A DNA stretch of 64,000 nucleotides, taken from assembly GCF_028389875.1 (NCBI RefSeq), contig NC_084671.1:4981501-5045500 (forward strand). Reading direction: 5' to 3'. This DNA comes from Rhea pennata (taxonomy: Eukaryota > Chordata > Aves > Rheiformes > Rheidae). Below are positions 1-64,000 of this stretch, piece by piece. Made by a program: the position numbers and the translations under genes. The notes under the pieces are model-generated. The model made no database searches. It was not told the origin of the DNA and saw only the letters and a list, made by a program, of their open reading frames with translations. How positions within the stretch are numbered: position 1 is the stretch's first letter; each line of letters begins with the position of its first letter.

Positions 1-770
1 ATATCTGTAGTTTAGATAATCTTTGGTGTATCTAATTCATGGTGTGACTAATGAAATTTCATCTAACTGATTAAATAATGTTACTGCTTCTTGCAAAGTG
101 CTGACCATTCTGATATGTCAGATCACTTGGTCAGTAAAGAAAAGCAGTAAAACTTCTAAAGACTTGAGTAGGAATAGACATGAACCTGAATTAAAATACT
201 GAGAAGGAAGGATAAGACAGAAAAATCAGTCCTGCGGTGTGTTTTGTTGCAATAAATATTTATGTTCAGCTTCTTTTATGTAAAATGGCGAGTGCAAAGA
301 AAATAGCTTCTTTTATGTAAAATGGCGAGTGCAAAGAAAATACCTTCTTTTTCCCCCAGTCTGCATTGCACCTAATATAGAAACAAGTAAAATTCTTCCT
401 GTTAATAAGCATTTATCGTATAGTGTCATTCTTTTTTTTCCCCCAAACTCCTGAATTTAAACAGTGAAAGACAATTCTTGCACCAAAGAATTTATGCTGA
501 GTCTGGTACACAGGATGTCCAGGTAGTACAATGCTATTATAATACTAATAGTATAGGAGGGCGCTACAAATATAAGCAAAGCAAATGGAGCTACTACTTT
601 CTGCCCTTCATGGACAGAAAACATTTTCATGTAACCCCTGTGCACAAAGCTTTTACCTGCCTCTGCTTGGTACAGAAAGTGGATAGTAGTGCTGGCTTTT
701 TTGTGGTGGTGTATTTTTAAATATTTCATTCTTACTGTTGAGCTACTTAACATTTCCTTTTTCTCTCTAG
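1..770 (+). other. SERPINI1: SERPINI1 intron sequence
   Basis: This is AT-rich intronic sequence upstream of the first visible exon. Apart from the 37-bp duplication I see no exon. In particular I do not find the preceding serpin exon, which should end with the codons before DNKELYLG. Confidence 0.75.
268..341 (+). repeat. Exact 37-bp tandem duplication in a SERPINI1 intron
   Basis: A 37-base unit starting AGCTTCTTTTATGTAAAATG occurs twice head to tail (268-304 and 305-341) with no mismatch. A truncated further start (CTTCTTTTT) follows. It sits in the intron upstream of the first SERPINI1 exon in the window. No coding content is seen. Confidence 0.9.
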
Positions 771-4016
<3,246 letters not shown>

Positions 4017-4216
4017 CTACTACCAGCTACCAAAAAGAAATAAGCACATGAAGCTTGAAGTTAATATATTTAAGGTTTGCTGTGTTTTTCCCCAAGATAC
4101 TGTTTAAAAGCCTTTCAGGTTTAACTGTGGTTTAAATTGCAAGTCAGTTTCTGGAGGAATGTTTACAGTATTAAAATAATGGTCTGTTTCTGTAATTGTG
4201 ATTGCTGTGTCCTTAA

Positions 4217-4222
4217 AATAAA
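4217..4222 (+). promoter_or_regulatory. Proximal poly(A) signal of SERPINI1
   Basis: The canonical AATAAA lies about 200 bases after the stop codon. It is followed within about 30 bases by a GT- and T-rich stretch (GCTGTTTCTTGTTCTAGTG), as expected of a cleavage site. Confidence 0.55.
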
Positions 4223-4633
4223 ATTGTATACATGTCAACAGCTGTTTCTTGTTCTAGTGAATTGTAAAGCAAAAAAATCTTGCAAATCCATAACTCCTAA
4301 ATTTTTTACAGTCCAAAGGCTGACTTGATCAATAAGACAGAAGCAGAATGTATACAGCTCTGAATAATGGAAATAGTAAACCTACATGATAGCTTAGAGT
4401 TGGATGAAGAATTATATCTGGAAAATGTAATTTTATTCTGTTCTTATAGTAAACAGACTGCAGTATGGTGTTCCATCAAAGTTAATGGAAGAAATTAAGC
4501 TTAGTGGATTTTATTCTATAAGTTAACTGTGGTAGGGTTTTTTGTGAATCTTTCACATGTGATTCTAAAATACTGCTTTTATGAATGCTTCTGCATGTGA
4601 ACCTGCAATTCACCTTCCGTAAGTGTTGATGCC

Positions 4634-4639
4634 AATAAA
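4634..4639 (+). promoter_or_regulatory. Alternative poly(A) signal of SERPINI1
   Basis: A canonical AATAAA lies about 620 bases after the stop codon. It could give a longer 3' UTR than the proximal signal. Confidence 0.4.
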
Positions 4640-4899
4640 ATTTGATCGCATGAATACTTAAGACTAGTCAGTGTAGAATAGCTATATATATGGCTGAAAT
4701 TAATTGAAATGGTCACATTTATATGGACATATTTTCTCCTCAGAATAGTTATTCTACTTTGTTAACTCAAACTTTGCAATATCTCACTTTGGTGATCTAG
4801 AATGACCTTTCTTATAAAACCGTAATTTCAAGTGTTGAAAAATGTTCGGTTCATAAATAAATGTCTAATAGAACATAATCCTTTTTGTTCCCTAACTTC

Positions 4900-7800
4900 T
4901 TAAGAATAAACTGATAGATGAGAGAATGACACACACCACAAGTAAACATTAGCAAGGAAATTAGTTGTCATTCCTATTTGCAGGAGGGAAGAGAAATACT
5001 AGTTATCACCACAAAGATATGTAATTATTTCTTCCCTCTTTGTGTAAAACATGAAATAAACAGAAGTTACTAAAAGGTAAAAGAATAGGAGAAAAGAGGG
5101 GAGGAGCTTCTTTGAAACAGATGATAAATACAATCTTTTTGGTAATAGGTGGGTTTCTTCTCAGTCGACAGGAGTTTTGTCTTTTGAATTCTATGGGAAC
5201 AAATGCATACTGGCGGAGCTTTAGCTTTACTTAAGAGTTCTTCTGAAGTGTGCACTTCAGACCAACATAGATACTGCTCATGAAGTTACTCATGCAAGGA
5301 GAATTTCCAAAATTGAACACACTGTTTATTTTATATGTACTTTTGGTGCAGATCACGCAAATCAAACCTACAGAAAGCAATGGATGCCTTCTCTTGGAAG
5401 GCTGGTTCTCCCTCTGAGAAGGGGCACCTGAGCATGTTTAGCTTTGCCTCCTTGAATTGTTTCATTCTGTTGCACAGAGGAAACAAAGATCCTTGATGCT
5501 TAACTGTTGTTGCTTATTACCCTTGATGTGTAAATTTCTGGACTTACAAATTTTTATATTTAACTTAGACAAAAGTTGTAAACTTTTTTAGCTCTGTGTA
5601 AGGAAAATCTTATATTTGAGAGAAAGAAGAGGAATGCTTATGAGAAGGAGTAGAGGTTAGCTTTACCAATGCCTAGAACTAGCTCCAGTGCAAATGGAAA
5701 GCTCCTATGACATGAATGGAGTTACGCAATGGCTGGTTGGTTCTTCATATTTAAATAAATTATGAATATGCTCTGATGTTTGTAAATGTGATCCATATGC
5801 TAAGCATCTCTTGTGCCTCAAACTTTGAGGAGCCTGAAAATAGGTAAGATGTTTAAGCTATTACATTTCTTTAGGCAGATTTTCAAGGTGATTACTCTGA
5901 GCTTGAAAGAGACAGGAGAAAGCAGGTGACAACTTGATGATCTTTATTCTTAGTCAAGTGAAAGTTCTTCCTGACCAGTTTTGTTTTCCTTGCGTTAATC
6001 TGTTGCAGTGTAGATGCTTCTTACTAAGGGAAAGACTTTGAAGATAGACTTGAACTAAAGCTATGGAATTATGGAGAGACAACTGCCAGTCAACAATATT
6101 TGTAGAGGATGTCAGGCAAGTGTATAGACTTCCCTACCAGTTATACTGAACATAGGTATTAAGTAGAATGATGCAGAATCTCATATTCCAAGTCTGATTC
6201 TGTGAGAATTGCCTCAATGGGCATTTAGGGAAACTAGTAGAAACAAGAGCAGAGAGTAATTGTCTCATCTGATACTCAAAATAGCCAGTTCATATTTCTT
6301 AAATCTAGAATTACTAAATTTTCAGCAACATGAATTACTACCAAATTATGCAAAGATGTTAGCTGTCAATCAGAATAAGGTCTGGCCTCAGACAGTACTG
6401 TCTTCAATAGCAATAATCTTAAGTATTGTTGTCAATTTATATATAAAAATGTACACACACGACTACTATTTCATTGTGTATTTTAATCTACATTTTGTAT
6501 AGTGATCTTATCAAAGATGCTGCTTCTTCAGGACAAAAGCAAAATACTTTCGTCTTTTTTTTTTTGGTAATAGGAACTTGTGAATTGTTTCACATGGTAG
6601 TTTAGGCATATAATTATTAAAAATTGTTTTGTATTTGGGGGAGGGCAAGGATTATCAGAAAACAAAATACTGAAACTTCCATAGTTGTGCTGTGTAAGTG
6701 ACCCGTAATGTGACAGAGGGTACTGAGGTCTTTCTCTGGTTCAGATGGAGTTTAACAGGAGGTGCAATTCCCTAATGCTGTCATCTTCTGTCCTCCTTAT
6801 GTGTTCCTACCAGAGTCTAGCTGGGAATACTTTCCAGGGCTGCAGTTGGAGAGAGTACTTTCCCCACTAATCCTTTTAGTGGCAGCTCACTAGGAGTTCT
6901 GCTTGATTGCTTCAGGCTAGCTGGTCCCTTGTACAGTCACTGAGTTTATCATACATGAAAGCATCTGTTGTGAGTGAAAACACCTCTGGAAAACAGGTGT
7001 TAAATTTCTGCAGGACATACACATTCTTGAAGTGAGAATAATCAGTTGGAGGAGGCTTTAAATTTACCCTTCATCCCCACTCGGTCAGGCTTTGTGGCTT
7101 TCAAAATTTAAGAGCTGAGAGTATTTATAATGATGCTCCATTGATAAAGATTCCTATACTTTTCCTGTAAGGTTTCCCAAGAAGTTTCCAGTTACTTCAT
7201 TTGGCTGCAGGCTTACAGACTATTTCCTGTAACAAAGTTGTTGCAAATATTGATAGTAATCATTTGGGGGGGGGGAGGGGGAGAGAGACAATGTTGTTTT
7301 TCCCCCTCCAACCCCCAAAAATTAATAGCTGCTTTATCTGGATTCCAGTCTGTTTGATATCAACAAGCAGTGTATACCTCACTCACTGCTTCCTCCCCTT
7401 ATTTGTTCAGACATGTTTGTGTATAACCTTTATTTGCATTTTTCTCTTTTATTTCAGTGCAAATGAAGCAGAACTTGTAACTATAGTGATTTCAAACTCT
7501 TTCATACATAAAGTGGAGACCAGAATTCAGCAAATTCAACATGCAAAAGCAAGTGTTTGGGCTAAAAGGTTTATAAAATAGTTTTATACTAACTCAGAAT
7601 CTGACTGCTTGTGGTAGCAGCAGATTCAAGCTGATGTAGCAGAACATTTTTAAGTTACTAGAGAGGAGGAAGAACTGAGAGTAAGATGATAAAGAGATAC
7701 CAGTTTTCATTCAGCCTTCAAGTTGTATTTTCCATTACAGTTGCCCGCTGCCCTAAAAAACCCCCCCAAACCCTGAAGACTGGGCATTTTCCCAGAATTC

Positions 7801-10800
7801 TTCAATTGGCTTTTTTCATCTATTTTCTTAGAGTTGGCCATGGTCCATGGCACATGGTCATTGCTGAAGATACGCAGAAGTCTCTTCACCTTGAGAGAAC
7901 AGGAAGAAAAATGGGATGTACTCTGAAGTGAGCAGAATAATCTAACTCATTGTAAACATGCAGCAATAGACAGGGTGAACATATTTAGGTTAGGAAATAC
8001 GTGTCACTCGTCTACTATTCTGACTGAGCGCTGTAGTAGGGAAAATGTTAATTCAGGAATTAACATTAAAGGAGGTAGCTTTAGAATTCCTAAGATACTG
8101 CTTTTGGTCAAGGGAAAAGTTATCACTGGTTTTAAGTGACCTATTTAGGACTAAACACAACCTGTAGAAGGCTACAGAACCGTAGTAGTAAATCTGACTG
8201 TGCTGCTTAAATTAATATTCTCATACACAGTTTCATAAAAGTTTATTAGGCTATCTGAGAGTACCATTATTGGCCGTGAATTAGATATAATCTTATATAC
8301 TTCATGCTACTGTTTTATCTTTTTTCTCTCAAAAACATTTATTAAGCGTGCTTACTGAGCTGTAGAGGAGCTCTGAGTAAAGAGAATCATTTTCAACACG
8401 CTGCTGTTATAGGCAGAAAGCAGTCAGTGCTCTGCTTCTACATTCTGATGCTATATACATAAGCATGTTAATGTATTGCTGTGCCAAGCATTAACTATGG
8501 CTATCATACTAAAAGTCTTAACGAGAATATATGTTTAAAATTCAAGAAAAACTGCTCTGGTCCATGGAAGAGACTGAAAGCTTGTTGAAAATGGCAAGAT
8601 GTCCATGTTATCCTGTTGCTTAGGGCAGTAACAAAGGAAATCCATTCCTGGCTATGGTTGTCTATTAGTTGCCATCTCCTTTCATTTGCTTTGGTCTCTA
8701 AATCTTCAGTATGTTACAGTAAGGACCATGGATTGTATTTTGAACCTAGCTCACCTCGTTGTAATTTTACAGCAAATATACGAGTATAAAATTGGACTGT
8801 GGGACTGAGTCAGGTCAAGATATTAATCAAGCAAATGAGATCTTAGTGTTTTACCAGAAACAGCAAAGAAGTTTTGTGGCTTTTTTTTAATTTTTCAATG
8901 ACAGATAAAAGAAGAGACCACAAGATGTCACTCTATCCTAAGAAGCTGAGAAGTACTTTCTCATAGTAATCATTTGGCAATGTTAGAAAGCTGAATATCT
9001 ATCTGGAATAGGATTTTCTCTCAAATAAGTATGTAGTTCTTGGTGAAATCAATGGGCATTGCTTCTGCATTTGAGAGTCTAACTAGAACCATGTGTCCGG
9101 GATTAGTAACTGGTAAATATCACTCATCATCTCTACTCTGTGGTGCAGGTCTTCCTCTTTGATTCTTCACAACTTAGCAATGTTAAGCTCTTTATTTGTA
9201 GGTGAATTCATAGGTCTGGGTCAAGCCTGCACAATGGTATTATGTGCTTGGTGGATTGAGGCAAAAGAAAAAGTTTATTTTTCAACCCATCCCAATAAAC
9301 AGCACTAGAGTTATAGTATGAGTAGTTCAGAGTCTAAGAGCTGTAGTAAATGTTCTTTTTCTTGACTACAAGAGAGAAATGACTATGGTTGAGGTCCCTG
9401 ATATGCTGGCTTTATTATTATGTTACTCCCTTTGTTTTACCTCTGTTATTTCTCCTCTCCCTTGCTTCTTTACCTACAGCCACTAGAATTTCTGCAGGAG
9501 CACATTCCTAGCATGTCCTCCCTTTTTGCAATGAAATTACACTAGTGTCAGGTGTTTCACTCTCTTGCTAGGGAATAAGGAAAATTTTTCTTATCAGGAT
9601 TTTCTAGAAGAGAAGACTAGGCATATTCCCGAAGCTGTGTTTGCGGGTTAGGTCAGGAGTAGTGTTTCTATCCCTTTTAATGGGTGATCTTTGCTTCTCT
9701 CCTCACAGGAGAAAATGGAAATACATGAATTAAAAATGAGGATGTATGATTACAAAAGCACGGTGCCAGGGGAGAGGGAAAAGGTATCTTTATAACGCAG
9801 CTCTACCTGTAGGATGTGAATTCACTTCCCTCATGAGTTACTCTGCATCTATGGACGTGGTCAAAGAGAAATTGTTGTTTAACCTAGCTTGTAAAACTAT
9901 CTGCAGTGTGCAAGGATTTGGGATCAAGCTGCAATAGTTAAAATGGCTCAGACAAAACAAAGACTGCCTGCTTACTGGGGCCTTTTGTTAATTGGTTCAG
10001 TAGCTTGTCTTTGGCCCCCAGCTGGTATTACTTAAGGGCTATAAAATAAAATTAAACATAACAAACTATTTGCAATACACAAAGAAACATAGCCTAAACT
10101 GTAAAACTCATGAGCAACGTTGTATATCTGTTACCGCCATCTACTAGAGCTTCTCAAATGACGTTCTGTTTATGTAGGACTGCTTTCATAACATCCACAT
10201 TAATGTTTTTCACAGCGGTAATTAGGAGTCATAATCATGGATCAATTGCTCTAGGCCTTAGGTAAACTGACTAAGTTTGTCACAAGTCACGTGATAATAT
10301 GTAGTTTAAAATGCAGTTTATAGGCAACAGTATAGTGCAACAGTCAAGACTGCTAGGCTGATAGAAGGGTATCAGGCTTATCATGGTCACACTGGCAGAT
10401 AGGGAAGTGGAGAAAGGCACTGAAGATAAATGCACTTTATTTTTATTAACAGATAAATGTATTTCAAAAAAAAAATGTGACTTTTGGCTGCATTCACTAT
10501 TTTAGAAATTATTCAAACTTTTTGAAAACACTTTACAAATAAAACTTGAAAAGTATGTTAATGGCTATGCCTGGAATCCAAGCAGCTAATCATTCTCAAG
10601 TAAGTGGAAGCCCAAACCAAGTGTAGCAGAGCTCAAAACATTAACAACTGTTCCTAAAAGCATCATGTGCAAAAGTCTCCGTAGGATTTTCCACCTTCTA
10701 ATGTGATCAAATAGTCTGAATTTTTTTTCCTTAATGATGTGTTTGCGACACTGTATTCTGGAAATTAATCTGCCAGATAGTGGTAGTAAAATTCTAGGTC

Positions 10801-10850
10801 TTCTGCTAGGAGCTGCCTGAGGTAAAAGATTAAATTCATTCCTGTAGCTG
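4900..10850. other. Intergenic, no gene seen
   Basis: This is AT-rich single-copy-looking DNA downstream of SERPINI1. It contains a G-rich tract near 7266-7281 and scattered open frames of at most about 126 codons. None has supporting splice sites or a recognisable motif on either strand. I annotate nothing here as a gene. Confidence 0.6.
7266..7281 (+). repeat. G-rich tract
   Basis: Ten G residues, an A and five more G residues are followed by GA repeats. This is simple sequence. Confidence 0.85.
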
Positions 10851-12786
10851 GGGAATTAAGCCAAATTATCTGACTTTCTATCTTTGCAGCCACACTGAAT
10901 CATGACATGAACGACTATTTAGGTACGCCCTACACTTTACATTTGACAGGTAGTTTCACTGTGCAGCTCACATAAACTTGTCTCCTGTTCCCTATGGAAA
11001 AGGCATTTTTTGGAAGAACTTCAGGAAGAATCCTACAGAAATAAAAAGGAGTTTATATTTATGAAGACACACTTTAAGTAAAGAAGAAAATTAGGTACAG
11101 ATAAAATGTGATATATAGTTAATGGATTTTTGTTCCCATTAAGGGATTAGAATTGGCCATGGGGATTTTTTTTTTCAGAAAGATCCTTTCTGCGTGTGCA
11201 TTTGTTCAGATGGGGTGCAACACTATTTACGGCTAGACAGAAGGGCTTCAAGCATTTTCTCAGGCTCTAAAGTATTCTAAAAAGCAGTTAAGCCAAAATC
11301 AGAGTTTAAAATTTTTGCTCTGTCTTTACATGTATTTGTTAAGACCCACATTTTAAAACCAAGCAATTCAAAGTGATAGAATGCGTACAAGTACTAACTG
11401 TATGATAGCATCACCTTTATAGAATGAAACAAATATGCGAGAATGTGCCAAGAAATACAAGGAATCAGGAAGTCTCTCATTCCCTGAGAGCTGTAAAGAT
11501 CATAGTCTACAAAGTCATGGTTTTAACAATGCCAAAACTCATCAGTTGCCAAGAATCTGATACAAAATGCCCTTTACATTTGAGGCTTTTAACATTGTCA
11601 GTATTTTCTGTAAATGGCATGGTTTAAACTGTAGAAACTAGAAAGTTGAAATAATTTCACACAAACTGGTGGAAATTTTCAGGTTCATGTAAGGAGAAAT
11701 ACTTGTCTTAAAATTCATCAGTGCTTTTGAGAAAAGTTCTCTTTGGGTCAGGCTGATGACTTCGAATTGCCAGAGTGTAGAGACGCTCCGTCATTTTCCA
11801 GCAGCGGGAACACACAAAGTTCTCCTGCCAGCTGTGGTTCAAGACTATTTCTTTATAAGCTGAATCGACTGAGCTGCTGTTAAAACCCTCAGTGAAACCC
11901 ACAAATAGGCTAAGGAGGTCGATTCTAATTCACTCCCAGCTGTTTTACATTGATGTACCTCCACCGATTATTCCTCCACAGATTTTTTTTCCTTGACGTA
12001 AACAAAAGGAGAATCAGACACAGTGTGCTACAGTTCATAAGTTCAATTCAGATATTTTTTTAAACAGAAATCATTTGCAAATTGTCACAATGTTTCAGTG
12101 CTAGTCTTTTTGCTACAATTTCTTAGGGTGCAAGTGGAATCAGCTAACCTTGAATCCTTTTAATTCATTTATTTTTCAGTTGTCCTTCCATTTTAATGTG
12201 TTTAATCTCTGTGGAACAAAGTGTTCTGAGGAAATGATCTATTGATTACTGACTTTTTGATTCATGATATACACAGGATGAAGAGCTTGAAATCGTGAGT
12301 AAAATAGATTAACTTGTATCAAGCATTTATAAAAGCTGAGGATATTACCAGTGCTTTGTCTTTGTCATGTCGATTACAAAGTAGGCATGAACCATCCTAA
12401 AGGAGAAAGTGCAGTTAGCAATGACCAAAAACTAGTCTAGTTCCAAGGACTTAACTGTTTAAATCAAACAATCACATAGCATCCTAAATACCCATACCAA
12501 AAAGTATCATCATAAAAACCTATTAGAACTATTTAGTCAGTCATCTGGGGCCTGATAAAAAGTTGTTTTATTGTCCGTAAAGAAGATTGCCATTAGTTTC
12601 AGTCAGTTTGGGACCATATGAATTTTTCTCAGGTTATGTTCTGATGCACAATAGAGAACCAGGTGAGACTGGCATATCTGTAATTTTTGTTGATCAGTAA
12701 GATCTGTTTTTGTCCAGTTGTGGCAAAAATCACTTCAGGTCACTCCTGAAAATATGAAGTGGACCTCTGATCACAATATTTCCACC

Positions 12787-12815
12787 AAAAAAAAAAAAAA
12801 GAGAGAGAGAGAGAC
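12787..12815 (+). repeat. A14 tract followed by (GA)n
   Basis: Fourteen A residues run straight into GAGAGA repeats. This is simple sequence with no gene attached. Confidence 0.85.
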
Positions 12816-13841
12816 TACAAGCATGCAGGATATAGAATTTATAAAACAGGTATGTTGTGTGTATGTACACCTGCATATACACTCCACTGAGTGTGGACAT
12901 GCCATCAAATCATAAATCCTGTTACTGTTATACAAATTATATTTGCATGAAACTAGAAGATAATACAGTACAAAATAACAAAGCTGCTCTCTGCCTCTTG
13001 GTTTGGAGACTGGAGGACTTAGTGCAGGATACCTTTAATAGTGTAGAGTATAGCTTGTTTCACTCTCTCCCTTTCTCTACTGTTTAGGGAGCCTAACCTG
13101 ACTAAATCTGTTTCTTTTGATCCCTAAAGTTAAATGGGATATGCTCAAGTATTCAGGCCTCCTGAGATTTTTGGAGGCATATTGCTCCTCCTACAGCCAC
13201 TGCACAGAGAATTCACAAGTTAAATGTAAGATAGAAAGTGATAGATGAAGGCAGAGAATCATAGGGGAATAAAGGGATATCACTGTATAACATGATGGGC
13301 TGTTGCAGAGCTCACCAGCTACTTGTCAACCCTGAGGGCTCTAAAGAGGAGTCATGACCTTCCCATTTATATGCTGCCTTTGTATTACTTTGCATGCATT
13401 TTCTAGATCACAGTGGCTTGTTAGTAGATTTACTGGTGGTGTACTGAAAAGTAACTTTAGGACCAGTTAATTTGGGCTTACTTAGCTTTGATAACACCTG
13501 CTTAAAATATGCTCCCTTCTGTGAATGACAAGTGTATAAAGATTATATTATTATAGTTCTGTGGCAAGTATCTTCTGAAAAGCAACATAGAAGGCTATTT
13601 TTCAGAAGGGCCATTAACCATCTGGCAGCCCATTTTCTATCTTCTTTCATTGCAAGCCTGATAATCAGAATAGCATTCAAGAAAAAGGCAGATCAAAGTC
13701 TTTCCTGTTTTCACTGCAAATACATCCTTAACAACCCTATAAACAAAGATTTTCAAGTGGAGAATTCCTAGAAACTTGTTTTACATTAATATCTTTTTGA
13801 GTGCCATAAAGTTCTGCTAATTCCTTAGATTTTCTGCACAC

Positions 13842-13844
<3 letters not shown>

Positions 13845-13881
<37 letters not shown>
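13845..13881 (+). repeat. 37-base poly-T tract
   Basis: An uninterrupted run of T. Read on the - strand it is a poly-A that could be the tail of an old retrocopy. The flank that would hold the retrocopy body (to its right) shows nothing recognisable. Confidence 0.9.
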
Positions 13882-13884
<3 letters not shown>

Positions 13885-16510
13885 GAAATTCCAGTATTAT
13901 TCATTTTATAGGTTTGTTCACATTCAGCAGTATGGAAAACAGACTATCCTAATAAACACAGGAGGATTTTGTATGTGTAATACCATTGTATGTATGGCAA
14001 TAATGCTGATTATGAATTACACTGCCATAATACTCTAATCCTACTCAGTCACCTCATTTAGGACGGGGTTTTTCCTAACAGTTGGTAGAGGAGTATCACA
14101 TTCTTTGTTCCTGACAAAGAGTCTCAGAGCTCACCTAGAGCTTGTAGATGGCAACAGATGTGGAAAGCTTGCAGATTAAAATTTGATTTCACATGGAGCA
14201 AGGCTATTGTGTAGGAAATTATATTATATTGTGTAAGCTATTATCTGTGTTTGTCAGATAAAATCTGAAAACGGAAGCAGTAAGAGGCTATAAATTCCAA
14301 GCCATAAAATGACATGGAGACTGAGGGGGGATGTTCCACTGCATCCCAAACTATTGTCCAAATCAGCAAATCATCTTGTAGGGCCAAAGTGTTAATGAAT
14401 TTATGTAGTAGGAAAATCCATGGAACAGTCAAAGCATTTTAAAACAAGCCAACAGATATATGCAGCATTTGGGAGTGACAGCTGATGCCACCTCAAAGAT
14501 GTAACATGTGATTTTCACAATCATAAAGAAATATTTAATTTTATTTACTTAAACTAACCCCTGTTTTGCTGTGAGCCTTAATCATCTGGTGTCACACAAT
14601 AGCATACTGAAAGTCACACACTGAATGACATCTCCTGGGAGTATGTTATGAATATCCTGGATGTATTCCACAGCTGTACAGAGGAAGTACTTCGAGCCTT
14701 ACTAGCTATATAGCACACGCTCTTACTGCTTTGCTTTGTATTCAGCAGCTCTACAAAACAGCAAAGGCAAAATGCAAAATAAGGAATACTACTGAAGCTC
14801 AGGTGCTCATCTTTCACAATTCAACTGCAAAAATTCGGAGATCTGAAATGAAACAAAAGTGTAAGTATCAGTAGAAAAATTAAACTACCTTGATCAACAG
14901 AACTACACCTAGTCAATAATTTTTTAATACAATATTGTTTGTTCAAAGAGGTACCACCACCACATAATGTTTACTGCTGAAAATGTAGCCTCCTCCTTTC
15001 CTCAGTGTAAATCAAAGAGAAAAGAAGTTTTGCATTTCTCAGTTGCTAGAATACAGGAGCTGGCAGAGCACAACAAAGCGGAGCAGCCAAAAGGCCACTT
15101 TAATTTATGCTTGAGACTGGTTCAGTGGTCTTGCAGGCCTGTGACTGGAGCATACAGTGACATAAAGTATCTTACCAGCACCTTCATAACCCTCTGTTAG
15201 GCCATCAGATGGCATAGCTTCTCTGAAGTCAAAAGATTTGGGTGGTTTAAAATGTTACTTTTTACTCCTTTTCTTGAAACAGCAAAATTAAAATCAAAGC
15301 AAAATTAAAATGAGGGGAAAAAATGAACCTAAGCAAGATGATAGTTTTGTTTTTGGAGGGGATTTTGTATGAAATAACTAAAAGAGAGAGAGGCATTGAA
15401 TGAAGTTATTCAATTTCAAGCCAATAGATTGCCTTTACTGGACTCTGATCAAAATTAATCAGTTGGCCTGAAAGACTAATTCATATTGATGTTTTACTCC
15501 CTTATCAGCCTGGTGTACGTGCTCTGGGTTAGTCCTGGCAACAGATTCAGTGTCCTAGAATATCAGAACTTGGGTGAAAGACGGGGTTGTGTGGAGTAAG
15601 GGGAAGGTTCACCATCCAGAAGATACTTTAAGATCTTCTTGTCTTTTGAACATACATAAATTAGGAATGCCTTTTATTTGGAAGTCAGTAGACCTGATTT
15701 AAAATAACTATTTATATCTGCACCTTGTGAATGCAAAATGCTCGTTACTCAAAATTCTCCATTCGGTCATTACACGTACTGAGCAACAGGTACAAATACT
15801 TACCTGTGGGAGAAAGCAATGGAAAATCAGTCCAAAGAATGCTTAAAACCTTCTCCACCATGTGATATGGCAAATGCGTTGTCTGACTTTGACCAGATAC
15901 ACATTTTCATTACATTTAATTTTTTTTGGCAGGACATGCCAGTTTCTAGCTCTAAGCGTATGAAACATGGATAGCTATAGTGTTTCTTCCTCCTTCCCAG
16001 AAAAGAAGCATTTTCACACAAATGCGTCTTTATCCTTATAGACAGTGAATAACAAGGTATTCTTTTGAACTACACTTTCTTTGGCAATAGAAACAGGAAA
16101 AGTATGGGGTTGAAAAAGTCAGAGACGTCAGGAACCGGTTTGCCTGAAAGTACCTATTCACAGTTCTCAGTTCTGTCGTGGTTGCAAGGGAGGCAGATGT
16201 CCCTGAAATTCAAACAACAGAATTGCATGTTTGTTATTCAACTGTATTGCTTTTGCATGCTATCCTCTTCTTTCAGTTCTTTCTTAGCTAACGTAAAGGT
16301 TGTTTTCACAATCTCAACCCGTCAACAGCGTAACATCAATGAGAAATGTAGCGCAGTAATGCGGACTGTATCACAGAAACAAATGGAGGGAGGGATAGCT
16401 CTTTGAAAGATAGCAGAGACATTTTAAAACATGTTTTTATTAAAAATTGGTGGTCTTCTATGGGACTTCCATATATGGAGGAAGACATATATTCTGTTCC
16501 CCTCCCTGCC

Positions 16511-16622
16511 TTTATATATTATATATGTGCATGTGTGTGTATGTAAACATGCATGTGTGCATGTATACAGCTATGTATTTATACAAATATAGAAATATCT
16601 GTAAATATACATACAAAATTGA
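16511..16622 (+). repeat. Imperfect TA/TG/CA-rich simple sequence
   Basis: Interspersed TATATA, GTGTGT and GCATG steps form degenerate purine-pyrimidine alternating DNA. It also produces the overlapping short open frames seen here on both strands, which I do not consider coding. Confidence 0.7.
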
Positions 16623-19600
16623 AGTTGACTGTGCTTGTGGAATGATGTGTATTGTGTGTGCATGCACACAGCTGAACATACTCCAGTATCTGTATGAAGT
16701 AGGTGTACATGTGAGGCAAGAAGGTACTGGGGAGAAAGGGAGGGAAAGGGGCAAAGTATTTCATGCAAGAAGAAAGGCTGCCCAGTATAAATGTTTTGAG
16801 CACTGATGGAATGGATGATGCCAAACTGAATGAATCAAATGAGTAGTTTTCCCACTCCATATTTAAAGAAATGATATCTATTTAGCCTAAATATCTAACA
16901 TATGACAACTTTGTAAAGTCAGTTTATTAAAGGAGCGTTCTTGTGACTCCTAAGTATTCCCATACTTGCAAGATCTGAATTTTAGGAAGGCAAGGTTTTG
17001 ATGGATGAAGTGAAACATTTTTTTTCAATATAATTCAAGTAATCAATTCTCCATGCAAAAAAGGAAATATGGCTCTTAAGTAGCAACAGTTACATAAATA
17101 AACGCAACAATTTATGGAAATGTGCTGGCATCTGCCATGATGAAAGTTAGACAGGAAAATAACTAGAGATATTATTTAAAATTATGTAGTGTAAAAGGAA
17201 GTTTACAAGACTGCAACAGGAAATTGATTATTAAATGAAATTTGGGAGGATTTTCATATGATTAAAATTACCTGTTGAAAGTCATGTTCAATAAATTAGG
17301 AACTACTTAATGAATGTTGTGTTCCATCTAGAATTATTAACAATTAATATACAATAAGATGAAACATGCGACTCATAATGAAAATGTGAATGGAGGCAAA
17401 AAAAAGATTGCCATGCACACATTAGGGTTTTCATCCCTGGATGGCTTCATCAAATGTATGATCTTATTTGTTTTGGCAGCTTTGGATAAGATGTTTCAAT
17501 TCATAAGAATTAGATAGAAGTAGCATTTGGGAAGTCAAGGCTGGCAGAAAACTCATTGAAGTGGATGACAGTTTGCCTATCAATTTCAATGAGCTCTAGA
17601 CATGCCCTCCATAAAAGGATACTTGATTCAATCTTATGTGAAAAATCTGGCAGCTATCTGGCAGATACATTTTGTTTTTTCCTGTGTGCACATACGGTTT
17701 GTTTCTGCTTTAAAGTCAATGGCATTACTCTTAAGAGCTAAAACATTAAACATAAGCTTATGTGCATCTGTGGATTAGAGCTCCAATAATTTTGTTCAAA
17801 GATAAAAAGCTATGTTTTAAAGTGAAAGAAATACACTTCATCTCTGTGAGATGTGTAATAGGAGAAATCATAATTGTGCTTCAGTCAGTGGGAGTGCTGG
17901 ATGCCACAGACTTTACTCGGGGCACAATTTTGTTTTCTCTTTCATACACCCACAGATAAATTGCCAAATGCACGAGAAGGCAAGTTATGTCTATTGTATT
18001 TTTTAGGAAAAATACATAATTTATCAAGAAAAGAAACCTTTGAGAAAAAAAATCTTTAAATGTTGCTTCCACATGATCTTTCTTTAGTTTCAGAAACCAT
18101 CTACTTCATCCAGAAATTGCTGACCCACATTTTATTAGTGAATTCAAATTTGATCGTGAAATAAGTCTCTCCTAAACCAAATAAAAATGCTATTCTTCAT
18201 TCCATAAACATCTCTTTTTATGGCTTGATCCGAAGACCATAAAATTAATGGAAAGACTCAGTCTTCAGTGCCAGATATTGTCATTATGAGTTGCAGGTCT
18301 GTTGTTTTTCCAGAAAAGAGAACTAAGTTTCAGTGCTGCTGCAGTCGTAGGTTTATAACACCTTAAAAAGCCAAACTTGTACAGTTTTCACTTCCATTAT
18401 TTATGTGTTTTTAGTTGTTGATTCCTTTTTGTCTGATATCCCTGATGCACTGTTCTACTATCCAAGAGTTTATTCTGCTGTATTCAGCTTTTTCCTGTGA
18501 ATACCAATCCTACCACTGGGAATGAAATAGTTTGCTGGAATCCTGAATGTGCTGCAGAAAAAAAAATGGTTGTCTGGGTAACCAGGCAAAATAACCAATT
18601 TGTTTATGCAAGTGTGCCTGCTTGTGTGCTGGAGCATGTACACAGATGAGCGTATATGCATTTAATTGTGTTCTTTCCCAGTGCGTCCTATGAGTTCCAT
18701 GCAGATTGCACTGATTAAAATGCAGAGAAATTCTCTAACTGATTCATCCAAAATAAATGCCATGAATTCCTGGATATAGTCAAAGCATGTAAGAGCAATG
18801 TAGAAATTAACTTTCTACTGTAGATACAATGTTGTTCAGATTTAGATCTGTTTTTACTAGTGACATCAAACAAGTGGCTTGATAGCACTGGTAGGAATCA
18901 AGCTAATATTAAGATAGATAAGGAATTTATATAAAGAACCTGAAATAACATCAACAAAGTGTTCTTTAAAAGGCTGCTGTATCCCTGCATCAGAAAAATA
19001 TAGAAGTGTAATTTGAATATTTGTTGAAGATTATTAACATGTCAGATCAGAACAACTCAGCAATTTAAAATAAATATTTAGATTTTAAAGCCAGACTGTT
19101 AATGAAGTCAGTATCTGCAAATCCTGTATGAACGCTGATCCTGTTCACATTAACAGAATTTTTGCTGTTGACTACTACAGTGCCAGGATTTCATGGTGTG
19201 AGCATTTCAGTTATTTCTCTATAAAAAGAGGAGGGATAATATTATTTCCTTTCTCCTACTCTATCTGCTCTATTCAATTAGACTATAAATTCTCTGCAGC
19301 AAACTGTATTTTACTGGCTTCCTCTGGTGTCCAGAACAGTAGGGTCTCACGTGGCCTACACTAGTTGTAATAATTTGAATCGTTTCTGTCATTAATCAGA
19401 TCTCAGGATGACAGGTATTCTGCACAGTTCATCCATATTTCAGTAGTGCACCAGCTGTGTCTGTAGGACGTGCGGAGAAGCCTCTGATAAGCGGAATGTA
19501 GAGTGGAGAGACACGTGCCTGAGAGTGATACACCCGCTCAGACATACCAGAAACAAAATTGCCAATCAAATTTGGATGAAATGAGAAACGCTATTTCTTT

Positions 19601-22600
19601 CTTGTACAGATGAGGTATGTTGCTGCATTTCTAGGCAGGGGCACACTTTTGTGGGCAGGTTGTAAAGGCCTGAGAAATAGCATTTATAATAGAAAGGGAG
19701 ACACCATCTTAAATATGTCACTTCATTGAAATGGCACATAGATAATTTTTCTTATATTTTATGAGTAATGTATTTGCCATAAAAAGATCTGAAGCCCATT
19801 AATCTGCAGTATGGACTAATGCCTTTCATTTAAAATTTAGAGGAAAAACATTATGTAAAAAGGTCTCAAATTACTTATTTAATTTGGAAAGGAAATATGT
19901 TTTTGGTTTTGTTTTTTTCTGGACAGGTAGAAAAAAGAAGTGCTAAATGTCCTGATGAAACTCTTCCTAGCCTGTGCTCTGCCCACCCTATAGTAAGCTC
20001 AGTTTGTATGACCTGAGGTTTTAGTGAGACCTCTGTGAAATTAATTTCAGAGAGTGATCAGACAATTGTCATTTCAAATTTCAGTATTCAGGATTTGGAG
20101 CCACGTATACTTTTGTAAAGGGACTGAAATTTTCTGATAAGCTTTGAGGTCCTGTGCTTCACTGGCAAAGTACTGGGTACTTTTCTCCACATTGATCTTA
20201 ATTTATTTATCTCTCTTCTTTCAGTATGTAACCTAGGAGTCCAAGTGAAGAAGAAGCTATGCCCATAATATGGGAGGGAGATGCGCTTATGGATCGATAG
20301 GGCATGACTGACTGCTCTGTCACAACTTTACACCACACACCACTGAAACTTAGGCTCCCACAACTGTCATTAAAGATTGAAAGACAACTGTAAACTTCAG
20401 CAGGGACTAGTCAGTGCCCGTAACAACACTGAGCTGCTGCAATTCCGTCAGTGGCACACTGCCAGCGTCTCCACTCTGTCTGAGTGAACCAAGCGAACAT
20501 TATGTGAAATGCATTTTAAAGTGAATAGCTTCACCAGGCTTAGCCGCACAACTTTATAATCACACTTGAGCAGTCCCCATAGCTTTAAAGTTTTAAGAAA
20601 AATAATGCGCAGAAATAGACACAGAAACGGCCTGTCAGCTCCTACAGAGAAAAGTGTCCTTTGTTTTTATATTCACATGCAAACTCAAAGGAGAAGATAG
20701 CCTGGAAGATGGTGTGCAAAATGGCTGAACATTTGCAAATGGGGCAAGAAATGCTCATAAAGGACTTTGATGAACATTGCATAAAATGTGAGTCAGTCTA
20801 AGTATCTATTTTGTTTTCATCCGGTGTTCTTGGATTAAATCATAAGCCATTCAACAGTCATTAATGAAGTGGGAGATCTTTTAAGCTAAAGAAAAACTAA
20901 AATTCAATAGGCAAAATGTGAGTGCAATTTAGGAAAGTGAAGTCGGTGAAAGGAGCACACCAGAGATTCATCTGGATGATCACATATCTTGCCACAGTAT
21001 CACCAGTCTATCTTTAGCCACCTCCCTGAAAGACAGTTCATTGATACCAACTAGATCAGTACAGGAATTTGTTTGATGTGCTTAAGAGATCAGTAACAAT
21101 AGCTCCTAATGTGACTGCGTCGCGAGTGTTTCCTTGGAGACAGTGAATCCATACAGCTCAAGCTGGGATCCTGGCAGGTTACCTCTCTTCAAAGGATGTA
21201 ACACTGTCACTCTGTGCAGGGGAAAAGATGGGAAGATAAGCTTTGGCTGTAGACAAATAGCCTTATGCAAGATGTGAGGATTTTACACAACAGCAAGAGA
21301 TGTCTGAAAGGTAGGAGGGCAAAAGAAGATAAGTAACCGTAGTCATTGTACAGTTGGCTTGACACACTTTGACAACAAAGATAGTGTTACAGGATTGAGT
21401 ATCTTTTTAAAACGTACCAAACTGTGTTGCTGATGGAGGATGTTGTGCAATGAAAAGAGAAAAAATGTGTTTTTTTTTCTTGGTGTCAGTGGCTGAAAAC
21501 CAAAAGACAGAAGATGTCTTCACAAAAATACATAATTTATTATAAACAGGTACAAAAGGCACATGGATTGAGATACGGAATTTGTGTGGTTGCAAGTTAT
21601 ATCTGTGAAGAGCTGCAAGGAATTTTAGAGAAAAATAATGATAAATATACTGGGAATACATGATTATGTTGATAAGACTTGATTATGTTAATTACATCTC
21701 TTTAGGGGGCAGCTTTATAACGCATAAAGCAAGATAATTGATGCTACAGTTAACAGCAGGGATGCGTTGTTACCGTAACTTACAGGTGTGTTTGTCATTA
21801 AATTATGCTCAAAAGGACTGCTTCAAAATATTGCATAATGTCTCATAAAACTCATATTAAAATAATCAAAAGGTAGATAGAAGTAGAGCATGAAAACATT
21901 ACGTCTAAGTCCTCTCCTGTTCTAGAAACACCTGCTCTGTAGCAGCGAATTATGTGCGTTATGAAGAAAGCTCAGCCCAAATTCTGAATTTCCTGGCTTT
22001 TACACTATGTATACAAATTAGATTTGTATCTTAACCCTGTGGTTCATTTCTGTTTATCAGCTTTGGCACATGCAATTGACTGAGACAACATAAATAGCTG
22101 GATCTTTGTATCTTGTAAGCAAACTGTTTGTGGAAGTGGTTTGGACAGATTCATAACCAGCTCTCTTGGAGCCTCTGCAAAATCAGCAGCTCCTGCCTGC
22201 GTATAAGAGCTCTCCACTTTGGAGTTTTTACCATCCTTTGCTTAGTTTGCCTATTTTTTTAGTAAAAGTGGTTATAAAATTCTGCAGATTTAGTACCTTT
22301 AGAAAGATCCACATTTTTCACTTCTGTACTTTTAGGACTCGAAGAACTTGGAGCACTTTGCTGTTAAATATCAGTTTGATCATATTCCCACTAAGGTCAA
22401 CCGCATAAGGGCCTTTCCATCCCCTATGTCCTCTGTTTCAGAGGGATTTGAAGCTGTATTGGGCACCAGAGGAATTCTCACTCTGGATATCCATAAGAGG
22501 TAGTACAGGTATTCTTCATTCAGAAGCCTTGTGGTCCCAGCATGTCAAGAGCATTTCAGATTTACAGGGGAAGTAGCTATTATGCAGTGAAAGTTAAGTC

Positions 22601-22872
22601 TGCTTGAGCTGCTGAGTCATGAAAATAGCTACTGGAAGTAGACTGGACCCCCACATTGCTCAAAACTGGGGCAAAAGCCTTTCAAATTCTATTTGCAAGA
22701 CTTCTGTCTTCTTTGTCCCTGCTTTTTTTCTGCTGAGCTTTCCATTTGCTGTTTTCCATAAGGCAAAGCTCAGCATCTGCAGTAGACTAAAATGTTTCTA
22801 TATTGAAGCTGCCAGTTATATCAGGAGAAGGGAGTATTTTAACTGGCACTCTTCTTAAAGGCCAAATATCTT

Positions 22873-22892
22873 AAAAAAAAAAAAAAAAAAAA
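22873..22892 (+). repeat. Poly-A tract of 20 bases
   Basis: A pure A run with no recognisable retrocopy body on its left. Confidence 0.85.
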
Positions 22893-24015
22893 GGCACTGG
22901 AGAAATGTTTTTCACTCAATAGCTTCACAAGCAGCACAGCAATAGCTCTTCAAAGTATTTCACAGGCTTTTAATATGTTCTGCCCTTAAAGTCAGCAGGA
23001 CTCAAATGTACGTGCACTGCAGTTAGAAAATTTATAGCATTTTGTTGCCTATGAAAATTTTGCTAAGATATCAGTGAGAAGAGAAGCAGACCCACTTCAC
23101 TGATACTCAACTGACACTGACATCTTGATATGTGTAATTTTTATTAGTGAAGTTTATAGGAGTATGTGATTTTAAGATATGGCTTCATGTCTCATAAATC
23201 ATGTTGTGAAAAATGCATTAGCTCCTGTATTTTCATACCTTACGGTTTACAGAATATTTCAGCCACTTAATTCTCCACTCTAACCTCTACTGAAGAAAAA
23301 ATACGAAACGTATTGGTTTAGTCATGATTACTTTCACTTACCCAATTATCTGTACTATCTCCACTCATGTCATATGCATCACTCCGGATTTCAAGGTGCG
23401 AGCAAAGATCTGCTTTGCACAGTGTATTTTGTTTGTTTGTTTGCTTAGACGAAATGGCTGTTTTATATATTTCAACAATGAATGATTCCTTTGAGCTTTC
23501 TGTACAGATGAGGAATCCTGCTCTTTCAGAGCACACTTTAGGCACCGAAGATGGGATCCTCCTCATCAAACTTCAGATGCCTAAAAGTTGTGTCTGTTCC
23601 CAGGGGAGCCTGACAGCTCCTTCTGTAGACAGCGGAGAGTGATATATGCAGGCTGTGTTTCACCCCAGTTGAAAATAATAGGTATTGAGGCTGGGTGGGG
23701 CAAGGGGGCATCTGGACGTACTCACTGCAGAGGGAGCCAAGACAACTTGCTAAGCCTGGATATGCAAGTTGGCAACTGCAGCTAAGTGAGAAAAATCCTT
23801 TAGGTGTTTACTGTTGGTTATTCTGAATTTTTGGATGTGGATTTGATATCAGTAGCAAGGCTGTACTCATGATACTACCAACTAGACTGAGGGCCAGCTT
23901 CAGAAGTTAAAAGTTGGTCATATGCAAGATTTCCCCCTCCCTTACCATTTTAAGTTTCTGCTCCAACCTTTTTTGACATGACTCTTAAAATACTGCTTAA
24001 AAGACATCATAGATT

Positions 24016-24029
24016 CCCCCCCCCCCCCC
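24016..24029 (+). repeat. C14 homopolymer
   Basis: Fourteen C residues followed by purine-rich GAGAAGAGAGAG. Confidence 0.85.
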
Positions 24030-25631
24030 GAGAAGAGAGAGAATGGAGGAAGGCTATTGCCACAGTGGGTTTCCATTACTGAAATTAATTCCTCCCTCAT
24101 AAGAATTTAGGTCTATGATTTATGATAGCCACCAATTTCTCACTGCAGGCGAAGTGAGAGGAAATGACTCAACCTGGACAGACATCATGAATCTAATTTT
24201 TTTCCCTAATGGCTGACATAATCTAGTGTGCTGCTCCCAGAAGTGTCATTGGAGATTCATATCCAGCCGAAGGGCCTCACAATCAAGATGGAAAATTTTG
24301 TTACTTTCATGTATTGTGTGATCTGTAATTGTTTGAAATTGCATCCTGCCTCATCCATTGCAATTTCTTTTACATCAATTTTGCAGCAAAATAGTGAGGA
24401 AACCAAAGCAAGAGAGAGAAAAGCAGTGTTGCACTTACTCCTTGAGAAAAATCTTTCCTGACATTAGTTAGGGTCCAGCTGGTGCTTATTAAACTCAGAT
24501 GCTTCTGAGATGAAACTTCCTTCCTTCTGTCCCTCCTTCTGAAAGAAATCTCACAACCCCGCTGACTTCACAAGTTCTATCTTTCACATATTGTTCTGGG
24601 ATTTCATATTCTAGTTTCTATCACTAATGCAGAATTTTGCGTGTGGGCTTCTACTGAAAGACCAGAGTAGAAGTCATGTTAAATGGTTTGGCTAAAATAT
24701 TTTAGCCCAAATTTTCAAGGAACTGGGAGAGTGTATCAATGGCTCAGCAGAGGCAGCACCTAGCTGATATGAAGCTAGGTTTTGAAAAACCTTGCAGTTA
24801 CAAACAGTAGTTTGAATACATCCTAATAAAGTGCTACCAAAACATGGATGGATAATAGATCTTCTGAAATATAAAGTACTTCTATATATTTCTGACATAA
24901 TCCTTTGATATGATCGCATTTAACATACAGCAAAGCAGAAGCAAAGCAAATACCAAGGCAGGGGTAAGCAAGGGTTCTTAGTGCACATTCACCAAATGTA
25001 AACCCTCTTTTCACAGGGTTGCTGCATGAATGCCCACTGATTCTAACAGCATGCACACATGAAAATAGTCTGTTTGCCTCAAAATGTCTAACTGTATAAT
25101 CATATACATGGTGATGCTGAGCATGCTCCACTTCCTTTAAGTCACCGATGATTTATCATGGTTGTTCTAATCTCATTTAAAAAAGCATAAAGCAAGAAGG
25201 GAGGAGTAGTTCTGTATGTCAATACTGGTCTGTGCAGTCAATATGCACTTCCAGGTAAAAGCCAGGCAAAATATAGTATGTATTTTTGATAATACTTAAA
25301 AAAGGCAAAACAAAATCATAGAAGGTGAAAAAAATAGTCTGTTCATTATTATTTTCCTATGACTCCATAATCTTGAGTTCTATACTATATTATATTTAGC
25401 TTGTCTTTTATACTAAATGTAAAGCTTTCATTACTATCCTCACTACACAATTTTAAAGCCACATTTTTATTCTCCATTTCTACTCCTGAATATGATTGTT
25501 TTAATCATACTTTCTGACAAGCTCTCACTGAGCTTGCACAGTAAAAGGCAAATTATCAAACTGGATGAGTACACTTACTAAGTTAAAATTATTTTTCTAA
25601 AGTATTCCGTGGGTAAATTTCTCAATTGTAG

Positions 25632-25712
25632 CTACCAGCCTATGAGTTATGCAATATCTCTGAAGCACAAATGGAGAAATCGCCCTAGCTGGGGTATAGA
25701 AGATATACCTTC
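25632..25712 (+). CDS. LRRC77: LRR gene exon 1 of those seen
   Basis: The acceptor is TTTCTCAATTGTAG and the donor is CCTTC/GTGAGT. The exon is 81 nt, entering and leaving in phase 2. It encodes [20 protein letters not shown] then GIEDIP. It may hold the start codon at 25642 (CCTATGA, a weak context), or the true start lies in an upstream exon not found. It is the least certain exon of the gene. It is supported because its exit phase and frame fit the next exon exactly. Confidence 0.65.
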
Positions 25713-28700
25713 GTGAGTGCTCTCAAGCAATGAACTAGCAAAGCGGATGACTTGATGGTTCTATCAAATAAAGTTTAGCTCTTCTTTGGAGGCTTCGTGT
25801 TCCACTAGAACTTACCAAAGGGATTGAAATAAATATCTATAAGGCAATGGTTGAAGTGTCTTTTCACACAAACTGGATCCACAGAAGCAGGGCTATGCAG
25901 GATAAAAGAGGCATATCGTGATATTGAAAAAGCTCAATTCTTCTTCTTGTCCAAGGTTGAATTTTTCTAACAAACTGGCAGTGAGTTCCCCTTTCCAATG
26001 TTTGGACATATCTGTCAGAGTCTCATATGCATAAGTAAATGGTATTTTGATGAATGGTGCTATAAAGGGACTGGGGGGATTACTGTATCTGTGGTTTGAT
26101 CTCAGAATCCTGTGACTGTTTTCCAGTAGTATGTCTTAGCCCTTGTTTTCCTTGTTTCCTATTATTATAAAATAGTTTGCATTTCTTTAAACAGAATGAG
26201 AATCTATTACTGGTTTAAAATCTTCTCTCTAGTTCCTCAGGTCTGACTACAAGCAATCAAAGATTCTGTAAGTCCTGTTTGTCCTACTGCTCCATCCTAA
26301 GCAATACACATACTGTTCCACCAGTTTCATCGCAGAACAGAGGACCCATCAGTCAGAATTGTGATTCACGACTATCTTCCCCAGTAAGTGCTTGGCTTAC
26401 CAGTCTGGTTATGAGTTTATAGAACGGTGACGCTGACGAAGAGTAACTAAGGCTGTAATCACTTCCTCAACTTTGAAACTGGTTATGTCTTGCCTCCCTT
26501 TATCTTCCAAAGCTAGATCAGATTATGAACACGATTATATGACAAGATGTCAGCAGTGGCAAGAGACTTGATTCAATGGCCCAGGAAGCCCGTGAGCACT
26601 GTGCCCTTAGCTGGATGCAACTGGCAAGTGTCTAAGTCCTGAAGTGGCTGTGTACATTTGCTATACCACAGCAAGGACTGCTGTGAAAGGCAACAATAAG
26701 GATATTCTGTGCCTTTACAAACATAAAGCTCTTCTGGGCTTGAGCCAGTACATACAAGCTATTGTGAAATCAGGATGTATGTGGTAAACTATCCCCAACC
26801 TGTGAAGCCTGGCAACATTTCCCAGCTTGTGTGTGTGTGTGTACAGCTCAGCCCTTGCTGGAGGGGGTGAGCCAGAGCTGTGTGCTCCCTCTCTCCTCTG
26901 CCTTCAGCTCAACCATTGTGGTTTGCACTGACAGGAATGCTGGAAATGTGAGCAGATGGTTATCTGCAATACACTGAGAGGTTCCTCCACTGCGAGCAAC
27001 CGTGGGGCCAGGTCTCCTGGGCATGAAACAAATCACACCTATCTCACAAACTACAAGCAGAACTAGAGTGTTTGCTTCTTGCTCCCTTCTGTGAGACTGA
27101 TGCCTTGGAAATTACAGAACAGGTTTTACTGAGAAAGCAAAATGGGCAGAAACCTCATGTTCTCGACTAAAGTGGCAGGTTTTCAGTGTTTAGATTTCAT
27201 GCCTGAATTTCATTCAGGGTATTTTGTATGTGAGTTTGTCCATAAATTTGTGTTTACATGCATATACATACACAAATGCATGTCATTACATCCTCACTTC
27301 TGTATATGATTTTGCTGTTCACCAGATGGTATTAAGGCAGAAAACATTGTGGAAACATGCACGAATGTTATTTCTGCTGGGGTAAGGCCAGAAATAAGAA
27401 AAAAATTATTGACGGAAACTGGAAGACCTTAACCCATTCGTCTGTCTTTCTTTTGCTTCTTTAAGCTTCCTTCTGATTCCTTCAAGTATCTCAACTGGTG
27501 TGACTTAGAGGAACATGATGTTCGAGGAAATCAGCTCCGTTGTCCCCGAGTAAGAGAAGGTAAAGATGAAAAAGACACATTCATGCTAAGCCTTACTTTA
27601 TTTATCTAAGGGTATGTTGTTAAACATTAGAGATGAAATCAGAGTTTGCGGTTGTTTTGAAAAGGGACAGGGTTCCGTCTCACATGGGAGATATTTACTT
27701 TTTTTAATTACTAAGAAAATACCCTTAAGCCAGAATTGTAATTTTTAAATTTTTACCAGATTTTTACCTTTAATGTGGTGTTTATTATCTCTCTCAGAAG
27801 TTCATTAACATTCAAATAATGTTCAGAATGCTGTACACATACATCAACTAAGAAACTGAGAGTGAGATCCAGTCCAGCAAACAATATACACACATTTTAT
27901 TTTAAGCCTGAATTGGCCCAAGAATAGCCTATAGGAGTATTCGGGAATGTGGAATGAAAGTTTAAAATAAGGTATTTGCATGTTTGCTACTAAATGGAGA
28001 AAAAGGTCCGTGTTGTCCTTACTTCAGCTAGGAATTTAAATGTGTGCATAGTTTTAAGCATTTCAATAGATCCATTGACTTTAAGTCCTCAGTAAGTGTT
28101 GTTTTAAAAAGTCATACTCAAAAAGTCATTCCTATTAAGCCCAGTTGCAGGTTTTGTCAATGGCTCAGGAATTACAAACACATTCCTTTATCAGGACAAT
28201 GAAAGGGTAAGTACATATCTGTTATATAATCTTACTTACGGCATATGAAAAAATATAGAGGAACAATATCTTAAAGCTCAGATTCTTAGGCCCTACCATT
28301 AAAAAAAAAAAATTGTATTCTGAATTCTAGAGGAAATGTCACTTACTAACCATGTGCCCAAACATTGTGACCTTAGGTTGTTTGCTAGATTACGGGCCCA
28401 GAAAAGGTAGAAAATCTTCAGATTAATTTACCTCACAGAAGCCTGGAAATCTATGCAGCTAAAATATTGTATATATTTCTTCATTTCAGATATATTCCCA
28501 GCCATATATATTATCTTTCAGCAAGTAACTAAATGCCAATTCCACATCACATGTATTATTGCAGATCTTTTTTTCTGAGCAGGACCTTCAGAAGAAGAGC
28601 TATTTTTCAGAGGAGAAGAAGATACTTTGAAAAAAAGAAAACAAGTAACTGATACAGAGAAATGGCAAAAGAAACTGCAAGAGAACTGGGAAAACTGTGC

Positions 28701-31700
28701 TGTAAAACTTTTGTTAACTCTTCTCATTACCTCTTTGCATTGTAAACAAGCTGAACATATAGTGCAGGGGTGGCTCCTGACAGCAGTTTTCAAGCTGAAG
28801 TTGGCACCATGACGTAAAATAGAACATTTTTACAAGCCCTCTACAAGGAATAAACTTCTGCCTTGTGATAAGGTTTCATTGTGCTTGGACATATAAGAAC
28901 TTACCCGCTTAGTGCCTTCCTCAAAGAAATCTGTGATAGGTAGATCGTTAGGGAATGGCTTAGTTTCATTTTAGCTCTTCCGCTCTCTCCTCACCAGCCT
29001 GAGCAGTTCTTTTTGGTTTTGACTGGAGGAACAACATTACTGCTGGTTCTGGTCAGCAATAAGTTATGACCTCCCTAAGATCAAGAAAGAGGCAAGGTAG
29101 TAACTTTGGAGCACTAGATTTCAGTGTTAGATGGATCTGTCTCTCCCTTTGCATAAATACACAAAACAGACTAGGGGAACACTGGTGCCTGGCTGCTGCT
29201 GGTCGCTTCTGCTCCAGAGTTCAGAAGCCACAACCACTTAATATTTCGTTCTCCAGCCAGAGCACACACACAGGGGTCCCCAGTCAAAGGGTAAGGCTGG
29301 CCTAGAAGTAAGATTCATATTTCAGGCATGAAAGACTGTGTGGCAAAAATGCAAAAATAATGGTGAAGGAAAGACTCTACTAAAGAGTAGAGAAAAAAAA
29401 TAAGACTAGTGTTAAGATGTCTATAGAGAAAAATAGAATAACACTCCCAGATACAGCTTCACGCAAATGACTGGTGTTTGATTAGAAAAAGACCAGCTTT
29501 TTCTACTGTACCATTTCAGATTAACCTTATTTTACATAGGGATAGGCATTGCTATCCTTACAATTGCAAGGTGAATTTGAAACAACTGTTTGTTTTTAAG
29601 TGGATATAAGAGCAGCATAATAAAACAGATTCATCTTTTAACTAGTTCTAACATAGAAAAGATTTAATAATATAGTTACTAGAATGCAAGGAAAAGATTA
29701 ATTGGTTTCTTTTATTTTTCCCTCCCCAGGAACTGAACCTCTCATTTCAGGACCTGGGAGATCTTTACCAGGTGGAAAACCTCAATAGAATTCTCCGAAG
29801 ATTAATTCGGGTGGAAAAACTTTGGCTGGTGGACAATTCTTTGACAGACCTCAGTGCCATAAGGCTGCCAAGGTAGACAAAAAAGTCCTATTTTTATTCT
29901 TATCCACTATCATAGAAATCAAAGCTGTTACTTAGGCAGCATCTGCAGCAGACTCTTGGGAACTGCCAAAATATGATATTGTTTTGGTATTATACTGAGA
30001 CTCTGTCATTGTATTGCTATTCTGAGTTCATGTCATCTCTAAGTTGAAAAATACTCAGTAAGGTAGACAGATCGTGTCCCCTTCATTCTTAGTGTTTCAT
30101 GCATCTCATTGAGCTCAGTGATATTTTTGCTAAAAGCGGAAGTTGTTGAACACAGATGAAGGAATGTGTATGCTGAGATGGTGCAATATGATGCAAGCAG
30201 AGAGGCCAGGTATGATCATCACAACTGTATTATTACAGTGTGCTCTTGCTACTATGTTGTCTTATGACTGGATATATGGAAAGTTGTAATACTGAGAATG
30301 AGAGTAATGAAATATCTATCATATAATATAAGGAAAGTTGAGAGTATAAATTATAGGAGTCTGATCTTGCAGTCCTTGGTTAGGCAAGAATAACACAAGT
30401 GTAAAACTAGTGTGAAAACAGGTCCTCAGGAATCAAATTCTTGTACCTCTCATTGAAAACACTAAGGTGCTACGACCTTAGTTGATGAAGAGCCATCCTT
30501 ATGTTGGTTTACAGGGATATGCTGTTGTAGGTGTGATCAGTGATGTCATTTGCTTTGTACTTTACAGATGCAAAGAACTAAATGTCAGTAAAAATCACTT
30601 TACATCCTTCAAACAGTTGCCAAAGATACCTCAGATCCAACACTTATCATTGGCTGAAAATAACATTATGATGCTAAATGGAATATCAGTCTTGAGAGAT
30701 ACTCCACTTGAATCCCTTATACTCAAGAGGAATCCCTGTGAGTTTCAAGAAAACTACAGGCAACTGTAAGTTTTACCATCTCATGGTCAAGAAAAATATA
30801 AATAAAAAAATGTTTATAGGGGAGCATAGAAGGAAAAGGATCTCAAATACTATAAGCTCTCCCAGGAAGCCTTTTTGTCTTCCTCTGGTACCAACAGCAT
30901 ACTCCAGAAAAATGGGCTGGCAGGCTGGTATCTGAGAATAGTCACAGAATATTCAGAAACTGCCTAGGAGTCTCTGTAATGACATGAATGTCAGTTCATG
31001 AAATAAACTAAGTCCATGAACCAAGTTTAGAAACATTGAGTAGGGTAGATAAATGAGATTCCCTTTTATTAATAGAAGTTACCTTTTACTAAAACTCCTT
31101 TCAGTGTCATTACATCACTCACGGGTTATGAAAGGAGTCTAAATTACATTATGTGTCAGAGAGAGAATCAGAAGGAAGTGTTGAAAGATGGGAGAGAAGC
31201 AAGAGAAATCTACTACCTTAATTTATTTTTCTGATATTCTCTTCTATTTCTGCCAGCACTGTGGGAGTCACACTGCCTTGAACTCCCCACTCAGGATATA
31301 TATAGGTTGCAGACAGTACTGTGTGGCATAGATTTAACTGAGCTGCCTCAGGTATGGTCTATTCATGACAGAGTAGAGAACTCAGGGGAGGATAATTTAT
31401 TCCAAGTTTCATGCATATTTTGACACTCACATCCCTATTCCGTTCTTCCCCAGCTTTATTGACTCCAAAACCTGATAGCCAAGAAACATTGCATAAAGAT
31501 CAGAAAGGAGTATTAAGCATATCCCTTCTGAACTGCTCAGACTCTACATTGCTGGGTGTTTTTCCCCACTATAAACAGTCTAGTCTTCCATCTAAAGCAA
31601 GCATTGGTGATATTTCTCAGATAAACCCATTCCTCCCGCATGAGTGTAAGAAGTCCTCTCTTCCTGGGAGAAAAAAAAAAAAAAAAAAAAAAAAAGAGAG

Positions 31701-32864
31701 AGAATCTTTCTAATGAAAACCTTTCTGAATTTTCTTTAGGCTTTTTCCTTCAGTCTAGTAGGCTTCTCTTTGACAGTGTGATGGTGATGCTTGTGCATTT
31801 TAAAGATAAGCAGATAGACAGATAGATATCAAAGTGAAAGTTTTAAAAGTGAATTTGAAATAACGGATTTCGTATTTTATTCATATATCAAAAGGCCCAG
31901 TAGAAGAATTGGTATTAATCTCATTTTAACAATTGTTAATTATGTTTATGCCCCCGATCCTGCCAGTTCTAAAGGCAATTAAATATATATAACTCTTATT
32001 ATTTTCACTGTGTTGGAAGACATACAAATTGATTTTCCAGCATAGGTATAGCCCTGATTTACATGCAGGGACTAGGCACTGGAGTACACGGGCACATGCT
32101 ATAGCAAGTAGGCTAAGGCCTTGTGCACTGCTTATTGAGGCTAAGACTCTATCAAATTCCTCTTCTGGAGGAGAAAACAGAAAAGTGTTAACGACCAAGG
32201 TCAAACCTGCTGAGATGCTGCTTAAATGGAACTGTTTTACGAGGTAGAGTCATTCATTTTGGAGCGTTTGGCATAATGTCCACAAAACGAGGTATTTCTT
32301 CTATGAGAGTAGCAAGAGTACAAAAAATTATGTATAGAGCCTAATTTCTCTGTCACAGAAGGATAAAAGTTGAGCTAAGCTTCTTAAAATTTGAATCTTT
32401 GCTTTTCAGCAGTCTAGGAATTTCACTCTGGGCTAACCCCTGTTTTATGTTAGACTTCTGGTTTGGTTCTTGTCTATTAAAAACGTGGATATCTATAGCT
32501 TTTTAATGAGTCTGAAGATATAGAACTTGTACAACTGAGTGAAAAGAGAAAATCATTAGCTCTGTGATCGGTTCTTTGATAAAGCTCTTAGGTAAATTCT
32601 GTACCAAATTCTAAATTAAAATTTCCAACAACAAAAACATATTTGGAGTATGTTTGAACCCACTGCTTCGTTTTTATCAACGTCTATTTTGATCTCAACA
32701 CTTTCCAATAATTCACCTCTGATTTGTTATTTTTCTTTTGTCTCTCTTTAAGTGTATTTTCCAGTTTGCCAAACCTGAAAACACTGGATGGTGTCCCGCG
32801 ACTACCAGAGGACTGTTCACCCCCAGAAAACAATTTTCTTTCCAAAATGTGTGCTATACTGTAG
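25632..32864 (+). CDS. LRRC77: SDS22-type leucine-rich-repeat protein (probable LRRC77 counterpart), 7 exons
   Basis: Seven exons (25632-25712, 26233-26383, 27466-27559, 28151-28206, 29730-29872, 30568-30765, 32753-32864) splice into one open frame ending at TAG. Phases match at all six junctions. From the first ATG in the first exon (25642) the protein has 274 residues. A longer N-terminus is likely, because that exon starts with an acceptor and the ATG context is weak. Residues about 24-105 are polar with a Cys cluster (C36, C39, C43) and are not recognised. Residues from about 125 hold repeats of the form [42 protein letters not shown] and [11 protein letters not shown]. The end ([17 protein letters not shown]) is a typical LRR cap, as in SDS22, U2A' and DNAAF1 relatives. 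Such proteins are usually intracellular protein-binding scaffolds; no partner can be named. The link to human LRRC77P rests on recalled position only. The structure is intact, with no stop or frameshift. Confidence 0.85.
26233..26383 (+). CDS. LRRC77: LRR gene exon: Cys-containing linker
   Basis: The acceptor is TCTTCTCTCTAG and the donor is CCCCA/GTAAGT. The exon is 151 nt, entering in phase 2 and leaving in phase 0. It encodes a Ser/Asn/Cys-rich segment with [10 protein letters not shown] second possible acceptor (TCCTCAG, giving a start at 26241) is eight bases downstream. It would shift the phase at the junction with the preceding exon, so I prefer 26233. Confidence 0.78.
27466..27559 (+). 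CDS. LRRC77: LRR gene exon: acidic linker
   Basis: The acceptor is CTTTCTTTTGCTTCTTTAAG and the donor is GAAG/GTAAAG. The exon is 94 nt, phase 0 to phase 1, and encodes [20 protein letters not shown] and onwards. A competing donor GA/GTAAGA sits ten bases upstream (GT at 27550). Its use would shift the frame and reach a TGA at the start of the 29730 exon. Confidence 0.86.
28151..28206 (+). CDS. LRRC77: LRR gene exon: 56-nt linker exon
   Basis: The acceptor is CCCAGTTGCAG and the donor is AAAGG/GTAAGT. The exon goes from phase 1 to phase 0 and encodes [19 protein letters not shown], leading straight into the first repeat. Confidence 0.86.
29730..29872 (+). CDS. LRRC77: LRR gene exon: first repeats
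   Basis: The acceptor is TTTTTCCCTCCCCAG and the donor is CCAAG/GTAGAC. The exon is 143 nt, phase 0 to phase 2. It encodes [18 protein letters not shown] and then [20 protein letters not shown], which has the LxxLxLxxNxL spacing of leucine-rich repeats. Confidence 0.9.
30568..30765 (+). CDS. LRRC77: LRR gene exon: central repeats
   Basis: The acceptor is TGTACTTTACAG and the donor is CAACT/GTAAGT. The exon is 198 nt and symmetric in phase 2. It encodes [28 protein letters not shown] and [13 protein letters not shown], then QENYRQL. Two to three full repeats of 22-23 residues are visible, with the conserved Asn at its usual place. Confidence 0.92.
31671..31695 (+). repeat. Poly-A tract of 25 bases in an LRR gene intron
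   Basis: A pure A run followed by GAGAGAGA inside the last intron of the LRR gene. No retrocopy body is recognised to its left. Confidence 0.85.
32753..32864 (+). CDS. LRRC77: LRR gene terminal coding exon: LRR cap
   Basis: The acceptor is TTTGTCTCTCTTTAAG. The exon encodes [20 protein letters not shown] and a short polar tail, ending in CAIL and TAG (32862-32864). LPNLKTLDG is the hallmark of the LRR cap that closes SDS22-type domains. The -CAIL end resembles a prenylation box (see findings). Confidence 0.9.
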
Positions 32865-33150
32865 CACTGCATTTTTGTATGATGACAGATGGATGATGAT
32901 AAGGTGATGCTGGAATCACCTTATTTAAAATAATTGATACATTTTGTGTATACAACTTACCGTTTTTTTTTTTGATCAAGGATGTGTTGAATCAGAAATT
33001 CTGATTCTAATTCTTTTGCATGTACTTGCTGATACCACAGATTTCAAGTAAGTACGGGTACATGACATGTAAATAGGATATAATATGTATGCTGAGTGTC
33101 ATGAATTTGGTGCATTAAAAATATCAGGTAACTTTCTTGTCTTGGAATTC
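32865..33150 (+). other. LRR gene 3' UTR (end uncertain)
   Basis: This is AT-rich sequence after the stop. The first poly(A)-signal-like hexamer is ATTAAA at 33114-33119. The end is a guess based on that site. Confidence 0.4.
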
Positions 33151-36100
33151 CTATGTAAATAATAACCCACAATTATTGACTCCCATTACATCTCCCTGAG
33201 ATGTGTCCAACTTCAGACCACATGTCTCTGTCAGGACTTGTTTACGAATTTTGCTCATTGTATTTGGATGGCTAGAAAGCACTGAGGAGAGGTAAATCAT
33301 GAAGAGGAAAGACATCTTTTAGCTGTTTTCTGGCATTGTTTAGGAAGGCCTTAGTGCTGCTTATAGAGTCCTCAGACCAAAGCCACATAGAAGAAAAAGA
33401 GCTGTGGAAGCTGAAAAAGGATTTGTAAAGGCTCCCCAGGAGACCTGGATACAATAATCTTTGAGATGTATCTGTCCCTTTTTGATTCACTCGCTGTCCA
33501 ATTTTAGCTTTTATCCAGGGAGCTTTTGCTGGCACAACAGCTACGTTGCTAACGCTTTAGGAGAAGAATGACAGTGTCTTGGAAAAAGAAGACAATTAAC
33601 AGCATTGCCTAATTCTGGAGACCATCAGTAACTTCTCTGATGTGTATTGGCTACCTGAGCAGTTTGGTTCAATTATGCAAGGAGGACTAATGACCGCTCA
33701 GCCTGCAGACTCCACAGTAAAATGACTTACATGTGGAAAGGTTGTAGAAGCTCAGTATAATGTGATGTATTGGATTGGGACAAGAGAAATAACCAACTTG
33801 AAAAGTTTCCAGGCTTCCAGGTTATGAGTGTCCTTACCTGTCCCAAAGGTTAGCAGTCATAGTACTTATCAAAATATTGCAGGAAGTACACCACAAGATC
33901 TTGAATGTATAATGTATGTAGCTCAAAATACATTCTACAGCTGCGAAAGGAGAGAGTATGGACCACTGCAAAGAAGGGTCAGATTTAGGACTTACACCCA
34001 GGAAATATTCTTCAGTGATCCATAGAACAGGCTGCTCCCCTTCCGGACACAGACATTCATATGCTCTTATGATTCAATAGCTGTATCTAGGCAGTATAGC
34101 CTGTTCCTAAAAACGGGAAGAGACCAAGCTATGACAAACCTCTCCATAAATGTACTAGAGAATTGAAATGATACTCTTCAACATCAAAATGCAGCCAGCT
34201 TTTAGAGTCAGAGAAGAGGTGTGGTTCACATAAAAACAAGAAGGCAACTGGTAGCTTGAAACAGAAAAAGTAGAACATTGTGTGCTGTACAGTGTGGCAA
34301 ACTGGCCCAAAAGAAGAGGAGTCTTTTACAAGGGAGGGTAAGAGCAGCAAAGCTGAAAGCTTTCTGGGGAAGGAAGCTAGTATTCTACCTCAGAGAAAGA
34401 AATTGATATGGAAATGATATATGAAAGTAATCAATGCAAAGCATAGCTATTGTATTTGGGAATGGAAAGGGGAGAAACAAGGATGAAAGTATTCTTCTCG
34501 ATTGAGGAGATATGTGAGAAAACACCATCTCGGAAGTAAGACTGGGAACAAAAGTGGGAAGCAAACAGGATTTAAGAGTATTGACAGATGCCGCAAGTAG
34601 CTGAATACTGGTTGTTGTGGGGCTACTGCATCTAGAGGCTGGAAAGGGAAAGAGTCTTTTCAGAAATTAACAGACAGTAGAGAGTACTCAAATCAGCAGT
34701 ATTCAAACAAGGAAAGGCACTTGGGAACTAGGCTGATTTTTTGTCTACTGTCACTCCAGAATTCAGCAAAATCATCCCAGAAGATATCAGAACCAATGCC
34801 AGGGGTTTGAGATGAAGTGCACTGAATTTCATCACCTTGTCTCATCTCATTGGGATGCTTTTTAGGATATTTATTGCATTCTGTATGCAATACAGACCAC
34901 TTGTTGTGCTTTCTTCTTCCCGGTCCTGTAGGGACAACACATTCAGCATTCATAAATCACATTTTTGGAAGTGTCTGGGAGCAGGAAAGGGAGTTCTGCA
35001 GTCCCCCTGCAGCATGATGGAGATGCTGATCACACCTTTCCTTAAAAATATTTTCTATGTTGAGAGATCAGAAAGTTTGGCTGAGCTGGGAAATTCCCCT
35101 GTTCTCTGGGCAGACATTTCAGATGCAAGCTGCTAGTGAAGCTACCATCCACTTTTCACATCTGTAATTAGGAATTTGTTGATTCTCTCCTGAGAATACT
35201 GTCAGAGACTTTGCTCTCATAGACCTGATTCCTGGGTAAGCAACAAGGAAGGGGAATAGACCTTGATTTATTCTTTCCTGACAGAAAGTTGATTCTACTC
35301 TCATGATTTTTCCCTTCATTATCTTAATTCTCTGGCTTTGGAATCCCAGCGAAACATTAGGTAATATTTAGGGAGTCTTGCAGATTTTATTTGAAGCGCG
35401 TCCAAGAGCAAGAACGTACTGGCAAAGTTTTAGCCACTTTGTTGCAATGAGATTTAAATGAGATGTTCTCTATCAGCAATGTCACACGGGAAACTGGCAA
35501 GAAAGAGCAATTAAATTCCAGCTGTTTGACTGGACAACAGCCATAAAGCAGAGGAAGCATACTGGATACATTTCAACATTACCACTCAACTAGAAATGCC
35601 AGCAGTGGGAATCTTTTGAAATGGGCCCCATGTTCATGTCAAACCAGGGATAAATTAGTGAACTTTTTGGTTTCAAAATTAGATTATTACTATCTTTCTT
35701 TTCCTGCCAAAATTATCTTCAGCTGCACTTAGACATTTGTTATGAAGGAAACTCCAAGCTTATACGATTTCAACTTTCCAGGCCTGGCACCAGTGAGAAC
35801 ATACTGCACATGTTTTCTTAGGGTGCAGATAGGAAGGAGGAATCACTGAGTTTGCTACATGGTTAAGAGGTTGTTTTCATTACTCTCTCGGCTGAAAGAT
35901 GGGGTTTTGGCAGCCATGAGAAACGCCTGTCCAAAACCAAGGAAAGAAAGGCCTGAGGCAAATTACTCCCGAGTTTTATTTCCTTGCTTTTCCACAGTTA
36001 TGTTACTGAGCAGTCTAATCTAAGCCTAATCTATGACTTTGGAGCCTTTTTTTTTCCCTAGAGCTGTTGAGATTTCGTCAATTGTGCTTGCACTCTGAAA

Positions 36101-37880
36101 TCTGAAATAGTAGCTACTATCTGTGACCTCAGTATCACAGTATCATTAAATCAACTGCATACCTAGTTATTGACAAAGATACCTTCAAACCTGGTATTTC
36201 ATGAAAATCCAGCAGAGCATGTGTAAAGTCTTGCCTAACCTCACATAGCAGATCCAGGGCTGGCAAAGCTCAGAACTGAGTTCCCGAGTCTCATTCTAAC
36301 TAACTATTCATTTGTCATTATGTCTAACTCTATCAATACAAAATAGAAAGTGAGCAATATCAAATCAAAAGACAGCTTCCTGAAAGGAACAGAAAGAAAA
36401 CATGACTTTTGCTTTTATTCTGTTCATTATTCTCAGGTCTACCTCCAAAAATGTTTTCTTCTAATTTCTTACGCTGAGTTTCCAGAGGCTGAAGGAGAGC
36501 ATCAGAGGAAAATCAGAGCTGATCAGTTAAAGGTGCAGGCTGAACAGCAGGAATGTTTATGCAAATGGCTAAAGCCCAGATTTACATGCTGATGGAGTAA
36601 ATAGCTAATCAACGAATTACAGTAGTAATTCTGATTCCCTGCAGTTGAGCTTCATAATGCTGGAGCGCAAAATGGTTATAGGGACATGGCAAGTGACCTC
36701 CTTCAGTCCTGGTCAACTTTAATTTCCCCTGTAACCCTAAGAATTTGCCTGATGTGAAATGGTCTGGGTGAGCTGGCATGTCCTGGTGCTTGCTGCATTG
36801 TGGTAAACCAAGAAACAGCTGACACAGAGGGCTGTGCTACTGGCTTACTGCACGGCAGGCCCTGCTTTGGCCGCTGGTGAAGACAGTCTAGCTCATCTTC
36901 TGTGGACAAACCTGCATGTTCCTGTGGCCGGAAAGGGGGTTCATTTCCTCTGTTTGTGGTATTTGTGTATTAGCAATGCCAGAATAGTGGTGCTTTCAAT
37001 ACTCACTTATTCACTCACTTTTGCAAGTGACTAAATGAGTCCTTCCCATATTAAATTCAACAGCAAATCTTCCACCAATTTCAAAGCTGCAGAAGCACAG
37101 CTTTGTGCTTCTGCGTGGAAGGAGGGGAACCAGTTACAAATTAGGGATCAGGTTATGATAAAGGGCACTCTGAGGCTGTTTACCTTTAAGGGGCCGAAGC
37201 TCTCCCCATTCCTTTGAGAATCCCTTTCTGAAGAACAGAGGATATTCATTTGTTTTATCATTTCCTTCCTGACTGATTAAATCAAATACTTGCTAGTCAA
37301 TGTAAAGCAGCTTTCAATCGCTGCCACTTAGTGTTTGCCATTCACTGAACAACCTTCCACATTTATGGTGATTTCCTTGCTATCAGCACTAAAGGAAAAA
37401 ATGAATTTAGTGAATGTATTGATTGATGTTTTGATCTATTTGGATATATTTACAACACACACAGAGGCACATTGGCTAGAAGCTTGGGTGGAAATAAGCT
37501 ATTAAAATGGCTCAGAGCATTAATTTTTCATTTTTGATCTATCATCCAGGATATATTTGCTTTGGAATTGCTAGGTACCATGCTACATTGAAAGCACTGA
37601 AGGTAAGGGAAAAAGGCCATAGATAACATATGCCTTGGATGAAAGCAGCTATAAAAATAAATGCAATGATCATAACAGGGACATGACAAGCATTGACAGT
37701 GACAAATTGGGAATGAGCAGAAAGATCATGAATAATCAAATGACATGAAACTGCACAGTCAGCCTTGGGGAGTGTAGTACAAGCCAAGTTTTTTTCTTTT
37801 CCACACCCATCATTTCATTTTTATTCTGTGTTAACGTAATATATTTGCTGTTGCTGTAGTCTGTTTTCCTTATAATAGAT
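33150..37880. other. Intergenic, nothing recognised
   Basis: Mixed AT-rich sequence between the LRR gene and GOLIM4. I found no exon, RNA gene or mobile element. The open frames present are short, lack splice support and have no recognisable motif. Confidence 0.6.
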
Positions 37881-39137
37881 TATTATGTTTAGTCTTTTTG
37901 ACCTGAACACTGAGCTGGTCTATGGATGCTCCTATCAAGAGGAACCGATGATGGAAGTCAGATGTTTCTTTGATGTAATTTTAATTTTCTTCATAAAATG
38001 TACAAAGTTCCATTTTTCTGAACACAGGGAAAATCAGAGGAGACTGCTCTGTGCTCAGGGATCCAGACCCTTTTCCAGTCAGTACTTAGCTCTCACCTTT
38101 TTTCAGGATTATGCATATCTGAGTCCTACTCTTTGGGGTTTTATCCTGCCTCAGCTCAGTTACATTGAGAACTTGAAGCTGCTAACAGCTTCGTCATGCC
38201 GGGCGAGTGCTCCCAATGAGCACCAACCTCTAGCCCAAGAGGTCCCTGGTTGTGCAGGCTGGCTTTGCTGCAAGCCTTTCATTGCCTGCCAGGTCTAGGC
38301 GTTCTCCTCTCCTTGTTCCAGTCTCTGGTCCAGCCACCACTTCTGTCCCAGCTCCAGCTTCAGGTCCGCCACTCTGTTTACTATACTCAGTATTAGGTAG
38401 GCAGTACAAAAATCACTGGTGAAGCATGGAATTGTGCGGATTTAAATAAATCAGTCAAATGACGTCTATTCCAAAAGAGATATCTCTATTTAATCTTTAA
38501 AAAGAAGAGGACAGATGACCAAACCAGGGTATAATATTGTAGAGAAATAATGGAAAGCTTATTTGTTCAACATGGAAGACATTTAAGATCAATAATATCT
38601 AAGTGACAAAGAATAAGGACCTGTTATGTTTCTTCACTCAGCTTAATATTTTACCTCGGATTCTAACTTGAGGTATTGGCATTTTTTTATCTTTTCCTGT
38701 ATTTTCTCTCTTACTTTAAACATTACAAGATTCAAGCTAAAAATCACAGCTCAAGCTCCAAAGTATAGATATATGTATCAAGAGAAAAAGTTAAACAGTA
38801 ACAACAACATTTCAAAACAACATTTCACTGCAGAGAGAAGTATCTAAAGTGCTTATGATGTTCTATGCCACAAAAATCAGATAAAAGTTCCTGAAGCTTT
38901 TTACTATGATGGTGTCACACTCAAGCACTCTGAACCCAAAAAAGCCTGCAGCAGCAGTATGATTGTTATATTCAGTCTCTAATATTTCATCAACTTGAAT
39001 ATGCTAAAATAATTCCAGGGCAAATTTCTCTCCAGGTATAATTGCATTTATTCCAGTAATGTTTATTTATACTACAGATGCCTATAAGCTATTAAAAAGT
39101 CTATAATTAAGTCTGTCCAAAATCTGCCTTTAAATTT

Positions 39138-39776
39138 GTGGTTTTCACATCCCAGTGCAGTGCGATGCCTGGATGCCTGAAGTCATTCAGGTGCTGGACG
39201 CAATATAGTCAGGCTGGCGCAAGAGGCTTTAGCTCAGGCAGGGCCTCTGGTTTTTGTGATGGAAGGTGTCTGAGTTCAAGCATGGTGCGTGGCACTGCCG
39301 AGTTCTGCACAGAGCTTTCTGAAGGGTATAACAGCATGTGCCAGTCTCTGCTAGCTGTACAAGGAAAAGGAACTTTTTTTGTCAGCCCTGCTGGAAACTC
39401 GGTATTTGTTATTTCAGCTCCAAACTCGCATTACTGTGAAGCTGTGCTAGTCCTTGAAGACCAGACATTTGGGAATTGTAATCCTAATGATTGTCGCAGA
39501 CCTGTGCAGAGGGCTGTACTAGAAAGAGGTGATTTCTGTGCCGAGGAAGGGGCTGGTGCGAGCGTGTTTGCTGGAGAGGAACCAGCCTGGGTGGTGGGGA
39601 TAAACAGGCGGTCAGGAGGCCGAGGAGTGCGTAAACCTGGAAGAGAGGAGGAAGTTCTGGACAGAGCCTGGGCAAGGGCTGGGAAAGGTTTTGCTGAATC
39701 AAAGCTAGAGAGGGGCATTTCGGCAGGTGCCTGGCAGGGTAGTTCCTTGGTGGGTTTGGAAGAGGTACTGTAGTAG
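39138..39776 (+). other. GC-richer patch with long overlapping open frames, probably non-coding
   Basis: A 211-codon frame on + (39138-39773, stop after) overlaps a 187-codon frame on - (39431-39994). Neither translation contains a motif I know, and neither has a clear promoter or splice structure. GC-rich DNA lacks stop codons by composition, so both frames can be chance. An old, unrecognised transposon fragment is the main alternative. Confidence 0.35.
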
Positions 39777-42700
39777 CTTTGCTGTGACAGTGGCATGGAG
39801 CTCAGTGCAGATATACAGGTTATCTTCAAAGTTAGAACTATAAACATATCTGAAAAGGTAATGACTTCTGTTGGACTTATCAGAGGGAAACGTCCAGATG
39901 CAGATAAATAATAAAAGCACCAGATCTGCCAAACATCTATGTTCAGAGTAAAATATAATATGACACTACAGTAAGTGTGAATATTTAATTTCAAGCAACT
40001 TCAAAGTACGTGCAGCCAGACAGGGCAATTCATAATGCAAAAGAGGGGTCAGGGTTTGGGGGATGGGGTTGGTTGGTTGATCTGTGTGTAAACAATCATC
40101 TCTAAAGGAAACTAGGTATTCTCAGGAATAATTAAAGTGAAATGTGTTACTTGAAAATACTAGGAGAAAACAAAAATACCTGTGATTATAAATGTTTGTG
40201 TATAAACAAAAGCCATTTCTCCCTCAATAAGCGTATTTTCTCCGTGTGCCTGATTCCTCTCAAGGGCAGAAATCCAGCATGGATGCTATGAGCCCATCAT
40301 TAAGTGAGCTGGAGTTCTGCTGTGCTTATATTTCAGTTGCCACTGGTTTTCCTTTTACTCCCTCTCCTCCTTCTCCTGCCTGTAAATTAAAAAATATGCT
40401 GCCCTCCAGGCCTGGAGCCATGCAGCCAAACAAGGCAGCCTTTCCCATGTGGGAAGGATTTTTGTTAGGCTCTCTAGGAAGCTAAGGACAGAGGGTGAAC
40501 AGGTGAAAGTCGTATACATAAAGCCAGAAAGGAAGCATAGCCAGCTACACCCAGTGGACCAAGACATCTGTAAAACAGCAGCTCTCTCTCACCTGGGCTC
40601 TGTCTAGCAAGGTAAAGCTTAGTGAAATGAACTTTGAAGCCTCAGAAGAAAGCGGAGTTGAAGGGTTATGATGTGCACGGGCTAGCAGGGAAGGGGGGGA
40701 ATTACTTAGACTGAGTTAGTTTTGTGTTAGTGGTCATCACAGAGGACTTACTGTGTTTTGCTCCTGCAGCCTAAGCAGATTTGCTGAAGCTTCAATTCTT
40801 CCTGAAGGTCTGAGGAGAACCAGCAACATACAAGCAGAAACAAATACAAAGACAATCTGATCTTAAACAAGGTAAGCTAATTATGACAAACCTTTTTGTA
40901 GACCATAAAACTTGGCCTATTAATTACTGACTGTGACTTCCTCCGAAAGAAGCAGCTAGTAAACAAATTTCTTTAAAGAATATATCTTGTTTAAGATTAA
41001 CACTCCCTGAAGCTCATGTGCTTTCCAAGAGCGCGCTCTGCTTTCCAATATGGAGTGCCGTGCTGAAACATCCTCTCTCTTTGGCTCTTGAACTGTAAAT
41101 TAAGGGGCATTTTATGCTGTGCAAGTGGCACGTCTGTCTTTTGCTCTGTCTGCTACAACTTTAAATCTCTCAGAAGCAGACTGCTGCTGTGTTCCCGTTC
41201 AATCTCTGATTCTTTTGTTTCTAAATACCAACTGACTTTGAATTGAGTGATTTCTGTGTTTTGTAAGTATGCTGTGGCAAAGAGGTGAATTTGTGAAGCC
41301 ATAGGAATGTTGTGCCCCTGGGAGTAACTAAAGGGAATTGTGCTGATGAGGTATGGTAACTGAATGTCTTCCCTCAAAGCTCTTGTAGGACCGGAGCTCC
41401 CTTAGGACTAGTCTGAATTAATCCTTCCTTCTCCAGTCGTATTGTGTAGTTTTAATTAAGTCTTAATTCATCTCTTGCTTTAAAATAAATTGTTTTTCTA
41501 ATTTACTTGGAAACGCAACCTTTAATTTGCGATAGAACTATATGGATGGTTTACTATTAGCAGTAGAGCCAAGATACAACCTTTCAAAGAGAATGAATAG
41601 TGTTTTTCAGATATGCTTGACTCTTGCCTTCCTCTGGAGATAGCTGAAGGGTGAGTCTGCATATCAAGAGCTGCTACATGGTTCATTCCTGAAGTGTGGG
41701 GCTTCTTAACTCCTTTTAATACTAATTTTAGTTACTCATTATACTCCTTTTATTCATTTCAGAGTATAATCCTTTTTTAACAAAACATTGATTGGGAGAA
41801 AACTTATTAACAGACAGAATTAGTGGCATATCTATTAGACAGATATCTATATGAGCACGAAAACTGCCACAGTATTTTACATTTTCTTAGGCAAAATAAC
41901 TTGAGCTGAACCATCCAACAATGAATACAACAGAGCAGAGCAGCCACCAAACCCTGGCCAATAAACTACAGTGCAACTGTCAAAAATAAATTAGAAAAAT
42001 AAACAGATTCTTTTCTGTGGAATTAACTACAGCTGAAAGAAACACAGATTTCTCAGGGAAACACTGAAATTCTAGACAATAATATTCAGCTGCAGTCTGC
42101 TGCTCCTTTATTCCTTAAACCTAGCTGCTTTTTGCTAGAAGTGTAGGCTCTTACGTGAAGTACACCTGAAAGATCGTACCTGAGATAGCTGACTGTGGGC
42201 CTTAGGCTTAAAGTGCTTTTTCTCTTCTTTGTGATTATTTTTCCCATTGTGGTTTTCTTGCAGGCCTCAAATAATCTGTTTCATAGGATTCCCAAAGGAA
42301 TGAAATCCCTTTATTATGGCATTTCTTAATCTTAACTTGATATTCAGTGTCTCTCTTTAGACTCCCAAGGTGCCATTTCAGTCCAGAGATGCTCAGCTCT
42401 CAAGAAATGCTATAAAACTGAGAACATTCAGCTCCTCAAAGCACTCCAGTATGTATTGGGTTCTGTTTCCATTTTGCTTTGTTTAACAATTTTTTTTCCC
42501 TTGAAAAAAGAAGCACAAGCTTTTCCCCACTAACTTCCACCTTATGTAAAGTCATAGCTCTATTTTCATTTGTGTGTTAGTGAACAGCCCTTGTTCCTCC
42601 ATGCTATTTTTCTGCTCATGATGTAAATGGCCATTTTTTTCTTGCCAAAGTTTACTAATTTTGATTTCCTGTCTCACAGGAAATCTCACCCAGCTGCCAG

Positions 42701-44439
42701 TGTGGATCAGTAGTTATATACAGTGAAAAGTTGTTCTCATGGTCTCCTTTTGAGGGCTTTTGTAGTTAACCTTTTACTATATAATACAGAGTCCAGGTTG
42801 CTTTAATGTTTACAGTATCTTGGCTAATTCATATCTCCATAATTTTCATCCCTTCACAATAAAGCAAATATTTTTCCCTTATGAGAGACACCAGAAATCC
42901 CACTTAAAAAAACAAAGCAAAACTAAACCAAAACTTAGAGAATTAAATTGAATACAGTAATACTGAGAAGGCTCTTCAAAGACCTTTATCAAAAGTGAAG
43001 CCTGTACCAAAAAGCAGCTCCAGCCAGCAACTGCTGTCTGCAAGAGCAACTTTAAAGTATTTCCACGTTTTTCATGCTCTTTTATTTGACCTTTTGTTCA
43101 AGGCCATCTGTGCTGAGCAAAGGACTTTTCTTAGTCCCTTGAGTGACTACTGAAGATAGGCTTCAGTATACATAATAAGGAGCTAAATCCATTGGAAGAG
43201 CACGTTTTTAAACCTCCTCCCTTCCTGATAAACTGTGGTAAAACTAATTTAGCCCTTGAAGGAACAGGTCTATTAGCCCTTTGATGGCTAATTTCGTTCC
43301 TGATAATTTATGGTGTTACGTAAGTTGGAAAAAACAAATTCAAATGTCTTTTGGAGGACAATAAGAAACTGCTATCAGGGAAAAAACACTATGGAAGAGG
43401 AAAATAGTTGAATGATTAGGCAGAGGTTGATGGAAATCCCTGCCTGACTGTGGGTTGTATAAGGAGGTTGGCAGCTGAAAGGAAGGAGCTGAAGGCAGAT
43501 TCAGTATCTGGGGAGATGGTAAGGATAAGAACCTGGCTTATGGGAAAACGTATTCTAGTTTTAGGCTGGTTTGTTGTCCTGAGGTTTCAGAAGTTCCTGT
43601 TTTTCACTGTCAAATAAAGACCTGTTTTAATTTCCTTATGTGAAGTATTAGGTGACAATGTTTAAATCGGAGTCTGTTTTTTGTTGGTGGTGGTGGTGTT
43701 TTTTTTTTTTTTTTCTGAACCTCAGGGATTTATAAAATTTATTTATTTTTTTTCCCTGTAGTTCCCATAAACTTTTTTTTTCTTTAGGAATGGACACACT
43801 GTGCTAATTGGTGTAGATCTGCTACTGGCTTTTACTGTTGAATCTGGAGTATTGACTGTTCACTTAGGGAACATAATACCGTATCAAAACAAGTTATCTG
43901 TATGGTAATCCCAAAAGAGATGATCTATTGGCGTGCACACACACAGTTTCTGGCATACAAGTGTATGTAAATGTTCTGCCAGCAAGCTAAGGAAGCAGCA
44001 AAGCTACTAATGTTTGCTCAAATTCAGCTATCCTACCAGTTCAGCAAGCACATGCAGTCACCAAAGTCCAAGTCTCCGAAATATGCATCTTTTCCTCTAG
44101 TAATGTATTTTGTAGCACTGCAGTTGCTGCCAGTTATATATGATGACTGCCATGTGTTTACAATTTTCCTAAAATTAAATCAGCTAACTAACACTATATC
44201 ATTCTGGTTTAGTTACGTCCTGGACTGGGACACAAATTTTATGGCATGCAGTAGCCCTGATTCCATGCCAGTTTGTAGCTATGACACAGATTTTCTATTT
44301 ATTTTCAGGCACACTGCTTTATCTGTCTGTGCCTCTGTGTTTTGAAGTGGAGTGATAACTTTTGTAGTGAGTATCTTGTTTGCTTAAAGGATAAGGTCTT
44401 TAGGTAGAGAGCAGAAAACATAAAAATAAACTCCGTGAT

Positions 44440-44770
44440 TTGCAGAGGCATTTGCATAGCTTGACTGACTGCTGCTCTGTTCCCTCCTCTTCCTCGCACG
44501 CTGTGGTTTGTGGTGGGATCTGCCCCTCGAGGCTTGAGGGACTTTCTCCCACCTCGCGGTATTTTGAGGACCAGAGGTCGTACGTGCAATGTGCATCGCC
44601 TGCTTCCGGCCAAAGCTCCAGTACATGGTTACTCGTTAAAGAAGGCTGTTGGCGCTCCTGGGCAGGCATCCCAAGGAGCCGGCCCGTGGGATGGAGGCTG
44701 TGGGCCCAGCAGCTCAGAAGGCAGCTCGCTCCAGAGGCAAAGCCGTCAGCACTGACAGCTTGCTCCTGAT
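44440..44770. other. CpG-containing GC-rich patch
   Basis: A GC-rich island of about 330 bases with many CpG steps sits in an otherwise AT-rich region. An inverted CCAAT box (GATTGG) follows at its right edge. Open frames run on both strands, as expected from composition. It could be a regulatory element or a promoter of an unannotated transcript. Confidence 0.4.
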
Positions 44771-44883
44771 TGGTTTTTCACTTACTAGCCAGGAAATAAA
44801 GCACATCTCCCTGGCAATTTACTGCCAGGCAATCCCATTGATTCTATAGGAACTGCCCAGTGTTTCATAGCAGAATGTAGTTT

Positions 44884-44899
44884 GGGGGGGGGGGGGGGG
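44884..44899 (+). repeat. G16 homopolymer followed by a C-run
   Basis: Sixteen G residues then CTTCCCCCC. The G and C runs could pair in a hairpin, or the G run could form a quadruplex. Confidence 0.85.
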
Positions 44900-47850
44900 C
44901 TTCCCCCCTCTTGGATGTTCCTGATGTGCTTATTGTTCATTTAATGGTCAGTCCAAAGCCCACTGAGCTTTTAAAAATATTTAAACTGGAGACATTCGCA
45001 TAGTATGGATGCTTTAATGTACTTATATATGGATAGTTAACATATTTGTATTTGTTGAATCCGTGTATGACTCATGCTGCCCTTCCCATTTGTGCAGAGA
45101 AAAAATGGAAACAGAGAGGGAGATTGATTCTGAATGTCACACACAGAATTTAGCAGCAAAGGCTGAAAAACCAGGTGTTACTCCAAACCTAGTGTCCTAA
45201 CTCCTGGATCATCCCTTTTCTTTGGAACAGCATTTTTCACTAACATCTGTAGGCGTTAGAATTGATTGTACGTACAAGGAGTACCGCTGTCCCTGTTGCT
45301 TTGTTATTTGTTATGCATTGCTGTATTTGGTTTGGTTTGGTGAGGCTTGCTTAATGCTGTTCCTGCACTGAGTCTTGATTTACAACCAGAAGAGGAGAGC
45401 TGCAAAGGAGCTGTATCAAGTTCTAGGGTTTAAAAAGCCTTAAGGGTAGTTATAAATTTATGAGGGTAAATTGTCGGTAAGATTATGTGAGCATGTGGAA
45501 ACAGCCCTGGAGGTCATTAAAAAACAAAAACAGATTTATTGACTTATCAGATGTCAATAGGCTTTCCTTACAAGCGTGGATATTGTATCCTGTGAGAGAG
45601 TTAGAATGAGCAGGGAAGGTAGCTGCTATTACTAATACAATATTAAATAGAAATCCTCTCTACTTAATCCTCTTATTAGGTATTAGATTACTTGGCTGTT
45701 AGTGTGTTTGTTACCTGTTTGTAAAAGCAAATAACGAAGTGATCTCTCACTCTTTGAGAACCTTGTAGGTGACTTGTATGAAGAGGCACAATACACAAAA
45801 CAATTTGCACAGATAATGTACAAATGATGATACTCATGTGGGCCCAAATCCTGTGAAGGGTGGGGAAGTTTTGCTAAAAGTTCACTATACTCCGTTTCTA
45901 ATCAGATACGTGTCCCATCGTACAGAGGACAAATGCGGCTTGCGATTCTGTTCGCTGACAACTGGGTTATTGAATACGAGCCCAGTAACGCAGAGTGCTG
46001 AAGGCCTTTATGCCCTTGTGAAATCAGAAGGAACCAAACAGACTAAATCCTTCCTGGGAGGCTGAAGCTTTGGATTTTTGTCTCTGTGTTCTCCCTGGGT
46101 GCATTCACTGTGGTGAGATTTGTGGTTTTCAAGGCAGAAAGGTGTTTGGAGAGGCTGAACTCTGTCATGTTATAAATTCAGCAGCTCCTGCCAGGCTCGT
46201 AATGGTAATGCACCGCGGTGTCGCCTGGCTCTGCAGATGGAGTGTTAATTGGTGGCTGAACGATCAGCAAACAGGAACAGGCAGGGAGCACACTGCAGAG
46301 TCCCCTGGAAATTAGAACTGGCAGCTGTTTTGGCTTCTGGACAGAACTACCCCAGGAAAACAACACCAGAGGGGAAAAATATCATTCCATCAAGGCAAAT
46401 AAACAGAAAATTTTGAAAACTAGGACCTAATTCTGCACTTTTACTCAAGCTGAATAGTACTCCTCTACATGAGGCATGAAGTAACAAAATTCAGCTGCAT
46501 GTGAGCAGAGTGAGATATTATGCAGCATGCACAAATAATGCAGACTAGGTTCTGTGTGAATGTATATTTTTGCCATAGAAAATTTAAATCACAGCAAGAA
46601 TTAGCAATTTAATAAATTGCTAAGTTCTGCTGAGACCAAAATACTGGAAACCGTGGACTATAACACCAGACTGCTGTCTCAGTGATAGGAACACTAGGGC
46701 AGTCCTGATCTGCCTAATGTGAACTGAGCAAGGCATGAGTTTACCATATCTAAAGAGCAAGGATGGTTTTATTTCTGATGCTTAAAATATATTTAAGCCA
46801 CACTAGATCTTTAAGCATGCGTCTATGGTGCTGTATGTGGTATCAAAATAGCCCGCATCCGTAATGTACCAGAAAGAACCAGTGACCTTTTCTAGAAAAG
46901 CTAAAGCTCTATGAAACGATTATGAATCTTTAGTAGTTTAGTTTCCTAAAATAAAGAGGAATTTTAAATAACCTGTTCTTCTTTTTCTGTAGTATAAACT
47001 TTAATAATTTGGGAGATGCGAAACCTCTGCCGTCCAATTAGCTGAAAATGCCCCTTCTTTCCTTCACTCCTTACAATGGTGGCGATAATTTCTGTTTTGC
47101 AGATGGTCCGTTAACAATGTGGATTAGATATGTGCAGCCCAGATCTTGTGTTTAGATTAATCTATTGGTGATATTATCTGCAAAAGGCTTAAATTTGTGA
47201 AGCTCAAGAAAGCAGTTCAGCATGTAAGGGGATGACCTGAAGCAGCAGTGCAATTCATGCTGATTTGCATGAAGAAGAGGAAAACCAGCCCTCCTAAACC
47301 AGCTGTTAAAGATGTGAACCCTAAAACTGAGTATAAATACAAACAGGGAAAGGAAGGATAGAAAACAGCGCGCTCAGTGTCACCGGTAGTGGTAGACCAA
47401 GAGCTTTCTGTGTTAACTGAGGCAGTATGATGTGAAGATTTGTCTGGATGGGGAACTTTAAGCGTGGATTAAGGTAAACTGTAAATTTACAGTGTATGAG
47501 CTACTCCTCATTAACTTTGCTGTGAGATAGGCCCTAAGGAGAACACTTGACAGTGTGGAATAACCAAACAGAATAACCTTGTGAACTACTAATTACATTA
47601 CGGTCAAAATCAATGTAGAAAATCGAAGCAAGGCTAGAAGCTATGACATATTCTTTCCTCCTACTTGCACTGAGTCACCTTGGTTTGCAACAAACCACTA
47701 AATAATCCAGAGTCTTAATCTTGGAGTTTTCAGCATGGCAGAGCTAGATAGATCTGCTGTTACAAACACACCAAAGTTAAATTTTTTTCCAAATAACTTT
47801 TCTATTATTTTCAGCTGCAAAATGATATCAGATTGTCCAATATTCTGATA

Positions 47851-47914
47851 TTAATTTAAATTAATTAAATTAATTTTAAATTAATTAAAATAATTAATTA
47901 ATTAATTAATTAAA
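47851..47914 (+). repeat. TTAA/AATT-rich microsatellite
   Basis: About 64 bases made almost only of TTAATT and AATTA units, ending in five or so TTAA repeats. The DNA is self-complementary and AT-only. Confidence 0.88.
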
Positions 47915-50039
47915 GTTAAGGAAACTTCCTCCCAAACAAATCTCAATGTCTTTTCAGGAATAACTAGGTTTGTGGTTTCTCACATTTACCACTGAGTCAT
48001 AACACTTTTACAAAGACATACTTCAATTACAGCATTATTTTTAACAAGTTTCATTTAAAAACCCTCAAAATACTGATCTTGATCAGAAAGATCTCAACAT
48101 ATTTAGTTTATTGCACCATCTTCCCTAATTTACAGACAAATCAATCTGATACCATGGCTATCCAACACGTCAGTAAAACAAGAAGTAGAGCCATATCCAG
48201 ACCTGCTGGAGCATTTGGAAGCCTAAAGAATGTAAGGGAGTGCAGCTGTCTCTTCTTTGCCAAATAATGTTATCATTCTTGAGTGAAAGAGTCAGATCTG
48301 AGTTAGACCTTTATGAGTTTCTAAATCTTAACATAGGAAAAAGGCAATAGTTGGAAATTTGAAACTCTGGAGCTTATCTATGGGAGGCTTTTGCCTAACA
48401 TTCGGGTAGACACACTTCAAAACAACCTGTTTCATGATGTAATTACTTGCATACTCTCTCTATATATCTGTATAATTTAAAGGTAACACAAATTGTTCCA
48501 CCAACACTAGAGCCAACGAAATCCAGTGCCATGTGGCTTTATGTTGTCCATCCCTCCACCTTTTCTAGCACGGTAACCCTGGCTATGTCTCCTTTTATTT
48601 CACTTCCACCCCGTATCTATGGTTCCTTCCATCTGCCCCTGTTCCCCATCCAGCACTCAGTAATTATACTGGTGCTGAACTAAGCTTGTGCTGCCTGGCT
48701 GGTTTAATAACTGTGATGTCCAATACTTACCATAAGGTCACTTGTAAGCTTTCAAGTGTGTCAGCTGCAACAGACACTTGCAAAAGTTCATTGCTAACAC
48801 GTGCTGATTTTTCCCATGGTGAAACAGCAAACTCCTTTAATCTTTTAAAACAAAAAATATACTATTTCTTTAATGTCAGTTTTCTGACACCGGCCCTAGT
48901 TAGCTGTGACTTAAATGTAGCAATTTTCATTAGCTCCACTATTGCTTCTAATAGATCATGCTGGATGTGTGCTGAAGTGTATCTGTATATAGTCCATCTC
49001 TCGTCTGTGTTCTGCACCGACTTTTAATTGAATATTCTCATTCCCTGTATGTCTCCCCAGATATTGGCTTTATTCATTGACATTACAATATAAAACTGTT
49101 AGTAAAGCTAAATTCTTGTAGGATTTTTGGGGGGTCTAAGGGCATTGTTTGGTATTATAACCCATTTCTCAGCATAACATATAGGGACCTTCACATTTCT
49201 AGCCTGTCACAATAAATGACCTGAAAATCAGCTCCCTGTAACGTAGGAGGGTTGTTTGACTAGCAGTATCTACTGTACACAAACTGATCAGGGCTTCTGC
49301 GATTGCGAGTAGCTTGCACAGGACTGACCTGAGTTATTCACCATACTTACTACCTTAGAAGGGCTTCCAGCTCCTTGCAGGGAAGATTGAGTTTCTGTTT
49401 TCTACAGATCAGAGAAAAACTGCCTGTCTTGCTGTTATCTTTGACATGAATAGAATAATGTGTCCCAGGTAGTCTGTGAATTAATTTCATAATCTTTTTA
49501 CACAACTTTGGCTGTTTGTTCTGATAAACTGCTAACAATATCATTTTATCATTATTTAAGCATGCTGCCTTTTTCAAAATGTCATCTTCGGCTTTTTTTT
49601 GTTGTTTCTTTAATGTATACCAGTGTATAAAATTCTTTAAACTTTAAGCCTTCCCTTAAAGCTAATCTTTTTGTCTTCCACAATTTATAGTTAAGTTCTT
49701 AATTGCAGCTTGCAGACAAATGTAAAAGGGTGGGCTTCAACATGAATATAAACTCTTTCAGGAGTGTAACTATGGTCATTTATTTGAATTATAAGCCAAA
49801 ATCCCTGATAAGAAGGGAGATGTTTCCACTAGACACTATTTAAATTCATGCTAAAACCCAAAATCGATCGAAGAGAGACTAATCTAAACACAGGTCCTCC
49901 AATTTGTTTTGTCTTCTGATGAATGAGATCCCATCATCTTGGCTTCGTGACAGAGAAGCGTGTCTCACACGGTGTGTTACATGGTAGATATTTTTGCTCG
50001 TTTGAGGAAAGAAAGGTTGTGGAACCAGGAATAGTTGTG

Positions 50040-50310
50040 GAGCTGGGGACTATGCCCCTTCGCACGGCTCCTCCTGGCAGGAGGTAGTGCGCGGCTGTTC
50101 TCGGCCACGTGGCCGTGCTACGGGTGCTCGTCCAGACTTTGACCCAGTCCAGTAAGTGCCGATCTGCAAATCACGCAGCAGGCAGACAGCGAGGCAGGGC
50201 CAGGGAGAGAGCCAGCGGCCGTGGTAGCAGTGTTGCGGCAGAGGAGTGGGAGGAAGGCACCCCTTGGGTGAGCCTCTCGTGAGACTTGAGGTCACGCAAG
50301 CATGCAGGGA
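50040..50310. other. CpG-rich patch with a palindromic E-box
   Basis: A GC-rich stretch with many CpG steps contains CGGCCACGTGGCCG (50102-50115), a perfect 14-base palindrome around CACGTG, the site used by USF, MYC and related bHLH factors. No coding exon is recognised. A candidate enhancer or promoter. Confidence 0.4.
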
Positions 50311-52810
50311 ACAGTAGTTGTTTTATCATGCTTGTGACTTGCTTTGCAGGTAAGGCCTGACTTGTGGCACACCAGGAGCTGAGCCCTGATCCTTAGCAAT
50401 GATATTTTTGTTTACGCAGCAATTTTTCAGCAAACGCATACTTACATTTACCTTCTCGTTCTTGGAAAAGGGCACTTAGAGAAGTCACCGAACAGCTTGT
50501 CGTACCTCCGATCATTGCTCAGAGTGACTGATTGCCATTCTGGAAGCACATTTTCAGAGAAACAAATGAACCGAGAGCTTTGGTAGCAAGGGAGAAATCT
50601 TATAAAGGCACTGAGGGCTGAGCTGTTTCCTGATGTAGTCGGTTGGAGTCATTCCTTTTACTTCAAGAAGCTTCTACCAGCCTGTAGGACTTCCATGTTT
50701 GTGGAAGTCAAAGTTGCCACTCGCATTCTTTCTTCAGTTCAACTGCACAGTGATTGTGGTAGATGATGGGCAGCAGGAATGGAACTGGCTGACTTACTCT
50801 GAAGGCAACAAGGTATTTCTTATGAAGTAAAATAAGCACTGGGGAGAAGGGATTATGTCCCAGCTATCGGAATTATGTAGGTGGCACCTTGAGATGGATG
50901 AGTTAGCACAAGTAGGTATACAAGCAAGAGACTATTCATATGTCAGCGCTATTGACTGGGAAGGCACTATGTTCCTAGTGTGTTTTTAGACTCTTACCCA
51001 CCTAACTTGAAGCAGCAAAGCTGTTTGTGAGCATCATGTGGAAGTCTGTAGGTATATGAAAATGTTACGAGTCATGTCAATTAGTCACTGACAGCAGGTC
51101 TATGAAAATAGCAGCTCTTTTGGCCAGCTAGCTCTGTTGTGGACATTTGTTGGAGAGTCTGCTCCTATGGACAGACTTTGAAGGTAACGGGAAGGCATTC
51201 TGAGAGATTGTGATCATGTACTTTGGTGACCTACATAGCACTTAGGAAAATGTCCTGACGCTTTCACCTCCTCTGAAGTTTTGCTCGAGTATTAGCCTGT
51301 GCAGTTGAAATGTAGATATGGAGTGAAGGAAACACGTAGGTCCTAGATGACATCAGAGGTCAAAGGGAGGCCAAGAATTCATACAAGCAACTTCCATAAG
51401 TACCAGTGAGAGATCAGCACGGGGTCAAAAGTCTATTGTTTTTTTTTTTTTTCACTGAAAACCCAAATTTTTATGTGCTTGAAAACATGCAGAAGATGAT
51501 AGATACAGTTTAATATTGCTGATTTTGATCAGAAGATACAGCAGGACTCTAAGGCCAATCATCTGATTTGTGTTATCAATGTTTCTTCTTGAAAACCTTT
51601 TCCAAACCATTTGCATGGCCTTGTCTCTGTTTCCAAGATAGATAAGGTTAGCAGGTTTTTAAAAATGATAAAAATCATTTAAAAGTGATTTGAGGTCCGC
51701 AGATGAAAAACTTTGGGAAAAAGAAACATTTATTAAAGAAATTATTGTGTTTTCAAGGAATCACAGGTTACTGATACTGACATGCAAGTAAATTTTCTAT
51801 GGTGTCTTTCAGCATGTAGGAACAAGTAAAAGCATTGCTAATCTTGTCAGCTGAATCCCTGATAACTCGCTTTAATATGCTTAAGTTCTAATAAAAGTGT
51901 AAAAATATTGTCCTAGTAGATATGAAAAAAGCCAGTTTTTTTATTCCCCTTTTAAATGATGATGATGAGAAAATAATGAATAATTTTGCATTTGAATCAT
52001 CAAGAACTATTAAAATGAGAACTGAGGAAGGAAGAGGAAAGCTGTGTGAAGTCTGATAATGTGTCAGGTGTACTGAATAGACCTTTTTATCTTGCTCTGG
52101 ATACACTGCTTTGGCCTTCTTATTCCCTTCATCCTGCAAATATTTTGGCTGTAATAATATAGTTTCTGCTTGTAGCATTGTAGCAGAAAGAAGTACTATT
52201 CATGCAGTAAACACGTCTTATGTGCTCAGACTTGAAAAACCAAGCAAGGGTTGTTTTTAGCAATGACCACTCCTTTGTCACAAAAAACTGCACCATATCT
52301 TGTCAGATGTAGTCTGTACTTTAATGGCAAATGTATCTTAGAGTCAGGTTTCACTTCTAATCTCACTGATTTTTCTAACATTTGCATTAGAGATGTCTGG
52401 CTTGTTCTTCAGCTTGGGTTGGATCAAACCTTCAGGTAGCATTCAGGCATTTACTATATTTGGACAAAATCTGGATATAAAATGTGTATTTGCATGCCAC
52501 TGTTGGGAACCTCCCTGCTGCCTGGTGGTGCAGTTTCTAATGCCCTGATGTGCACAGCGTTGTTAAAGGAGCTAGCATTTTAGTGAGGGTGAGTTGTGGG
52601 GCCATAATATTCTCGCTGAGCCACTGCAGGATTTCCTGACTTGCTGTGGAATTCGTTCTGTAAGTATTACTTTTTTTCACTGAGAGTTAATGTTTCCTAC
52701 ATTTTATGGCTGGAATATGCTATTAGGAGCCTCTTCAATAATCTCTAATTTACATATTTATTCTTACAGGCACTAGGACTTCTCTCATGATTCCTGCTCC
52801 AAGCCCAAGC

Positions 52811-52847
52811 TTTTTTTTTTTTTTTTTTGCCTTTTTTTTTTTTTTTT
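52811..52847 (+). repeat. Two poly-T tracts (T18-GCC-T16)
   Basis: Two T runs separated by GCC. On the - strand this is a poly-A pair. No retrocopy body is recognised to the right. Confidence 0.85.
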
Positions 52848-53749
52848 CCTCTCTCCTTCTTCCCACATTCTGATCCTGAGCTTTGGAGGAGCTTGCTGCG
52901 CAGGTTGGCCAGGAATTCATGAGAAAGCCCAAGCAGCAGTTGCTAAGGCAGTAGCTGTGGCATATTACGGAGATTACACACTGCTATTGTTAGCAAGACT
53001 ACAATCTTGCTCAGAAAGTTGACCTTCAGTCAAGTAACTTTTCTGACTTGAATAGGTCCTTGATAAAGTACAGAATAGGCTTTCATTAAGATTTTCTTGG
53101 CCTATTCACAGTAGATGTGAACTTGTTAGGCTTGCTAAAGTAAATATTGCATCAGCTGTGAACACTGGCTCATGCAAGTGGTAAGAGGAGCCCTTATTCT
53201 GTTCCTGCTGATGCTGGGCAGTTTTGGGCCTCTTTAGACTTCTGCCAGGCTCACAAGTTATGTGAGCAAAGCCCCACCACTTGACAATAAATAAAAGATG
53301 CTTAATAAACACCCTCTATGCCCAAAGCATTAGGAACAGCAAGGGCAACAATCCAGGAGAACTTGTGAATACCTGTTTAATTTTATCTGTAGTCAACAAA
53401 TTGCTTAAGCAACTGCTTTCATGACTTGAGAGAAGTGTCATATTTTGCTGTGAAGATGCTCTGCTGGTTGAGAGTTGGTAGATAGTTTGTATCTGCAGGT
53501 GGCTTTGGAAGTAACTTTCCCTACTCAAAATTCTACTTACCAGCCCTGGAGCTTGGCAGAAGACAGTCTGTGTTCTCCATGTTTCCATCAGTGATGGGGT
53601 TGCCACATACTACAGTCTCTAATTGGAAAAGCTGTGCACATTAATATAAATGCTTGAAATGTATCATTCTTTACAGGTGTAAGACTTGCTGTGAGAAGAC
53701 AGCAAGCCCTTTGTATTCCTGAACACCACCTGTCTTAGTATTGGTATTG

Positions 53750-53770
53750 TTTTTTTTTTTTTTTTTTTTT
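53750..53770 (+). repeat. Poly-T tract of 21 bases
   Basis: A T run followed by AAAAACAG. Simple sequence. Confidence 0.85.
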
Positions 53771-54268
53771 AAAAACAGCCTTCTCCCTCTGCCACAGGTA
53801 ACAGAAGTGGCGCAGGAAGAGGATCAGGCACCACACGGAAGGTATGAATGGCTTCCTGCACTGCAGGGGTGGGCAGAGCAGGAAAGGACTGGTCCTGGGC
53901 GTAGGAGAAGCCTACATGGTAAGAGGGCCTGGGCCTGTCTCCCTCCTGTTTCATATCCAAGGTGAAGGGTAAGAAAGATTCACACTCTGACACTAAAGGA
54001 GAAGATGCTTTAGTGCTGCCGATGGAAAAAGGGACTAGTTGCTAGGATGATTTAAAGACCACGTACCTACAGAACGCTAAAGCGACCAGTATTGTGAGCG
54101 CTGGCTCTAACTCTGCTCCCCTTCACTGGAAGTCCCACCACGGCTATTAGTTCCTTTGCTTTCTCTACCAGCCTCTGCTGTACAAACATACGAATATACT
54201 TCTCCTAATACTGCATTCATAGTTTAACAAACTGTTGCAGCTATATTCTAGTTTGACTACAGTCAAGT

Positions 54269-54274
54269 TTTATT
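54269..54274 (-). promoter_or_regulatory. Distal poly(A) signal of GOLIM4
   Basis: AATAAA on the - strand in an AT-rich setting, followed by a GT/T-containing stretch (CAGTTTGTTAAAC). Likely but not provable from sequence. Confidence 0.45.
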
Positions 54275-55156
54275 ATGCCTCAAATAATTAAATATTGTAA
54301 CAGTGACATTAAAAATACAGGCTGATTTACCAAAATAACTGTATTCTGAAGATTATGTACATATTATACATTTTACAGTATCATGTAAACTTTTTTATAC
54401 ATAAGGTAAATCTGATTTATGGTAACTTGAAAACCAAAATACTTGCTGACAAAAATATTCCTATGAAACATAAGTACTGTTTAGGACACTTAGGAAAACT
54501 GCAGAGAATGAAATCCAACTATAAAACATAATATAAATGAGTTAGTAAAAAAAATTAAATTACATTCATATAAAAAGTTAAACTAAAAATATTGTTATGC
54601 ACCATTATTAAAAAGGGAAAAAATCCCCAAACCCTCCCCTTTTATATATTAACAAGCACTTTCATGGGGAGCTACTATGTGCCTCATTTCCAGCAATGGG
54701 GCATAGCCTAGGAAATCCAGATTCCCATTCTCCTTTTAACATATATTAAATAGCTAGGGTCTGTATCAATACAAATATATATTCATGCACCATGATTATG
54801 TTCATTGAAACCTACCAAAGGCCTGGTTTTTGGTGGGGGATTTTTACCCCTTAACATGTAGGCATGCAGTGGTAGAGACTCTTGCTGTTCAGAGAGTTGT
54901 GTGTGAATTTGTCTCTAGTCTGATTTTCAGTATTAAGCGCAATAGAGCACATCATAGAAATCCTTCCAGATTACCTTCTCCTACTTATTTACAAGTCTGA
55001 AGGGTGTGGTATGAGACCTCCTGCACCAATCATGTCAACTCAGTTAACACACCTTAACTTTTCCTAGTCTCCAGAAAGCATGTACTAAGGTGATGTAATT
55101 ACTCGTCTGGACAAATACTTATTAACTAGGATGTCCAAGTTGTTCTCCTGTAAGTC

Positions 55157-55162
55157 TTTATT
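55157..55162 (-). promoter_or_regulatory. Proximal poly(A) signal of GOLIM4
   Basis: AATAAA on the - strand about 820 bases after the stop. An alternative 3' end. Confidence 0.35.
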
Positions 55163-55980
55163 TGTGTGCCAGCTGTAGTGTTTAGATTTGGCATAATGGA
55201 ACTTCAAAGTCTAAATTGCTTTCTAGTTCACATCATCTCAGCATACAGTCATTTACATTATCTGCTATGTAGTGCATGTAATTGAAGTACCTAGGTATGC
55301 TCATTAAAATAAATGCATAATTTAACTGTATATAAACAGCTGCTGAAATTAACAGCTGTTAAGCTGGCTGTATTTTGAAAGCTTGTAAAACTTGCATATC
55401 TTATAACTGGTCTCCAACTATAAAATGAAGGCCTGGTCCTGGAAATACCTGGGCATGTGCTTATCTTCAAGCATTTTAGTAATCTCATGAGATCATAAGT
55501 AATTAAACTACCTGTGGGCCTAATAAGCATATATAAACATCGCAGATTGTGCCTTGGACAGGTAGTATGGCCAGCCATTAGTCATGCAAGTAGCTTCAAG
55601 AAAAGCAATGAGAGTTCAAGTGACTAATGTTGACTGGGTTTAGGCACTAGACACCTTCCTTCTGACGCTAAATGAGTCTGAAATGAGACTAAGTACTGCT
55701 TTGTCAGATTTAGACAATGTGAAAGTATTCCAAAATGGCCTTAAAACATTCACAGAATTATGAAACATGAGACCTATATGATGTCTGTTCCTGTACAGCT
55801 TTAATATAAAAGAAAGGCTAGTCTAGAGTATCAAAATACTGTATTCATATAAATGTAAGAGCATCTAATAGAAAAGTAAAAAGTGTAAAAGGTAAACCTT
55901 TTTGGATTTAGATAGTCTTTTAAAAGAGTTTTTAGATCAGGAACATGTCTGTTGCATTTGACCTATAAAAGAGAAGAGGA

Positions 55981-56130
55981 CTACATCTCTCCTCGTCTAC
56001 GAGTTTTTGCTGCAATAGCTCCACCTTCATCATCTTCCTCCTCCTCCTCTTCATAATTGTCTTCATGAACTTCTTTGTTGTTCTCTTCTTGCAATTCTTG
56101 CTCTGCCCCTCCATTATTTTTTTCATCAGC
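55981..56130 (-). CDS. GOLIM4: GOLIM4 terminal coding exon
   Basis: The acceptor is CTTTTTTAAATCAG. The exon is 150 nt, phase 0, and ends with TAG (55981-55983). It encodes an acidic segment with a run of Glu/Asp and the short basic end KTRRRGEM, matching the basic tip of human GOLIM4 as I recall it. Confidence 0.97.
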   Translation of the reverse strand, partial: ADEKNNGGAEQELQEENNKEVHEDNYEEEEEEDDEGGAIAAKTRRRGEM

Positions 56131-59100
56131 CTGATTTAAAAAAGTGAGATTCAGCAGAACTGACAGTTTTCTTAATTTTGTGGAGATTAAATGAGGTTAA
56201 AGAAAAGGATAAGTGACTGTTCTTATTGCTGATGAAGAAAAACAGGAGGTTAAAGACTGAAAGATCTCCAAGAAGCCTGAATCAATGCAGGGGTGGAAGA
56301 ACGAACAAAAGGGAACTGGGATAGTTTGAAGTTTTAAAATCTACAATCAAAAGCAAGCTACAACAATTATGTAATATCACTAATACGATCACAGCTGTGG
56401 TACATCTTTTGAGTGTTACCATATCATTAGGTTTGTGGATTCACACAGTACTTACATTTTCATCATTTTCACCATATGGCTCTTCAGGATTGTGTTCCAG
56501 TTCTCTTTTCTTCTCTTCAGTTAAATCTTCCTGGATCTGCAAAGTAGAGAGATGTTCTGTACACTAATTTTCTTTGAAGTGTACAGAAAATTGGAAAAGC
56601 ACATACATTTTCACAGCTATGCTTGAATCTTCATTCTGAAAGTAAACAGGTGGAGAAGGCAGGGAGAGGTTAAAGGTGGAGCAGGAAAAAAAAACAAAGC
56701 AAAAAGGAAATTCAGCTGATTTAATTTTTAACTACAATTTTCAAACTCTCCTCAGCAGCTAACACATTTAGATTTTGATTTCATTTTGTAACTTTAAACA
56801 TGCAACATTTTCTCCTTGTCCTTTATAATGACATTGTCATAACACAGAGTCATTACTGACACTTAAAACCCACTGTGGACTGCCTGACCTATGGTTCAGT
56901 TCTGATATGTGATACAGGTATTTATTTGCAACTTCCTCCACATTTTCCCAGCAGTTGACTGATCCTGCCAACTGCTCCTGGAATATCACAAAAGAGCAAG
57001 TGGGATTGGGGAGTGAAGAGTAATCTATTCCAACCTTCTCCTTGATGACAAATTCACACTAGATCTATTTTCCAGATGTTTTAGTCTTGACCTCACTTTT
57101 CTTACCTAACAGACAGCCCTCTCCTTCACTTCAATTTTATTTTTAAGTGCAAAGTTGGATGAAGCATGCTTTGTAGAAGCACACTTGATTATCTGTTGGA
57201 GAATGCTGGACTTAGTCCAAATGGTGCCTGTAAGTTAGGTAAGATGCTTTCATGAAGCCTTATCTTTGTCCCCATGGAAAACGGCCATTTCATCTGGTTG
57301 GGAAGCATTTACTACCCAGTGCTGCCACCTGTGCCTGTCACAGCATGACACATGGTGAGGATGTGATTGCTACTTTTGACAGGAATTTCCCCCTGTACCA
57401 GCTGCTGTTATATTCTCAACAGCAGCAGCAAAATTGAATTCTTTCTGTATTACCCTCCATCAGTAGCAGGAAAGTGTATTTAGCAGTTGCTTCCAACAGG
57501 AGGGAAAGCTGCTTGTGACAGAGTTGTTAGGGGTTCAATATTGCTGCCAGCAGGAGAGCAGCTATCAAACTTGGATCACTTCAACGCATACATGGAAAGA
57601 TTTGAACAACAGCAATGCATAGTATTGCAACCTACTGAAGAAATTATTCCTAATTATAACAAATTAACTCATTTTGATTGCTCATTCAATCACTGCTCAT
57701 GTTTAATATTTCCAGTTGGCATACTGGTTGTAGTCCTTTATGAAATGCACAAATTATTTCCTATAAGCCAAAGAGTAATTGCCAAAGGCAAACTATTCAT
57801 AGTTTCTAACATCCTGGTTTGATTTAAATAACTATCTTGAACTGGTAGAGCAGCTAGTCTTGACAATAGGCTGGAATAGGTGTTCATCATAACGCAGTAA
57901 TGAACAGCCATTTCCATGGCTTTTTGTAAACAGTTATTACATATGAAGAAGTAAATAGCAATTGACTAGGTGTATGTATTGAAGAACTGCAGAGCAGCAT
58001 ATGCTAGTGCACGCATGATTAGCATGCTATTCAGTGTATGATAGAAGAAATCCTTCTCCCCTCTTTTCCTATAGTTCAAAGCAGTATGCCAACAGCTTCC
58101 CCACTATTTGATTCCATGAATAGTAAGGGCTTAAATAACTTGGATCACTTAGAAGGAGCACAGATAAATCAAAATCAGAGCTAAAGAAAAAATAATTGAC
58201 CAAGAAAGCAGCTTGCTCAGAACAGCAGTGTGTGATTAGAAATGCAAAGTTAATGAGGTTTGCAGTAACTTTCAGAGGGCTTGAGGTTTTCAGAAGTTTC
58301 TTTTTGAATTGTGAATGGCTTAATTTTTTTCAATTAGTGCACAATTAATATTCAGTTACATAGAAGATTAATGGATTGCAGCATACAAGCATGAGTAGCA
58401 CTAGAAAACATAATTAACATTGTATCAATAGACAGCAGACTAATGGCGAAAATTTCCTCGGTTTCATAAAGTCAGAAACTACCACTGACAAAGTAATTTG
58501 GGTTCATTTTGCAGTTACAAAAGACCAATGTTGAAAGTTAATGGGGATCTGTTATGTTACCCAGGTCCACATGTCTTATGCCCATTTTCTTTCTTACCTC
58601 TTCTTCTCCCTCTTCCTGGTACTGCTCATCCACATTATCTTCTTGCTGGTCAGGATTTCCGGCCATCTGCAGAGAGATTATGTGAGAATTTAGTTCCGTA
58701 TGCTTGCCTATTGATTTTACAACACTGTCCGTTAAAGCTGTGTGTTCTGGAACTGAAAACTCTGCCAAGGTAAAGTAACTATAATAGCATAATATACTAT
58801 AGTGAGTTCATTAGCCTGACTATGTTAACCTGGCTACACAATTTAAAACTACTTTAAGCGTATGTATATATATATTAAAAAAAAAAAAGATAGATAATAA
58901 AATCATTTCACAGAATAAAGCAAGATTTTCATACTAAGCAGAAAAACAATGAAATATTCATGCCATTAAAGACCATAGCCGTAAAAATACAGATTCTCTC
59001 TGCCTAGAGGAGTTTACAGTTTAAATGTTCAGAATTTGTTGGAATGCCGTTAGAAGGAAAGTGATACCACTGCCTGCAGTTGGTTGAGTGAGTGTTAATA

Positions 59101-62100
59101 GCATGGAAGCATACAGATAGGATCTCTTTGCAGGGGCTTGTGAAGACAAATACGGGGGCCCCCAAAGCATGAGACTACAGAGCCTTGCTGAGCAGAGTCA
59201 GTGGTCAAGACACAGTACTTTATCGCAAGGAGTAATCCTGTACTACTTACTTGTGCATGCCATATATAGTTTAAAAAGAAACCTTTAAAATAAAGAGTTT
59301 GGTGTTCTCACATCAAGACGTGCTACATTGAAAGACAGCATCCGTAGGTGCTCTAAGAACACTTTACTGACCACTAAGTGCTCCTCCATTCCCGGATGTC
59401 CCTGCTTCTGACTGTTTTCTCTATGCTTTTCATTTTCATTAGGCAGATTTTCCTCTCTCTCTTGCTCTGCTTCCTCAAATTCATCTTCTCCCTGATTGTT
59501 AGGGTCATCAGCAGGGTTCACATCTTCCATTGCTGCCTTCTGCAATTTTCAGAAGCGAGTGTTAAATGCACATTTTTATCTCACAGTTCAATTCAATTTC
59601 ACTTGAAAGCTACCCTAGCACAAGCTATGTTAGGAACAACCCAATACCCGCTGAAACCTCTCTACAGGCATCAGTGGTCAAAGCTTCGTCAGTACAGAAG
59701 TGTCAGTTCCTGAAAGAGAAGTACTTCAGCACTGAACGCAGAACTTTAATATGGACATCTGTCTACCAAAAACTGTCTTGAAGCTGTTGACTGACTTCAT
59801 GTAGGGTGTTGAACTCCTTTTGTTTACTGACTATCCAAGAAGAGACAGTGCCTTATAAGACCAGGTTAGAAAAAAAAAAAACAATGCACACAGCTCAAAA
59901 GAACTGACAAGATTTTTCAGTGCCAGGACATCCTCCAATATTGATGACTTCAGCATGTGTAATAGCATGCCAGCAAAAGTCCCTTAAAAATATTCACTAT
60001 TCAAATTAAGATGAAAGGAAAAAATAAACAAACGACCCCCCCGCCAAGCCTCCTAGCATCCCCACCACACCTGCCTTGGAAGATGTATTTCATGTTCCAT
60101 GAAACCAAAGAATATGTGGAAAGTACAGAACTGAATATCTGGCATCCAGATTTTTAGGCAATCTATGTCACAACTCTATGTTCAGCGCCAAAGTATTTTT
60201 TCTTTAAGGAACTAACGCTTCTTCTAAACTAAGTTTGATCTATTGACCACTGATTCCTGTGGAAAACTTCCAGACTATTTCAGTGGGCATCTCTGGTACT
60301 GAGTTGGCTCTTAACTGCTTTCCTAACAATACCATTAAAATAACACTATCACACCACTACTTTTGATTAATCACTGATTAATTACTTGTGCTATTTTTTG
60401 AACAAGATCCTAGATGTCAAACTTGTCTTCCTAGCAGACCCCTGGTTCATCTTATTTTTTAACATATAATTACGATAAATGAGACTTCCAGCTTTTAACT
60501 TCAGTAGCAACTGCAATCCATAGCATCTTAATGTATACTCACAGATTCATCAGCCTGCTGATTTTCTACTTGATGTTCTGGTTCTTGCTGTTCATTTGCA
60601 TTATTTTGATCATCATCTTCACCTTCATCCCGGTGCTGATTGTCATGTTCATAAGCTGAAAAAAAAATTATTATTATTTGTGTTACAGCAGTTTCTAGTT
60701 AGTCCTTCCAAGAAACAGTCTTGTATATACTAGCTTCTGTACATGTTTTTAACAATAGGCAACTCTTCCTTAAAGAGCTTATCTAAAAAAACCAATGCTA
60801 ACGGAATTATTATACCAGTAGAAAACCAACACAGAAAGATATATAATTTGAAGAGATCAAGTGAAATCATTGGCAGAGCCAGGAATTGAGGTCTACAGTA
60901 CTAATAGCTTATTCAGCTGGACAATTTTCTTCTCAGGAATGCAAGCAAAATCATCAGCAACAGCTGTATTTTAGTCTGACAACTCAGCCAGTACTATTTG
61001 AACTTCTGCTTTTAAAATCTGAGTTTATATTTCATCTGAACCCAAACTGGAAGTGAAGTGGACATTAAACTTCTGCACAAAAAGTAGCAAAGGGAACCTG
61101 TGAACACGGTAGGGACAAATTTTATGTTACCTCCTTCTTCCTGAACACCTTGTTCTTCTTCCCCTTGTACGATATCATGGTCCATGTTATCGTAACGACC
61201 TTGTTGGCTGAAAAAGTAAATGAAAAATGTCATTTCATTTTCTGAAAGTGTTTCCTTCTTCAAGAAGAAAACCACCCTAATGCATCTGCCCCTCTCCCAG
61301 CTCCTGCTAGAAGAGGTTTCAAGTTGGTTTTCTATTTATTACCTAATACTCTTTTTCTCCCCCATCAACTTTCCTGAAAAAATACACTTTGTAGAACAAG
61401 ACTCCTGTTCAGTACACTGTCCTAACTTCTGTACGGTAGTTCTTGATATATCAACATGGGAGATAAGACCTGCCTTGTATTAGCAAAGCTCCTAAGCTGG
61501 TATGTTTCATATTCAAAGCGCAAAAACTATGAATTGCAAACAAAAAATACAGTAACCTTTCAAATAAAGAGCCTTGAAAATGAACAACATTGATCAGTTA
61601 TTTTGCTGAAAGAACGGTGTCAGCTTTGATCCTAAAAGGTGTTTACTTGTGTGATTATTTTCAAAGGGCTGAAGATTTTGACTGTAATAAGTTATAAAAA
61701 CTCACTGGTACCAAAACACTCCAAAATATGGGTCATGTTAATCATTCTCTACTAATATTTCAGAAAATAATATTCAATAGGCTTAAGTTTCCAAAAAGAA
61801 AAAAGAAGTAAAATTGTCATTGACAACCTTAGACTAAGCAAAAACATAAGAGAGTATTATAGGGAGGGCAAGAGGCACATGGAAGCTACAGTATTATAAC
61901 TGCATTCACAGAAACTTTGTGACTCTAACAGGGTGTTGTTTTTCCTAAAGTCATGCTGTTGTCTCTACAATGCAAGTAATAGTTACTCATATCCATAAAG
62001 TCCTCAAGGAATTGCTTTAAAATAGTGCCTCATTTATGAGAAACTTTAGCCTAAGGTCTAACGCAAAGCTAATACAAGAACTCATCAGTACTACATGATC

Positions 62101-64000
62101 ATAACTGCTGCTTAGTGGAGAACAATTGCTAGTTGAAAGCAAGCTATAAGACAAGGAATGTTTTAGTCAAGGCAGCTAGGCACTCCTAACCTCTCCCACA
62201 AGAGTGCACACTGCTGTGCACACCTATCATTACTCTAGACTTCAGAGGCTTCCATGGAAAATGAAGAACAAGAGAAGGAAAAAGCTTAAAATAGAAAGTC
62301 AGATTTTCTTTAGAAAGGAGGAGATGAGGCAATTAGACTACCTAGAAACTAAAGTCAGTGTTTATAGCAGTAAACTGTCCTCTTTTCACTAGCAGTATGA
62401 TGGAACCAGGAAACCCAGTGCACAGATCACAGACTTTTAAAAGAAGCTAACCTCAGCTGTTCTTTATAGAGTTTTTCTCCTTGTTCTGCCCGTTTCTGCA
62501 GCTCAATCTCCTTTTCTTGAAGCTGCTTCTGCCGTAACAGTTGTCCTCGCAGTCTTTGTTGGTGTAACGATTCCTGATGCTCTCTTAGTTGATCGGCTGC
62601 TTCTGCTCTTTGGGCTGCAATATGTTGCTGTTCCAGCTGTTGTTCATAAGCTGGCTTGTATCTTTTTGTTACAGCTTCTGTTAAAGTTGTCTGTCAGAGA
62701 AATGTGTTCAGTCATAAATTAATCTAAGGTTTCAATGACCAGAAACAAGCATACACAAACCAGTGATACCAAAAACTAAAGGGAATATTCTGCAGATGCG
62801 AAAGGGAAAACTTACAGGCAAAGGTATTTTAACTTTAAGCAAGGAGAAGACTTAAGTGAATTTTCTGAACACTGCCTTCCGAATCTTCGATATTTGGATG
62901 ACCAACAATTAGATACCAAATATGCTTTCATTGATTTAAGTGGCCGTTTCAGCAGGGGCTGCTCCAAGCCTTAAGTGAGGCACTGCACATTCTTTACAGC
63001 CAGCAACGCTTAACCTGTTGCTTCTGTATCACCGCTTACCCTGTCCCTGCTGTTACAGTGCACTTCTTGAACAGTGGCTTCTCATCACACTGGAATTATA
63101 TGGTTATTCTGCCAGGAAAATACGTGTTCAAAAGACCTAAGGTGAGGCCAGTAAAATGTATTTTCCCTTGGCAATCCAATCTAGAATGTAAATCCACAAC
63201 TCGCTGGTTGTGTTTAGAGCAGAATAAAGCAGGACTTGCCTTTACCAATTTCCCCTGGCTCTTCTAGAAATATTTGTCTTGCAGTTAGAATTCCTGTCAA
63301 ATGACAGTAAATACTCAGATGGAAAGATGTTATGGAAAGTGGATATATTTGAGTAGGAAACATTAAACAATTTGCTGAGGTGTATCAAGTTAACAAGGCA
63401 GGACAGCTCTCCATGAAACTGCTGAATGCAAGTCCCATTCTCATCAGTTATCTTCTTCCCATCAGCTACCACAGAACAAATTTCAAGTAGGAGGTGGGAT
63501 TCAGCCTGGCTGCTCTTTTTCTCCATCTGTTGTTTTTATCAGCAGGATTAATGTTTCTTAAATAGCTCAATTTGGCAAGCACTCCAAAAATATTGTGCTA
63601 AAGTTTAGCCTGAGTCCTGTGCATCTAAGTGGCGTGCTTTCAATCCCAAACTTTCTGTAAACATGACAATAATTTTATGTAAAAATAGGTGAACACAAGA
63701 CAGACTAGCAATGGCTGAGGTGCCTCCATGAAAACAACAATTAGTAGAAAAGAAAACAGCTCCATACCTCTGAATGGAAATGTTCACCCAACATGTTGGT
63801 TTCTTCTTCTTTCTGTTCCTGTTTTTTCCACTCATGTACTTCTGGTACTTGATCCTGTTCCTCCTCTAAGTGCTCAGGCTGACCTGCCTGCTCCATTTCT
63901 TCCTCTTCAAGTTCCTTTTTACGTTCCTCTTCAACTTGATCAACATGTTGCTCTTCATCCTCTCCTGCTTCTTGTTGGTCCTGAATATTTAGGTCTTTGG
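55981..64000 (-). CDS. GOLIM4: Golgi integral membrane protein 4 (GOLIM4, GPP130), C-terminal exons
   Basis: Eight exons on the - strand encode the C-terminal lumenal half of GOLIM4. In coding order they are 63768-64000 (cut by the window edge), 62452-62690, 61131-61207, 60543-60655, 59372-59539, 58598-58666, 56456-56536 and 55981-56130. All junction phases agree. Diagnostic segments are DHDIVQG, EDVNPADDPNNQGEDEFEEA, MAGNPDQQEDNVDEQYQEE and the end RRRGEM. GOLIM4 is a type II membrane protein that cycles between cis-Golgi and endosomes. It carries a lumenal coiled coil and a long acidic tail, and is known for its response to manganese. The window holds the end of the coiled coil and the whole acidic tail. 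The membrane anchor and first exons lie to the right. The frame is intact throughout. Confidence 0.97.
56456..56536 (-). CDS. GOLIM4: GOLIM4 exon: IQEDLTEEKKRELEH segment
   Basis: The acceptor is CTCTACTTTGCAG and the donor is GAAAAT/GTAAGT. The exon is 81 nt, phase 0 at both ends, and encodes IQEDLTEEKKRELEHNPEEP then YGENDEN. Confidence 0.97.
56537..58597 (-). other. GOLIM4: GOLIM4 intron (largest in the window)
   Basis: About 2 kb of AT-rich intron between the MAGNPDQQ and IQEDLTEE exons. A 111-codon open frame on the + strand (57487-57822) has no recognisable motif and no splice or promoter support. I take it as chance. Confidence 0.8.
58598..58666 (-). CDS. GOLIM4: GOLIM4 exon: MAGNPDQQEDNVDEQ segment
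   Basis: The acceptor is AATCTCTCTGCAG and the donor is AAGAG/GTAAGA. The exon is 69 nt, phase 0 at both ends, and encodes 23 acidic residues. The ATG at its start is an internal Met. Confidence 0.97.
59372..59539 (-). CDS. GOLIM4: GOLIM4 exon: NPADDPNNQGEDEFEEAEQ segment
   Basis: The acceptor is AAAATTGCAG. The donor GTG/GTCAGT is less common but is placed by the conserved junction HLV-MAG. The exon is 168 nt, phase 0 at both ends. It contains the most conserved part of the acidic tail. Confidence 0.97.
60543..60655 (-). CDS. GOLIM4: GOLIM4 exon: acidic tail
   Basis: The acceptor is AATTTTTTTTTCAG and the donor is GAATCT/GTGAGT. The exon is 113 nt, phase 1 to phase 0, and encodes an Asp/Glu/Gln/Asn-rich segment (EHDNQHRDEGEDDDQNN). 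Confidence 0.95.
61131..61207 (-). CDS. GOLIM4: GOLIM4 exon: DHDIVQG segment
   Basis: The acceptor is TTTACTTTTTCAG and the donor is GGAG/GTAACA. The exon is 77 nt, phase 2 to phase 1, and encodes QQGRYDNMDHDIVQGEEEQG then VQEEG. Confidence 0.96.
61208..62451 (-). other. GOLIM4: GOLIM4 intron
   Basis: About 1.2 kb of AT-rich intron with nothing recognisable inside. Confidence 0.85.
62452..62690 (-). CDS. GOLIM4: GOLIM4 exon: end of the lumenal coiled coil
   Basis: The acceptor is TTCTCTGACAG and the donor is CTGAG/GTTAGC. The exon is 239 nt, phase 0 to phase 2. It encodes a Gln/Glu/Arg-rich heptad-like helix with HQESLHQQRLRGQLLRQKQL, which aligns with the same part of human GOLIM4 as I recall it. 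Confidence 0.96.
63768..64000 (-). CDS. GOLIM4: GOLIM4 exon (partial): Glu-rich lumenal segment
   Basis: The donor is CAGAG/GTATGG. The exon runs past the right window edge. It leaves in phase 0 and encodes a highly charged Glu/Gln/Lys segment with EEERKKELEEEEMEQAG and ends in GEHFHSE. Confidence 0.93.

Follow-up and report, generated by a model that had tools for sequence, protein, structure and literature searches.

The window, the whole 64,000-nucleotide stretch of Rhea pennata DNA analysed here, contains the last exons of SERPINI1 on the + strand (2107-2208 and 3936-4013) and, on the - strand, GOLIM4, for which four exon matches at E<1e-3 lie at 58.6-63.9 kb and weaker ones reach down to 56.5 kb. 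Both genes were located by tblastn using human proteins as queries. Between them, on the + strand, seven exons (E1-E7) can be joined into a chain with GT-AG boundaries at all six introns, and the predicted product of 274 residues runs from a start ATG at 25642 to the stop TAG at 32862-32864. The synteny of a leucine-rich repeat (LRR) gene flanked by SERPINI1 and GOLIM4 is thus present in this genome.

A preliminary description of this DNA had proposed such an intact LRR gene at this place. Homology of E5-E7, the open frame and synteny bear this out, and the LRR gene itself is probably real, whereas E1-E4 rest on reading frames and splice-like sites. Joining E1-E7 confirmed the 274 uninterrupted residues, with an LRR cap near the C-terminus that is followed by a tail. 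The six GT-AG pairs and the open frame also stood, but the splice sites are of uneven quality: those of E1 are weak and the E2 acceptor is outscored by a neighbour. The Pfam, PDB, single-copy and openness results given below concern E5-E7, the LRR part, and not E1-E4.

E5-E7 encode an SDS22-type LRR domain

E5 (29730-29872, phase 0 in and 2 out) encodes LRR 1 (25 residues) and LRR 2 (21 residues), and its acceptor ranks among the best 0.05% of AG sites across the window. LRRs 3 and 4 and the start of LRR 5 (11 residues) are encoded by E6 (30568-30765, phase 2 in and out). The terminal coding exon E7 (32753-32864) supplies the LRR cap (21 residues), the tail and the stop TAG, with SKMCAIL at the C-terminus. 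Joined in phase, the three exons give an uninterrupted run of 150 residues that comprises about five SDS22-type leucine-rich repeats and the cap. The coding frame of this join has the terminal stop only, compared with nine and six stops in the other two frames, and E5 is open in the joined frame only. Among random local draws of noncoding segments of E5-E7 size, an open triplet arose 50 times in 200,000. E5-E7 are strongly supported as coding exons.

Pfam LRR_4 matched the spliced product with E=7.5e-7 and 29.7 bits, where the cut-off is 27, placing the tandem repeats of about 22 residues above the threshold of an LRR profile. The LRR_9 match covers residues 151-250 and crosses both E5-E7 junctions, at 28.1 bits below its cut-off of 30.5; LRR_NXF1-5 and LRR_8 also stayed below the Pfam cut-offs. 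Single exons gave less: E6 alone matched LRR_NXF1-5 (E=4e-4) and LRR_4 (E=4.9e-4), E5 alone matched LRR_4 (E=0.0097), all below the Pfam cut-offs, and E7 alone had no Pfam match.

A PDB search returned 92 distinct matches at E<=1, the best 60 of which were listed. Among these, LRRC23 (1.6e-8), the CFAP410 N-terminal domain (8axj, 1.2e-7), ANP32B (4.4e-7), PP1R7/SDS22 (1.2e-6) and LRRC51 (2.6e-4) align over E5-E7, and the best stretches of the LRRC23, CFAP410, ANP32B and PP1R7 matches cover the E6 part. In the PDB matches the alignment over repeats and cap carries on across the E6-E7 junction as far as residue 250-262, and the alignments with LRRC23, CFAP410 and ANP32B span a 17-residue stretch of the C-terminal cap. 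Two further analyses were uninformative. The codon-usage score of E6 was equalled by 46% of noncoding stretches in a test that is itself weak (2 of 10 control pieces reach 5%), and an AlphaFold model of E6 only, run without an alignment, had a pLDDT of 58 and no LRR fold, and so lends no support.

The 5' exons and chance assembly of exon chains

E1 (25632-25712), which carries the putative start ATG, is the weakest exon. Its acceptor is poor (-1.7, a score that 25% of the window's AG dinucleotides reach) and its donor mediocre (-0.1, top 11%); an in-frame TAA lies 5' of it at 25579-25581, and no CpG-rich promoter was found near it. The acceptor of E2 (26233-26383) scores 1.0 at 26233, compared with 8.5 for a rival acceptor eight bases on at 26241, which keeps the reading frame in another phase that E1 does not supply. 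E3 (27466-27559, phase 0 in and 1 out) has both sites in the top 3-4% and a codon score surpassed by 9% of open noncoding stretches, and is plausible but unproven as an exon. E4 (28151-28206, phase 1 in and 0 out, 19 residues) is uncertain, with an acceptor of 3.2 and a good donor, AGG|gtaagt, of 6.1 (top 0.3% of GT). An equally uncertain rival with identical phases, E4' (28583-28644, + strand, 21 residues), has an acceptor of 4.4 and a donor of 0.8; with E4' in place of E4 the frame stays open and the product has 276 residues. Neither Pfam nor the PDB gave a match to E1-E4, nor did Pfam to E4'. Codon usage was set aside as a test of E1-E4, being too weak: only 2 of 10 SERPINI1/GOLIM4 exon pieces pass at 5%. 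This 5' part probably forms an extension, poorly conserved or disordered, with a provisional exon structure.

The preliminary description had held that so many matching phases would be very improbable as a coincidence. When exon and intron sizes were kept close to the observed ones and every site had to score at least as well as the weakest in the chain, seven-exon chains of at least 825 nt occurred in 5 of 60 local noncoding stretches, which overlap and come from both strands, and in 4 of 300 dinucleotide shuffles, so the statement was too strong. When introns were allowed down to 80 nt, 7 of 16 noncoding stretches contained a chain, as did 1 of 20 shuffles. Even within the gene segment, chains built from other exons beat the E1-E7 chain in splice-site sum. 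Because these nulls yield comparable chains, phase matching was dropped as the main argument; across the six introns it is modest evidence for a gene.

Copy number and neutral decay

The LRR gene is single-copy in the genome, the best match to the LRR part outside the locus having E=0.0014 and 31% identity. Introns are present and the E5-E7 frame and GT-AG sites are intact, with neither the disrupted frame nor the lost introns of a pseudogene; the gene is neither a processed copy nor derived from a repeat. A possible poly(A) signal, ATTAAA at 33114-33119 (+), lies 250 bases past the stop and is not significant, since hexamers of this type occur at 1.81 per kb in the window. Searches for relatives gave 3 pattern matches among viral contigs and 39 among bacterial and archaeal contigs, none of them confirmed, as was to be expected.

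At an avian rate of 1.9e-9 per site per year, the modelled neutral decay of E5-E7 has a half-life of about 6 My, with 5% survival at about 25 My. It is therefore unlikely that the gene died more than about 25 My ago.

The C-terminal CaaX box and a proposed function

The predicted protein ends in CAIL (32850-32861, + strand), directly followed by TAG, and so has the C-aliphatic-aliphatic-X form of a CaaX box, here read from one sequence. The strict pattern C[AVIL][AVIL][LFIM] stands at the end of 2 of the 1249 ORFs in the window, the CAIL one included, and a broad pattern at the end of 20 of the 1249. According to the accessible text of PMC9141697, CaaX boxes with X = L, I or F direct geranylgeranylation, and by this rule CAIL is of the geranylgeranyl type. 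The CAIL end of this LRR protein is a new observation, suggesting that the protein may be lipid-anchored.

We consider it likely that the locus holds a functional or recently silenced single-copy gene on the + strand with a 3' SDS22-type LRR domain, and propose that its product is a tethered adaptor. If the gene is spliced and expressed as predicted, CAIL would, judging from the motif, be geranylgeranylated and hold the LRR domain on a membrane. The face of the LRR domain could, given its fold class, serve as a small surface on which one partner protein docks, and the protein would act as a membrane-tethered SDS22-type adaptor.

The product could instead be an LRR adaptor of cilia or centrioles, comparable to CFAP410, LRRC51, LRRC23 or DRC3, with expression in testis and ciliated cells, a reading that is possible if rather doubtful. 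The axonemal and basal-body proteins LRRC23, CFAP410, DNAL1, DRC3 and LRRC51 are all among the best 60 of the 92 PDB matches, but such matches reflect the general SDS22-type fold, ANP32, PP1R7, U2A' and a bacterial internalin scoring similarly, and an orthologue-level match to solved axoneme chains is absent among those 60. The LRR domain of CFAP410, a protein of the basal body, has five repeats (PMC11865075, accessible text). RFX X-box-like sites are not enriched here, with 3 on the + strand and 4.0 expected from base shuffles.

A young pseudogene, with LRR exons still open and its promoter or 5' exons lost, seems unlikely. E1-E4 are poorly supported, the E1 sites are weak and the vicinity of E1 lacks a CpG-rich promoter, as this reading predicts, yet weak 5' exons are also expected if the true first exons lie elsewhere than modelled. 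A mammalian pseudogene at the same place, if the preliminary description is right about it, would mean that loss of the gene does occur; here, however, E5-E7 retain their frame and splice sites, and repeats and cap can still be made out at their positions. It is highly improbable that the seven exons were chained by chance where there is no gene: chains as long do occur in noncoding stretches (5 of 60, or 7 of 16 with looser introns), but LRR homology at E=7.5e-7 crosses both E5-E7 junctions, and chance openness of E5-E7 stands at the 50 in 200,000 given above.

LRRC77P and a possible loss in mammals

Like the preliminary description, we take human LRRC77P, a named LRR-containing pseudogene, to lie in the same SERPINI1-GOLIM4 interval. 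The fuller proposal, a geranylgeranylated, membrane-tethered SDS22-type adaptor that is single-copy in birds and was lost in at least one mammalian lineage, with LRRC77P as its remnant, is tentative and on balance rather improbable. If the gene is real and expressed, human-centred annotation would have missed a protein gene of which human presumably keeps only a pseudogene. A real gene would also make a clean case for asking what the loss of a small LRR adaptor costs, and the CaaX end would be a direct biochemical handle on the protein's location; as a gene type it would be ordinary.

Two papers, in their accessible parts, give no position for LRRC77P: it appears there as an lncRNA or as an entry in a gene list. 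One mouse paper, in the text available, names "Lrrc77" as an expressed marker, which, if not a slip for another symbol, argues against a pan-mammalian pseudogene. For a 10 kb region in cattle, the available portion of PMC5070821 names GOLIM4 and SERPINI1 alone. Our literature search found nothing on SERPINI1 together with GOLIM4 in chicken and likewise nothing on gene loss, and the titles and abstracts that name a "repeat containing (protein) 77" concern WDR77.

Comparison with known LRR proteins

CFAP410 (C21orf2) resembles the predicted protein in its about five short SDS22-type repeats and in the cap run N-P...YR..V...L..L..LD, and its 34.5-bit single-domain match covers residues 149-259 of the predicted protein. 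Its own LRR domain is N-terminal, with a helical bundle at the C-terminus (PMC11865075, accessible text), whereas that of the predicted protein is C-terminal and followed by the CaaX end. An orthologue of CFAP410 was rejected on this layout, the LRR domain here ending 20-odd residues before the C-terminus.

LRRC51 has its LRR domain in the C-terminal part and the cap NP....YRQ.V, with 33% identity in a 109-column alignment with a human sequence. The human sequence used in this alignment lacks a CaaX end, and the likeness is that of a fold class rather than an orthologue. The ANP32 family and PP1R7 (SDS22) share the SDS22-type repeats and the LRR cap YR..VF..LP.L..LDG; unlike the predicted protein, both lack a CaaX end and a 5' extension, PP1R7 has more repeats, and ANP32 carries an acidic tail.

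FBXL2 is an F-box protein of another LRR class. It too is an LRR protein with a C-terminal CaaX box (CVIL), the geranylgeranylation of which sets its membrane localisation (PMC9141697, accessible text). What it shares with the predicted protein is a working principle rather than family membership.

Genomic setting of the probable LRR gene

All seven exons proposed in the preliminary description (E1 to E7, + strand) could be recovered; each of the six introns has GT-AG ends, and the 274-residue product runs from the ATG at 25642 to the TAG at 32862-32864. The genome (G000; 1.27 Gb in 180 contigs, the window being C9:4981501-5045500) was searched by tblastn with human SERPINI1 and GOLIM4 proteins; three off-target matches (E 1.4 to 5.4) were left out of the placement. 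SERPINI1 lies upstream on the + strand: L057 contains four of its exon matches and L058 one. Within the window it is matched at 710-826, 2107-2208 and 3936-4013 (+), and the match at 3936-4013 has HDFEEL as its final residues. On the - strand, GOLIM4 is represented by four matches with E<1e-3 that fall within 58628-63890; weaker matches in collinear order are at 56471-56512, 60600-60659 and 61171-61212. These positions bear out the proposed location of the LRR exons between the two genes and render the LRR gene convergent with GOLIM4.

Serpin matches also occurred in two dense clusters of the same genome (C2:101040192-101223863 and C5:53850811-54000422), several with in-frame stops. The longest open frame of the window (39111-39773, +; 220 residues stop to stop) is G+C-rich and overlapped by two long frames on the opposite strand. 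The most CpG-rich patch (49801-50400), with an observed/expected ratio as high as 0.77 and a G+C content as high as 0.61, falls in the LRR–GOLIM4 interval outside any recognised gene and may represent an enhancer or a distal promoter.

Secure LRR-encoding 3' exons

Joining E5 (29730-29872), E6 (30568-30765) and E7 (32753-32864) gave 453 nt in which the coding frame has the terminal stop alone and the remaining frames contain 9 and 6 stops; 50 of 200,000 random triplets of size-matched noncoding window segments were open in this way. In Pfam, the spliced product matched LRR_4 above the cut-off (E=7.5e-7) and LRR_9 below it (residues 151-250). A PDB search returned 92 matches at E<=1, and the best 60 of these 92, all of 37.7 bits or less, include LRRC23, CFAP410, ANP32, PP1R7, U2A', internalin B, DNAL1, DRC3 and LRRC51; such matches indicate a shared fold class, not orthology. 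One matched chain, 8axj, comes from T. brucei and is the N-terminal domain of CFAP410, an LRR domain of five repeats (PMC11865075). Exons E5–E7 are the secure part of what is probably a real gene of an ordinary LRR class.

The LRR part matched its own three exons in the genome and then distant LRR genes only (best E=0.0014, 31% identity; 18 matches), and the 5' part likewise matched its own four exons, all further matches being at E=0.44 or weaker (9 matches). A search that skips very common words placed the 4.1 kb at 25600-29700 at a single site and gave no repeat copies with E<=0.001.

Chance exon chains and the putative 5' exons

Six matching phases had been held very unlikely to arise by chance, an overstatement in the light of the null sets. 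Under a strict null (exons 56-210 nt, introns 500-2100 nt, sites no weaker than the weakest observed), dinucleotide shuffles produced a seven-exon chain in 25/300 cases, reaching at least 825 nt in 4/300 and a site sum of at least 39.77 in 0/300; overlapping noncoding stretches on both strands did so in 19/60, 5 and 2 cases, respectively. Under the same settings, no seven-exon chain was present on the opposite strand of the gene segment. With introns allowed from 80 nt, chains appeared in 13/16 noncoding stretches (7 of at least 825 nt) and in 13/20 shuffles (1 of at least 825 nt). Because chains arise in these nulls, and other-exon chains inside the gene segment exceed the proposed one in site sum, phase matching is only modest evidence and homology carries the case for the gene.

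Splice sites were scored with vertebrate frequencies. The acceptor of E1 (25632-25712) is poor and its donor mediocre; the donor of E4 (28151-28206) is very good and the acceptor of E5 excellent. When the 137 candidate internal exons between 24.0 and 32.9 kb were ranked by site sum, E5 came 5th, E4 12th, E3 (27466-27559) 26th, E6 30th, E4' (28583-28644, a rival to E4) 40th and E2 (26233-26383) 53rd. A much better acceptor for E2 lies at 26241 but is mismatched to the donor phase of E1, and E4' can replace E4 in phase, yielding an open 276-residue product. Neither Pfam nor, at E<=10, the PDB yielded a match to E1–E4. Given the weak E1 sites, the better E2 acceptor, the E4' alternative and this lack of homology, the N-terminal part should be treated as putative only. 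No upstream ATG occurs within the open stretch of E5 in any of its frames; therefore, if the gene is real, at least one further coding exon exists.

An X-box-like GTTTCCTTGGAGAC lies at 21128-21141, ~4.5 kb upstream of E1; X-box-like matches showed no enrichment (3 vs 4.0 expected). Inside the E6–E7 intron, a candidate exon at 31257-31351 (+) is open in frame and flanked by strong sites; it enters in phase 1 and leaves in phase 0, which is incompatible with E6 and E7.

Age of a possible silencing

The estimate takes an avian neutral rate of 1.9e-9 per site per year. At this rate, with the indel share set at one tenth by assumption and E5–E7 plus five inner splice sites as the target, intactness would decay with a half-life of 5.9 My, leaving 5% at 25.5 My; the 5% point moves to 40.4 My at 1.2e-9 and 19.4 My at 2.5e-9. 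On account of this half-life, the intact E5–E7 speak against an old pseudogene, not against recent loss.

LRRC77P, as in the preliminary description, would be a human LRR pseudogene near the SERPINI1–GOLIM4 interval, in which case the gene may have been lost in mammals. In published work, LRRC77P figures among the lncRNAs of a prognostic signature (PMC8291889) and is entered in a table (PMC10799395); for mouse, Lrrc77, which may or may not be a valid symbol, is named as a marker gene (PMC9745188).

Predicted C-terminal CaaX motif

The predicted product ends in SKMCAIL. Among 1249 stop-ended window ORFs of at least 30 codons, a strict CaaX pattern ends two, this product and one CLLI, and a broad pattern fits 20. 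As a predicted prenylation signal, found after looking and in one sequence, CAIL is suggestive. L, I or F at position X of CaaX proteins leads to geranylgeranylation, which keeps FBXL2, an LRR protein with a CVIL terminus, on membranes (PMC9141697). The predicted product, with its CAIL end, resembles FBXL2 in combining LRRs with a CaaX terminus.
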